The position numbers and the translations under genes were made by a program. 64,000 nt of DNA from Ctena decussata (Eukaryota; Mollusca; Bivalvia; Lucinida; Lucinidae), in the NCBI GenBank assembly GCA_963989385.1, contig OZ022502.1:10059001-10123000 (forward strand). The letters are read 5' to 3'. Below the pieces are notes generated by a model, which ran no database searches, had not been told where the DNA came from, and saw only the letters and a program-made list of their open reading frames with translations. Positions within the stretch are counted from its first letter, which is position 1. The number at the start of each line of letters is the position of its first letter. Below are positions 1 through 64,000 of the stretch, piece by piece.

Positions 1-356
1 CATGAGATTGGTTTAGCATTTAGCGAGATAATCTGTTTCATGTTTTGCTATGTAGCAACAGTGGCCTTCTGTGGTCAAATTCTTTCAGTGTTGTTCAGAT
101 ATTATTTGAACAAAGTCAGGCTCATTCTGTAGACATTTAAGGAAATTTAGGCCTGCCCCCTAATGGGCAAGATTTTTAACAAACTTATAGGGCTTGAATA
201 ATGATGATGGTAGAGGATCATCCTAGGAACACTTCCTAGAGGGAGCAAATTCTTTGCTTTAAGAGATGGCTCAAATGAAATGGGGAACATATTCTCCTTG
301 GTCAGAACTTTCTCCCAACAGTATTCTAATTCAACGTAATACCATAATGCTTTCAG

Positions 357-537
357 GATACTGCCAATGTGATTAAGACAGTTGCACAGTTCCTTAACAA
401 ACCTATCACAGATGAGCAAGTGGAATTTATTAAGGAGTATTGTAGCTTTGAGAAGATGAAGAAAAATGATATGACCAATCATAGCTGGTTCAAAACATTA
501 GGAGTTTGTACAGAAGATGGAGAGTTTATCAGGAAAG
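357..537 (+). CDS. Cytosolic sulfotransferase, penultimate coding exon
   Basis: This internal exon follows a TTTCAG acceptor (351-356) and is followed by the donor GTAAGT (538-543). It reads in one open frame, from DTANVIKTVAQFLNKPITDE to the PAPS-binding segment that starts FIRKG. The order 'helix, SFEKMKKNDMTNHSW, then IRKG' is the C-terminal part of cytosolic sulfotransferases (Sulfotransfer_1 family). These enzymes move a sulfuryl group from PAPS to alcohols, phenols or amines. The RKG motif is completed across the intron by the next exon. Upstream exons, including the PSB loop and catalytic His, lie left of the window, so substrate class and activity cannot be judged. The gene runs convergently towards the MMS22L gene on the other strand. 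Confidence 0.88.
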
Positions 538-986
538 GTAAGTCTTAAAGTGTATGGATATTTGGTGACACATTCACATCTGCTCTCATAGTTCAGTTCT
601 ATTCATATTTCACCTGTGAAAGCAACTTTCAAGGTCCCCAATACCAAAACACAGTGCATGAAAATATACTTAACGCCAAAAAACGCCCACAAAGAGTTGT
701 TTTATATTTATTGTATAAGAACATGTAATGAAAGGTTTAAGACCTATTAGAATGAGCTTGTAACAGATTTTGATGAATTTGCATGTAAAAATTCATCAGA
801 TGCCACAGCCCAGTTGTCAAAAACTAACATCTTTAGCTAAAAATATATACTGTATGTGAAAACACTGTTATTTTTTCCGAAAAACCAAAAAAGTTTCTGC
901 AAAAATTATGGCACAGTTAATTTTATGTATACTTGAAGGCTTAACAAACCATGACTTTGTTAGGTTAACAATGGTTTGAACAACCA

Positions 987-1209
987 GGGGCCGTATTCAT
1001 AAAACGACTTAAGTGGTTGCTATGCTGTTGCTAAGGCTAAATTTCTTTGAAGGAGATTCCCTACAACTATGAAATTTGCTCTGGAGGAACAGTCTTACAA
1101 AGACTGTTCCTCCAGAGCAAATTTCGTAGCTGTAGGGCATCTCCTTTATAGATATTTAGCCTTAGCAACCGCATAGCAACGACTTAAGTGGTTTTATGAA
1201 TACGGCCCC
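987..1209. mobile_element. Hairpin MITE, family A (GGGGCCGTATTCATAAA ends)
   Basis: A 223-bp near-perfect inverted repeat begins GGGGCCGTATTCATAAA, ends with its complement, and folds around a short centre near AGTCTTACAAAGACT. Two more copies in this window (26992-27219 and 38310-38532) share the whole length, so it is a mobile family and not a chance hairpin. No coding capacity is visible. It sits in the sulfotransferase intron. Confidence 0.85.
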
Positions 1210-1261
1210 AAGCCCAGACATGACTTGTAGTTATATAATTGGATATCTTATTTTCTTCCAG

Positions 1262-1419
1262 GTGAAATAGGAGACTGGGCTACTCACCTGACAGCAGATC
1301 TCAATCTCAGACTCAACAGAATGATCTCACTCAAGTTCAGAGACACAGATCTTACATTTGATTATCATCCTTCAGAGACTAGGGTAGACACGGACCTTGA
1401 CAACAGGTCTGATACATAG
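1262..1419 (+). CDS. Cytosolic sulfotransferase, last coding exon with stop
   Basis: The acceptor is TTTTCTTCCAG (ends 1261) and the frame continues from 357-537 with a split glycine codon. It reads GEIGDWATHLTADLNLRLNR and stops at TAG 1417-1419. Joined to the preceding exon this gives RKGEIGDW, the conserved RKGxxGDW signature that binds the 3'-phosphate of PAPS. The usual C-terminal dimerisation segment is replaced by a short acidic end (RVDTDLDNRSDT). The 724-bp intron between the two exons carries a hairpin MITE at 987-1209. Confidence 0.88.
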
Positions 1420-1801
1420 CATAAGAGATTTGCCATTTACATGTAGTTTGAATTGGTGCTAATTTACAGAACTCCAGAAAAGAGGGGGTGTTGAGGATAA
1501 TTCATAGATAATTTTTCTCATTTCTCAATGAAAACATATGTTGTGACCCCTCATTAGAACCATCTCAGCGAGGCGGTTCTAATAAGGGGTCACAACATAT
1601 GTTTCCGTTGAGAAATTTGGGAAATTATCCTTAAATTATCCCCCTTTATCCCTCTTATCTGGAGCTCTGGACTCAAGATGATAACTCTGGGATAATTCTC
1701 AATGCTTCTTAAAATGTGTTGCAGACCCTTATTAGGAGTGCCAGTGAGGTGGTTCTAATGAAGGGTCACAATGGTTTATGTAGCAATAAGAAATATTATC
1801 A
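1420..1801. repeat. 3' flank of the sulfotransferase gene, degenerate hAT-like MITE fragments
   Basis: No gene is seen. About 1466-1672 is a decayed inverted repeat with GGGGTCACAACATATG in its stem, related to the intact copy at 1802-2000. A second decayed piece runs to about 1800. Confidence 0.6.
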
Positions 1802-2000
1802 CAGAGCTCTAGATAAGAGGGCGTATTTGATGATAATTAAGGATAATTTTTTTATTTCTCATCGAAACCATATGTTGTGACCCCTCATCAGACCGTCTCG
1901 TCGAGACGGTTCAGATGAGGGGTCACAACTTACGTTTTTATGCAGATTTAACAAAAATTATCCCTAATTATCACCAAATACTCCCTCTTATCTAGAGCTC
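1802..2000. mobile_element. hAT-like MITE, family D
   Basis: The terminal inverted repeat is close to CAGAGCTCTAGATAAGAGGG and the element is about 199 bp. It is flanked by a perfect 8-bp duplication TATTATCA (1794-1801 and 2001-2008). An 8-bp duplication and CAG at the tip are usual for hAT elements. A second copy lies at 5321-5496. No transposase is encoded. Confidence 0.8.
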
Positions 2001-2059
2001 TATTATCAAAGACTCTCCAATCAGAGTGCTTTGCACAGTGTGAACAAATAAGGCTGGAA

Positions 2060-2392
2060 CACAGGGTATAATCGATTCCGCCAATTTTCGCTTCCTGCAG
2101 AGACTGTCGGTCATATTTGGCTTCCGCCGAGACTGTCCGCGAACTCTTGCTTCCTGCAGAGACTACTGTCCTCGAAAAATGGCTTCCTGCCGAGACTGTC
2201 CGCGTGACTCTGCTTCCTGCCGAGAGCCTCGGCAGGAAGCAGAATCACGCGGACAGTCTCTGCAGGAAGCCATTTATCATGAACAGAAGTCTCGGCTGGA
2301 AGCCAGATATCGTGGACAGTCTCGGTGGAAGCCAAATATGATGTACAGTCTCTGCAGGAAGCGAAAATTGGCGGAATCGATTATACCCTGTG
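2060..2392. mobile_element. Hairpin MITE, family E (CACAGGGTATAATCGATTCC ends), long copy
   Basis: A 333-bp foldback whose arms carry repeated short units of the type CTTCCTGCAGAGACTGTC. The whole sequence is nearly its own complement, so similar open frames appear on both strands; these are shadows and not genes. The shorter copy at 7663-7883 shares both ends. The flanks share TGGAA but the duplication is not clean here. Confidence 0.8.
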
Positions 2393-3317
2393 TGGAAAGT
2401 CAGTCACCGATCTAACATACCAACTGCTGGAAGTATAAATTGGAAAACATATGATACAGATGCTTATTTTATTTTATAAATGGCCTTCTTATTATCAAGT
2501 GCTATTGTGGTCTGCATGACAGTCACCTGTCTGTCTGTTAAGTCAGCTCTTGACTTTCACAGACCCTAGGACCATAACACTTCATTACAACATGCCCCAC
2601 AATTCTAATCAGCTCCTCAAAACTTGGTCATGGTAACCTACTTTCACAAAATTTCTGTTGAGCCTGTGTAAGTGAGCTTATACAATGTAAATATTTGTTT
2701 CATTGCATGGTCCAGTGCAATTTCTATGAACACACTGTATTTTTATGGTCAGGATTCCTTTGATTGTAGTTTATGTATTTCCTCCTCTCCTTTTGGTCCC
2801 AACATTTTTAGAAGAAAGAAGTACTTTTGTCTGAAACATATAAGAAAATTACTGAAAATGAATGAATTAGTACTGTATTTACCATAAATAGTTGGCACAT
2901 TTAGATGATTATGTAAGATGACCGGGTACACTTTCAAGGGCACATAGTACTAGTAAACTGCTTAGGAGGTCTAAGCCTGCCCAGAAATAGTGTGTTTAGG
3001 TTAACTGACCATCCCGACATGACCATAGCTGTTTATCGGGGACGTAAAACAAAACACAAACGAAACAACAACGCTTTCAAGGGAGCAAAATTTTGCCTCC
3101 AATGAGGTCAACTCTTTAAGGAAAGAATTTGCTCCTCCTCCAGGAGCAAAAAATCTTTCTTAAAAAATAGACTCCCTTTTCAATGGAGTTGACTCTTAAT
3201 GGAAAGAATTTGCTGCTTCAGGAGCAAATTCTTCCTTTAAAAGTAGACACCATGTGGAAAAGGGTTTTGTCAGCAAGAGAAGCGAACAAGAAGTCATAAA
3301 AATTGTCTCCTTTTGTA
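2393..3317. other. Intergenic stretch between convergent genes, with a SINE 3' fragment
   Basis: No coding exon is recognised. About 2945-3055 matches the 3' part of the SINE at 5563-5830 (CTAAGCCTGCCCAG, GGTTAACTGACC, CATGACCATAGCTGTTTA), so it is a 5'-truncated plus-strand copy. The unlocated last exon of MMS22L should lie somewhere between here and 6506. Confidence 0.5.
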
Positions 3318-4882
3318 ACAAGGGCTTCGCAAGCGGCGCATAATACGCCCGTTTCAATGTCCTAAATGAGTTATAGAATGAACAAGATTGTTTACAAAAG
3401 GATAGACAGGCAGACAAACAGGGGCAACCACTCTATAATTAACTAGAACTGTCAGCGAATCCGACTATACCCCTGCTTAATTGCTTAAATCAAATGATGT
3501 TATTTTCGTAACAAAAAGCAATAAGAGGGAGAGAAATCATTGTTACCATGTATACCAAATATGAATGGTTACTGTGAAATCTGTTACAAAAAATTACATT
3601 ACTCAAAGTCAGGAGAGAAAGAAAATTGGCAAAATATAGGGAAGAATAAGCAGGAGAAGACTGATTATCAATCCCACAATACAACAAGTTATCATCAACC
3701 TGCATACAAAAATCCCTACTCTAACTTACAGATGCATAGAAATCTTTTGCAAAAAAAATGCATTATTCAAAGTAAAGAGAGAAAGAAAATAGGACAAAAA
3801 CAGGGAATAAAAAGAGGAGAAGTCTGGTTCTCAATCCCACAATACAGTAAGTCATCATTAACCTGCATACCAAATATGACTAATCTAGCTTGCATGGTTT
3901 TGGAGAAATCTTTGATGAAAAAGTTCATTATTCAAAGTATGGAAAGAGAGAATATTGGACAAATACAGGGAAGAATAAGCAGAAAAAGGCTGGTTCTCAA
4001 TCCCACGATACAACATATCGTCATCAACCTGCATACCAAATAAGACTATTCTAGCTTGCTTTGTTGTGGAGAAATCTTTGACGAAAAATTTTATTATTCA
4101 AAGTATGGAAAGAAAGAAACTCGGACAAATACAGGGAAGAATAAGCAGGAGAAGGCTGGTTCTCAATCCCACAATACAACATGTCGTCATCAACCTGTAT
4201 GCCAAATATGACCAGTCTAGCTTGTATGGTTGTGAAGAAATCTTTGATGAAAAATTTGATCAAATGGGGACGGAAGGACAGACAGAAGGACGGACGGATG
4301 GACAGATGTAAACCAGTATACCCCCCACTTTTTCAAAGTGGGGGTATAATGACTGCAACGTCATCTAAATATTTAACACATGATATACTGTCTCCCAAAG
4401 CAAGGTAGTTGAACAAGGGAGATAACCTAATTACACTAGATATAGCATTTTTAGTTCTAGTTTTTTCCCTTGACAATATATTGTACAAGAAAACACAAAA
4501 ACAGCCTTTTAGAACTAATGAAAGGGATTAACTCTAAAACGAAGAAAGGGAGAGCAGCCATTTTTGTACGCGACACATCGTTAGGACTTCATTCACATTC
4601 CTATGAAGTTTTATAAAGATATCCCAAACGGTTATCTAGTTATGATGCGTACAAGACTTACGGGGAAAAAATTAATCAAAGGGGCATAACTTCAAAAGTA
4701 AGAAAGGGGGAGCAACCATTCTTGTACGCGACACGTTCCCCCACCCTGATACATATGCCTACCAAATTTCATGAAGATATCCCAAATGGTTACTGAGTTA
4801 TGGCGTGTACAAGAATGTTGACGGACGGACGGACGGACAGCGCCACGACATAATACGTCCGTTTTTTCAAAACGGGCGTATA
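3318..4882 (+). repeat. Pearl-like element(s) with tandem cores, GGAC microsatellites and terminal hairpins
   Basis: The left end AACAAGGGCTTCGCAAGCGG resembles that at 45558. One core of about 150-bp units (3560-4260) ends in GGACGGAAGGACAG-type sequence and a hairpin ATACCCCCCACTTT...AAAGTGGGGGTAT (about 4318-4347). A second core of two units (4500-4800) ends in (GGAC)n and the hairpin ACGTCCG...CGGGCGT (4854-4882). Two unlike right ends suggest one element inserted into another. Open frames here are products of the repeat. Confidence 0.65.
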
Positions 4883-5320
4883 AAAATTGTATAAACACGC
4901 ACCCACACATACACATATATGAGCCATGTACCATAATTAATTAGTGTAATTATCTTGATCTGCTAATTTCGCTGCCAAGGATATGCTATCAAATATGTTG
5001 GCAGACAAGCTTTTTTCACAACCAACAATTCTGACTATGACTCCAGTATTTCAAAACATGACACATGGAACATTTACTAAAGACTATGAAAAATGGGTCA
5101 GTCAGAGAAGCTAACTGAGCAATGATCTCCAAACTTGAAAACTATGACCTTGAACCTACCATCAGCATTCTGAAACACTTGTTGGAAAGTATATTCAACA
5201 TTTCACAGCAACTTTATTTTTGCCAGTTTCTCAGTTCAAGGGGACATGGTCAGAGAGTTAACTATTTTGCATAGCGAGAAAACCAATACCCCTTAGTGAT
5301 GTACATATTTTGAAAACAGT
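4883..5320. other. No recognisable feature
   Basis: Unique-looking AT-rich DNA. I see no exon, RNA gene or repeat boundary that I can support. Confidence 0.5.
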
Positions 5321-5496
5321 CAGAGCTCTAGATAAGAGGGAGTATTTGGTGATAATTAGGGATAATTTTTGTTAAATCTGCATAAAAACATATGTTGAGA
5401 CGGTTCAGATGAGGGGTCACAACATATGGTTTGGATGAGAAATAAAAAAAATTATCCTTAATTATCATCAAATACGCCCTCTTATCTAGAGCTCTG
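5321..5496. mobile_element. hAT-like MITE, family D, shorter copy
   Basis: Both ends carry CAGAGCTCTAGATAAGAGGG or its complement. The flanks AAAACAGT and AAAACAGG agree at 7 of 8 bases, as expected for a slightly aged 8-bp target duplication. Confidence 0.75.
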
Positions 5497-5562
5497 AAAA
5501 CAGGCAATAACTGTGCCCCTCTCTGCAAATTACTTACTTCCCTTAAGCTCTTCTATGTAAGG

Positions 5563-5830
5563 AGCCGGGCCGCGTAGCGCAGTCGGTAGGGCACCTGATT
5601 CATAAGTCAGAGGTCCTGGGTTCGATATCCAGTCTGGCCACATACTTTCGTTTCTCCTTCCGCTGATTCAAGAAGGGCAGTTGTCAGTTACTGGCGAAAG
5701 TATATACACTTAGTACTGGTTAACCACTTAGGTGGTCTAAGCCTGCCCAGGAATATTGTGGTTAGGTTAACTGACCGTCCCGACATGACCATAGCTGTTT
5801 ACCGTGGATGTAAAGCAACAAATCAATCAA
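5563..5830 (+). mobile_element. tRNA-derived SINE, full length, with 14-bp target duplication
   Basis: The head is tRNA-like, with an A box (TAGCGCAGTCGG) and a B box (GGTTCGATATCC), which form an internal RNA polymerase III promoter. A unique body follows, and then a tail of AATC repeats. It is bounded by perfect copies of TCTTCTATGTAAGG (5549-5562 and 5831-5844), the mark of LINE-driven target-primed insertion. Other copies are at 8041-8325 and 25399-25674, with fragments near 2945 and 25801. Confidence 0.88.
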
Positions 5831-5844
5831 TCTTCTATGTAAGG

Positions 5845-6506
5845 GAGGTAGTCAGCAGAGGGCTGTCTTCTTGTTGCTACTGCAATGGCTGAAATTTGAT
5901 TCCTGGCAGGATAGTTAAGGCCAGTCTTTCTTTCCAGGTTCCTCCACAAATGAACAAAAATTGTGCCTTCCAGAACATCTATATACAGTCCAACTTGTCT
6001 TAAGCAAACACCAAAAGGATAATTAAAATTTCCTTGCTTAAGACAGGTGCTCGCATAATACAGGTACATTTCAATGTATTTGCCTGTTTTGGGAGCTGAA
6101 TACATGCTTGCTTAATAGAGGTGACCACTAAGACAGGTTTTACTGTATTTGGTTGAACTTTCTGTGTAACTGAAGAACAATAAAGCTTATTTTTGTAAAA
6201 AAAAATTAAGATACACGGACATGTTTTTCTGCCAATTTTGCAAAGGGCAAAAACTGTGATTTCTTGTTTGCTTCCTTGGAAGACATAGCCCATCCAAAAT
6301 GGGTCTACTAATAAAGGAAAGAATCAAGATGAGCAAATTCTTTCCTTTAAGAGTTGACCCAACTGAGAAGGGAGTCAAATATGATCATGGCAGAGTTGGC
6401 TTTCTTGAAAATGTACCCATATACCTAAAGGGAGATAATTCAGTTGTCTCCCATTTCTGGAAACAAGTGTGCAAGAAAATTTTCCAAGTTTACAGAAGAT
6501 AAATAC
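5845..6506. other. Non-coding stretch 3' of the last MMS22L exon found
   Basis: The next MMS22L exon must begin with one base that completes an AG codon and should encode about 30 residues. I scanned the minus strand here and down to 1420 and could not place it. Confidence 0.4.
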
Positions 6507-6698
6507 CTTAATCGCTTGTCGATGCCAATTCCTCGTTTAGATTCAAGTTCACAAACCATGTCAGAAAGCTTCTTAATTACACCAATGACCACTTCCTTGT
6601 GTAGAACCGCAAGCTTTTCCATCACCTGGAGCACACCCTCACTGCTGAACTTGAAGAATGTTTGAATAAAACATTCACAGGTAGGTACTAGGTCTGAA
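6507..6698 (-). CDS. MMS22L: MMS22L exon w19 (last one located)
   Basis: Acceptor TACTCATCTAG, donor GTATTT. It encodes SDLVPTCECFIQTFFKFSSE, then LAVLHKEVVIGVIKKLSDMV, then KRGIGIDKRLR. A nearer acceptor at 6645-6646 has the same phase, but the longer exon preserves the family's length and the FIQ match, so I chose it. About 30 residues and the stop remain to be found. Confidence 0.88.
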
Positions 6699-9600
6699 CT
6701 AGATGAGTAGAAATATAGATACAGTCAGAAGGGATGCTGGTGGCAGGGAAGCATTGATGTCATATTTCTCCGCAAGAACATATTTGGTACTATGACTTTA
6801 TGAAGAAATAAAAAATAAGAGGACCATAAGGTCATGTATCTCTCCCTTGAGACCCAGCTCAACTACAGATACTCTGGCTACTGGAAAGACTGAGCTAAAA
6901 TAAGACAATAAAAAAATTTTATACTTGTAAATAACTGGGCTGGATTGTTCAAAACTTACATCATTAATTAACGAAATGCTAAATTCTTTAATGCAATTTA
7001 TGTCCATCACAGCCATTTTTTGCGAAAGACGTGAGGCGCTTTTACAATGCAAAAGTTCCTCTCAATTTTTCCACAAAAAACACAACCCGCAATTGATTTT
7101 GTGCATTCAAGAAGACTTTATGAATCCTCGACTAACAACATCGTTCAGCTAATGACGCTTTGAACAACTGGGCACTGGATGCCAAAGTAGACTCAAAGGA
7201 CTTTTTTCAGTTCATCCATTGAAAGACAACAGGAACTTAAGTTTCTAAAGCAAACACAAAAAAAAAATATAAAACAGTAATTTTGTGAAGGTTTATACTA
7301 CAAACAATAATTTCCTCCCTTACAACTACTAAGCTGAGCACAGTTGGTTTTTTAATATTTTGCTATTCTTTCGTGGAGCAAATCTGAAATTATTCTCTTT
7401 TTTTGCCTACTTTCTCAATGAGGGTCGACTCTTATAAAGAGTTTGCTCATCCAGGAAAGCAAACAGAACATCACAAAAGTTGTTCCCCCTTAGTAAAATG
7501 GCAGAAAAAATAGAGGTGTATCAATACACCTTAATATTTTTTATGAGATTCATATAATTGTTCTTTGCATTGATAAACAACAATAACAATTCAGGACAGT
7601 TATATATTCATGAGACTTAACAAAAGTAAAACTACTGTGAAAATTTCCAATGCAATACTTACCACAGGGTATAATCGATTCCGCCAATTTTCGCTTCCTG
7701 CAGAGACTGTCCGCGAACTCTTGCTTCCTGCAGAGACTACTGTCCTCGAGAAATGGCTTCCTGCTGAGACTGTCCGCGTGATTCTGCTTCCTGCCGAGAG
7801 CCTCGGACAGTCTCGGCGGAAGCCAAATATGATGTACAGTCTCTGCAGGAAGCGAAAATTGGCGGAATCGATTATACCCTGTGTACTTACACAGGACACG
7901 AAAGACTGATAAAAGCATCCAGAACAGCTTGAAGAATAGTAACAACATGTGAAGAAATGGATGATGTATCAGGCAACAAAAGGAGATAATCTAAACACCA
8001 TGGCAACAGCACTGAAGCATCCCTGAAAACAAAAGGAGATTGATTGATTGATTGATTGATTGATTTGATGCTTAACGTCCACGGTAAACAGCTATGGTCA
8101 TGTCGGGACGGTCAGTTAACCTAACCACACTGTTCCTGGGCAGGCCTAGACCTCCTAAGCGGTTAACCAGTACTAAGTGCACATACTTTCGCCAGTAACT
8201 GACAACTGCCCTTCTTGAATCAACGGAAGGAGAAACGAAAGTATGTGGCCAGACCGGGTTTCGAACCCAGGACCTCTGACTTATGAGTCAGGTGCCCTGC
8301 CGATTGCGCTACGCAGCCCGGCATCAAACAAAAGGAGATAACTAGAATACAATACAAGGATCAGGATAAGATAAACATGATGCCACAAAAGTCTTCCTTT
8401 AGAGCATTGTTTGACTTATTGTTTCTCAACCCAAAAACTTTTTCCCCAGTTCATGTAAAAAAGTTGAGATAACAAAACTTTAAGATAACAACTGAAATGT
8501 AAAACAATTACAGAAAATTCAGCAGATATAATCACAACCTCGACTTCCCACCATTGTTACAAAGAGAGACAACTGTTGACTTCCTGTTCACTTTTCTGGA
8601 CAGTGAAGCCATTGCAAAAAGGGATCTCTTACTTTATAAATAGAGTTGACCCCCTCTGAAAAGACAGGCAGAAATGGATCTGTCAGAGTTGCTTCTCAAG
8701 AGCCTTCTTTGAAATACCAGTATTAAAGAAAATGTGAGTGAGCTGTGTTTGAGAATGATTCTGGAATAGGAATCTATCCTGAAAAACTGTATTGTGCTGC
8801 TCATAAAATCACCTCATGAACCCCAATTATAGATTCTAATAAAAGCATCGTAAACGACTGCGTAATACCCCGCCACTGCAAACCTTTCATAGCTTTTTTT
8901 TCATGATTGATAGGTTTTTTTTTCACGTTTTATACATGTATATATGCCCGTGGCAGGGGCAAATAACCCTGTTGGACTAAATTCTGGTTGTAAAATAAAG
9001 CTAATGTTACTCATATCATTGCTGTGAAATTTCATAAAGATATATCAACACTCAGATTTTATATGGATTTTTTTCATGATTTTATATACTGACACAAACA
9101 AAAAACGTCCTCTTTACAATTGTGTCTGTGAATTCCAAATGTACATAGTCATTTCATTCAAATATATCGTTTCAATAACGTCGATTATTCAGCAATGGTG
9201 TGCGCTGAACGGAAATCCATTCAATGAACACTGGCGCCAATGACAATGCGGCAAGCACCAGTACCCAAATTCCGAAAGTCACAAAATCAGTATCTCGTGT
9301 GTTCTTCCTGTTTTAACCAGCGCAGCACGTCCCAGTTTCACTAAGCAGTCACGCTGCTGAGATTTTATGAGTGCTAGATGCATTCCTAATTGTCACGACC
9401 ATTGGCATAAATCTGTCATGTAAAGTGACGTCACAAAACGTCGATAACAACCGTGCGTAGATACACGCAGACATTGCCTTGTTGCTCCACCAGTTTTGAA
9501 ATCAGTGGCATAGGACTACTTCAAAATTCATTTTAGCCATCTATAGCACTGAAGACAGCATCATTCAGCATCGCAAAACGTTGGTTACAAAATTACCTGA

Positions 9601-12600
9601 TTACTTTCTGTAAGGGGTGGGGTAATAAAACCGGAATTTAGTGGATCGGGATTTCAGATTCCAGCTTTATTTTTCACTTTCTGATGCATGTTGTCATTAT
9701 CGTACACAGGTATAGTCAAATAAAACAAAAATGGTGTCAAAATGATGAACGGTTATGGAGCTATGAAAGTTCTAAAATTGTTATTAATTTAATTAAAAGG
9801 GAGATAATTTCATAAATCGAAGACTTTGGGCTGCTTTCTCGTTCATTTAATAAGCGGTTTTTGGTTTTAAAAGTTGATTTTTTGTTTTTCGACGTTTCTG
9901 ACCCTCGTTTAACGCAAAACGTTTCAGGTTTTGATGAAGAAAATGCTCCTGAGAAAGAAAAATGTTGTTTTTAACATTAGGTTCGATAAATCCTGTGGCT
10001 ATGGAAAAAATTAAAACGCTTACATCTTTATGTGTACCAGATGCTCGGGACACATTTTATTTTATTTTGTATGGCTACAATTTTACTGGTTCAAAAGATA
10101 CAGAACCTTAAAAAACGGACGTTTCTTTTTTGTGTCAGTATACATGTATATAGCCCTGTGCCAGGGGCAGATAACCCCTGGGGACAAAATTTTGATCATG
10201 ACAGAAAACTTTTATAGTTCCGATAAGCTATAGCAAGTTTCACAAAAATCACTTTCAACCCTGAATTTATACAGAATTTTTCATGATTTTATACATGTAT
10301 CTAGCCCCGGGGCAGGGGAAGATAACCCTGGTGGACAAAATTCTGCTAACAACAGAAAAAGTATATTATTTCAATCATTTTTGTGAAATTTCATCATGAT
10401 ATTTCAAAGTGTAAAGGAATAACAGACCAAAAACTACTTTTGTGACACTGACAAGAGCAATAACTGTGTCATAAGATATCGAAATTTGCCCATTTACAAT
10501 CCAAACCGAGATATTCCCAAGGCCAATTCATATGCCAAGTTTGAAGAAAATCCGTTAATAAATACTCAAGTTATCGAACGGAAACGAAATGCTCACGGAC
10601 GGACGGACAGACACACGGACAGCCAGCGGGAAAACATAATACCCCGTCACTAACGTGTGGCGGGGTATAAAAATGTCAATTCTCACCTTGCTAAAACTCC
10701 AGTACTTGTGGTCCTCTGTACAACTTCAAGTATGAATGAAATGCCCTGCAGCAAATACGATGTAAAAATTCTACATGTTGCGGCAGATAGTTATGAACAA
10801 AAACTGCAAACCCTGATCAGACTGCTCCAGGGAGTCTTATCAAACACTGTTTGATATTTCATTGGCATCTTTTGGATGCATAACTGTACTGTAAAACCAG
10901 ACTGTTCTATTTTTGGACAATATTCTGCAATTTCTAAGTTTGAAACCTTAACAAGAGGCCCAAATGGGCCTGATATCGCTCACCTGGCTATTGTGCAACA
11001 GGACCATTCTGATACAAAATGGGTCCAATTCCACTGAGAATTTCTCATTTTCACATTTTGCTACTTTTAGTAACAGAGGCCAACTTGCCTGGTCTTTATA
11101 TATTTACTTTTGAAACACCTCAATGCAAGAATCATTTTGCCACAAATTTCATCAAAATCCATTCAGGGGTTACTGAGATATTGCCAGTTTCATGTTTTGT
11201 ACTATTTTTAATAATGGCAGATGGCGGCCATCTTGGATTGCTAAAATGTAAAAAATCGAAAAGCCTTCATGCAAGGACCATTTTGACACAAAATTGGTCT
11301 AGTTCCATTGTAATTTTCTAATTTTCACATTTTTCTATTTTTAGTAACAGAGGCCAACATGACTGGTCTACAGTTAGATATTTTTGAAACATCTCAATGC
11401 AAGAATCATTTTGACACAAATTTCGTCAAAATCCATTCAGCGGCTACTGAGATATTGTCATTTTCATGTTTTGTGCTATTTTTAGTAACGGCAGATGGCA
11501 GCCATCTTGGAATGCCAAAATGCAAAAAATCGAAAAAGCTTAATGAAAGGACCATTCTGACACAAAATTAACCCAATTCCATTGAGATTTTCTAATTTTC
11601 ACATTTTTCTATTTTTAGTAACAGAGGCCAATATGACTGGTCTACAGTTAGATATTTTTGAAACATCTCAATGCAAGAATCATTTTGACACAAATTTCGT
11701 CAAAATCCATTCAGCAGTTACTGAGATATTGTCATTTTCATGTTTTGTGCTATTTTTAGTAATGGCAGATGGCGGCCATCTTGGAATGCCAAATTGCAAT
11801 TAATCGAAACGACTTCATGCAGGAACATTCTGACACAAAATTGGTCCAATTACATTCAAGGGTTCTTGAGTAATTGTCATTTTTATGTTTGTGCCATTTT
11901 TAGTAACACCAGATGGCGGCCATCTTGGAATGCCAAATTGCAATTAATCGAAACGGCTTCATGCAAGGAACATTCTGACACAAAATTGGTCCAATTCCAT
12001 TCAAGGGTTCTTGAGTAATTGTCATTTTTATGTTTGTGCTTTTTTTAGTAACGGCCCCCATGGTGGCCATCTTGGATAGTCAACTGGCACAAAATTGAAA
12101 TAATTCCATTCAAGAACCATTTCTGACCAAATCTGGTCAGAATTGGTTGCATTTTCTTTAGATATTGACATTTGAGCAAAATCGGCCTTGTAAATGCTAA
12201 GTAGGTCACTGTGACCTAATTCCGCTATAGATTTTTTTTATTTTTACAATTTTCAATACCAAGGTCCCACTTATGGTCCATGCAAACTTTCAACCAAATA
12301 TACCAAATGGTTCTGGAGAAGAAGTTGATTTTGTTGTTTTTGTTATTTTTAGTAACGGCAGCCATCTTGGATTCTTGACCTGACCCAATTTTACAATTTT
12401 GAAACCCTGCAGTCTGGTCATGCTTCATGTGAAATTTGAGATCCATGGGTTCAGTGGTTTTAGAGAAGAAGTTGTTTGAAGTTGTTTAAATAGGTCATTT
12501 TTTTACATTGGCATTTGAGCAAAATACACACGTAAACAGAAAGTAGGTCACTGAGACGAAACTCTGCTACAGAGTTTTTTCATTTTTTACAATTTTGAAT

Positions 12601-15600
12601 ACCAAGGTTTGATGTTCCATGCCAAAATTCAGACAAATATACCCAGTGGTTCTGGAAAAGAAGTTTATTTGGTTGTTTTTGCTATTTTTAGTAACGGTGG
12701 CCATCTTGGATTTTCAACCTGACCCAATTTTACCATAATGAGACCCTGGAGTCAGGTCATGCTCCATATGAAATTTGAGAACCATGGGACAAGTAGTTTT
12801 ACAGAAGAAGATGTTTGAATATTTGTTTTTAGGTGTTGACGGACGACGCACGGACGCACGCCGCACGCCGGACGCATTGGTATGACAATAGCTCACTATG
12901 GCCTTCGGGCCAGGTGAGCTAAAAACCATCATGCATATTTTCAATATCTGTAACATCTGTGCAAAGTCTCAAATGGACTAGCTGAAACTTGCTTAGATTT
13001 TACTATACAAGCTTGCTGCTTGGTGTGCAAAGTTTTGCACTGATTGACTGAAGCTATCTACCCTATATTGGACAAAATTTAAAAACTAGTAAATCCAAAA
13101 TTTGCCGAATAGTTTTTTGATCTTCAAAATCAAGTAAAACAAAAAATATATGAGAAGCAATGATCAGCCACTTTCTTTTTTGACTTAATACTTTAAATAA
13201 GATACAGCTTTGAAAACCATGCATACTAAAACTATGCTATAATCAATTGTTTCCTTTTTTTTGTCATTTATGAGATATTCTACTTCGACATCACACATTA
13301 ATTTTGAGAAACCCATTAGTGAGTGCTTTTCCAATATCATTTGAGCCGCGACATGACAAAACCAACAATGTGGTTGTGCGCCCAGCGCAGACTCAGATCA
13401 GCCTGGGCATCCGCCCAGTCTGATCAGAGTCTTCGCTGTCCGCATGTAGGTAGGTAAGACCCTTAGCTACCATTTAAGCGCGTAGCGAAAAGTCTGATCG
13501 GACTGGGCGGCTGCCCAGGCTGATCCGAGTCTGCACCACGCGCACAACCACATTGTTGGTTTTGTCGTATCGCGGCTCATTTTTCTATTTTCCACTATAA
13601 AACTTATGTTTTGATACCAATCACCTTTTTCACGATAATCAAAATGTACAAGAAACAACTTACCACTGCATGAGCAGGGTGAACAGCCATGTTTTTAACA
13701 GCTATAAAATTGTCAATCACAAGTTGTAGAATATACTGTCTAAACATCAAGGTTTCCTTGGTAACTTGTTGAGCAAAAGAACTGCTTAAACTTGCCTGAA
13801 ATACACAAAGAGAAAACAAGGTAAGGAACATCAGAGGATAAAGGACAACAAAAGGCTCTTTTAGGAGCAGTCTGGTCTGAGGTTTAATTTGTGCTATAGC
13901 ACTTTGATTCAAATATTTAGGTTTTAGTACCACCTGCAACTAGCAGAAAACAAGAAATACCCTTAAAGGTGGCTATGAGACAAGGTTCTCCCTTCAGAAA
14001 AACTCTTAATAAATCTGGGTCTTGTGTAATTCTGCTGTAAGATAGGTTTTTCTTTCCCCCAAACAACACCACAGGTTGACAGGTGACCACTTATGCAAGT
14101 TTCATACCGTATTCTACCTAATTAGCGCACATGCCCCTATAAGCGCACGCCGTGGCAATTTGTGAGGCATAGGACTATTAATGCACATATTTGTACTGGT
14201 TTATCCCTTTGCTTTCTCGTTTACAAGAGCTGAAAATGCAACAGAATATTTAAGTTTTTACTTCTAAATCTTCTCTATCCTTCTACATGTATATCCATAC
14301 GAATTTCAAGGTTAAACATCAGAGAAAAGCTGCTTATAAGCAGCTTTTCTCTGATGCTTTACCTTGAAATTCGTTCCCTTCAATATATAATGACCTATTA
14401 AAATGTGCGCTTATATGAAAGAAAGTTTACTACAAGTATTTGCCGCCATTTTGAAAAAGTTAAGCGCACAGAGCGCTAATAAGGTCGATTACGGTAATAA
14501 CCTTATAAACTCACTATCAGACAGGGGCATGTTCCCCTCTTAAATGACCCCAAATATGTAAATCAGTCACATTAATTCTGTATGAGTTTGTTTTCCCTTC
14601 CAAATACAAACCAAAAAATCTAGATCCGTCTTGAGATGGATCTAGATTTTTATACCCCGCCACACGTTAGTGGTGGGGTATTATGTTTTCCTGCTGGCTG
14701 TCCCTCCGTCCGTCCTACGTACGTCTGTCCCTCCGTCCATGAGCACTTCGTCTCCGTTCGATAACTTTAGTATTAATGAACAGATTTTCTTCAAACTTGG
14801 CATGTGCATGGGTCTTGAGAATATCTCAGTTGGGATTCTTAATGGGCAAATTTCGATTTCTTCTGATGGAGTTATTGCCCTTGTCAAGGTCTTAAAAATA
14901 GGTTTTGGTTTGTTGTTCTTTTACCCTTTAAAATATCTTGATGAAATTTCACAGAAATGATTGAAGTAACATAAGCTTTCTGTTACAAGCAGAATTTTGT
15001 CCACCTGGGATATCTGCCCCTGCCCTGGGGCTATAAACATGTATTAAATAACAAAAAAAAAATGTATAAAATCAGAGTTGGAAGGGATTTTTCTGAAACT
15101 TGTAACAAATTATCATATTGATATAAGCTTTCCATCTTGATAAAAACAATTGTTCCCCAGTGGTTACCTGCCCCTGACACAAGCTATATACATGTATGAA
15201 ATCATGAAAAAACCTATATAAAATCAGACTTTTAGTATATCTTGATGAAATTCCACAGAAATAACTGAAATGACATAAGCTTTCTGTTACAAGCAGAATT
15301 TAGTCCACCTGGGTTACCTGCCCCTGGCCCGGTGTCATATTATATTTTGACCCGCCTAAAAAGTGACCCGCGGGTCATTATATTATGACCCGCGGGTCAA
15401 AATATTATTATAATATTTTGACCCCCCCTATAATATTTTGACCCGCCCCCATGAAAAAAAAATGGAAATAGAGGAAAGTATATGTAAGACCTACAGTAAC
15501 CAAGCAAATACCAAATACAATATTAATTCACTGCTCCTCCTCAATTTGAAAAATCTGTAGGGGGGGGGTCAAAATATTATAGCTATAATATTATGACCCG

Positions 15601-18600
15601 CCCCACTTGAAATTAAAAGTTTTAATTGTTTTCATGGTACTATTCATTTGTTAATATCTGTTATTATAAAATTAAAATCAAACACCATCAGATTCTCTGT
15701 TTCATAATTAGAATACTTAAAACAATGACGATGGGCGTGAGAGGGGAGGGGGGGAGGTCAAAATATTATAGCTATAATATTTTGACCCGCCCGCATGAAA
15801 AAAATGGAAATAAAGGAAAGTTTATGTAAGACCTACAATAACCAAGCAAATATCAAATACAATATTAATTCTTTGCTCATCCTCATTTTGAAAAATCTGT
15901 TGGGGGCTGAGGTGGGTTGGGGGTGGGGGTCAAATATTATAGCTATAATATTATGACCCGCCCCACTTGAAATTAAAATTTTTAATGTTTTCATGGTACT
16001 ATTCATTTGTTAATATCTGTTATTATAAAATTAAAATTCAAACACCATCAGATTCTCTGTTTCATAATAAGAATACTTAATGTACTGATGATGGGCGTGA
16101 GGGGGGGGGGGGGTCAAAATATTATAGCTATAATATTTTGACCCGCCCCCATGAAAAAAATGGAAATAAAGGAAAGTTTATGTAAGACCTACAATAACCA
16201 AGCAAATATCAAATACAATATTAATTCTTTGCTCATCCTCATTTTGAAAAATTTGTTAGGGGGGTGGGTGTAGGGGGAGGATGGGGGGGGGGGGGTCAAA
16301 ATATTATAGCTATAATATTATGACCCGTCCCACTTGAAATTAAAAGTTTTAATGTTTCATGGTACTATTCATTTGTTAATATCTGTCATGATAAAATAAA
16401 AATTTAAACACAATCAGATTCTCTGTTCCATTGCTATAATACTTATAATAAAAATTTAAACACAATCAGATTCTCTGTTCCATTGCTATAATACTTAAAA
16501 TACTGATGATGGACATGAGTGGGGGGGAGGGGGGGTCATAATATTATGGCTATTATATTTTGACCTGCACTGTCTCAGAGCCATCTTTACAATTTGAAGT
16601 ACTGATAGCAATAGGAAATGCAATCAGATGGCATTTAAATCTCAAATTCTATCACAATAGATATAAACAAACCAATGCCAGTACGGTAGAAGACATATGT
16701 AACTCTGAAGTGGGGGGTGGGTCAAAATATTATAGCTATAATATTTTGAACCGCCCCCTCCTAGACCCATCCTTTGCATAATGAAGGCTTTTAGCTCTGG
16801 AATCGACAATCACATAGTGTTTTTAATTTAAAGGTTATCATAGCTGATCTTAAGACACCAGTGGACCTATAGCTGAGGCCTATGTAACTCTGAAGAGGGG
16901 CCGGTCAAAATATTATAGCTATTGTATTTCGACCCGCCCTGTCTCAGAGCCATCTTTACTATATGAAGTACTGATAGCAATAGGAAATGCAATCAGATGG
17001 CATTTATATCTCAAATTCAATCACAATAAATACAAACAAACGAATGGCAGTAGGGTTAAAGACATATGTTATTCTGAAGTGTGTGTGTGTGTGTGTGTGT
17101 GTGTGGGGGGGGGGTCAAAATATTATAGCTATAATATTTTGACCCGCCCCCTGCTAGACCCACCCTTTGCATATGAAGGCTTATAGCTCTGGAAATGACA
17201 ATCACATAGTGTTTTTTATTTAAATGTTATCACAGCTGATCTTAAGACACCAGTGGAACTATAGCTGAAGGCCTATGTAACTCTGAAGAGGGGCGGGTCA
17301 AAATATTAATTATATTTCGACCCACCCTGTCTCAGAACCATCTTTACTATATGAAGTACTGATAGCAATAGGAAATGCAATCAGATGGCATTTAAATCTA
17401 AATTTCTATCACAATAGATACAAACTAACCAATGCCAGTACGGTAGAAGACATATGTAATTCTGAAGTGGGGGGGGGGTCAAAATGTTATAGCTATAATA
17501 TTTTGACCCGCCCCCTGCCAGACCCATCCTTTGCATATGAAGGCTTATAGCTCTGGAAATGACAATAACATAGTGTTTTTAGCTCACCTGGCCCGAAGGG
17601 CCATAGTGAGCTATTGTCATACCAATGCGTCCGGCGTGCGGCGTGCGTCGTCATGGAATGTGTCCGTCAACACCTAAAAACAAATATTCAAACATCTTCT
17701 TCTGTAAAACTACTGGTCCCATGGTTCTCAAATTTCACATGGAGCATGACCTGACTCCAGGGTCTCAGAATTGTAAAATTGGGTCAGGTTGAAAATCCAA
17801 GATGGCCGCCGTTACTAAAAATAGCAAAAACAACAAAATAAACTTCTTCTCCAGAACCACTGAGTATATTTGTCTGAATTTTGGCATGGAACATCAGTGA
17901 AACGTTGGTATTTAAAATTGTAAAAATGAAAAAAATCTGTAGCGGAGTTTTGTCACAGTGACCTACTTTCTGTTTACGAGTGTAATTTTGCTCAAATGCC
18001 AATGTCAAAAAATGACATATTCAAACGACTTCAAACAACTTCTTCTCTAAAACCACTGCACCCATGGGTTTCAAATTTCACATGGAGCATGACCAGACTG
18101 CAGGGTTTCAAAATTGTAAAATTGGGTCAGGTCAAGAATCCAAGATGGCCGCCGTTACTAAAAATAGCAAAAACAACAAAATCAACTTCTTCTCCAGAAC
18201 CATTTGATATATTTCGCCGAAAGTTTGCGTGGAACATTAATGGGACCTTGGGATTAAAATTGTAAAAATGAAAAAAATCTATAGGGGAATTAGGTCACAG
18301 TGACCTACTTAGCGTTTACAAGACCCATTTTGCTCAAATGTCAGTATCTCAAGAAAACGCAATCAATTGTGGTCAGATTTGGTCAGCAATGGTCCTTAAA
18401 AGGAATTATTTCAATTTTGTGCCAGTTGACTATCCAAGATGGCCACCATGGGGGCCATTACTAAAAATAGCACAAACATAAAAATGACAATTACTCAAGA
18501 ACCCTTGAATGGAATTCGACCAATTTTGTGTCAGAATGTTCCTTGCATGAAGCCATTTCGATTAATTACAATTTGGCTTTCCAAGATGGCCGACATCTGC

Positions 18601-20348
18601 CGTTACTAAAAATAGCACAATCATAAAAATGACAATTACTCAAGAACCCTTGAATGGAATTCGACCAATTTTGTGTCAGAATGTTCCTTGCATGAAGCCG
18701 TTTCGATTAATTGCAATTTGGCTTCCAAGATGGCCGACATCTGCCGTTACTAAAAATAGCACAATCATAAAAATGACAGTTACTCAAGAAACCTTGAATG
18801 GAATTGGACCAATTTTGTGTCAGAATGTTCCTTACATGAAGCCATTTCGATTAATTGCAATTTGGCATTCCAAGATGGCCACTACCTGCCGTTGCTAAAA
18901 ATAGCACAAAACATGAAAATGACAATATCTCAGTAGCCGCTGAATAGATTTTGACGAAATTTGTGTCAAAATGATTTTTGCATTGAGATGTTTCAAAAGT
19001 AACTAAATATAGACAAGTCATAATGGCCTTTGTTACTAAAAATAGAAAAATGTGAAAATAAGAAAATCTCAGTGGAATTGGACTAATTTTCTGTCAGAAT
19101 GATCATTTCAATAAGCTTTTTCGATTTTCTGCATTTTGGCATTCCAAGATGGCCGCCATCTGCCGTTACTAAAAATAGCACAAAACATGAAAATGACAAC
19201 ATCTCATTAACCGCTGAAGCGATTGAGACGAAATTTGTGGCAAAATGATTCTTGCTTTGATGTGTTTCACAAATTAACAAATATTGACCCGTCAAGTTGG
19301 CCTCTGTTACTTAAAATAGCAAAATTTGAAAATTAGAAAATTACAATGGAACTAGACCAATTTTGTGTCAAAATGGTCCTTGCATGAAAGCTTTTCAATT
19401 TTTTGCATTTTGGCATTCTAAGATGGCCGCCATCTGCCGTTACTAAAAATAGCACAAAACATGAAACTTACAATATCTCAGTAACCCCTTATTGGATTTT
19501 GATGAAATTTGTGGCAAAATGATTCTTGCCTTGAGATGTTTCAAAAGTAAATATATAAAGACCAGACAAGTTGGCCTCTGTTACTAAAAGTAGCAAAATG
19601 TGAAATTGAGAAAATCTTTGGAATTGGACCAATTTTGTATCAGAATGGGGACCATTCGGATACAAAAGCCAGGTGAGCGATATCAGGCCCATTTGGGCCT
19701 CTTGTTTATTTAAATGTTATCACAACTGATCTTAAAACACCAGTGGAACTATAGCTGAAGGCCTATGTAACTCTGAAGAGGGGCGGGTCAAAATATTATA
19801 GCTATTATATTTCGACCCACCCTGTCTCAGAGCCATCTTTACTATATGAAGTACTAATAAAAATAGGAAATGCAATCAGATGGTATTTAAATCTCAAATT
19901 CTATCACAAAAGATATAAACAAACCAATGCCAATACAGAAGAAGACATATTTAATTCTGAAGGTGGGTTGGGGGTCAAAATTTATAGCTATAATATTTTG
20001 ACCCGCCCCCTCCTAGACCCATCCTTCGCATATGAAGTCTTATATCATTGGGACTAACATTCAGATAGTGTATTTAATTTAAATGTTATCACAGCTGATC
20101 TTATGACACCAATGGGACTATAGCTAAAGGCCTATGTAATTTGGAAGAGGGGCGGGTCAAAATATCATAGCATATTATAGCTATTATATTTCGACCCGTC
20201 CTGTATCAGAGCCATCTTACCTATATGAAGTACTAATAACAATAGGAAATGCAAACAGATGGTATTTAAATCTGAAATTCTATCACAATAGATATAAACA
20301 AACCAATGCCAGTACGGTAGATCTATGTAACTCTGATGGTGTGTGTGT

Positions 20349-20379
<31 letters not shown>

Positions 20380-23300
20380 GGGGGTAAAAATATTATAGCT
20401 ATAATATTTTGACCCCCCCCCCTTCCTAGACCCATCCTTTGCATATGAAGGGTTATAGCTCTGGAAATGACAATCACATAGTGGTTTTAATTTAAATTCT
20501 GTCACAACAGATATAAAGAAAGCAATAGAAGTATGGTAAATGGCCTACTTATCTCTATAGAGGGGCGGGTCAAAATATTATAGCTATAATATTTTGACCC
20601 ACCCTCTCTCAGATCTATCTTTAGCCTATGAAGTACTTATAGGAACGACAATCACATGATATTTAATCTTTTTATTCAAGCAGAATAGTTATAAACAAAC
20701 CAGTGAAACAACAACAAAAGACCTATTTAACTCTCATGTGGGGCGGGTCAAATTATTATAGCTATAATATTTTGACCCCCCCTACAGATTTTTCAAAATG
20801 AGGAGGAGCAGCAAATTAATATTGTATTTGGTATTTGCTTGGTTACTGTAGGTCTTACATATACTTTCCTCTATTTCCATTTTTTTTCATGGGGGCGGGT
20901 CAAAATATTATAGGGGGGGTCAAAATATTATAATGATATTTTGACCCGCGGGTCATAATATAATGACCCCGGGTCAAAATATTATACGGGTCAAAATATT
21001 ATCTGACACCGGGGCTATATACATGTATAAAATCATGAAAAAAAATCTGTATAAAATCAAAGATGAACAGGATTTTCCAGAAACTTGCAACATGTTATCA
21101 AGGTAATATGAGCTTCATGTCATGATTAAAATTTTGTACCCAGTGGTTATCTACCCCTGCCCAGGGGCTATATACATGTATAAAATAATAATAAAAATTG
21201 TGTAATATGTACAAAAAGGTAAAAAGAAGGGATTCGCAGTGGCGGGGTATTACGCAGTTGTTTACGATGCTTTTATTTGGTTGTTCTTAATAAGAAAATC
21301 CATCTTATAACCAAATGTATCATATGACATCACTGTTATTCAGTAGATAACGTCGAGGCATAAAAATCATATGACCACACGTGTATAACACTTTGGCACG
21401 TACATGAATGTCATTGACAACGTCCATGTCAACAATGCTCTTTCTTACTGAAATAATGTTCATTTTGAAGGCGATAAAATCCCATTTTAAAGGGTAATTT
21501 GATAAACGGGATCTTACACTTGTGGTCATTTCATATGAAATTTATGAAACTCGCCAAAGGCTCGTTTCATAAATTTCATACAAAATGACCACTCGTATAA
21601 GATCCTCTATGTATATGATACTTTTCCAGAGGCATAAGTTTAAAAGTGTTTTCTGGTCTAGTTCCCGTTCAATGACAGGATGCAGACAGGCAAGAAAGCA
21701 TTCCAAATAATATTTGTTTTAATGAAGCATGTGCATTGAAAAATACTGAAGATACGAGTCTGTTCATTTTTAGCCAATTCAGGATCTAAAATAGTTGCAG
21801 AGGTGCATATGAAATTGCCCAGGCATAATAAAATGTGCCTTTCTTCATGTGTGAACAGTAGAGACTGATCAGCCTACATCAATTTCCTGTTTCAAACAGC
21901 CGCGATCAGTCTCTTGAGTTTTTTGTTGTTGTTTTTTTGCTTTAAAAGGCTAAAAAGTTAAGAAGATATTCCAAAATATTTTTCAAATCATAGCAAAAGA
22001 AACATTTTGGGTAAACTACTTACCACTAAAGGATGAACATAGGTTGCTACGGATACCGCTGTTGAGGATTTCTGAAAGAGTTCAAAGATATAGTCAACTC
22101 TAAATATCTTAAAGTTGAAATTCATCTCAAACTTCTGATATCTCGAAGCAAATTTTCTGGGCCCAGAAAATTTACTTTGATATATAATCGGTTGGAGATA
22201 CTGTAGTTGAAATGTAAAGAAACATTTGAAATGCATCCAAAAAATATACTTTGATATAATAGGGTACTGTGAGATATCAGTGTTTGAGATAACAAGAGTG
22301 AGTCAACTGTATTTTGATGACAGGAAAGAAGCAGTGGAACAAAAATGAGCCGCGACGCGAGTAAACCAACAATGTGGTTTTGCGGCCAGTGCAGACTCAG
22401 ATCAGCCTTGGCATCTAACCAGTCAAATCAGACTCTTCGCTAAGCGCTCAAAGCGTAGCTAAGAGTCTAAGCTACCTCCATGCGGACAGCGAAGACTCTG
22501 ATCAGACTGGGCAGATGCCCAGGCTGATCTGAGTCTGCGCTGGGCGCACAACCACATTGTTGGTTTTGTCATGTCGTTGCTCAAATAATAAACAAAGATG
22601 TTACAATAATTAATAGTCTCAGTCTCTATGCTGTAGACCCATTTAAAACAGCTCCTGCTTGCAATCTGGCTAGTACTTCTGAAGACATCTCACCATCCCA
22701 AATAGTTACGATAGTTATTATATATTGTCAGCATGAAACCAGGTGTAAATCAGACCTTATTTGGCTCTGCAGATGGGAAATTTTCCCTGTGAAATGACAA
22801 CAATGCTGAATATTAAATAATTTATAGAAACAGCTCTGCTTTTGAACATGTCTCATAAAAGATGATGTGATTTGTAACTGTTTGTGGGAGGCAAACATTG
22901 CAGATCCTGTTCAGACTGTTCTTTATATGGGGCTTCACTGTTTGTCCAGGCCCGCCTGTCAAAATCCTTTGGGTTTTTATAGTAATGAAATTCAGAACTG
23001 ACTTACCAGAGGAAATTTTGGCAAATAAACTGCAAAAATGTCTTTTAATTTTCTCTGCACATATGGAGACTTTTTAAAGTCTAACTTTCCCAGACCTTGA
23101 ACAAACTGCAAAGATAAACAAAAATAGCCATCAGAGGAGATGGCAAATCCCCCAACTGAAGACCCCATGGGCCTTGGTAAAAAGGGTGCACTTCAAAACA
23201 CATATAAGTAATATATTGTCATTCTTATATGCTTCTGATTGACATTATCTGTTTAACAGATGCATGATTATCTAACACTCGGACTAAAATAGTATGCTTG

Positions 23301-26300
23301 ACTGCTAAAAAGAAGTAATATCTCAAACAGCCGCCATATACATAAATATATAGCATATGATACATTAAACTTTCAAAATGTGTGAATAACTTCTAAACTA
23401 CAAGCCCTACAAACCTAATTTTGAGCTCTCTAGTAAGTGAATTTGGACAAAGAATCCAAATCTGGAGGAAAAAAAATTATTTTTTTTTTTGGTGGGGTGG
23501 GGTGGGGAGGGTGGGGGGTGGAATTTGGAGGGGTCGGAGAGAGTCAGAAACACTGATAATATATCACAGCATGTTCATCAATATTCTAAAAGGTATAAGG
23601 TTATTAAAATTGTGGAGCAGGCCAGGGTTATACAGATATGGAGCAGAGACTCAAACAGCAGCTCAAAATACCAAAGGGAAATAACTCACAAAGTATGAAT
23701 GCAAAAGTTGTCATTCATGTATGAGACAAATCATCATGACCTGTTCTTCATATCTGTGAAGTATCATGAAAATATTTCAAAAGGTATTCAAGCTAAGGAG
23801 CGGACACCTAAAGTCATCAAAGGGAAATAACTCTAAAAGTAAGAAAGCAAGAGTTGTCATTCCTGTTCGTGACATATCGTCATGACCTGTTCTACATATT
23901 TATGAAAATTTAAAGAGTAACTACACTTCAAGAACTGACTGAATCAGATCCCAAACCCTATCCCCAACATCAAAGGGAAAGATTGACAAAGACATCCCAA
24001 CAAACAATAAATTACAAGTGATAAGCCGAGTCAGCAGCTCTTTCCCAAATAGATGGCAACTCAGCTATCTTTATTGAACTAAATAATTTAGACCAACAGA
24101 CGGGTTACAACGGACTAAGCAAATTATATGAAAAACATAATATGAAGTATCATATAAAAATTTCAAAAGGTATTCAAGTTATAGAGCAGACACGAAATCA
24201 TACCTAAAACCATCAAGGGGAAATAACTGAAAAAGTAAGTAAGCAAGAGTTGTCATTCTTGTTCGCAACATATCATCATGACCTGTTCTACATATCTGTC
24301 AAGTATCATGAAAATATTCCAAAAGGTATATGAGTTATAGAGCAGACACGAAACCACACCTATAATGATTAAGGGGAAATAATTCAAAAAGTAAGAAAGC
24401 AAAAGTTGTCATTCTTGTTTGCGACACATCGTCATGACCTGTTCTACATATCTGTGAAGTATCATGAAAATATTCTAAAAGGTATTCAAGTTATGGAGCG
24501 GACACGAAATCACACCTAAAACAATCAAGGGGAAATAACTCAAAAAGTAAGAAAGCAAGAGTTGTTACTCTTGTTCACGACACATTGTCATGGCCTGTTC
24601 TACATATCTGTGAAGTATCATGAAATTATTCTAAAGGGTATTCAAGTTATAGAGCGGACACGAATCTGCCAAAAAATCATACCTCAAACCATCAAGGGGA
24701 AATAACTCAAAAAGTAAGAAAGCAAGGGTTGTCATTCTTGTTCGCGACACATCGTCATGACCTGTTCTACATATCTGTGAAGTATCATGAAAATATTCCA
24801 AAGGGTATTCAAGTTACAGAGCGGACACGAATCTGCCAAAAAAACTCACCAAAGAGGAAATAACTCAAAAAGTACAATAGCAAGAGTTACCATTCTTGTA
24901 CGCGACACATCGTCATGACCTGTTCTACATAACTGTGAAGTATCATGAAAATATTCCAAAGGGTATTCAAGATATAGAGTGGACAAGGAAATGTTTACGG
25001 ACGGATGGATGGATGGCAGACTGACGGACGGACAGACGGACGGACGCCAGGCTCATCCCTATATCCTTTTGGTCGGGGGATAAAAATAACAATGATCTGT
25101 TCACCAAAATGAGCGAAAGAACGTGTGTGAGAGTGTGTAAATAAACTGACTAAGAAAAGTGAATGAGTGGGCCATTTGTTCATCTGATTGACCAAGTATG
25201 GGCCTGGCCCTGAGGTTATAAAACTTGAGTACATTCTCAAACTCAAAATATAGCACACTGATTGGCTGCTTCTGAGAACATGCTCAGAAGCAGCCAATCA
25301 GTGTGCTTTATTTTGAGTTTGAGATTAAACTCAAGTTTTATAACCTCGGACCCTTATTCAATCCAAAGAATGAGTGGGGACAGTGCTATAGTGGTAAATT
25401 TTTGGTTGGTTGGTTGATTTGATGCTTAACGTCCACGGTAAACAACTAAGGTCATGTCGGGACGGTCAGTTAACCTAACCACACTATTCCTGGGCAGGCT
25501 TAGACCTCCTAAGCGGTTAACCAGTGCTAAGTGCACATACTTACGCCAGTAACTGACAACTGCCCTTCTTGAATCAGCGGAAGGAGAAACGAAAGTATGT
25601 GGCCAGACCGGGATTCGAACCCAGGACCTCTGACTTACGAGCCAGGTGCCCTACCGATTGCGCTACCCGGCCCGGCTATAGTGGTAAAAATGGGTATGAT
25701 ATGTTTCCCAGTGTGTGAGTGCCCATGCTAGTAAGTACGTCAATATGCCCTGTTAGTCCACTAGAATGAGTATGGTGGTCTTTATGAGGGTCATAACATT
25801 TGACAACTGCCCTTCTTGAATCAGCGGAAGGAGAAACGAAAGTATGTGGCAAGACCGGGATTCGAACCCAGGACCTCTGACTTACGAGTCAGGTGCCCTA
25901 CCGATTGCGCTACCCGGCCCGGCTATAGTGGTAAAAATGGGTATGATATGTTTCCTAGTGTGTTAGTGCCCATGCTAGTAAGTACGTGAATATGCCCTGT
26001 TAGTCCACTAGAATGAGTATGGTGGTCTTTATGAGGGTCATAACATTTGATTTTACTCAGAAACAGTAAAGATGAACAAGTAAACTCGTTGAATGTATAT
26101 CCCCTGCTAAATGACCAACTTGTTTACAGGTTAGAAGTTTAATGAAATTTTGTTAACCAGTTACTTAGTTACGGCTAAACTTGTGGATTTTTAATTAATT
26201 CAAGGGCCTTAACTCATTCATTAGTGAAGCTATTCTAATATACATTTACCTTGCATGTGCATGATACACATTTATGTTCAGTTTCACTATAGTAATACAA

Positions 26301-29300
26301 AATTTGTTATAAATTTCTTGAAATTCTGTCCACTGGTTACTTTATAGTTATAGCTCAATTTGTAGATTTTAAATCAATTCAAGGGCAAAAACTCATGCAT
26401 TACTGAGGCCATTCTTACAAAACTTGATGTGCATCAGCACATTATGTAACATATATGTATTTCAAGTTACATCAGATTCTGCTCACTGGTTACTATGTTA
26501 TGACTCTGGATGGATGTGATGGATGGAGGGATGGAAAGATGGACAGACATGGAGAAAACTATATCCCTCTACCTTCGGCGGGGAATAATAGGAACACTTT
26601 CAGGGGAAGTAACTCTGCCATTTTTTTGCCTACTTTCTCAATGGGGGTCAATTCTTAGAAGAAAAGATTTGAGCCGGGACACAAGAAAACCAACAATGTG
26701 GTTGTGCGGCCAGCGCAGACTCAGATCAGCCTGGGCATCCGCCCAGTCTGATCAGAGTCTTCGCTGTCCGCATGGAGGTAGCTTAGACCCATAGCTACCC
26801 TTTGAGCTCTTAACAAAGACTCTGATCGGACTGGCCGGATGCCCAGGCTGATCTGAGTCTGCGCTGGGCGCACAACCACATTGTTGGTTTTCTCGTGTCG
26901 CGGCTCATTTCAATTTGCTCTACAGAAGCAAATTCTTTCCTTTAAGAGTAGACCCTTTTGGGAAAGGTTAAATCTTCCATGGAAGCAAACAGGGGCCGTA
27001 TTCATAAAACAACTTACCGGTAAGTCGTTGCTATGCAGTTGCTAAGGCTAAATTTCTATAAAGGAGATTCCCTACAACTATGAAATTTGGTCTGGAGGAA
27101 AGTCTTTGTAAGACTGGTCCTCCAGACCAAATTTCATAGTTGTAGGAAATCTCCTTAAAAGTAATTTTGCCTTAGCAACAGCATAGCAACCACTTAAGTC
27201 GTTTTATGAATACGGCCCCAGGAGTCAAAACAGTAAAACTGCTGTTCTCCTGTTGTAAAAATGGCCAAAACTCAAGGCGGTGTACCACAAACCTTCAACA
27301 TATCCCAAAATTATATTGAAAACCCCACCTGATCTGGACCCCTATCTTTCCAAAATCTAGGCTCATCTAACTTACCAGATGAAGGCTGTCTCTAGTGACG
27401 GCCAAGAAACCTGGCTGTAATGGCTTCTCTGGATTCAATACGTGGTGAGGTACAATCATACTGTTAACGATACTGGGTAGAGGGCAGTCCTGCTTTGACT
27501 GAAATACAAAGACATGGCCATAAAGGGTCTGATTTAACTGAACCATACTTTAAAATGGTGCCTAATTCCCAGTTTGATAAAAATCTGTTCTTATGTTCAC
27601 AAAAAGTAATCCTGAGGTTTCCTTGATGTTGGTCATAACTGTACTTCTTTAGTTAAAAGACAGAGGTTTTTCCTTCTAAAACAAGCCTGAAAATCTAGAT
27701 CCTTCCTATACTCTTAATGATCTAAATTTTCTGGGTTGTTCTGGATGGGAAAACCCCCGTACTATCACAATGTACTTAGCAAAAGAAGAAGCTCTGCATT
27801 TTTTCAATCTAAATTTTAGTAAAAGAATTCCGCGGAACGCTATGTCGCACCTGATTTGCACCTTCACTTTAAGAACTTGATAAAAGTGTCATTTTGAAAC
27901 ATATTTGGTCAAAATCCATTCAGTAGTTTACGGGATATTATTGTTTTCATGTTTTTAGCTATTTTTAGTAACGGTGGATGGTTGCCATCTTGGACGGTCA
28001 ATTTGAAAAAATCATGAAACAGCTTCATGCAAGGATCATTTTGATACACATTTAGTTCAATTCCATTCAGGGCCTCTTGAGATATTGTCATTTTCATATT
28101 GTTCTATTTCTAGTAACAGTGGCTGGCGGCCATCTTAGATGGTCTCAACTCGCTTAAATTTAAAAAAACTCTATTTAATGACCATTCTGACTAATTTGAC
28201 CTAAATATGTTCAGGTATTTTTGAGATATTGCAAACTCGGACTCATAAACAGAAAGTAGGTCACTGTGACCTAATTCCGCTACAGAATTTTTTCATTTTG
28301 ATAATTTTTAAAACTGAGGTCCCTTTAATGCTCTATATAAAATTTCAGCCAAATATACAAAGTGGTTCTGGAGAAAAAAGTGAATTTATTGTTTATGCTA
28401 TTTTTAGTCACAGCGGTTTTAGTAACAGCGGCCATCTTGGATTCTGGACCAAGCTGAATTTTGTCATTCAGAAGCCCTGCAGTCTGGTCATGCAGCATGT
28501 GAAATTTGAGAACCATGGGTGCAGTGGTTTCAGAGAAAAAGTCATTTGAATGGACTTAAAATTTAGGGTTGACGTAAATGTGAACGGACGGACGGACAGA
28601 TGAACGGGTTGACGGACGGACGGAAAACCGGACGCCTATATTGCACCTTGCTAAAGCAGGTGCGACAAAAAATGAGTAGAGCCTTTCGTACATCCTCAGG
28701 CCTGAAGCTCAGCCTACTGTAGTCAAACTTAATGTAAAATTTGAATCTTTATGAACAGATGGATGACTGGACAGATGGATGGAAAGGCAAAAACTGTATA
28801 CCCCTCAACATGCTTTGTATGTCAAGGTATGGTTAACATATTTCTTTATCTATAAGCCTGTTTTTTTATCCTTCCAGTTTTTTGGAATTGTTTTGGAAGG
28901 AGAAAAACATTTTATAGCAGAATTTCATAAGACCAATTTAAATATTTTGGGTCACTCTGGAAATGGAAAAAAAACAAAACCCATTTTATATCCAAACTAG
29001 ATGGCCATGGCCAGTATGTCTAGCCAGTTGGGGCTTTGGCAGTAGCGAAAATGCTAAGCATAAGATGGCAACAGCTTTAGCGAATGAAACTTGTCATCTT
29101 CAACCTGAAGTCTTTGCTTGGATGATATGGTTACACCCTGTCTTCATAATTACTTATCACACAATCAAGATAAGAATCGGTCATGTAGTTACAGTGATAT
29201 GAGGACTCAAAAATGTTTATACAGTGACCTAGTTTTATGGAGGGGGACCTGGAGTGGAAAATTGCATGCATAGATGGAGTTTCAAAGGACTGGGGTAAAT

Positions 29301-32300
29301 GAAAAGTGAGATATGTACTTTTTTGTGAAATTAGTTCACAGTGACCTAGTCATGATGTAGGTGACCTGGAGTGGTAAGGTGCATGCACTAATGGATTTCA
29401 AAGATCAAGGGCCTATAAATAAGGAGATTAGGGCTGACCTTGAAAAATAAATATGTGGTATTTTTTGTGAAAGTAGGTCACAGTGACCTAGTACTGATGC
29501 AGGTGACCTGGAGTGCTCAGGTGCATGCACTGATGGAGTTTCAAAAGTCTGGGGCCTATGAAAAGCAAGATATGGGGCTGACCTCGAAAACTGAATATGT
29601 TGTACTTTTTTGTGAAAGTAGGTCACAGTGACCTAGTTTTGTTAGGGGTGATCTGGGGTGGTAAGGTGCATGCACCGATGGAGTTTTAATGGTCTGGGCC
29701 CAATGAAAAGCGAGACATGCAGCTGACCTCGAAAACTAAGTAAGTGTTCCTTTTTCATGAAAGTAGGTCACAGTGACCTAGTTTTGTTAGGGGTGACCTG
29801 GAGTAGTAAGGTTCATGCACTGATGGAGTTTCAATAGGCTGGTGCCTATGAAAAGCGAGATATGGGGCTGACAATGAAAACTAAATATGTGGCACTTTTT
29901 CATGAAAGTAGGTCACAGTGACCCTATATTGTTGGGGTTGACCTAAAGTGGTAAGGTGCATGCAGTAATGGAGTTTCAATTATCAGGGGCCTATGAAAAG
30001 GGAGATATGGGTCTGACCTTTAAAGCTAAATATGTGGTACTTTTTTGAGAAAGTAGGTCACAGTGACCTAGTTTTTTGGAGCCTATTAGAATTTTTGTGG
30101 GGCATATAGTGATAAAGTTTCAAGGTCCTAGGGTCTTTTTAACTCAAGATATTGCTGTAAACAGACAGACAGACAGATGGACAGGACAGACAGATGCACC
30201 AACACCAAACGGGTGACTATGTCCTGCTGCCCTCAAGTGGGCTCGACAATAAATATGGTAGCATATTCGCCTGCTGGCACACAATTCTGACGCATAGTTG
30301 TATCAATTTTGTTGTAATGGCATGACACAGAACAAATTTACAAACAAGAGGGCCATGAGGCCCTGAATCGCTCACCTGAACAATTGGCAAAGTGGCTTTT
30401 TCTTATGTTTTGAAATTGTCAAAATATGAGTCTTGGGTCAAAAGTCAAAGAATGACCATGACCTATTGTACTCATAAATCTTCATGTACTCATTATGGCA
30501 ACCATATATACCATTTTTTAGGCAAAACTTTCCATGAAATCTTATGTTCTAGCATTTTCCCATATTTGACCGTGCCGCAAAAAAAAGTTAAGGAAAACCC
30601 GAGGTCATCATTTGAACAGTCTTGGTAGTACTCTAGTACTCCATGCTACTTACCAAGTTTCAAGGCCATTGGTGTATTGGTTCTGGAGAAGAAAAAATAT
30701 TTAAGGTTTATACATTAAATGGGTATGGTGACAATGTTGGTCATGTGACCTGGACCGTTTGAACAAATTTTCGTTCAATCAACCCCTGGAGGCTCTATAT
30801 GAAATGTGATTACAATTGGCCCTTTGCCTTTTGAGAAAATGTTTGAAAATGTCAAAATATGAGAGATCTGGGTCAAAGGTCTAAGAATGACCTTGACCTC
30901 TTGTACTCATAATTCTTCATGACCTCATTAAGACGACTGTATAGACCAATTTTTAGGCCAAAAACTTCCCATGAAATCTTAAGTTCTAGCATTTTCCCAT
31001 ATTTGACCTTGCCGTAAAAAGGTCAAGGTCAACCAAGGTCATAATTTGAACAATCTTGATAGTACTGGAGTACCCAATGCTACATACCAAGTTTCAAGGC
31101 CACTGATCAATTGGTTCTGGAGAAAAAGATTTTGAAAGTTTTTTACCATATATGGTCATGGTGGCCATGTTGGTCATGTAACCCAGACCATTTGAAGAAA
31201 TTTTCATTTCCTCGACCCCTGAAGGCTCTATATAATATTTGGTTACAATTGCCGCATTGGCTTTTAAGGAGAAGTTTGAAATTGTCAAGCTATTCTGAGA
31301 ATTCAAGGTCAAAGGTCAAAGAATGACCTTGACCTCTTGTAGTCATGAATCTTGATGTACACATTAAGATGACTGTATTTACCAATTTTTAGGCCTAAAT
31401 TTTCAAAACTTTCCATGAAATCTTATGTTCTAGCATTTTCCCATATTTGACCTTGCTGTAAAATGGCCAAGGTCACCCCAAGGTCATCATTTTGAACACT
31501 CTTGATAGTACTTGAGTACCCAATGCTACATACCAAGTTTCAAGACCATCGGTCAATTGGTTCTGGAGAAGAAGATTTTTTAGGTTTTTACCATATATGG
31601 GCATGGCGGCCATGTTGGTCATGTGACCTGAACCGTTTGAACAAATTTTCATTCCCTCATCCCCTGGAGGCTCTATATGAAATTTGGTTACAATAGGCCG
31701 AGTGGTTTTTGAGAAGATTGTTTGAAATTGTCAAAATATGAGAGCTCAGGGTCAAAGGTCAAAGAATGACCTTGACCTCTTGTACTCACAAATCTTCATT
31801 GTACTCAGTAAAGATGACTGCATATACCAACTTTTAGACCTTAATCTTCAAAACTTTCCCTGATATCTTAAGTTGTAGCATTTTCCCATATTTGACCTTG
31901 CCGTAAAAAGGTCAAGGTCAACCCAAGGTCATAATTTGAACAATCTTGATAGTACTCGAGTACCCAATGCTACATACCGAGTTTCAAGGCCGTCGGCCTA
32001 TTGGTTCTGGAGAAGAAGATTTTTCAAGGTTTTTACCATATATGGGCATTGGCGGCCATGTTGGTCATGTGACCTGAACCGTTTGAACAAATTTTCATTC
32101 CCTCATCCCCTGGAGGCTCTATATGAAATTTGGTTTCAATTGGCCCAGTGGCTGTTGAGAAGATTGTTTGAAATTGTCAAAATATGAGAGTTCTGGGTCA
32201 AAGGTCAAAGAATGACCTTGACCTCTTGTACTCATAAATCTTCATGTACTCATTTAGATGACTGTAGATATCGATTTTTAGCCCAAAATCTTCAACAGTT

Positions 32301-35300
32301 TTCAAGATATCTTATGTTCTAGCATTTTCCCATATAAAAGCACAAGGAAGCAAATTTGACCTTGCCGTAAAAAAGGTCAAGGTCAACCCAAGGTCATAAT
32401 TTGAACAATCTTGGTAGTACTCATGTACCCGATGCTACATACCAAGTTTCAAGGCCATCGGCCTATTGGTTCTGGAGAAGAAGATTTTTTTTAGGTTTTT
32501 ACCATATATGGGCGTGGCGGCCATGTTGGTCATGTGACCAGGACGGTTTGAACAAATTTTCGTTCCCCCTTCCTCTGGAGGCCATATATGAAATTTGGTT
32601 ACAATTGGCCCAGGGGTTTCAGAGGAGAAGTCGTTTGAAATTGTGGACGGACAGACGGACGACGACGGACGACGGAGCCTTACCATCCTATAAGCTCCCC
32701 CGGAGCCGCTGGCTCAGGTGAGCTAAAAATATGAGCCGCGACACGACAAAACCAACAATGTGGTTGAGCGCCCAGCGCAGAATCAGATCAGCCTGGGCAT
32801 CCGCCCAGTCTGATCAGAGTCTCCGCTGTCCGCATGGAGGTAGCTTAGACCCTTAGCTACCTTTTGAGCACTTAACGAAGAGTCTGGTCAAACTGGACGG
32901 ATGCCCAAGCTGATCTGAGTCTGTGCTGGCCACACAACCACATTGTTGGTTTTCTCGTGTCGCGGCTCATATTGTTTGAGCACCGAAATTTGTGTAATTT
33001 TTTCAAAGCAATTCTAAGCTTAAGAGCTACACCTTCAGAGAAAACAACTCTGTCATTTTCATTTTTTCGCCTCTTAGAGCTGGTTTACTCTTAAGGACAG
33101 AAATTACCTCATATGAGCAAATTCTTTCCTTTCTGATTTGACCCCATTCTCCAAGGATTTTGCTTACCCATAAATTTTTTTTTTATCTGGAAGCAGCCCT
33201 TACCTCAACAAACAAGAGAGGGGCACAGCATTTCACTAGAAGTCCTGCCATCTTGTAGACGTTAGAGAAAGTTTCTTGTGGACCATGATTTTTCACTACT
33301 GTAGCAACCTGCTTGGATACATCACAGAAATAACTCATCACACGATCTCTGAACTCCAGTCTGTCTTTCCAGTTCTGTTAAGATATCAAAAAGCCAAGTT
33401 TTGATAAAACCTAGCAAACTGGGCAGATTTTGTCACTAGACATTTCTTTAAACAATATAATAATTAACCATGAGAACTATACCATGAAAAGCACCTGTCT
33501 TAAAAGCAACCATCTATGAAACTAAACAAAGTTTTTATTACTCTAAAAACTTCATAACAGTGGTAATATTGAAACTATTTTGTCAGTGTGATCTTGAGGT
33601 TGATATGGTTAGCAAACACAGAAACAACTAAATATCTAGTTGGCATCTAACTGGTAGATGTTTTGGACATATTACCACTGGATTTTTACCACAATATGCT
33701 ATATCTATAAACATTTCACAACAGTGATGTGTATCGATGCTGCTTAAAGGGCTACTACACTGTTTTCTTCACTTTTTCCAGAAATAGTCTCAATTAACAG
33801 GTATTTATGAGAGAAACAGAATGCTTAAAACCCCATCGAAAAATTCTAACCAAAACTGTAATTATTGACAATTAAACTTTATGCAAATCAGATTTTAAGC
33901 CCCGCCCACTTTTTCTTTTCTACAGCTTTCTTTGCATAATGTAATTTTGATTCCAGCTATTATCATCATATTCTGATGCAAAATATTTGAATTTTTTAAT
34001 AAAATGAAGTAACTTATTATACTTAATCTATATAAGGAGAAAAAAGTATCAAAAAAATATAAAATAAAGATTTTTTTTTTAAATTTTAATAATATGAATT
34101 AATCAAAAGACGTCATCAGAGTCCTTGCATATTTTTCAGCTAATTAAAATTAAAATTCCTTATAACTTTTTAACCGTTTGGAATTTTTCTTTGCGGTTTT
34201 CGACATTCTTTTAGATAAAACAATACCTGTTATTTCCAGTGATTTTAATGCATGTGGAAAAACAGCACAGTAGCCCTTTAACTCATATTTACTATAGATG
34301 TCCATATAAAACTTACAGTATTTAACATGACAGAGGTTGTTACTGCTCACGAAATATTCTGCACAAACTTCAACATGCATATAATCAACTTTTACAAGTA
34401 CTTTCCACCTTTTCTTATCTTTCTGAAACTGCAGGCCAAAACTACCTCCTCTGTCCATTACATAGACCAAATTTGCTATCTCTATTATGTGCAGGTTCCC
34501 TACTCCTATGAGCTTTATCTTTTACAGTCTGGGCCTGCCCTTGTAGACATGTACCTCCAATTTTCTATGAGTTCTATCAATGGCCTTGAGGAAATGGACA
34601 GGAACCCTCTCAATACTCTCTGGTAATGCCATTTCTGCTGTTGTAAACATGGATCTCACTTCTTCTAGCTGTAGAACAGGTCTGTAAACAAGAAACAAAT
34701 GGCTAGGTTTCATATACAAAAGGTGGTCAATCTAACCATGCAGCAAAGGTATGTGGGTCCTTTAATGACCCTAAAATTTCGGACACTTGAAAGTCAGACA
34801 ATTACTGTTCCAAAATTCTTAGAAAGCAGATTTTACACATGTTTTAAAATGCATTCAAATGATGCTTAGTGAATGGCAAACATTGTAGACCTTGATCAAA
34901 CTGCTCCTAAAGGAGCAGTTTGATCTGAGTCTACAATGTTTGCTCAGGCCTGTCTGTCCGAATATTTAGGGTCATAATGGTACTTCATGTTTTTCCATCA
35001 GCTGACAGGGCCATTAACTGTGACTTTTTTCACATGAAGTCATGCAAGGACTTATTTGGAGGAAAGTTTAATTCATGCTATTGCTGCCATTTTGAACTCA
35101 AGCGCACAGTGTGCTAGTTTGTTTGAATATGGTAACTTGCCGAATTTCATTTAGTCTGATAGCAGCTCATGTATACCCCTACCAGTGGCCCCCACCTGTA
35201 TATGAACAATCAGAATAGTTTAATGCAACACTCTGACATAAGAGTTGATTAACAGATGGCTGAAAGTTCAAATTGATGGACTGACAAAACTATACATCCC

Positions 35301-37707
35301 CTGACACACTTAACATGCCCAGGGTATCCAACAGTGATAATCATTTAGGGTCTATCCGAGATATAAGTGGGGAATAAGGATGAAAATGAATAATCAAATT
35401 AATTGGGGAGTGAAACCAGACACAAATTTTCAACCTTCAAATCTTCAGTCCAGAGCCTGGCTGTTCAACACTAACAATGTCATTAGTGAACCAGAAATCA
35501 CATTTTCAAATGCACAGTACCTAACTATGCAATTTTTTTAGGGAATATGTAGAGCTTTCACAGTACAAGCTCACAGATTTTAAGCCAAAAGTTTTAGCAT
35601 TCTTGATTTTACATGTAGTAGAAGGTTTAATGAATCCTTAACAAACGATTTCATTAAGCTAACTTTGAACAAAAGGACCAAAAGTGGCAAACTCTGCTAA
35701 AACTGGCTTTAGACCATCAAAATGACATACATTGCCCAAATTTCATCCCCTAGAATACAGTTTTTAGGATGTGTGAATTCCAACACTCCTGGCGCATTTT
35801 TGTGAAGAAATACAGATAGCCTACCTTGTGACCTCTGCAAGGAGCTGGGAACCATCAGGTATATGTAGAACACACTTGAACCAAGCTTTGATAACAACTG
35901 TCTGGTAGCTAGGTAGATGGTGCTGCAGTCTTTCTGTAACCTCTCTCATAGACAACATATGTCCAAGAAATCTACAGCTTATGCTATCATGAAAATAAAG
36001 ATAACATCCAAATGATCTGATATTTATTCATGTGTAATAATTATTTGTACATGTTTTCATGTACCATACCATATGCCAAATATTGGTACACCCTAAACTA
36101 ACACAATACTGAATGACTCCAGAAACTTTACACTTAGTTTTGCACATCCTCTTGTACTAAATGTAATTTATATTTCGCTTGCTAAACTTTAATACAAATG
36201 CTTCAGTCATAATAAAACTTTTGAAACAACAAGAGCATGTGAGCAGAGGCTCACGTATACCCCCGGCCAGCGCCACCACCTAATAAAAACACACTTAATA
36301 CAAAACTTTAAAGCAAATGTTAAATAACAGACATATGAATGGACAATCTATTACAAATCCAGAGGAAGGCCTTTAGACAAAAACACAATGGTTCCATTAA
36401 AACATGCAAATTATGTAATCTAAAGAAAATACAAATTTAACACAAAATTTCAACACAAATTTACATATAGTTCTATGTCAGTGACCTTGACCTAAAGTCA
36501 GCAGCAGCATCCAGATGATGTCAACTAGTCAATTTAAACCTATACCTAAACCTAGTCACACAGCAATCTGAGAAATCTTTGACATAAATTTTACCATTTA
36601 TTCCATTGGAGATAGAGATGGAAAAAAGGAAAAAATGCAAAAGAAGGCCAAAAGAAATCTTAGCATTTTGATTTTCTTTCCTACAATAAACTTGGCCATT
36701 CTCAAGATGTAAACAAAATTTCAAGACTGTGGCTCTCTTCGGAACAGAGAAAACTGTGACAAAAAATAAACTGGAGAGAAAGAAAAATGGACAAACAAAG
36801 GGAATGATAAGCAGGAGGCCGATACTCTATTACACCAAACAACTAGTCATACCCAACATTTGCACCAAATTTCAAAATCCTAGCTGTAGTGGTTCCTGAG
36901 AAATCTTGGGACAGAAAAAGTTTAATTTCAAAGGAGAGAAAGAAGAAATGGACAAACAAAGGGAATGATAAGGAGGAGGAGGCTGATGTTTTCTTACACA
37001 ATACAACTTGTCATACTCAATGTTTGTAATAAATTTCAAAAACCTAGGTGTAGTTGTTCCTGAGAAATCTATAATAGAAATTTAATTGGAGAGGAAGAAA
37101 AAATGGACAAACAAAGGGAATGATAAGCAGAAGAAAGCTAATTGTCCCTTATACGGTACATCTAGTTATACCCAACATTTGTACCAACCTTATAAATCCT
37201 AGCTGTTGTGGTTCCTGAGAAATCTGTGACAGAAATTTAATTGGGGGGACAGAAAAAATGGACAAACAAAGGGAATGATAAGCAGGAGAAGGCTGATTGT
37301 CTCTTACACAGTACAACTAGTCATACCCAACGTTTGTACCAAATTTCAAAATTCTAGCTATTGTGGTTCTTGAGAAATCTGTGACAGAAATTTAAATTGG
37401 AGAGAAAGAAAAAATGGACAAACAAACGGAATGATAAGCGGGAGAAGGCTGATTGTCTCTTACACGGTACACTTAGTCATACCCAACATTTGTACCAAAT
37501 TTCAAAATCCTAGCTGTTGTGGTTCCTGAGAAATCTGTGACAGAAATTTAATTGGAGAGAAAGAAAAAATGGACAAACAAAGGGAATGATAAGCAGGAGA
37601 AGGCTGATTGTCTCTTACACAGTACAACTAGTCATACCCAACGTTTGTACCAAATTTCAAAATCCTAGCTATTGTGGTTCCTGAGAAATCTGTGACAGAA
37701 AATATGT

Positions 37708-37780
<73 letters not shown>

Positions 37781-40700
37781 TATTAACGGAAAAAACCAAA
37801 AACTATATACCCCTACATCCTTCGTATACCGGGGGTATAATTAAAATAGTTAGCACATAGTCAGTTATTTTATCCCTCAAATCAAAATTCCCACAAATCT
37901 AAACCCCAAAATTAAGCAATGTTAGCCAGAAAGTACTTATTAATTATAATAATTGCATATTTCTGTTCTGTTTGAGGCATTTTGTGGGCAGACAAACAAA
38001 ATTGTGTGGATTTCTCAGTAGAATGGCATTTTTTTCCAAATTTTATCAACAGTTTTACAAAATTAGCATATCATGAAGCTTGCTATACATCTGTGGTTTT
38101 AAAGTGCTTTGGCATTTCAATAATGTGTGAAATGGCCTTGATGAAATTTTTGTTCTTTGCTGTCCATTTGTGTCCCATTTTATTGACATTTAGCACTCAA
38201 GAAACAAAACGACAGCATACATACTGCATAAGGTATATATAACTCTTGTCTATGAATGCAATGCTATATAAAACGCTCAAGTTTTCCATCTCAAAGAGAA
38301 ACTGGCCCAGGGGCCGTATTCATAAAGCCACTTAAGTCGTTGCTATGCGGTTGCTAAGGCTAAATATCTATAAAGGAGATTCCCTACAACTATGAAATTT
38401 GTTCTGGAGGAACAGTCTTTGTAAGACTGTTCCTCCAGAGCAAATTTCATAGTAGTAGGGAATCTCCTTCAAAGAAATTTAGCCTTAGCAACAGCCTAGC
38501 AACCACTTAAGTCGTTTTATGAATACGGCCCCAGAGGTTATAAACTTAAGTACATTCTTAAACTCAAACTAAAGCACACTGGTTGGCTGCTTCTGAGCAC
38601 ATGCTCTGAAGCAGCCAGTCAGTGTGCTTTATTTTGAGTTTGAGAATATTCCCAAGTTTTATAACCTCGAATCCAGGTGAACAATATGTTTGTTTACCTG
38701 CTGTTAACACCCTCATCTAGAGCAAAATACTGGAACACAGCCAGGAACTTGTTTGATGTTTCTCCTGCATTTTGCACTCTATTCTGTGACCTGTAATAGA
38801 CCGAGTGGCAACTACTGGCTATTCATAACTCCAGATAAAGACTAGTTTGGACAATAATTTTGAGATTATTTGAATTTTTTGTCCTTAAACCAAATACTGG
38901 TATCTCACAGAGGCAGTTTTGGTGCGAAGTAAGAAATTTATCCCAGGATTACTTTAGTATCATCATTCTGACATAGAAAATCTTACACAAGTCATTTCAT
39001 ATAAAATTTATGAAACCAGCCTTCAGCGAGTTTCATAAATTTCATATGAAATAACCACAAGTGTAAGATTCTGTTTATCATATGACCCTTTAAGTTGGGA
39101 TTTTATCGCCCTCAAAGTAAACATTATTTTAGTAAGAAAACACATTGTTGACACGGACGTTTTCAATGATGTTATGTGTACGCACCAAAGTGTTATTACA
39201 TGTGTGGTCATACGATTTTTATGACACGACATTAACTCCTAAATAACAGTGATGTCATATGATAAAATAATTTCTGTTCATTTTCCAGATACACATGTTG
39301 TTGTCCCTTCTCAGAAATATCCCAAATCAGGCAGATTTGACAAGGTACAACAACACATTTTTATGGAGAGGTAAGATAAAAAATTCCATATAAAGTGCTA
39401 TTTAACCTGGCCCCGAGGTTATAAAACTTTTTTCGTGCTCAACTCAGCTGAGCATAGAATTTTCTCTGCTGATAAATATGAAAATGCCAACTAATGTTGG
39501 CATTTTCATATTGATAAGCAGAGAAAATTTCATACTCAGCTAAACTGAGCAAGAAAACGACTGTACCAATCAGTAATTTGCTATTTATTAGCAGGTAAAA
39601 TTTCATGCTCAACTCAGCTGAGCATGAAAAAAGTATTATAACCTCGGGGCCTGTTTGCACACTGTCACAAAACAGAGCTTAACCAGAAAACTTGATGAAA
39701 GTTTAAGGCCCCACGACCAATGTCTCCCTTTCTGCAAGGGAGACAAAAATTGTCCAAGAATTATGATGAAAACCCTGCTTTATCTGGACCTCTAGACATG
39801 GTAAAGTACTGAATATCCCCGAAAATATCTTCTTCTTTTTTTTAATCACAATAATCCTGTTGCACTAAAAATATATATTTCAGTGACACCTGAATTCCAC
39901 TGTTATTGCAAGGATTTGGCTATTAAAAATTTGAATATAGCTTCAGATATCTATATTTATGCATCACTACTGCTTCAAAACTGTTTAGGGTATGATACAC
40001 TGACTAGAATTATGATACTAGAGTTTAGTTATTACACCGTGTATTAACAGGGCCCAGTTGTTCAAAGACTAACAAGCTCGCTAAGAGGTCAACTCGTTAA
40101 GTGTTTTACAACTTCATTACCAAATAAACCGATATTTTTTATTGAAAAAATGTTCAAAGCTTTTGCACTAAAGCTTCTCACATTTTTTCAACAAAAAATA
40201 TTTTAGATATTAACGTTTGAAATTTGAACGAAACATTAATTTATGATGTTAGTTTTGAACAACCGGGCCTTGATCTTATTTTTATTCATTTCTATCCTTG
40301 TCTTTCCTTGAAATGTGAATCAAAAATCATAATCCAAATATACTGCTGAACATTTTTAAAAAGAAGAATTCAGAATTTAATGTACTTACATTTTCAAAGC
40401 CATCAGACATATTCCAGCAGCAAGGTCGGCAAGCTGTGGGGGTGGGGTCAAGGTCAAAGAATGATCCCAAACAAAGGGATAAATGTTGCTCCATACAGCA
40501 TCGGCAAGCTCTGAAAAAAATTCATGTCATTATAAAGCTATCATGGTGACCCCAAAAACTGGGACAGAAAGCACTGAGAAAACAGTGTTGACCTAGATCA
40601 GACTGCATCTTAAGAGCAGTCTAATCAGGGTCTAAACTGTTTACCATTTTGCCAGCAATTTTATTCCAATTTTAGGTCAATAACAGCAGTTGCTTAAGGT

Positions 40701-43700
40701 AAATAGTGACACTCTCTGCAATTTTCAAATGGGGGTCAACTCCTAAAGGAAAGAATTCGCTCCTCTAGGAGCAAATTCTTTTCTTTAAGAATACACCCCC
40801 TTGTATTGTCTAGGAAAAAAGGAAGTCATGAAAGTTGTTTTCTTTTGTAGGGCTATTTAATTATGAAAAGCAGAGGTATTTATTACTTAGTCAAAAGCCC
40901 TCAACATTGGAAAATGGAGACAGGCTGGCTATAGAGATGGATCAGAATCTATTCGTTCTAAACATAAAATCTTTGCTTTGTTCTTGATAAGTATTTAATG
41001 GTAAATTGGATCAATTTTCTTATTTCTTCCTGAAACACATCTTGAGGCTCTTCATAACAACCATCTGGGCAGCTTGCATGAGGAGCCACAAGATATGTTT
41101 TCATTGATAGTTAACAGACATTCTCTTATACTTTTTATCAAATTCCTCCCTTTCACGGGGCTCTTTCTGAAGTTCTAGAAGCAATACAGTGAACAGCTAG
41201 GTTGCTGATCAGACTGTCTGATAATGCACCTATATCAGTAGAAAGTATAATAACTTGTAGATCACAGTTCAGGGTCTTCCCTCGGCTTTGTACTATAGGA
41301 GTCCTAGGGACTCTCGCCTTTGGCGCTTGAGAGTCCTAGTGCAAATTGTAAGAGTCCCATATAGAAACATAACTCTGTATAATGATTAAGAGAACTAATA
41401 AACAACTGAAATGAAAAAAAAAATCAAATCTAGATTCAAAGCAGTAGCACATGTAAGCTATTTGTTTTCTAAAACATCTGTTTATAAATCAAAATCAACT
41501 AAACTGTAATTTCCTTCTCAATTTTTGAGAGTCCTGTAGGACCCTCAAGATTATTTTTTGAGAGTCCCAGACATCATTTTGGGAGTCTGAGACTCTCAAT
41601 CTTGAGTCCGGGAAAACCCTGACAGTTATATCTAAACATGGGGATGTGAGATATTAATTGAGCATTTAGAAGAAAAAATATGATTATCTTTAAACTCTTT
41701 GTTGAATTCCTTGGTATTATGTGTAGTTTGTAAGCACTGTCTTTTAATGAGAAAATTTGAGGTGAATGGGGACAATTTCAGGGGATGCAACTCTGTCATC
41801 TTCATTTTTGCCTCTCTTCTAAATGGGGGATCAACTCTTAAAGGATAAAATTTGCTTCCTACTGAGCAAATTCTTTCCTTCAAGAATAGATCCCATTAGG
41901 GGACTACTCCCTCATGCAGGAAAGCAAACAGAAAGTCAGAAAAGCTTTTTCCAAGTGTAAAAATGGTGGAAAACATGGCGGTGTACACATACACCTTCAT
42001 GATTACTGCAAAATATCTATACTAGGGTCAAGTCAGGTAAATTCGGACAGCAGGTAAATCCAGACAGTGACATTATTTCCTTTATATGTCAGTTGTTTTG
42101 AATTAAAACAAAATTAACTGGGCAAACAGTGAAAACCCTGATGAAACAGCTCATTATTAGCCATCTCATCTGGATTTTCACTATTTGCAATGGTATGTCC
42201 GAATTTACCCGCTGTCCAAAGTTACCCAATATGACCATACTGAAAAGTAAGTACCTGAATGCTGGACTGACACTCCCCGACCAAAACTGTTTTCATTGTT
42301 TTCACAAACTTGCCTAAAAAAACAAACAAAGATGTCACAGTTCCAGAAAAGGTTGGGTTTGATGATAAGTTAGGAGCAAGGAATCTTCTTTCTCCATAAA
42401 AACACTTCTCATGACCCTTTAATAGAAAAGCCTAGTAAAATGTTTTGTACATGGTTAGCTCCTGAGAATCAACTCAAGAAAACATCTTTTGGGGCTGCTA
42501 ACTACAGTATTTAATAAGTGATGAGTCAGTATTTTTTCCCCGAAAAAAAAAAAGAAAAAAAATTTCTAGACTGTATTACCATTAAAATTCTAAGAACCAG
42601 GACAGATACAGCTAAAAAACAGTGTAGGCTCAGATCAGACTGCTCCTGAAGGAGCTGTCTCATCAGGGCCTACACTGTTTGCATTTCCAGCTACATCTTT
42701 TAGATGCATCATGTCACTGTATTACCAAACTGTACCAGTTATTGGACAATAATTTTAACTATTTTAGTCGCCCCAATTTTTCAAATTTTTGGAGTATAAG
42801 TCCTCATTATCTGGACACTGATCCAGATGCTTAATTGACAAGAACTCAAGTGGGTTTTGGGCAACAAATGAATGATTATAACTTTTTAAATGAAGTAAAT
42901 ATTTCACTGTCTGTAGCTTATGAACTGTGGATTCTGTAATTAGTTTTGTGGTGTCTGGCAGACTGACAGAATTGTGGTGTCTGGCAGACTGACAAAATTG
43001 TGGTGTCTGGCAGACTGACAAAATTGTGGTGTCTGGCAGACTGATAGAACTGTGGTGTCTGGCAGACTGACAGAATTGTGGTGTCTGGAAGACTGATAGA
43101 ATTGTGGTGTCTGGCAGACTGACAGAATTGTAGTGTCTGGCAGACTGACAGATTTGTGGTGTCTGGCAGACTGATAGAATTGTGGTGTCTGTGGTGTCTG
43201 GCAGACTGACAGATTTGTGGTGTCTGGCAGACTGACAGATTTGTGGTGTCTGGCAGACTGACAGAATTGTAGTGTCTGGCATACTGACAGATTTGTGGTG
43301 TCTGGCAGACTGACAGATTTGTGGTGTCTGGCAGACTGACAGAATTGTAGTGTCTGGCAGACTGACAGATTTGTGGTGTCTGGCAGACTGACAGATTTGT
43401 GGTGTCTGGCAGACTGACAGATTTGTAGTGTCTGGCAGACTGACAGATTTGTGGTGTCTGGCAGACTGACAGAAACGACATTTCCTTGAAAGGAAAATCT
43501 TCTGTTGCAACACTATCATACAGGTGGCCAAGTAACAAAAAACCAATGGAAGGCTGTGTCTTACTATGCACTGTCACAAAACAACTAAACGAGAAAACTC
43601 AACCCCAGCTGACAGAAACATAAAGCCTTTGTCTTGCTTCTGCCAGTCATAGGCAAGACAAAAACTGGGGTCGAGTCTGGTAACTTCGGACAGTGGGTAA

Positions 43701-46700
43701 ATTTGGACATACCATTGCAAACAGTGAAAACCAGATGAGAAGGCTCATAATGAGCCATCTCATAAGGATTTTCACTGATTGCCCAGTTAATTTTGTTCTA
43801 ATTCCAAACAACTGACATATAAAGGAAACAATGTCACTGTCCGAATTTACCTGCTGTACGAATTTATTCGACTTTACCCTAGTCATCATCTATCTTTCAT
43901 TCTTGAAATCAAAAGAAAATCAGCTTATAATTTGCAAAAAAACAAAAAACAGAAAAAACTTCTCATTTCTGAATTTGACAGCACAAATAAATCCTATCCA
44001 GTGTTTTGCACACAATAAAATCACCATTACATTACATTACATGTAGTTACCAAAGTTATAGAAGGTACTTACTTAAACCTATAGACAAGGCTTTGCATTA
44101 TTGACAGTGTAGTCCGCAGTTCATTCTCTGAACAGACTGTCAATAAAGATTTCAACCCTGGACCTGTAGATGAAAACATGTCTTTCACGTCCATGACAAA
44201 TAGTCTCAGTCGGCACAGACTGCCAAAATGGCAATGTGTGCAGACAGACACTATTTGTTACTTTTCATGTCAGATTATGTGAGTCAGCTATACAATAAAT
44301 CTGAAGGTATACCTTCAGATTTATTGTTTAGCTGACTCACATAATCTCTGAGTATAATAAGCCAGATTTTTTTTTACATTTCATGGATAACAGATATTTA
44401 AGATAATAGCCAAGCCATTGAAAAAATTCTGTTAAAGCAATGTTTCATCTAAATATTTTACAGAAGATTTTTTTTTCAGTGATTTTTTTTTTTTTGTAAT
44501 TTTTTTTTTTTAATTAAAAAAAAAATTAAAAATTAAAAAAAAAATAGTTTACAGAAGCTATTTAGACAAAGAGTCACACTTGACCTACGAAGACAGTTTG
44601 GTTACAAGTACATGTATCTAACAAAATCTTATTTGGTCTTTGCTTTACTGCAAGTATTTTTGCAATCTATGTTAATTGGTTTTGCTGATAATTCTGTGCC
44701 ACTTGATCATATTTTTTTTTCTTTTTCCATAAAAACATTAGGGTATGACCTATCCTTATCCTCAGCTTATGACCCATTGTCAGAACCGCCTCTTATGAGA
44801 GGCAACAAAATAAGGCTAATGAAAGGCCACCTTGTGTGTTTTTTATGTATATTAATATAAATTATTTCCAAAGTATCATCATAACCCAGCTTTATCCAAA
44901 GCTCTGTTGCCTCACTAACATTAAAATATGATTAACCATCTTTCAACATCATTCACCCATCCAAGAAACTGTGAACTTACAAATGAGCTTATGTTCTGAC
45001 AGCTGTAGACTCTGACTAGCATCAAACACCTCCTGGGTACCCTCTAGATATATCAAAATAAGCTTCCATAAGGAGTTGTGGGTATCCATACTATCTGCTT
45101 CAAACTCTCTGAAATAGACAATAAGGTGAATTTTGTGCATGTGTGTGTGTGTGTTTTTTCACCATTTTTCAAAGGAAGAGAACTTTGGTGTTTAATATTG
45201 GCTTCCCTGTAAGAAACACTTCCACTCAAAATGGGGTCAACTTATAAAGAAGAGAATTTGCTCCAGAGGGAACAATTTCTTCCTTTTAAACTTTAAATTT
45301 GATTCACACGGAAAAAGAATGGCAGAGTTGCTTCTCTTTAAGTGTATTCATTCACCTTAAATTGATAACTCAAGAATTTGGCAAATGGGAATAAGTGATA
45401 TGTTGATCATCTGGGATGAGAATGAAATAATCAAGTGACTAGGGAACAGTCAGGACTTGGACCCTTGACCTCTGAATAAGTCTAGTGCATTAATCCCTCA
45501 GCTAACAACATCAGACAAAATGCCATAATGTGAGGTGCAAAACATGAAAGCCTACAAAACAAGAGCTCCCCAAGCGGGGCAATATACGCCTGTTTCTGAA
45601 TGTTTTTTTTTGCACTGTTTCATCCTTGTCTACATTGCTATCAAGTTTATCAAGACATTCCAAACATTAAGGTTCTCAAAAGAAAAGCCTTTAAAAAGTA
45701 ATCAAAGTGATGTAACTAAAAAAAAACAGAGGACCATTGGTCCTGTAGCTCACCTGAGTCCATTCATCCTCAGCACTCAGGGGTAAGTAACTCTAAGGCA
45801 AATTGTACAATATGGCAGAAATTTGAAGTCTGCTTCTTGAGAACATTTCTGTAAAACTTTTGTCAAAATATCTACTGTAACACAGAAATAAATGCTAATA
45901 TTTACATTTTTCCCATTATAGGTCAAGGAAACTTTAAGTTGCCATCGCAACAAACCACATGGGCAACAATAATAAAAAATAGTAATTCAATAGAGGCTAT
46001 TACTAAAATCCTTTCAGTAAAGTTTCAGCTTTATCATCCAATTAGTTTCTGAGTAGATGACTTTTGAGTATGTTTTCTGTTTTTAACCATTTGGTTACCA
46101 TGGCAACCAGCCAAATTGTGCCATTCGCATAAATTTCATGCAGTTGCTAGAGGACTACTCCAGGAACAATTCTGTAAAAATTTTGTCCAAATATCTGCAG
46201 CAATATAGCTATGAATGAAAATTTTCAACTTTCCTATTATAAGTCAATGGCAACTTGAAGTTCCAACAGAAACAAAACTACTGGAGCAACTGCCATGAGA
46301 AACAGTATTTTTATAGAGGCTAGTATTAAGATCCCTTCTGTAAAGTTTGAGCTGTATCGGTCGCATACTTTTTGAGATGATTTTTTTAAAGATTTACGCC
46401 CTTGTTTATGACGACAAAAAAACGTTTTCATGTAATATTTATACAGTATCTCCGAAATGGCCCATTTATGCATCTGACAATAGATATTAAGACCAATATT
46501 TGTGAAAAGTAACTTTATTTAAAGAAATAAAATATTTGTTTACAATCACGGACCGCTATCTAAATCGCCTCATAGGATAGAATTAATTTGCTCTGATGTC
46601 ACTAGCGCGTGCACGAATAAGAAAAATACCTAGGTATCGTCATATGACCGTAAGGCTTGGTATCGACTCTCCTATTGGCTGACGGTTGTGTTCATTTACA

Positions 46701-49700
46701 TTTTCAATCTCAATACTTTCTTTTAATTAAAAATTGTATTAAACTGAAAAGCTTTTTCTGAATTTTTACAATGGATTTAAATATGATTATAAATTATCTA
46801 ACAAAATAAGTAAAATTGTTTATTTTGGAGATGGTGAAAAAATGAGGGAGTATACCTTTAACAGTTTATCAATTTTTCCGTTGCCATGGCAACCAGCCAA
46901 ATTCTGCGATTTGCATAAATCTAATAAGGCTGGTTGAGGACTACTCAAAGAACATTTCAATGAAAGTTTGTCAAAATATCTGCACCAACATAGCAATAAA
47001 TGCAAATTTTCTATTTTGCCATCATAAGTCAATGGAAACTTTAAGTTCCCATAGCAACCAAACTGCTAGAACAATTGCCAAGAAAAACAGTACTTTTATA
47101 GAAGCCAGTACTAAGATCCTTTCTGTGAAGTTTGGGCTTTATTGGTTGCATAGTTTCTGATATGAGGAGATGATTTTTGAATATTTTTTCTATTTTTAAT
47201 CATTTGGTTGCCATGGCAACCAGCCAAATTGTGCAATTGACATAAATTTCATGTGGTTGATAGAGGACTACTCAAGGAACATTTCTGTAAAAGTTTTGTC
47301 AAAATATCTGCAGTGACATAGCAATAAATGCAAATTTTCTATTTTGCCATTATAAGTCAATGGCAACTTTAAGTTCCCATAGCAACCAAACTACTACAGC
47401 AATTGCCAAGAAAAACAGTACTTTTATAGAAGCCAGTATAAGGATCCTTTCTCTGAAGTTTGGGCTTTATTGGTTGCATAGTTTCTGAGGAGATGATTTT
47501 TTGAATATTTTTTCTATTTTTAATCATTTGGTTGCCATGGCAACCAGCCAAATTGTGCAATTGACATAAATTTCATGTGGTTGATAGAGAACTACTTAAG
47601 GAACATTTCTGTAAAAGTTTTGTCAAAATATCTGCAGTGACATAGCAATAAATGCAAATTTTCTATTTTTCCCATACAAGTCAATGGAAACTTTAAGTTG
47701 CCATAGCAACCAAAGTTCTGAAGCTATTTGGATAAAAACAGTATTATTAATTCCCCCTGCCTATAGATGCTATATATGAAATTTGGTTACAATGGGCCTT
47801 GTAGTTTCAGAGAAGATGTCGTTTGAAAATGTTGACGGATGGACGACGTATGACGTACGACGGATGCCTGCCTATACTATAAGCTCACCTGTGAGCCTTT
47901 GGCTCAGGTGAGCTAAAAAATAAGGAAGGGGAAGCAATTATTCTTTTATCAGACATACTGTCTCAAACTAATACACATTGCTATAAAGTTTCGTCAAGAT
48001 ATTCCATACGGTTACCTAATAATGACTTGCCCAAGAACAGCCTTAGAAAATAATCAAAGGGATGTAACTCCATAAATAAGGAAGGGGGAGCAATTATTCT
48101 TATATAAGACACACAGCCTCAACCTAATACACATTGCTATAAATTTTCATCAGGACATTCCATACGGTTGCCTACTTATCGCTTGCATAAGAATAGCCTA
48201 AGAAAATATTCAAAGGGAGGTTACTCCAAAAATAAGTAAGGGTAGGCAATCATTCTTATATGTGACATATCGTGTCAACCTAATATACATCACTATCAAG
48301 TTTCATCACGATAGTCCAAAGGGTTAGTTTGATATGAGGTGTACAAATATAGTCTGACAAAATAATCAAAGGGAGGTAACTCAAAATCTTAGTCAAGGGG
48401 AGTAACCATTCTTGTATGAGACATGTTGTCTTAACCTCATAAACATTGGTATACAGTTTCATCATGATATTCCAAAGAGTAACCAAGTTATGGAATGCTA
48501 AAGAATTGCCATATAAACTGCCATAGTCGAGTTTTTTCAAAGGGCTGTAACTCTGCTAAAATCATTGGAGCAAAATTTCCTTATAATATGCGCTACTCCA
48601 CATCGTAGTCTTACTATTTACAAAGTTTCAGCTTAATTAGATGAAAATTGTAGGAGGAGTTATCCGGAAATGAACACCCCAAAAATTCTAAGTAAAGGGC
48701 TGTAATTCCGCTAAAAATTATTGGAGCGTAACCTCGAATAAATATGCGCTGGTCCACCTCATAGTCTTACTATATACCAAGTTTCAGCGTGATCGGATGT
48801 AAACTGTAGGAGGAGTTATCCGGAAACAAGAGGTCCATGATGGACCTAAATGGCTCACCTGAGTTATGATGAAATAACATGGAAGATCATCTATTTGATG
48901 ATGGTTCAATTGGAGCAGTTTTGCACTTTCTAATCTATATTCTGACAAAGTTTCATGAAGATTGGATCAAAACTTTGCCCTCTAGAGTGTACACAATGTT
49001 TTTCTAAGATCTGACCTGGCAATCTAGATTTTGATCAGACATTATTCAGTTTCAAACTTGGCCTAGATTTCATGAAGATAAACATTCTGACAAAGTTTCA
49101 TGAAGATTAAATGCAAAATAAAGCCACAATTGTGTACACAAGGCTTTTCTATGATTTGACCCAGTGACCTAGTTTTTAACCTGACAAGGCCAAGTTTCCA
49201 ACTTGGCCTAGATTTCATTGATAATCATTCTGACAAAGTTTCGTGAAGATTGAACCAAAACTGCGCCTTCTGGAGTATCCACAATGTTTTTCTAAGGTTT
49301 GACCTAGTAACCTAGTTTTTGATCCAACATGCCCAAGTTGCATCCTCCGTCTAGATTTGTTGGAGATAAACATTTTGACAAAGTTTCATGAAGATTGGAA
49401 CAAAACTGTGCCCTCTAGAGCATTCACATGGTTTTTCTAAGATCTGACCTAGTGACCTAGTTTTTGACCTGGCATGGCCCAGTTTCAAATTTGGTCTCTA
49501 TTTCATAAAGATAAGCATTCTGACAAAGTTTCATGAAGATTGGATCATAACTGTGCCTTCTAGAGTGTACACAAGGTTTTTCTAAGATTTGACCTAGTGA
49601 CCTAGTTTTTGACCCCACATGACTCAGTTTCAATCTTGGCCTAGATTGTATAAAGATAAACATTCTTACAAAGTTTCATGGAGATTGCATTATAACTGTG

Positions 49701-51973
49701 CCCTCTAGAATGTACACAAGGTTTTTCTAAGATTTGACCTAGTGACCTAGTTTTTGTCCCCACATGACTCAGTTTCAATCTTGGCCTAGATTGTATAAGG
49801 ATAAACATTCTGACACAGTTTCATGGCGATTGGATTATAACTGTGCTCTCTAGAGTGTAAACAAGGTTTTCCTAAGATTTGACCTAGTGACCTAGTTTTT
49901 GACCCCACATGACTCAGTTTCAAACTTGGTCTAGATTTCATTAAGATAAACATTCTGACAAAGTTTCATGAGGATTGGATCAAAACTGTGCCCTCTGTGT
50001 CATTCTAAGATTTATATCTATTTTTAGCTCTGGCGGCCATTTTGTTCAGTGGAGTGGAACCGTTTTAGCAATTTTGGTTCAGGGTCATGAGTCAAACATT
50101 TCTGTGAAATTATTTTGAAATCAAGCCATTGGCTTCGGAGGAGATGTCTTTTAAAGGTTTTTCTATTTTTAGATTTCTATTTTTAGCTCTGGCGGCCATT
50201 TTGTTTAGCGGAGTGGAACCGTTTTAGCAATTTTGGTTCAGGGCAATGAGTAAAACATTTGTGTGAATTTTTTTTTAAATCGAGCCATTGGCTTCAGAGG
50301 AGATGTCGGTTAAAGGTTTTTTTTATTTTTAGCTCTGGCGGCCATTTTGTTCAGCAGAGTGGAACCATTTTAGCAATTTTGGTTAAGGGCTATAACAGAA
50401 ACATTTGTGTGAAATTATTTTGAAATTGGCCAACTGGTCTAGGAGGAGATGTCGTTTGAAGAAATTGTTGACGACGGACGGACGGATGGACGGACGGACG
50501 GACGGACAAATATCGATCACAATAGCTCAGCTTGAGCACTTCCTGCTCAGGTGAGCTAACAAAAAGTTTACGCCGACCGGCCGGCCGGCCGGACACCAGC
50601 GCCATAACAATATATGTCCCGTTTTTCAAATGGGCGTATAAAAACTCTCTTAGACATGCAAGTAATGAAACAATCTCTGAGTTTCATACCATTGTTCTAT
50701 GTAAGTTGAGTATTTGATGATAACTGTAGGATAATTTTTCTTACTTTCCCTTAAAATGTAAGCTGAACCCCCTCTGACACTGAAGCTTAAAACAATTTTC
50801 TTAAAAATGTTTCTCCAAATACAGTCAAACCTTTCTTAAAGGCCACCTTCATTCAACAAAAATCTGTCTTAAGAGGGTAAAATCTCTTATCTCAATGTAG
50901 TGTTTGTGGTGCAAATTGACCTTACAGCAAATGGGTACACTCCCATGTTTTTGCACCATTTGTGACTTCCTTATTTGCATCTATAGACAATGCAGCCATT
51001 CCAAAATGAGGTCTACTCTCACAGAAAGAAGTTGCTTCTGAAACTGTACCCATTCACCTTAAGGCAGGTTTGACTGTACTCTCTTTATCTGGAGCACTGC
51101 ATACCTAACTGCACTTTCCAATGCTAATGCCATTTTCTGAGCCAGGAAACCCACATCAAGCTGTTTCTCGACACTGATCAACATCAAAGTAAAGGCTCCC
51201 CTCCATATCACAGATCTCTTGCCAGCACTTATCTTGGAGTAATCCAACATGTCATAGAAATCACAAAGCTTTGCACCCTTGGAAAAAAGACAAGATTTAC
51301 AATAATTCACAGTTCAAAATGAGCCTAAAATTACGAATACTTTAAGGAAAAAGTGGGGTTTATAATTAAATTAGCAAAGGATGTTAACAGCACCTCTTAT
51401 GAATCATGTCAGAATCATGCTTTTGATCCTGCAATGTATTTTTCTTGGAGAAATATGTAACACTATAATCTGGAAAAAAACAGGGCAGACATGATCAGAC
51501 TACTAAAGGTTGCAAAATCAAAATTTTATTCACCTTTAGCATGTGATAAGTTAATATACACCTTATCTGCTGCCTTCAATATTTTCTGCATGAAAAACAA
51601 GCAAGAAAGTAGCATACCACATCTTCCATATCTGTTGCCATGGCGAGAGTCAGAAAGAGGCTTGTCAAGTTGTATAACCCTCCCTCAGCCAGATGCTGTA
51701 TTCTTCGCTGATGGAACTTTGAGTAAAATCTTAAAAAGACAAATTTCAGAATGGTCATATCAATGAGCACCATGACAATAATAATAATAATTCACCTGCT
51801 AAAGGATATATCTCAGTAGGAGATCACTAAGATTTAAGGGGCATAACTCCATACAGTATTTGTCTCCAGTTGTTACAGGAAAACAGTTTCTTCCTCTGGG
51901 GCTGCTGTTATAAAAAGCAACCCCAGAGGAAAAAACTGTTTTCCTTTACCCTTTACCTTTAGAGAAAGACTTT

Positions 51974-52057
<84 letters not shown>

Positions 52058-53139
52058 ACATTGATTTTCCATTTGAAGCATATTCATTCATATGTTCAGT
52101 GTGTTAGTAAAATACACACATTGCTGGCATGTTGAATACACAAAGTACGCACTTCATCCCCGTATTTTACAACATAAAACCTTGGGAAATGTTTAGGTTT
52201 GAAAAGCTATTACTTAGCCACGATAAAAATAATAGTATGAGACTTCTTCATGCACATTTTCAACAACCAGTAATAAATGTAGTTAATTACCTCCCTTTCA
52301 TCTGTTTCCACTCCTGTACAGAGCCATCACTATACAGTCTACCTAAGTGGAGAGCCATCAACCTTAGAAATAGCTGGAAGCTGGTCTCATGGTCATTTCT
52401 GAAACAATGTCAGATCAGAAACTACTGTAAACAGGGGAAGGAAGGGTTACACTTTGACTGATTTTTTACCTTTGACTGATCTTGATAAAATTTATGTATT
52501 ACGATGCTTGGCATTTAGCAATTTCATGCAAGCCCATCACTAAATTTACAGTTTCACATACAATCATGGGACTTCAAATTTCATATGGGGCCTTAATCTT
52601 TAAAGCAAAGCAGGTGGTCCAAAGCATTTGAAAAGGTTAAGGACACAGGATTCTGCAATGCAGCAGCTGCAGTCCTAAGGATACAGACCTAACCAGGTAG
52701 CAATATTGTAACATCAATGGTCTGGCCATTAATGGTATCATAAAACCATACATATACCCTATATGTGACTGAGCATGATAGGCCGGGGTGGAAATGAGGA
52801 CAAGGGGATGGATGGTTTAAAGTTTAAAGGGCCTTTCAACAGTATTAGTTTAGTTTGAGCAACTGGGAATGAGTGAGAAGATAGGGCAGACAAAATAATT
52901 CAGATGCAAGGGAAAAATCGCAACTCTGTCAAGACTCACAACTTGTGAACTGTGAATTTTGAGTCCAAAGTGTTAATCCCTGGTCCAACAAAATGGGCAT
53001 CAAGCATGCACACACAAGTTAAAACTTACCCTGGTTGCCCCATTACAAATTTCTTGCACTGATGAAAGAGACCTGCTACTGTCTGGTTAATACTAGCTAG
53101 ACCTTCAACTCCCAAAGTGCTCAGCTGAAATGTGTTGTT
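6507..53139 (-). CDS. MMS22L: MMS22L (MMS22-like DNA repair protein), middle and C-terminal part in 19 exons
   Basis: MMS22L forms a nuclear complex with TONSL that binds new histones and RAD51 at stalled or broken replication forks and promotes homologous recombination. Reading the minus strand from 53139 leftwards I find 19 exons, all with AG/GT borders and fully consistent phases, totalling 2237 nt (about 745 residues). The match to vertebrate MMS22L, compared from memory, is clear in several places: WKQMKGR followed by FYSKFHQRR, then VIWRGAF, then EKQLDVGFLAQK, then EGTQEVF, then SENELRTTLSIMQ, and near the end LAVLHKEVVIGVI and KRGIGIDKRLR. Coverage runs from roughly human residue 470 to about 30 residues before the C-terminus. 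5' exons lie right of the window. Introns are packed with mobile DNA, and the intron upstream of 53139 carries a complete retroelement in the same orientation. Confidence 0.93.
6699..7662. other. MMS22L intron, unique DNA
   Basis: AT-rich intron sequence. No exon, RNA gene or clear repeat is visible. It ends with TACTTAC (7656-7662), the left copy of the target duplication of the MITE that follows. Confidence 0.5.
7663..7883. mobile_element. Hairpin MITE, family E, inserted at a splice donor
   Basis: A 221-bp foldback with ends CACAGGGTATAATCGATTCC. It is flanked by perfect 7-bp duplications TACTTAC (7656-7662 and 7884-7890). On the gene strand the duplicated target is GTAAGTA, the donor of MMS22L exon w18, so the donor motif is now present on both sides of the element. 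Confidence 0.9.
7891..8022 (-). CDS. MMS22L: MMS22L exon w18, flanked tightly by two transposons
   Basis: Acceptor CTTTTGTTTTCAG, donor GTAAGT. It encodes DASVLLPWCLDYLLLLPDTS and continues to VLDAFISLSCP. The LLLP...L motif fits the vertebrate ELLLPGILKCLVL segment. A family-E MITE abuts the donor: its target duplication TACTTAC is the complement of GTAAGTA. A SINE abuts the polypyrimidine tract. Both natural splice signals remain intact. Confidence 0.85.
8041..8325 (-). mobile_element. tRNA-derived SINE at a polypyrimidine tract
   Basis: A minus-strand copy of the SINE at 5563-5830: GATT-rich tail at 8041, B box complement GGTTTCGAACCC near 8257, tRNA-like head ending near 8322. It is flanked by perfect 14-bp copies of AAACAAAAGGAGAT (8027-8040 and 8326-8339). 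The left copy is the pyrimidine tract of the exon w18 acceptor. Confidence 0.9.
8340..8838. other. MMS22L intron, no feature recognised
   Basis: Unique-looking intron DNA without an exon or a repeat boundary that I can support. Confidence 0.5.
8839..10670 (+). repeat. Pearl-like element, AATACCCCGCC family
   Basis: The left end is AAAGCATCGTAAACGACTGC followed by GTAATACCCCGCCACTG. The right part has GGACGGACGGACAGACAC and a terminal hairpin ATACCCCGTCAC...GTGTGGCGGGGTAT (10639-10668). Its core includes repeats with CCAGGGGCAGATAACCC. The same two ends, inverted, delimit 14650-21278. Pearl elements of bivalves have this layout; they are non-autonomous and probably Helitron-like. No protein is encoded. 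Confidence 0.75.
10687..10745 (-). CDS. MMS22L: MMS22L exon w17 (59 bp)
   Basis: Acceptor TTTGCTGCAG, donor GTGAGA. It encodes GISFILEVVQRTTSTGVLA plus two bases, aligning with the LAFILQLFKETNT segment. It starts 17 bp from the right end of the pearl-like element at 8839-10670. Confidence 0.83.
10950..12920 (+). repeat. Pearl-like element, AGCTCACCTG-ended family, CGGCCATCTTGG core
   Basis: It starts AACAAGAGGCCCAAATGGGC (a small hairpin), then TCGCTCACCTGG, and ends GGGCCAGGTGAGCT after an ACGG-type run. The core is about five 230- to 320-bp repeats, each with AGTAACGGCAGATGGCGGCC. An inverted relative is at 17581-19706. Short open frames here repeat with the core and are not genes. Confidence 0.78.
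12921..13341. other. MMS22L intron, no feature recognised
   Basis: AT-rich intron DNA between a pearl-like element and a MITE. Nothing supportable is seen. Confidence 0.5.
13342..13579. mobile_element. Hairpin MITE, family B (TGAGCCGCGAC ends)
   Basis: A 238-bp inverted repeat. The ends read TGAGCCGCGAC and its complement, with AACCAACAATGTGGTTGTGC in each arm and CAGACTCAGATCAGCCTGGG further in. Other copies are at 22346-22583, 26670-26907 and 32732-32969. This one starts 85 bp from MMS22L exon w16. Confidence 0.85.
13664..13795 (-). CDS. MMS22L: MMS22L exon w16
   Basis: Acceptor GTGTATTTCAG, donor GTAAGT. Exactly 44 codons, ASLSSSFAQQVTKETLMFRQ and then LVIDNFIAVK. The intron before it (8.2 kb) holds the nested palindrome element. 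Confidence 0.88.
14106..14495. mobile_element. Inverted-repeat MITE with an inner perfect hairpin
   Basis: The outer ends ACCGTATTCTACCTAATTAG and the complement of GTCGATTACGGT form an imperfect inverted repeat of about 23 bp. Inside, 14299-14373 is a long hairpin with GAATTTCAAGGTTAAACATC and AGAGAAAAGCTGCTTATAAG arms. A decayed relative may lie near 35085-35135. Confidence 0.65.
15331..21010. mobile_element. 5.7-kb inverted-ended palindrome array nested in a pearl-like element
   Basis: The ends are inverted: GGTGTCATATTATATTTTGA at left and the complement GGTGTCAGATAATATTTTGA at right. Inside are about 17 spaced copies of a palindrome made of GGGTCAAAATATTATA, GC and the mirror TATAATATTTTGACCC, some perfect and some with one or two changes. 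They are separated by about 180-200 bp of AT-rich sequence in two types. (GT)n and poly-G runs sit beside several palindromes. There is no coding capacity. Host repeat sequence resumes directly on both sides, so the borders are well defined. Confidence 0.72.
17581..19706 (-). repeat. Pearl-like element (AGCTCACCTG family) nested in the palindrome array
   Basis: The inverted relative of 10950-12920: it begins AGCTCACCTGGCCCGAAGGG, has an inverted ACGG-type run next to it, repeats of CAAGATGGCCGCC-type units, and ends AGGCCCATTTGGGCCTCTTG. The palindrome array stops at 17580 inside TAGTGTTTTT and resumes at 19707 with TTATTTAAATGTTATCACA, as in uninterrupted units. Confidence 0.8.
21279..21620. 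repeat. Foldback repeat, related to 38975-39290
   Basis: The arms contain GATCTTACACTTGTGGTCAT and TTTCATATGAAATTTATGAA with their complements. The same combination recurs at about 38975-39290. No coding potential. Confidence 0.6.
22024..22071 (-). CDS. MMS22L: MMS22L exon w15 (48 bp)
   Basis: Acceptor CTCTTTCAG, donor GTAAGT. Sixteen codons, KSSTAVSVATYVHPLV. The HP(V/L) matches the conserved HPVLLAL that opens the last third of the protein. Confidence 0.82.
22346..22583. mobile_element. Hairpin MITE, family B
   Basis: A second copy of the family at 13342-13579, slightly decayed at its right end (GTTGCTCA instead of GCGGCTCA). Confidence 0.82.
22584..23006. other. MMS22L intron between exons w14 and w15
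   Basis: Mostly unique. At about 22860-22960 there is a decayed hairpin of the kind seen at 34889-34955 (GCAAACATTG arm). No gene. Confidence 0.45.
23007..23105 (-). CDS. MMS22L: MMS22L exon w14
   Basis: Acceptor TATCTTTGCAG, donor GTAAGT. Exactly 33 codons, FVQGLGKLDFKKSPYVQRKL and then YLPKFPL. It aligns with the LQGM...IGRFLP region of vertebrate MMS22L. Confidence 0.87.
23620..25084 (+). repeat. Pearl-like element with about seven 155- to 170-bp core repeats
   Basis: The units carry GGGGAAATAACTCAAAAAGT and CGTCATGACCTGTTCTACAT. The right end has GGACGGATGG and GACGGACGGACAGACGG runs and then a short hairpin-like end (CCTATATCC...GGGGGATA). The left border is not sharp. Nothing is encoded. 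Confidence 0.68.
25210..25348. mobile_element. Hairpin MITE, family C (GAGGTTATAAAACTT ends)
   Basis: A short foldback with GAGGTTATAAAACTTGAGTA at one end, its complement at the other, and AGCACACTGATTGGCTGCTT in the arms. Relatives are at 38535-38669 and, sharing only the ends, 39416-39650. Confidence 0.75.
25399..25674 (-). mobile_element. tRNA-derived SINE, full length
   Basis: A minus-strand copy with a GGTT-rich tail, B-box complement GGATTCGAACCC and tRNA-like head. It is flanked by perfect copies of GCTATAGTGGTAAA (25385-25398 and 25675-25688). Confidence 0.88.
25554..26047. repeat. 247-bp tandem duplication spanning a SINE head and its flank
   Basis: 25554-25800 and 25801-26047 are near-identical, from TGACAACTGCCCTTCTTGAA (inside the SINE body) through the SINE head into GAGGGTCATAACATTT. 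The second SINE copy is therefore a by-product of segment duplication and not a new insertion. Differences are few (for example GCCAGG against GTCAGG). Confidence 0.88.
26048..26669. other. MMS22L intron with decayed tandem repeats
   Basis: Two or three decayed units share CACTGGTTACTTTATAGTTA-like sequence and end near a GGATGGATG run (26505-26550). It resembles a decayed pearl-like end. No gene. Confidence 0.4.
26670..26907. mobile_element. Hairpin MITE, family B
   Basis: Third copy of the 238-bp foldback with TGAGCCG ends. Confidence 0.85.
26992..27219. mobile_element. Hairpin MITE, family A
   Basis: Second copy of the foldback with GGGGCCGTATTCATAAA ends. Confidence 0.85.
27376..27498 (-). 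CDS. MMS22L: MMS22L exon w13
   Basis: Acceptor GTATTTCAG, donor GTAAGT. Exactly 41 codons, beginning SKQDCPLPSIVNSMIVPHHV and ending TRDSLHL. Confidence 0.87.
27844..28666 (+). repeat. Pearl-like element bounded by GTCGCACCTG inverted ends
   Basis: The ends GTCGCACCTGATTTGCACC and GCACCTTGCTAAAGCAGGTG-CGAC are inverted to each other. The core resembles the CGGCCATCTTGG units of 10950-12920. ACGG runs precede the right end. Confidence 0.65.
28667..29199. other. MMS22L intron with decayed repeat ends
   Basis: A GGATGGATGG-type run near 28755-28785 followed by ATACCCCT hints at a decayed pearl-like end. Otherwise nothing is supportable. Confidence 0.35.
29200..30250 (+). repeat. Tandem array of 145-bp units, each with a 15-bp AGGTCACAGTGACCT palindrome
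   Basis: The palindrome starts at 29475, 29620, 29765, 29910 and 30055, exactly 145 bp apart (the fourth has one change), and in altered form at 29333. Units also carry GACCTGGAGTGGTAAGGTGC and GATATGGGGCTGACC. An ACAGACAGACAG run ends the array. Confidence 0.8.
30343..32724 (+). repeat. Pearl-like element (AGCTCACCTG family) with GGTCAAAGGTCAAAG core
   Basis: It starts AACAAGAGGGCCATGAGGCC, then TCGCTCACCTGA, and ends CTGGCTCAGGTGAGCT after a GGACGACGGAC run. The core is five to six units of about 440 bp with CAAAGAATGACCTTGACCTC and GGTTCTGGAGAAGAAGA. No gene. Confidence 0.78.
32732..32969. mobile_element. Hairpin MITE, family B
   Basis: Fourth copy. It lies 7 bp from the end of the preceding pearl-like element. 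Confidence 0.85.
33204..33374 (-). CDS. MMS22L: MMS22L exon w12
   Basis: Acceptor ATCTTAACAG, donor GTAAGG. Exactly 57 codons, beginning NWKDRLEFRDRVMSYFCDVS and ending CCAPLLFVE. Confidence 0.88.
33748..34277. mobile_element. piggyBac-like MITE with TTAA target duplication
   Basis: The ends AGGGCTACTACACTGTTTTC and the complement of GGAAAAACAGCACAGTAGCC form an inverted repeat with about three mismatches. TTAA stands directly outside both ends (33744-33747 and 34278-34281). TTAA duplication is the hallmark of piggyBac. The 530-bp interior encodes no transposase. Confidence 0.8.
34555..34681 (-). CDS. MMS22L: MMS22L exon w11
   Basis: Acceptor CTTGTTTACAG, donor GTACAT. It encodes PVLQLEEVRSMFTTAEMALP and ends DRTHRKLE, in phase 0. 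The LxEVRSMF part aligns with LSEVKSIF. Confidence 0.9.
34682..35824. other. MMS22L intron with one small hairpin repeat
   Basis: 34889-34955 is a hairpin (CAAACTGCTCCTAAAGGAGC centre, CATTGTAGAC arms) of a family also seen near 40590 and 42640. The rest looks unique and non-coding. Confidence 0.45.
35825..35983 (-). CDS. MMS22L: MMS22L exon w10
   Basis: Acceptor TTTTCATGATAG, donor GTAGGC. It encodes ISCRFLGHMLSMREVTERLQ, then KAWFKCVLHIPDGSQLLAEVTR. The W(F/I)(K/R)CVL pattern matches the family. Confidence 0.9.
36228..37838 (+). repeat. Pearl-like element with about seven core units and a (CA)n run
   Basis: It starts AACAAGAGCATGTGAGCAGA followed by GGCTCACGTATACCCC. Units of about 150-155 bp carry ATGGACAAACAAAGGGAATG and TTCCTGAGAAATCTGTGACA. 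A (CA)n run of about 70 bp (37710-37776) takes the place of the usual ACGG microsatellite, and the end is the hairpin ATACCCCTACA...TACCGGGGGTAT (37807-37838). Confidence 0.75.
37839..38309. other. MMS22L intron, no feature recognised
   Basis: AT-rich intron DNA. One plus-strand open frame of 86 codons (37982-38242) shows no family resemblance and is most likely chance. Confidence 0.45.
38310..38532. mobile_element. Hairpin MITE, family A
   Basis: Third copy of the GGGGCCGTATTCATAAA foldback. The next MITE begins 2 bp later. Confidence 0.85.
38535..38669. mobile_element. Hairpin MITE, family C
   Basis: GAGGTTATAAACTTAAGTAC at one end and the complement AGTTTTATAACCTC at the other, with the same AGCACACTGGTTGGCTGCTT arm as 25210-25348. 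It ends 22 bp from the donor hexamer of MMS22L exon w9. Confidence 0.75.
38698..38790 (-). CDS. MMS22L: MMS22L exon w9
   Basis: Acceptor TCTATTACAG, donor GTAAAC. It encodes SQNRVQNAGETSNKFLAVFQ and then YFALDEGVNS. Two MITEs, back to back (38310-38669), come within 22 bp of its donor hexamer. Confidence 0.87.
38975..39290. repeat. Foldback repeat, related to 21279-21620
   Basis: TTTCATAAATTTCATATGAA arms and the GACATTAACTCCTAAATAAC and GATGTCATATGA sequences recur from the earlier copy. Confidence 0.6.
39416..39650. mobile_element. Hairpin MITE sharing ends with family C
   Basis: The ends are GAGGTTATAA and its complement with GGCCCC outside. The interior has CTCAACTCAGCTGAGCAT palindromes and a hairpin of ATGAAAATGCCAACTAATGT with its complement. 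The core differs from family C. Confidence 0.65.
39651..40389. other. MMS22L intron, no feature recognised
   Basis: Unique-looking, AT-rich, no exon or repeat with clear ends. Confidence 0.45.
40390..40510 (-). CDS. MMS22L: MMS22L exon w8
   Basis: Acceptor TTTTTTTCAG, donor GTAAGT. It encodes LADAVWSNIYPFVWDHSLTL and ends LAAGICLMALKM. The end corresponds to the QLADAAADFTLLAMDM region of vertebrate MMS22L. Confidence 0.9.
40511..42023. other. MMS22L intron between exons w7 and w8
   Basis: Contains a decayed hairpin (40590-40640) and a GAGAGTCC-rich stretch around 41310-41600. No coding exon is seen. Confidence 0.4.
42024..42236. mobile_element. Inverted-repeat MITE, family G (GGTAAATTCGGACAG)
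   Basis: The left end is GGTCAAGTCAGGTAAATTCG and the right end the complement-like GTCCAAAGTTACCC. The middle carries CAGTGAAAACC and GGATTTTCAC arms. A second copy in opposite orientation is at 43660-43885. It stops 12 bp from the donor of MMS22L exon w7. Confidence 0.7.
42255..42313 (-). CDS. MMS22L: MMS22L exon w7 (59 bp)
   Basis: Acceptor GTTTTTTTAG, donor GTACTT. It encodes QVCENNENSFGRGVSVQHS. It is placed by phase: w6 ends with two codon bases and w8 needs one, and only this frame satisfies both. A MITE lies 12 bp beyond its donor. Confidence 0.75.
42942..43472. repeat. 26-bp minisatellite, about 20 units
   Basis: The unit is GTGGTGTCTGGCAGACTGAC followed by AGATTT or AGAATT. Twenty-six is not a multiple of three and the minus-strand unit has no stop in two frames. 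Long minus-strand open frames of 260 and 219 codons therefore run through it with a 26-residue period. One unit has an 8-bp insertion (GTCTGTGG). It lies wholly inside an MMS22L intron. Confidence 0.93.
43660..43885. mobile_element. Inverted-repeat MITE, family G
   Basis: An inverted relative of 42024-42236: GGTCGAGTCTGGTAACTTCG at one end, CGAATTTATTCGACTTTACC at the other. Confidence 0.7.
44073..44163 (-). CDS. MMS22L: MMS22L exon w6
   Basis: Acceptor CATCTACAG, donor GTAAGT. It encodes PGLKSLLTVCSENELRTTLS and then IMQSLVYRF. SENELRT corresponds to the conserved RESELRT. Confidence 0.93.
44270..44560. repeat. Hairpin and A/T homopolymer runs
   Basis: 44276-44343 is a hairpin with ATGTGAGTCAGCTATACAAT and its complement. 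44465-44550 is a run of T followed by a run of A, able to fold on itself. No gene. Confidence 0.6.
44981..45108 (-). CDS. MMS22L: MMS22L exon w5
   Basis: Acceptor TATTTCAG, donor GTAAGT. It encodes EFEADSMDTHNSLWKLILIY and then LEGTQEVFDASQS, matching the conserved DGVQEVFETS segment of MMS22L. The intron upstream of it is about 6 kb of pearl-like repeats. Confidence 0.93.
45725..47914 (+). repeat. Nested AGCTCACCTG-family element, GTTGCCATGGCAACC core
   Basis: It starts ACAGAGGACCATTGGTCCTG and then TAGCTCACCTGA, and ends TTTGGCTCAGGTGAGCT after GACGGATGGACGACG. The core is about four units with GGTTGCCATGGCAACCAGCC. 46350-46860 is an unrelated stretch within the second unit, probably another insertion. 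Confidence 0.72.
48825..50559 (+). repeat. Nested AGCTCACCTG-family element, GACCTAGTGACCTAG core
   Basis: It starts AACAAGAGGTCCATGATGGA followed by GGCTCACCTGA and ends CTGCTCAGGTGAGCT after a GGACGGACGG run. The core is about seven units with TTTGACCTAGTGACCTAGTT, then three CTCTGGCGGCCATTTTGTT units. Confidence 0.75.
51105..51277 (-). CDS. MMS22L: MMS22L exon w4
   Basis: Acceptor TTTTTTCCAAG, donor GTATGC. It encodes GAKLCDFYDMLDYSKISAGK, then SVIWRGAF and EKQLDVGFLAQKM. The W-(K/R)-G and LD(I/V)G(V/F)LA positions are conserved in the family. Confidence 0.95.
51618..51729 (-). CDS. MMS22L: MMS22L exon w3
   Basis: Acceptor TCTTTTTAAG, donor GTATGC. It encodes FYSKFHQRRIQHLAEGGLYN and continues to MATDMEDV. 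The vertebrate counterpart reads IYSKFHQKR at the same place, directly after KGR. Confidence 0.95.
51880..51945. repeat. Hairpin
   Basis: GGAAAACAGTTTCTTCCTCT with GGGGCTGC pairs with the complement after a short AT loop. Possibly a MITE remnant. Confidence 0.6.
51977..52053. repeat. (CT)n microsatellite
   Basis: About 77 bp of CT dinucleotides with one interruption near 52009, between MMS22L exons w2 and w3. Confidence 0.95.
52291..52398 (-). CDS. MMS22L: MMS22L exon w2
   Basis: Acceptor TTGTTTCAG, donor GTAATT. It encodes NDHETSFQLFLRLMALHLGR and ends EWKQMKGR. The WKQxKGR block is one of the clearest matches to vertebrate MMS22L. Confidence 0.93.
53030..53139 (-). CDS. MMS22L: MMS22L exon w1 (first in window)
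   Basis: Acceptor TTTTTACAG, donor GTAAGT. It encodes NNTFQLSTLGVEGLASINQT and continues to GQPG. It ends with two bases of a Gly codon. The retroelement begins 180 bp upstream of this exon. Confidence 0.88.
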
Positions 53140-53319
53140 CTGTAAAAAGGAACAATAATCAGAGCTCCAGACTAGATGAGTCAAGAGAGAGTTTTCTATA
53201 ACTGTGGGATAATTGCTCTATTTCTCATGGAAAGCATATGAGCAGCGACAACACAAAACCAATAAAAGGCCATCGGCCAAGTGTCACCCGACGTTTGAAA
53301 TGTGTCACAATCTTCAGCC
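53140..53319. other. MMS22L intron, left flank of the retroelement
   Basis: Contains a decayed family-D end (AGAGCTCCAGACTAGATGAG, about 53159) and a family-B-like scrap near 53250. The last four bases, AGCC (53316-53319), are the left copy of the retroelement's target duplication. Confidence 0.7.
53316..53319. other. Target-site duplication, left copy (AGCC)
   Basis: AGCC directly precedes the TG of the left LTR and recurs at 63678-63681. Four to six bases are usual for Ty3/gypsy integrases. Confidence 0.9.
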
Positions 53320-53850
53320 TGTACCACAGCAGATGAAGAACACTTAATAAATTATAATAATTTATTAATCAACGGTTTAGCTTCTAACAAGCCTCAGAGA
53401 ACAACTGCCGGGACAGAGGAAACATACAGGCTTTTATACTCATGACCACTTATGATTATGGACGTCATATTCTGGTCCTCGTGCTTCCTGTCACGTTGTG
53501 GTCAATTAGAAAATCATGACTTTGGCCTAAGAGGGTCACTAATTGAGGTGTGCCTTTATTTTTAGCCATGATCAAGGAAGTTCATGTCACAGTTATATAA
53601 AACAAATGCGGTATTTCTCAATTAGTGTCCACTCTGGCACAATTTTATAAGATATAGCCAGAACATGTTTCTCGCCTGTCCACGACTCTGCTTATATTCA
53701 TTTACAGTTTCAATTTCAAAATAACAGAATATTCACAATTTCAGAATTCTCAGATTATTCACAAAATATCATAAAATATTCCCAAAAGATCATATCATAA
53801 AGTATGCATAATACATACTTTAAACATGCAGAAAGCACGTCTGTGTTACA
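53320..53850 (-). repeat. 3' LTR (left), 531 bp
   Basis: It begins TGTACC and ends GTTACA on the plus strand, so it has TG...CA borders. It is identical by eye to 63147-63677. For the element's minus-strand RNA this copy supplies the poly(A) signal AATAAA at 53361-53366. Confidence 0.97.
53361..53366 (-). terminator. Poly(A) signal in the 3' LTR
   Basis: AATAAA on the minus strand (plus TTTATT), about 65 nt downstream of the TATA box of the same LTR. Cleavage would be expected within the next 10-30 nt, close to the end of the LTR. Confidence 0.65.
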
Positions 53851-53862
53851 TACCCTCCCTGC
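53851..53862 (-). other. Polypurine tract
   Basis: On the minus strand GCAGGGAGGGTA stands directly before the 3' LTR. This is the purine-rich primer for plus-strand DNA synthesis. Confidence 0.8.
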
Positions 53863-54089
53863 GTATGAAAAAATTACGATAACAATTGATTAGCGTAATT
53901 TTTCAACTGCTCATGGAATTAAAATAAACACAGTCAGTGCTTTCTGATTTCAAGTCACATTCGCCTCACATATTTACAAGTTCATCAAATTGTTTCAAGT
54001 CAACATTGTCTCTTATTAGAACAAGTCATCTTAGCTAATATTTTAAGCTGCTTCATTTCCTCTACGACGTTGTTCCAGAAAGACGTTAC

Positions 54090-54260
54090 AGTGGTACCAG
54101 ATAACATGTATAATATGCTACCCCTCAATGAGGTGCCTTATGTCATGGCCCCTCTTGTTGTACCAGATAACATAGGTAATATTATCCATCTGTTGTACCA
54201 GGTAACATAGGTAATGCTACCCATCTGTTGTACCAGGTAACATAGGTAATGTTACCCCTC
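54090..54260 (-). repeat. 35-bp tandem repeats in the env 3' untranslated region
   Basis: Three adjacent 35-bp units (54156-54190, 54191-54225, 54226-54260) begin TGTTGTACCAGGTAACATAG; the first has a few changes. A fourth, decayed unit is at 54090-54124. They lie between the env stop and the polypurine tract, present in every predicted transcript. Confidence 0.85.
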
Positions 54261-54558
54261 GTTGATCGTATAGTGGTAAGTTGTATAGTCAGTATATAAG
54301 CTTGCTGTGAAACATCGAGGTTCGATTTGAACTCTCTTCTTCTAAGTTGGAGTTAACAACAAGAAATATCACAAGTGTCCCTGTCTTATCAAAGTTTCTA
54401 ACATTTGTAAATTTCCTCTGCTATCAACAGAACTTTCTATCATAAATGTTTTGCATAATGTTATGATAAACTTAATAAACAGCACAGTGTCACGTAGATA
54501 CAAGCACAGTTGGCCGAAATCCAATTTGTGATAAACTCACTTTGTCTACTGAACACTT

Positions 54559-56664
54559 TTACTGTTCTTGATTAGAAGTTATATTTGTCGGTTGTAACGG
54601 CAGGAATCGTATTACTTGTCCAACGTCGTCATGTTTACCCAACCGTGGCGAAGCCTCCTTGCTGCCCAGTAAAGCACTAGTCTGTTGTAACATCTCCTGA
54701 GATTCTCCGTTGTAGCTTTTACATGTCTCTCTTTCCTCCCGACTAGACCAGGTATCGGGACCCTTGTCGGGGTCCCTCGTGTACAGACAGCTGGTTTGCG
54801 CTCCCCGACTACCACCATTTCCCCTGGCAGTTGGCAACCAACCGGCTATTGTACCTCCCCATTTGCAATATACCAAAATGCTCAGTACTACTAAAGTTAC
54901 AATTCCAAGTATAATCAAACAGTATCCCCACCAAGGAAAAGGTTTATTTGTTGTTGGTCGAATGTGACCTACTTGATTCAATCCTTCAATTAATTGTTCC
55001 ACAGGAATTTCCTTAAGGTGTCTAAGTTTCTGAGGTAGCCGAACAACCCCTCTTAAATTGGGCAATTTAAATTTAAATTGATCCCAGATTTTTATATTCG
55101 AGAAGTTGTATTTTTGCAGCATGCTAAGAGCATCATTATGTATTTTATGAGAAGACCCATGTTCATAAGTTCCAGTCAGAGTGACCCGATCTGAGGTCGC
55201 AACACAGCCTTTTCTAACTCTCACAAAACCATAAGGTACAGAAACTTCAATTTTCTGACGCACAGAATCCTCACAAGCTAAATTTAGCGTCAAGTGTGTC
55301 CTAGTAATTACTATATATGTGTCATCACTTAAGTACTGGAATCGGGGCAGGTCATTGCCAAGTGTCACTAAGGTCGAACATAGGCGTTGCACTTTAATCT
55401 TATCATCGTTAAAGATAGCGACTATACACATGTTTGCTAAATTTGTTTGATGTATTGGTCTACGAAGTGTGCACAGCCTTGAAAACCCAATTCTGCATGT
55501 TTCTCTATCTTTTGGATCTAAAAGCATGAACTGTGTTCTTTCTGGATTAATGGCAATGTACTTAGCCTCGAGCTCATAATATGTTAACATTTCATTCTTT
55601 GTAATATTATTCGTATTATAGATTGTGCTGATAGGTAAAGGTAAGTTATATACTTTATACAAATCCATTTGTTTGGTATAATCTATTAGGGGAATAGGTA
55701 CTATGATCAATATCCTGTTGTCTTCCATTATCGTCTGACAAATTAAATTTTTATATAAGGACCAGAGCTCTACATCCGGATCCACCGGTAATCCAAATGA
55801 CTTTGGTAACTGAGTTTCTATTTCTTTTAAGACTGATTGAAATTCTAAAGGATTTATAATATTTGGCGTCAGCCGTTGCATAGATAGGGCACTAATTTGC
55901 ATTTTCAAGTTAAGGAAATAGTAAAATGACTTTTGAATAGCCGTTCTTATCTCTTCGATTACCATATTTACCTTAGCGAACAAATGTACAAATTGTTGTA
56001 ATTCAAACACTTCCTTACCAAGCTGTTCAACAATGTGATTCAGTTCTTTTCGAATATCGCCTAAAGAGTCTATTATCTCATTAATACTTTGTCTATTTTG
56101 TCTGACTGCAGATTGCGTAACATTTAAAACTGACAAACTCTTTTCTAGCGTGTGGGAGATTATTTGCTGATTATTTGCAAGTATGTTAATGTTAGCCCTT
56201 ATGTTATTTAGGTCTGAACTACTAATACTATTTCCAAAGAGAAATCCAAGAACTCCAGAGAGGATCTCTAGGATCGCTCTTTTAGGCCTTTTCTTTAACA
56301 TTTTCAAGTTTAGAAAGCTCCGTTTTACGTCATTATTTATTCCTTCTAAAGTACTGACCTCATCTTGTAAAGATCGGAAAACAGATAAATACCCTGCCAT
56401 ATCAGTATGACTATAATGTCTAGAAATCCAATCCGTCACGTTTTTTGCATTTTTTATATCAGCCGTTAATCTAGTAATGAAACTGTCATAAACATCGATA
56501 TCTAGGACAAGTGTCAAAATCCATCTGGAACTGGAAAGGGACATTTCGCCATCTTTATAGAACAAAACATTTTCATGAATAATGGAATGATCTACTGTGG
56601 AACTTGATTTAACACCCATTAAAACCCATATCCCCCCTAGGAAATACAATAGACCAGGAGCCAT
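54559..56664 (-). CDS. env: env: envelope glycoprotein, F-protein-like
   Basis: 701 residues. A hydrophobic signal peptide covers about residues 4-17. A furin-type site RPKR ends at residue 129 and is followed by a Gly/Leu/Phe-rich, fusion-peptide-like segment (AILEILSGVLGFLFG, 130-144). A heptad-rich region (about 150-215), N-glycosylation sequons (for example NVT at 75 and 181), a large ectodomain, a membrane anchor at about 578-602 and a cytoplasmic tail of about 100 residues complete it. Cleavage site, fusion segment and coiled coil in this order are the plan of baculovirus F and gypsy/errantivirus Env proteins, so I place it there by architecture. The ATG lies 6 nt after a splice acceptor and would be the first AUG of the spliced RNA. 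The frame is uninterrupted. It is the candidate for cell-to-cell spread, but infectivity cannot be read from sequence. Confidence 0.9.
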   Translation of the reverse strand: MAPGLLYFLGGIWVLMGVKSSSTVDHSIIHENVLFYKDGEMSLSSSRWILTLVLDIDVYDSFITRLTADIKNAKNVTDWISRHYSHTDMAGYLSVFRSLQDEVSTLEGINNDVKRSFLNLKMLKKRPKRAILEILSGVLGFLFGNSISSSDLNNIRANINILANNQQIISHTLEKSLSVLNVTQSAVRQNRQSINEIIDSLGDIRKELNHIVEQLGKEVFELQQFVHLFAKVNMVIEEIRTAIQKSFYYFLNLKMQISALSMQRLTPNIINPLEFQSVLKEIETQLPKSFGLPVDPDVELWSLYKNLICQTIMEDNRILIIVPIPLIDYTKQMDLYKVYNLPLPISTIYNTNNITKNEMLTYYELEAKYIAINPERTQFMLLDPKDRETCRIGFSRLCTLRRPIHQTNLANMCIVAIFNDDKIKVQRLCSTLVTLGNDLPRFQYLSDDTYIVITRTHLTLNLACEDSVRQKIEVSVPYGFVRVRKGCVATSDRVTLTGTYEHGSSHKIHNDALSMLQKYNFSNIKIWDQFKFKLPNLRGVVRLPQKLRHLKEIPVEQLIEGLNQVGHIRPTTNKPFPWWGYCLIILGIVTLVVLSILVYCKWGGTIAGWLPTARGNGGSRGAQTSCLYTRDPDKGPDTWSSREERETCKSYNGESQEMLQQTSALLGSKEASPRLGKHDDVGQVIRFLPLQPTNITSNQEQ

Positions 56665-56669
56665 TCGAC

Positions 56670-56695
56670 CTGAAACCCAAAGAAAAATAAACGTT
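56670..56695 (-). other. Splice acceptor before env
   Basis: On the minus strand a pyrimidine-rich tract ends TTTCTTTGGGTTTCAG, with its AG at 56671-56670. The env ATG follows after 5 nt. The likely donor is at 63101. Confidence 0.72.
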
Positions 56696-56720
56696 TCTAT
56701 TTCAGTTTTCCAACAGGTGC

Positions 56721-56733
56721 GGTCACATTGACC
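56721..56733. promoter_or_regulatory. 13-bp palindrome GGTCAATGTGACC in the ORF-X2/env spacer
   Basis: Two inverted GGTCA half-sites 3 bp apart. The ORF-X1/ORF-X2 spacer has the near-identical GGTCATTGTGACC (57256-57268). It is either a relic of the duplication that made the two genes or a shared RNA or protein site; function unknown. Confidence 0.5.
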
Positions 56734-56748
56734 TCATTTACTACAATA

Positions 56749-57063
56749 TTATTGTGCTTGGTTTTGAGAAAAGATTTTAAACAGCTCGCCATAATATTCC
56801 TGGTGGAACAGGATCATGCGGTTCAGTCGAGCTGCCATTTCAAGTAAATCACTAGCTCCTTGCATGTTAGTGGTGCATAATCTCATTGACCTTTCGAAGA
56901 GGTCAGGATTTTCACTGAGTAAGATAGTATAGCCAAATTCTGATGTAAGAAGTTGACATTTAATTTTACCGTAATTTTCCTTTAATTTGGTCACAAGTTC
57001 TTCCGAGACGTGCAAATTCCTGAGTTTAACAATTACATCAAAGACTGCCTTTCTTTCTAGCAT
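56749..57063 (-). CDS. ORF-X2: second accessory gene, paralogue of ORF-X1, 5' end interrupted
   Basis: An open frame of 104 residues starts at ATG 57063 (MLERKAVFDVIVKLRNLHVS). It aligns with the last 97 residues of ORF-X1: both have M(M/L)ER-AV-DV, a Y--I---L---E(Y/F)G block and a C-terminal FH--YY--L block. Over the first 50 aligned residues I count 17 identities without gaps. Upstream in the same frame, ATG 57186 starts the part that corresponds to the N-terminus of ORF-X1, but TAA at 57120-57118 closes it after 22 codons. The gene is therefore either a broken copy or uses the internal ATG. I recognise no family. It is rich in Leu, Glu and Lys and predicted mostly helical, with no signal peptide. 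Confidence 0.7.
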   Translation of the reverse strand: MLERKAVFDVIVKLRNLHVSEELVTKLKENYGKIKCQLLTSEFGYTILLSENPDLFERSMRLCTTNMQGASDLLEMAARLNRMILFHQEYYGELFKIFSQNQAQ

Positions 57064-57117
57064 TTCATAATAAACAAGAAGTGGCTCATCAAATTTCCCT
57101 GAGAAATCCCTTAGTCG

Positions 57118-57186
57118 TTAGATGTCCTCAAGAACATCTCCTGGAAGATCAGACTGATCCAGGATGGCCGAATCTTGTTCCCACAT
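57118..57186 (-). pseudogene. Interrupted 5' part of ORF-X2
   Basis: ATG (57186-57184) to in-frame TAA (57120-57118), 22 codons, in the frame of ORF-X2. After the TAA the frame stays open to ATG 57063 and beyond, and the aligned region resembles residues 1-60 of ORF-X1. An overlapping short frame starts at an earlier ATG (57191) and ends near 57112. The single stop in an element with identical LTRs is a young lesion or a deliberate regulatory stop. Confidence 0.65.
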
Positions 57187-57199
57187 TGCATAGAATTAT

Positions 57200-57225
57200 C
57201 TGAAGTTAAGAAAAATAATAAGAGC
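57200..57225 (-). other. Splice acceptor before ORF-X2
   Basis: A minus-strand tract CTCTTATTATTTTTCTTAAC followed by TTCAG, with AG at 57201-57200. The first ATG follows 9 nt later and the ORF-X2 frame ATG 14 nt later. Confidence 0.68.
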
Positions 57226-57255
57226 CACTCACTTAAGTTGTTATATATATATGTT

Positions 57256-57268
57256 GGTCACAATGACC
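57256..57268. promoter_or_regulatory. 13-bp palindrome GGTCATTGTGACC in the ORF-X1/ORF-X2 spacer
   Basis: The counterpart of 56721-56733, differing at one central base. Half-sites and spacing equal the oestrogen-response-element pattern, which may be chance. Confidence 0.5.
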
Positions 57269-57294
57269 CCAAGTTAGTCACTCCCCTTTAGATA

Positions 57295-57774
57295 TTATAT
57301 TTCAAGGAGTGACGTTAGAAGCTTCAGTTCAAAATGCAGCGCCAGCTGCTCATAATACAAAATATGGAACCTGATCAGGTTCGGCAACCTATTAAAAATA
57401 CAAATCTGGTTGCATGGCTCTCTGCGGCCATACACCATTGTTTGTATACATTGCATATACAAACTACTTAGTAATGCAAGTTCCCAAGCCCCATATTCAT
57501 GCTGAAAAAGATAGTTTTCGATCTCTTGATAGTGATCTTCTATCTCTTTGACGCTATCAGCCGATAGCCCTAATGTCCTGACGACCGACAAGACGTCATA
57601 AACCGCTGCCCTCTCCATCATTTTGAAAAGCGAATCTGGCTCCCGGCCTTGCGGGTCAAACTCCCCCCAGTGCATGAAGTCATTTAGATCCTTCTTGAGG
57701 ATCTGGGGTAAGTTACAAGTTTCCACCAGTTCTACGTCCTGGTCTAACCCGGTCAGGATTCTTTCTTGGGACAT
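57295..57774 (-). CDS. ORF-X1: accessory gene between pol and env, family unknown
   Basis: 159 residues from ATG 57774 (MSQERILTGLDQDVELVETC). The open frame extends further 5' to an ATG at 57858, but those codons are the T-rich acceptor tract read as hydrophobic residues, so I chose 57774, the first AUG after the splice acceptor at 57809. There is no signal peptide, zinc finger or catalytic signature that I recognise. It is acidic and mostly helical, with Cys residues clustered near 45 from the C-terminus. Residues 63-159 are paralogous to ORF-X2. The position between pol and env, its own acceptor and the duplicated copy recall the accessory genes of complex retroviruses (vif, vpr/vpx, tat), but no homology to these is visible. 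Role unknown. Confidence 0.78.
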   Translation of the reverse strand: MSQERILTGLDQDVELVETCNLPQILKKDLNDFMHWGEFDPQGREPDSLFKMMERAAVYDVLSVVRTLGLSADSVKEIEDHYQEIENYLFQHEYGAWELALLSSLYMQCIQTMVYGRREPCNQICIFNRLPNLIRFHILYYEQLALHFELKLLTSLLEI

Positions 57775-57808
57775 GTTTTTTTTTCTGAATATATGTAGTG
57801 ATATAGTA

Positions 57809-57835
57809 CTGGAAAAAAAACAATAAAACAAAAGA
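57809..57835 (-). other. Splice acceptor before ORF-X1
   Basis: Minus-strand TTTGTTTTATTGTTTTTTTT followed by CCAG, AG at 57810-57809. This is the strongest pyrimidine tract of the three acceptors. The first ATG, 34 nt on, is that of ORF-X1. Confidence 0.75.
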
Positions 57836-57936
57836 TTTATAAGATATCTCATTACCAAAACTCATTAATTTATATACATTTATCAGGATTATTATTATGT
57901 CACTACCGACAATCATTATATAACCACACTGACAGC

Positions 57937-60900
57937 TTATAACGCATCAACAATACTTGTCAACAAATTTTTAATCTTGTTTGCTTTTGGCGTTGCCTTA
58001 CGCCGCCGATAACTCTTTTGTCTGAACTTACAGACATGATCAATATCCATATTGGAAAGGTCAGCTTCCTCATAGCCGACTGCTGAATTATCTGAATTAT
58101 AGCCGCTTGGGCTCATTATTATGGTTGACTCAGAAGCTGACTCATTTTCAGAGCCTGAACTTTGGCGTTCTTCCTTAATTTCTGATTCTGAATTCTCTGA
58201 TTTTACCCCATTCTCTAAATCTGAGAATTTATTTTCTTGTTTTAATCTAGCTTCTCTATCCCTTAACCGTCGGGCAATCTCGGCTAATGGAATATTTTCT
58301 TCGTCCTCTGAATCAGATCTTTCTTTGCGATACTTATTAATCAGCCTCTCTCGGGGAGGTTCTGAATCAGAGTCCGAAGTAGAAGTACTGCTATCACCTT
58401 CCGGTGGGACTACTAGGTTAGCTTTACGAGTTTTCCTTTGACCCTGTTCCTTCGGAATTTCCCATTTATCAATGTTTGCTAATCTCATGTTATCTGTACT
58501 ACTTTTGATAATTTTTCCTGTTAATTGATCCCTTAGCTCCCATGTTTTGTCACCTGTACGTTTCATAATTCTATAATACGGTTGCCATTTTGCATCGAGT
58601 TTATTTCCTCTTTTGTGCTTTTTTATATAGACAGGCTGACCGACTTCAAATTCTACTTCTTTTCTTTTACTGTCTGCATATTTTGCCTGTCTCCTATGAG
58701 CTTGTTTGCGCCGACGGTGCATTAATACAAATGCCTTATGCGTTTGTTCCAGACCTTTTTCAATAATATCTTCACCGTAGTAGCGACGACGGGGCTGCAG
58801 TAAATTCGAAATTGGAATTATGGGATCCCTTTGGAACAAATAAAAGAAAGGAGACTGTTTAGTGGATTCATTCTCACTGAACCTTATAGCCGCCAAAGAC
58901 TGATTTAGATGTAAATCCCAGGTTTGCATATTGTCTTGAACTTTTTTCGATAAAACATCCATCAAACTGCGATGTACTCTCTCTACTCTGTTTTCCCAAG
59001 GACTATACACGTTTGTCCGTCTATGTGAGATATTAAGCTTCTTAAATAAATTTTCAAGAGTGCTATTACAAAATTCTTTACCGTTATCAGTAATGACCTG
59101 AACAGGACATCCATACCGTGGGAAAATTTCTTCAAGGAAAGTGTGCGCAATTGCGTCTGCCCTTTTATCAGGTAAAGGCCATGCTTCTACGTAACCTGAA
59201 TACCAGTCAATGGCTGTTAGAATGTAAACATTGGATGATAAGGTTTTTGGCAGCGGTCCCACTATATCTAATGCGATCTTTGCAAAAGGGAAAGGGGGCG
59301 TATCTACTTCTTTTAAGGGTGATTTTATTTTCTGCATATTGCGCGACTGACAAGCTACACATTTTGATACATACTCATAAACTTGTTTATACAGGTTTGG
59401 CCAAAAATAATGCTTTCTTATTGTATCAAAAGTTTTGTCAAATCCTAAATGGATGATATTGTGTGTCTCTGCCATTACTTTCTCAGTTAGGTGACTAGGG
59501 ACATACAGGCGTACCACGGGGTCTTCATCCACTTTGGAGATGTAGTACAGTACATGGTCTAAAATAATGTACTTTTTTAATTTATTGTTTGTTTGTCCTG
59601 ATTCTATTTGAGACTTAATAGTGTAAATTTCGGGGTCTTTTGCTTGTTCACTTACCATGTCCAAACCTAATGAGTCCGGTTTTTCTAGATGGTCATTTTC
59701 CTTGAACTTACAAGAAACAAACTGGTTGAGATCTACTGCATTTGAGTCTATTACCCCGATCTCATATGACCTATCGGACACATCTGGTACGACTTCTTGC
59801 TCAGACTGATTTTCTTGGCATTTTCCCTCTTCATTTAGATTAGGGTGTCTCGAAAGCATATCTGCTATCGTATTGCACGAGCCACGGATGTAATTTATGG
59901 TTGCATTATACCCCTGGATGGTGAGAGCCCACATTTGCACCCGCCTGTTCATCATTGGACTTTCAAGGAGGTAACGAAGAGGCTGATGATCACAAAAGAT
60001 CTCAAATTTTGCATTGTGTAAGTATGTGTGTAATTTCTGAAGGGCATAGTAAATCGCATAACATTCCCGTTCTATTGTAGAATAGCGACATTGTGTTGGG
60101 CTCAGCTTATGGGACAAGAAGTAAATGGGCTTCTCTACTTTTCTACCCGTGCTATTTCCCTCTTCATCAATCTCTTCTTGCTCCTGAGACAGTACAGCTC
60201 CAATAGTATCAGCACTTGAATCTGTGTGCAACCGATAGGGCAAAGAACTATCAGGAAAAGCCAACAAGGGTATGACCGTAAGACTTTCTTTTAGATATTC
60301 AAAGGCGGTCTGACATTCCTGATCCCACTTAAACCTGGCATGTTTCCTTGTTAAGCCTATTAGAGGCTCAGCAATTTTTGAAAAATTTGGAATATACCGC
60401 CTATACCAAGACACTGACCCAATAAAACCTCTAACTTCCCTGACATTCGTGGGAGGGGGCAAAGACCGTATAGCCTTGACTTTGTTTTCATCCGGTTTGA
60501 CACCCTGTTTACTTATAATGAACCCCAAATGTACTGTTTCTTTCTGAAGAAAATTACATTTTTTTAACTTTAGTTTTAAATTATGTTGCCTGAATCTGTC
60601 AAATACTTGTTGTATGTGGCCTAAATGTTCAGTTAAACTGCTTGACCATATTAACACGTCATCTAAGTAGCTTGTTGCAAAATCATCTAAGCCATTTAAA
60701 ACTTCATTCATAAGCTCTGTAAATATGGAGGGCGCATTACATAATCCAAACGGCATCGCAGTAAAGGAGAAAAGTCCCTTGTGACATGTGAACGCAGTCT
60801 TATCTTGACTGTCCTCATCAACTGTTACTTGCCAGTAACCTGATCGTAAATCAAGTGACGTAAAGTATTTTGCGCCAGACAGTCTATTTATTATGTCATC

Positions 60901-62073
60901 AATTAATGGTAGATTTATAGCTATTGGCCTTGTTATTTTATTTAGTTTCCTATAATCTATACAAAATCGGCTACTTCCATCTTTCTTTTCCACTATGATT
61001 ACCGGAAATGCCCAACTTGACCTTGACCTTTGAATTATATTTGCTTCAAGCATCTCATCTACTGCTTTGTCAATTATCTTTCTAGTATTCAAAGGGGTGC
61101 GATATGGCCTCAATTTAATTGGAGGATGGTCCCCTGTTTCTATTTTCATAGTGACTGTATCTGTTTGCGTTAAGTCAGAATCTTTTTTTGCTAAAATGTC
61201 CGAATTGTTTTCTAAAAGATTTTGGATTAACTCTTTATGTTCTTCGGGACAATTTATTTCTTTAATTAATTCCTCACTCGTGTAGGATGCTCTCCCTTTC
61301 TTTGTTACAGATGCTATTTCTTTAATATTTTCTTCATTTAGTAATTCTACTTTTCCTATGACACATCCTTTCCTTAATTTATAAGTTTTGCCTGTATTGT
61401 TGGTAATATGTACCGGAAAACATCTTGACGCATTTAATTTAATTACTGAGTTTGACACTTCTAAACCTGGCTCATTATTAATGAAACTTTGGTCAATGGC
61501 TGACATTTGATAAGTGTTTGACTCCGGTAAATGTGGATTATTTTTAACCATGCCCTTACAAATGTAAGCTGTATGCGGTTTAAGTACTACTTTTGTTTTT
61601 ATTCTTACTATTGACGCAATGTGAACGTCTTCCACTAAAGGGACATAAGTGTCTTTTACCCTAAGGCAGCCTAAATCATAATAAACTCTTACACCATTTT
61701 TTATCAGCCAATCCTGACCTAGGATTAAATTCCGATTCATGTTTGAAACTACGTAGAATTTATGTTCTAATTTAACACCATTTAATATTAATTCTAAATT
61801 TACCTGCCCTTGCACAACTAATTGTTCACCGTTAACTGATTGCAAATTGACCGAAATTCTCTGTAAATGCGGCTTAAATCTTAATGACTGATAAACTTTC
61901 ATATTAATTAAACTTACTTCAGCTCCTGAGTCCACCAAAGCTCGTAATTTCCTTTTTTCTATTTGTACACTACAAGAATTTGAATTTTTCCCAGCTAAAG
62001 AAATTTTGAATGTTGATGCGTTATTTCTCTCCCTATCTGCTGCCGGATGATAGAGAGAGTCTCCTAGTTTAAA
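57937..62073 (-). CDS. pol: pol: protease, reverse transcriptase, RNase H, integrase
   Basis: The frame is open from the frameshift site (62073) to 57937, 1378 codons, with no plausible ATG at its start, so it is made as Gag-Pol. Residues below count from the TTG at 61938. Protease: DSG at 3-5 and LILGQDWL at 71-78. Reverse transcriptase: FCIDYRKLNKI about 325-335, LDLRSGYWQ 362-370, MPFGLCNAPS 395-404, YLDD 424-427. RNase H: D573, E623 or E625, D650, D693. Integrase: zinc-binding H826, H830, C860, C863; catalytic D891, D951, E986. The D951 to E986 gap is 34 residues, one fewer than the usual 35, because the common NGQVER stretch is WENRVER. A GPY/F-like module (AKWQPYYRI, about 1115-1124) follows, then an acidic Ser-rich tail of about 150 residues and a basic end. 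There is no chromodomain. Confidence 0.95.
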   Translation of the reverse strand, partial: FKLGDSLYHPAADRERNNASTFKISLAGKNSNSCSVQIEKRKLRALVDSGAEVSLINMKVYQSLRFKPHLQRISVNLQSVNGEQLVVQGQVNLELILNGVKLEHKFYVVSNMNRNLILGQDWLIKNGVRVYYDLGCLRVKDTYVPLVEDVHIASIVRIKTKVVLKPHTAYICKGMVKNNPHLPESNTYQMSAIDQSFINNEPGLEVSNSVIKLNASRCFPVHITNNTGKTYKLRKGCVIGKVELLNEENIKEIASVTKKGRASYTSEELIKEINCPEEHKELIQNLLENNSDILAKKDSDLTQTDTVTMKIETGDHPPIKLRPYRTPLNTRKIIDKAVDEMLEANIIQRSRSSWAFPVIIVEKKDGSSRFCIDYRKLNKITRPIAINLPLIDDIINRLSGAKYFTSLDLRSGYWQVTVDEDSQDKTAFTCHKGLFSFTAMPFGLCNAPSIFTELMNEVLNGLDDFATSYLDDVLIWSSSLTEHLGHIQQVFDRFRQHNLKLKLKKCNFLQKETVHLGFIISKQGVKPDENKVKAIRSLPPPTNVREVRGFIGSVSWYRRYIPNFSKIAEPLIGLTRKHARFKWDQECQTAFEYLKESLTVIPLLAFPDSSLPYRLHTDSSADTIGAVLSQEQEEIDEEGNSTGRKVEKPIYFLSHKLSPTQCRYSTIERECYAIYYALQKLHTYLHNAKFEIFCDHQPLRYLLESPMMNRRVQMWALTIQGYNATINYIRGSCNTIADMLSRHPNLNEEGKCQENQSEQEVVPDVSDRSYEIGVIDSNAVDLNQFVSCKFKENDHLEKPDSLGLDMVSEQAKDPEIYTIKSQIESGQTNNKLKKYIILDHVLYYISKVDEDPVVRLYVPSHLTEKVMAETHNIIHLGFDKTFDTIRKHYFWPNLYKQVYEYVSKCVACQSRNMQKIKSPLKEVDTPPFPFAKIALDIVGPLPKTLSSNVYILTAIDWYSGYVEAWPLPDKRADAIAHTFLEEIFPRYGCPVQVITDNGKEFCNSTLENLFKKLNISHRRTNVYSPWENRVERVHRSLMDVLSKKVQDNMQTWDLHLNQSLAAIRFSENESTKQSPFFYLFQRDPIIPISNLLQPRRRYYGEDIIEKGLEQTHKAFVLMHRRRKQAHRRQAKYADSKRKEVEFEVGQPVYIKKHKRGNKLDAKWQPYYRIMKRTGDKTWELRDQLTGKIIKSSTDNMRLANIDKWEIPKEQGQRKTRKANLVVPPEGDSSTSTSDSDSEPPRERLINKYRKERSDSEDEENIPLAEIARRLRDREARLKQENKFSDLENGVKSENSESEIKEERQSSGSENESASESTIIMSPSGYNSDNSAVGYEEADLSNMDIDHVCKFRQKSYRRRKATPKANKIKNLLTSIVDAL
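62027..62073 (-). promoter_or_regulatory. -1 ribosomal frameshift signal between gag and pol
   Basis: On the minus strand TTTAAAC (62073-62067) sits in gag frame as T TTA AAC, directly before the gag stop TAG (62066-62064). Seven bases later comes an 11-bp stem: CTCTCTCTATC (62059-62049) with GATAGGGAGAG (62037-62027), one G-U pair, 11-nt loop. Heptamer type, phase, spacing and stem all meet the standard rule X XXY YYZ. The -1 frame continues without a stop into the protease. No competing gag-pol link is needed. Confidence 0.9.
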
Positions 62074-63068
62074 GTATTTTGCGGCTCTTGACTAGTTCCG
62101 CTTTTAACCTCTTGATTTTGATTCCTCTTAGGACATGATCTTTGTAAATGAAATGGTGAATTACACAGAAAACACCGCTTTTGGCCTGAATTGCTCTGAT
62201 GACCTAGCTCATTCCGCCTAGGAATATTGTGTGGATACCTATTTAAACCTTGACCCTGACTATACTGATTATCTTGTCGAGAGATAGCATTGATCTGCCT
62301 GTTCCGGTCAAATGTCTGATTTCTAGCAGGGCCAGACCTTTGCCACCGCTTCGGTCGTATATGACCTATATCCATAGGTTCATGACCAGGTCGCTCAAAC
62401 TGTTCGCGGCCAGTTGTGCGCAGGCTGAATCGCTTCCTTAAATTTACTTCATAGATTGCACTATTTACTGCCTCGTCTAATGTAGGTGGATTTACCCGAA
62501 GAAGTTTCATTTTGATTTGATCCGAAACCAACCCATCAATAAAATAACCCACTAACTGTGTTGCCATAGCCTGTTGAGCGGCATTATCCAAGCCTGTTGA
62601 CGCTTGTTCAGCTAGATCAATCAATCTTTCTGCATAAGACTGCACTGACTCAGTCTCTTTTTGATGAATGCGTCTCAATAAACAAGAAGCGTGGGAAGGG
62701 TCTATGATAGTAGAAAATCTTCTTGATAATTCAATCTTAATCATATCCCAAGTTGCATTTGGAAATTGCGCCATATATCTTGCCAAAAAATTACTGACAG
62801 CGTCTCTACTGCCATTGTAAGCCACAAGTTTGATATTGTTTGCCCCAACATCAGTTAATTTACAGAATTTTTCCACTTGCTTAACCCAAGGGTGAAAATC
62901 TTTACTATTTTTTCCATCAAATGGAGTAATAAATTGGCCAATACTAGCATTACCAAAAGAATTTGATAGAGCCCCAATCTGAGCTGTTAACTGACTGAAA
63001 GCTGCAGCAATTTCCTGCTGAAACTGAGCATTTTGGTCTGGAGCGGCCTGTCGGTTTTCCTCTGCCAT
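62064..63068 (-). CDS. gag: gag: capsid and nucleocapsid polyprotein
   Basis: 334 residues from ATG 63068 (MAEENRQAAPDQNAQFQQEI) in a good context (AACATGG). The frame is open 34 codons further upstream, but those codons include the splice donor and reach into the LTR, and there is no upstream ATG. Residues about 45-215 have the helical pattern of a retrotransposon capsid (WVKQVEKFCKLT, then DLAEQAS and VGYFIDGL). A basic, Gln/Arg/Asn-rich linker follows. One CCHC zinc knuckle, CX2CX4HX4C (C299, C302, H307, C312), binds RNA. Gag would assemble particles around genomic RNA; Gag-Pol arises by frameshifting in its last codons. Confidence 0.94.
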   Translation of the reverse strand: MAEENRQAAPDQNAQFQQEIAAAFSQLTAQIGALSNSFGNASIGQFITPFDGKNSKDFHPWVKQVEKFCKLTDVGANNIKLVAYNGSRDAVSNFLARYMAQFPNATWDMIKIELSRRFSTIIDPSHASCLLRRIHQKETESVQSYAERLIDLAEQASTGLDNAAQQAMATQLVGYFIDGLVSDQIKMKLLRVNPPTLDEAVNSAIYEVNLRKRFSLRTTGREQFERPGHEPMDIGHIRPKRWQRSGPARNQTFDRNRQINAISRQDNQYSQGQGLNRYPHNIPRRNELGHQSNSGQKRCFLCNSPFHLQRSCPKRNQNQEVKSGTSQEPQNTLN

Positions 63069-63095
63069 GTTAGAAACAGTAATAATCGCAAAGAC

Positions 63096-63103
63096 ACTTA
63101 CCG
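63096..63103 (-). other. Splice donor in the leader
   Basis: Minus-strand GACCG followed by GTAAGTG, with intron base one at 63101. It lies between the primer site and the gag ATG, where retroviral leaders carry their major donor. It is the natural partner for the acceptors at 57809, 57200 and 56670. Confidence 0.72.
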
Positions 63104-63117
63104 GTCTGTTTTCTCCA

Positions 63118-63135
63118 ATCCTGGTCACGGCACCA
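63118..63135 (-). other. Primer-binding site, tRNA-His type
   Basis: Minus-strand TGGTGCCGTGACCAGGAT is complementary to an 18-nt tRNA 3' end ending CACGGCACCA. The acceptor strand it implies starts GCCGTGA, which is that of animal tRNA-His as I remember it. It starts 11 nt after the LTR end, farther than the 0-3 nt seen in most elements. Confidence 0.75.
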
Positions 63136-63146
63136 GTTACGTAAGA

Positions 63147-63677
63147 TGTACCACAGCAGATGAAGAACACTTAATAAATTATAATAATTTATTAATCAAC
63201 GGTTTAGCTTCTAACAAGCCTCAGAGAACAACTGCCGGGACAGAGGAAACATACAGGCTTTTATACTCATGACCACTTATGATTATGGACGTCATATTCT
63301 GGTCCTCGTGCTTCCTGTCACGTTGTGGTCAATTAGAAAATCATGACTTTGGCCTAAGAGGGTCACTAATTGAGGTGTGCCTTTATTTTTAGCCATGATC
63401 AAGGAAGTTCATGTCACAGTTATATAAAACAAATGCGGTATTTCTCAATTAGTGTCCACTCTGGCACAATTTTATAAGATATAGCCAGAACATGTTTCTC
63501 GCCTGTCCACGACTCTGCTTATATTCATTTACAGTTTCAATTTCAAAATAACAGAATATTCACAATTTCAGAATTCTCAGATTATTCACAAAATATCATA
63601 AAATATTCCCAAAAGATCATATCATAAAGTATGCATAATACATACTTTAAACATGCAGAAAGCACGTCTGTGTTACA
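63147..63677 (-). repeat. 5' LTR (right), 531 bp, promoter
   Basis: Identical to the left LTR. On the minus strand U3 comes first. A TATAAAAG box at 63258-63265 is followed about 65 nt downstream by AATAAA (63188-63193), so R should start near 63230, with a short R and U5. No ATG occurs between the predicted start and gag. Confidence 0.95.
63258..63265 (-). promoter_or_regulatory. TATA box of the 5' LTR
   Basis: TATAAAAG on the minus strand (plus strand CTTTTATA), inside GAGTATAAAAGCC. Its position in the LTR suits a start site near 63230. The same box is present in the other LTR at 53431-53438. Confidence 0.75.
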
Positions 63678-63681
63678 AGCC
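63678..63681. other. Target-site duplication, right copy (AGCC)
   Basis: Follows the CA that ends the right LTR and equals 53316-53319. Confidence 0.9.
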
Positions 63682-64000
63682 CTTTATTCTGTTTCAGAGT
63701 AAATGTATGGCCAAAAGCAGAAAATATATATTACAGAACGTGGTAAGCAAATAATAACTGAACATAAGCAAAGACATATACCCAATTACTGGGCCTCTTT
63801 ATAAAATACTTCAGCTCAGAACGGGGCATATATGTGTAAAATCAGGTTACTGAAACTATAGGCCCTTACAAAATGACCAAAACATCAAGACTGTATACCC
63901 AGTAACAAAATAACAAGAGCCATAATCCTGCTTATATGAATCTGATGAAAAATGAACAATGCATTTATGAAAATTCAGCCCATTAATATGAATAGTTCTG
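63682..64000. other. MMS22L intron, right flank of the retroelement
   Basis: Unique-looking intron DNA continuing from 53319. No exon is recognised before the window ends. Confidence 0.55.

What the first reader, a model, noticed from the sequence alone, without database searches (positions are those of the whole stretch)
53320..63677. Intact, recently inserted retrovirus-like element with env and two accessory genes
The sequence shows identical 531-bp LTRs, a clean 4-bp duplication, a primer site, polypurine tract, gag, pol and env all open. Insect gypsy/errantiviruses show that env-bearing Ty3/gypsy elements can be infectious. The gene set here is larger: gag, pol, X1, X2, env. I infer that this may be a mollusc endogenous retrovirus with a complex genome. 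I know of no described element with this gene order.
Basis: partly seen in the sequence, partly recalled or inferred. Interest (0 to 1): 0.88.

Follow-up and report, generated by a model that had tools for sequence, protein, structure and literature searches.

The report
Clam retrovirus-like element with accessory genes
A recently inserted virus-like jumping element, probably in a bivalve genome, carries an envelope gene and a duplicated pair of small extra genes, so an invertebrate element may have evolved a complex-retrovirus-like gene plan; one of the extra genes is broken in this copy.

Summary
The element is real and lies on the minus strand. Its 531-bp LTRs are identical and flanked by a 4-bp duplication. 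Gag, pol and env are open. It is not fully intact: X2 has an in-frame stop at codon 23, while 7 of 13 X2 relatives run open there.

Pol is PR-RT-RNaseH-integrase, nearest to Ty3 among solved structures. Env is a Baculo_F-type fusion protein. So it is an env-bearing Ty3/gypsy element of errantivirus kind. Such elements are reported across animal phyla (cited in PMC13172572; primary paper not held), so the bare idea is known.

The gene plan is the new part. X1 and X2 are paralogues without a convincing Pfam match. X1, X2 and env each follow a strong predicted 3' splice site: ranks 1, 2, 3 of 146, or 1, 2, 4 of 154 by another score. Pol probably comes from -1 frameshifting at U UUA AAC plus an 11-bp hairpin.

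Copy number and clade are untested: the genome search failed in 20 of 20 tries. Verdict: new variant of a known kind.

The parts
63147..63677 (-). 5' LTR, 531 bp, TGTA...TACA
   Evidence: identical to the other LTR, 0 of 531 mismatches
53320..53850 (-). 3' LTR, 531 bp
63678..63681 (.). target site duplication, copy 1 (GGCT in element orientation)
53316..53319 (.). target site duplication, copy 2
63115..63135 (-). primer binding site, tRNA-His type, 11 nt inside the 5' LTR
   Evidence: 18 of 21 bases match the 3' end of human tRNA-His(GTG), 12 contiguous; the host tRNA was not examined
63095..63101 (-). candidate splice donor GTAAGTG, the only one of the element's 17 GTRAG sites that lies between the LTR and the gag ATG
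   Evidence: no ATG between LTR end and donor
62064..63068 (-). gag, 334 aa; Retrotrans_gag domain, one CCHC knuckle
62067..62073 (-). slippery heptamer U UUA AAC directly before the gag stop
   Evidence: one of 5 in-frame XXXYYYZ heptamers in gag
62027..62059 (-). frameshift hairpin: 11-bp stem, 11-nt loop, 7-nt spacer
   Evidence: the 111-nt stretch 61960-62070 has z-score -2.97, 1 of 200 shuffles folds as well
57937..62091 (-). pol frame (-1 to gag), PR-RT-RNaseH-IN plus a long charged tail
57809..57828 (-). predicted 3' splice site for X1
   Evidence: rank 1 of 146 and 1 of 154
57295..57774 (-). X1, 159 aa, accessory gene
   Evidence: 8 relatives at 52-67% identity; homologous to X2
57200..57219 (-). 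predicted 3' splice site for X2
   Evidence: rank 2
57118..57186 (-). X2, first 22 codons, ending in an in-frame stop
   Evidence: 7 of 13 relatives run open here
56749..57063 (-). X2, downstream open part, 104 aa from an internal ATG
56670..56689 (-). predicted 3' splice site, 5 nt before the env ATG
   Evidence: rank 3 of 146 (tied on pyrimidine count with four others, ahead by T count), 4 of 154
54559..56664 (-). env, 701 aa, Baculo_F-type fusion protein: RPKR site at 126, one C-terminal membrane segment
54156..54260 (-). three tandem 35-nt units in the 3' untranslated region, each able to fold into a 9-bp hairpin
53853..53860 (-). short purine tract AGGGAGGG, 2 nt before the 3' LTR

Best explanation
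It is a recently integrated, env-carrying Ty3/gypsy (Metaviridae) provirus of errantivirus kind with a compact complex-retrovirus-like expression plan. Shown by sequence: LTRs, target duplication, gag, pol with its domains, Baculo_F-type env, the paralogous X1/X2 pair, an interrupted X2. Inferred from sequence: one full-length RNA starting in the LTR makes Gag, and by -1 frameshifting at U UUA AAC plus hairpin makes Gag-Pol; the leader donor at 63101 joins to three alternative acceptors to give separate mRNAs for X1, X2 and env; reverse transcription is primed by tRNA-His; Env is cut at RPKR and fuses membranes so that particles can pass between cells (somatic to germ line, as described for insect errantiviruses). 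Inferred by analogy only: X1 and X2, small paralogues between pol and env (X1 modelled as all-helical, X2 model unreliable), are accessory proteins working on the host cell, most likely against a host defence or as regulators of viral RNA use, comparable in position, size and duplication to lentiviral Vpr/Vpx but not related to them by any test here. This copy has lost full-length X2.
For: LTRs and duplication. Domains: RVT_1 1e-34, RNaseH, integrase, gag, Baculo_F 4.2e-17. Pol's best solved relative is Ty3, 1.1e-93, ahead of an 'Enzymatic polyprotein' (caulimovirus type, recalled) 6e-55 and 'Pr125Pol'-type chains (foamy virus, recalled) about 1e-38. Integrase D...D-34-E and HHCC. Env: two PDB 'fusion protein' sequences at 9.4e-13 and 5.4e-12; 12 relatives (where only the 7995 candidates sharing most words were scored); cleavage motif and membrane segment in 9 of 9 scanned. 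X1: 8 relatives; X2: 13. X1/X2 homology: BLASTP 4e-9, hhalign 94.6%, 38.9 bits against a best of 21.6 in 500 shuffles. Acceptors. Frameshift site. X1 and X2 relatives share the same longest-contig length in three cases, consistent with linkage elsewhere.
Against: No RNA data: splicing and frameshifting are predictions. Sites scoring at least as high as the element's third-ranked acceptor occur about 7 times per 10 kb per strand in the rest of the window (77 of 1498), so only their positions speak. X2 is broken here, and 6 of 13 X2 relatives lack the full N-terminus, so X2 may be dispensable. X1 and X2 have no convincing family; their function is a guess. None of the 12 env hits shares a longest-contig length with an X1 or X2 hit, so linkage of env to X1/X2 in relatives is not shown. 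Only 6 of 13 env proteins pass E 0.001 for Baculo_F. The 11-nt gap between LTR and primer site is unusual (recalled). Clade and copy number untested.
Confidence: 0.72

Rival explanations
1. An ordinary errantivirus whose X1/X2 region is only duplicated leftover sequence without function; only gag, pol and env matter.
For: X2 is interrupted in this copy; 6 of 13 X2 relatives lack the normal N-terminus; no convincing domain found.
Against: X1 keeps 158-159 aa length and 59-67% identity in 5 of 8 relatives (the other 3 are 126-143 aa, incomplete or altered); X1 and X2 each have their own well-placed predicted 3' splice site; X2 relatives are 70-82% identical. Neutral leftovers would hardly stay open at such divergence.
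Confidence: 0.17
2. The env was captured recently from a baculovirus-like or other DNA virus rather than being an old resident of this lineage.
For: Env matches the Baculo_F family.
Against: Env relatives form a graded series from 86% (a partial protein) to 26% identity, and a recent paper cites env genes of gypsy elements as highly ancient in animals (PMC13172572, passages).
Confidence: 0.07
3. The element is a decaying or dead insertion; identical LTRs come from assembly or gene conversion.
For: X2 interrupted; none of seven element pieces has a second copy in the rest of the window.
Against: 0 of 531 LTR differences, about 7.2 kb of gag, pol and env without internal stops, catalytic motifs present.
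Confidence: 0.1

Closest known systems
Insect errantiviruses / insect ERVs (gypsy, ZAM; Metaviridae) with env-F
   Same: Ty3/gypsy pol; env of baculovirus-F type with furin site, fusion-peptide region and membrane segment; env from a spliced subgenomic RNA (PMC12992720, passages).
   Different: Two extra paralogous genes between pol and env; tRNA-His-type primer site 11 nt from the LTR; a CCHC knuckle in Gag (recalled as absent from Drosophila gypsy Gag); TG...CA LTR ends. Clade not tested.
Metazoan env-carrying gypsy elements of Chary and Hayashi 2025 (eLife 108449)
   Same: Env-bearing Ty3/gypsy outside insects, said to be widespread across animal phyla (known here only through citing passages in PMC13172572 and PMC12992720).
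   Different: Unknown: the paper is not held, so whether it reports X1/X2-like genes could not be checked.
Lentiviral vpr/vpx pair (Retroviridae); gene facts recalled, role against the HUSH silencing complex seen in a passage of PMC11599104
   Same: Small paralogous accessory proteins encoded between pol and env, expressed from spliced RNAs.
   Different: No sequence hit; different virus family. Works-like only.
Bdelloid rotifer LTR elements with extra ORFs (TelKA, Juno, Vesta; PMC5408684, passages)
   Same: LTR elements that picked up genes downstream of pol, including a fusion-type env.
   Different: Their non-envelope extra genes are described as GDSL esterase/lipase or DEDDy exonuclease, not a small paralogue pair.

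Membership tests
Metaviridae (Ty3/gypsy) | Pol order PR-RT-RNaseH-IN | tested here: met
Metaviridae (Ty3/gypsy) | RT closest to Ty3/gypsy rather than retroviruses | tested here: met
   Ty3 1.1e-93; foamy-type chains 8e-39 or weaker, other retroviral chains 4e-28 or weaker; PDB sequences only, no tree
Metaviridae (Ty3/gypsy) | TG...CA LTR ends and 4-6 bp target duplication | tested here: met
Errantivirus (env-bearing gypsy) | Env of the baculovirus-F fusion type | tested here: met
Errantivirus (env-bearing gypsy) | Env made from a spliced subgenomic RNA | tested here: inconclusive
   predicted donor and acceptor only; no RNA data
Errantivirus (env-bearing gypsy) | RT-integrase tree position within the errantivirus clade | not tested
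   no named reference pol sequences were at hand
Errantivirus (env-bearing gypsy) | Infectivity | not testable with these tools
   needs bench work; referred
Complex retrovirus (Retroviridae) | RT closest to Retroviridae | tested here: not met
   closest to Ty3
Complex retrovirus (Retroviridae) | Tether domain with a second RNaseH | not tested
   one search reports one RT_RNaseH region; no test for a tether was made
Troyka | CG...CG LTR ends and 3-bp target duplication, no env | tested here: not met
   against PMC12440569 parts 1-2 of 5
Vpr/Vpx-like proteins (X1, X2) | Sequence or fold similarity to Vpr/Vpx | tested here: inconclusive
   no Vpr/Vpx sequence hit up to E 10; no significant fold match for X1; the X2 model is unusable

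The most novel reading that the evidence does not exclude
Complex-retrovirus organisation arose independently in invertebrate Ty3/gypsy elements: a tandemly duplicated accessory gene pair, each copy with its own 3' splice site, encodes counter-defence or regulatory proteins of an unknown family, and a repeated hairpin near the 3' LTR serves as an export or regulatory element for unspliced RNA.
Probability: 0.35. Interest if true: 0.8.

Novelty: new variant of a known kind. Interest (0 to 1): 0.58.

Why it matters
Accessory genes that fight host defences are known mainly from vertebrate retroviruses (recalled; Vif, Vpu, Vpr and Vpx in passages of PMC11599104). A conserved, duplicated, separately spliced pair in a bivalve-type Ty3/gypsy element would show that the same plan evolved outside Retroviridae. 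It would also give a handle on what antiviral or silencing defences bivalves use, in animals where a Ty3/gypsy element (Steamer) is already linked to transmissible neoplasia (PMC8905726, passages; PMC11046912, start of abstract in the listing).

Tried and rejected
The genome search on the window's own assembly with the LTR did not complete: 20 of 20 tries failed with the same message. Copy number, solo LTRs, empty sites, dN/dS and host tRNA-His are therefore untested.

The search for related loci: in genome contigs, env gave 34 and env alignment 593 pattern matches, 0 confirmed; in viral contigs 4 and 18, 0 confirmed, and pol had no pattern match. So no DNA of relatives and no direct check of gene order in them.

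Troyka was considered and rejected on its termini. A retrovirus proper was rejected on RT similarity. The fourth 35-nt repeat copy (54090-54124, 71%) folds in another register and is not counted as support. In one search the X2 start was mis-set by 2 nt; one search uses the right one, and the acceptor ranking does not depend on it.
Full report
Observation. The element spans 53320-63677 and is read on the minus strand. The two 531-bp LTRs are identical, end TGTA...TACA, and are flanked by GGCT on both sides. With 0 differences in 531, the 95% upper bound on divergence is 0.56%. Gag (334 aa from its ATG at 63068), pol (open 57937-62091, -1 to gag), X1 (159 aa) and env (701 aa) have no internal stops. 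Of 13 database relatives of X2, 7 carry the full N-terminus and run open through this place, 6 do not. X2 is thus open in some relatives and interrupted here. None of seven pieces of the element has a second copy in the rest of the window.

Gag and pol. Gag has a Retrotrans_gag domain (3.8e-6) and one CCHC knuckle. Pol holds aspartic protease, RT, RNaseH and integrase, with DSGA, YLDD and HHCC motifs and 34 residues between the second D and the E of the integrase. Against solved structures the best match is Ty3 (1.1e-93), then an 'Enzymatic polyprotein' (6e-55; caulimovirus type, recalled), 'Pr125Pol'-type chains (about 1e-38; foamy viruses, recalled) and other retroviral chains (4e-28 or weaker). 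This places it in Ty3/gypsy by similarity, not by a tree. The gag stop is preceded directly by U UUA AAC, and 7 nt further lies an 11-bp hairpin; the 111-nt stretch folds better than 199 of 200 shuffles, z -2.97. Gag has 5 in-frame heptamers of this type in all, so the evidence is the position and the hairpin, not the heptamer alone.

Env. Baculo_F matches at 4.2e-17 and two PDB 'fusion protein' sequences at 9.4e-13 and 5.4e-12. A basic cleavage motif and one C-terminal membrane segment are present in 9 of 9 env proteins scanned, the window's included (9 of the 13 held). Seven ectodomain cysteines are kept: three in 13 of 13, one in 12 of 13, three in 12 of 12 with residues there. Of 13 env proteins, 6 pass E 0.001 for Baculo_F. 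Relatives grade from 86% (P0031, partial) down to 26% identity; the search scored only the 7995 candidates sharing most words. Two of the 12 hits are deposited as proteins of Candidatus Thiodiazotropha, one named a methyl-accepting chemotaxis protein and one an envelope fusion protein. Since that bacterium lives in lucinid clams (recalled), these are probably clam DNA in symbiont assemblies. One env cluster has 70 member sequences, which may mean high copy number in a relative; this is inference.

X1 and X2. X1 has 8 relatives and X2 13; none has a precomputed Pfam domain, and scans of 9 and 13 members gave only weak hits, best E 0.0087. X1 and X2 are homologous along nearly their whole length: BLASTP 4e-9, hhalign probability 94.6 over 127 columns, and, for an open X2 relative against X1, 38.9 bits against a best of 21.6 among 500 shuffles. 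X1 is predicted all-helical (mean pLDDT 73.7) with no significant fold match in PDB or the viral library; the X2 model is too poor to use (47.4). X1 keeps two cysteines (C-x3-C) and two histidines near its C-terminus: first cysteine in 7 of 8 rows with a residue there, second in 8 of 8, each histidine in 7 of 7; this could bind zinc, an untested idea. Of the four X1/X2 proteins scanned for membrane segments, three have none; the window's long X1 frame has a weak one (1.65) at residue 6, in the stretch before the X1 ATG. X1 and X2 relatives share longest-contig lengths of 2362741, 2603439 and 1602467, consistent with linkage in other genomes; no env hit shares these, so linkage with env in relatives is not shown.

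Expression. Of 146 pyrimidine-tract 3' splice candidates in the element, the best three lie just before X1, X2 and env; the env site is tied with four others on pyrimidine count and leads by T count. With another scoring the three rank 1, 2 and 4 of 154, the third lying inside env. Sites at least as strong as that third one make up 77 of 1498 in the rest of the window, about 7 per 10 kb per strand, so strength alone means little and the positions carry the argument. Of 17 GTRAG donors in the element, one lies between the LTR and the gag ATG, at 63101, with no ATG between LTR end and donor; the LTR itself holds 14 ATGs, and the transcription start is unknown. I infer three subgenomic mRNAs. No RNA data were available.

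Cis elements. The primer site starts 11 nt inside the 5' LTR and matches the 3' end of human tRNA-His at 18 of 21 bases, 12 of them contiguous (tRNA sequence from a methods passage of PMC12217144). The gap implies unusual end trimming before integration, which I cannot explain. Between env and the 3' LTR three 35-nt units each fold into a 9-bp hairpin; the array has z -2.63, 2 of 200 shuffles folding as well. Read by eye from the alignment of the units, one pair changes on both sides (G-C to A-U) and two change to wobble pairs. Palindromic protein-binding sites in DNA would look much the same. A role in RNA export or stability is a guess. Rfam gives one sub-threshold hit in this region, E 1.2.

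Comparison with the literature. Env-bearing gypsy elements are said to be widespread in animals (passages in PMC13172572 and PMC12992720 citing Chary and Hayashi; primary paper not held). In Drosophila elements env is also made by splicing (PMC12992720, passages). Troyka is excluded by its termini and 3-bp duplications (PMC12440569 parts 1-2 of 5). Rotifer elements carry other extra ORFs (PMC5408684, passages). A mollusc LTR survey names 21 Gypsy clades, and a term find in it gave no 'env gene', 'envelope' or 'errantivir' (PMC6238403); a bivalve TE paper gave no hit for 'envelope', 'env', 'errantivirus' or 'endogenous retrovirus' (PMC10294476). 'errantivirus' with 'bivalve' occurs together in 0 papers of the library. 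My statement that I found no element with this gene order rests on the listings and the passages named here.

Verdict. A real, apparently young, env-bearing Ty3/gypsy provirus with a conserved duplicated accessory pair, damaged in X2. The kind is known; the gene plan is a new variant as far as I could see. Copy number and clade remain open because the genome search did not complete.

Noticed in passing
54156-54260: Three tandem 35-nt hairpin units in the element's 3' untranslated region with one compensatory pair change; a fourth, weaker copy at 54090-54124.
   Followed up: partly
63136-63146: 11-nt spacer between the 5' LTR end and the primer binding site, longer than usual (recalled); it implies unusual processing of the DNA end before integration.
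   Followed up: no
25554-26047: Two tandem 247-bp units, 98% identical, each with a tRNA-like sequence (Rfam tRNA); perhaps a SINE or a tRNA-gene duplication.
   Followed up: no
3589-50461: Many long tandem arrays with periods of about 145-446 bp in the flanking host DNA; by eye the 145- and 274-bp units at 11000-12076 and 18454-19647 look alike in opposite orientation.
   Followed up: no
42946-43474: 26-bp minisatellite, 20 copies, that leaves overlapping open frames; probably not a gene.
   Followed up: no
57937-58500: Pol ends in a long charged tail after the integrase; no chromodomain is among the 13 Pfam families listed for it.
   Followed up: no
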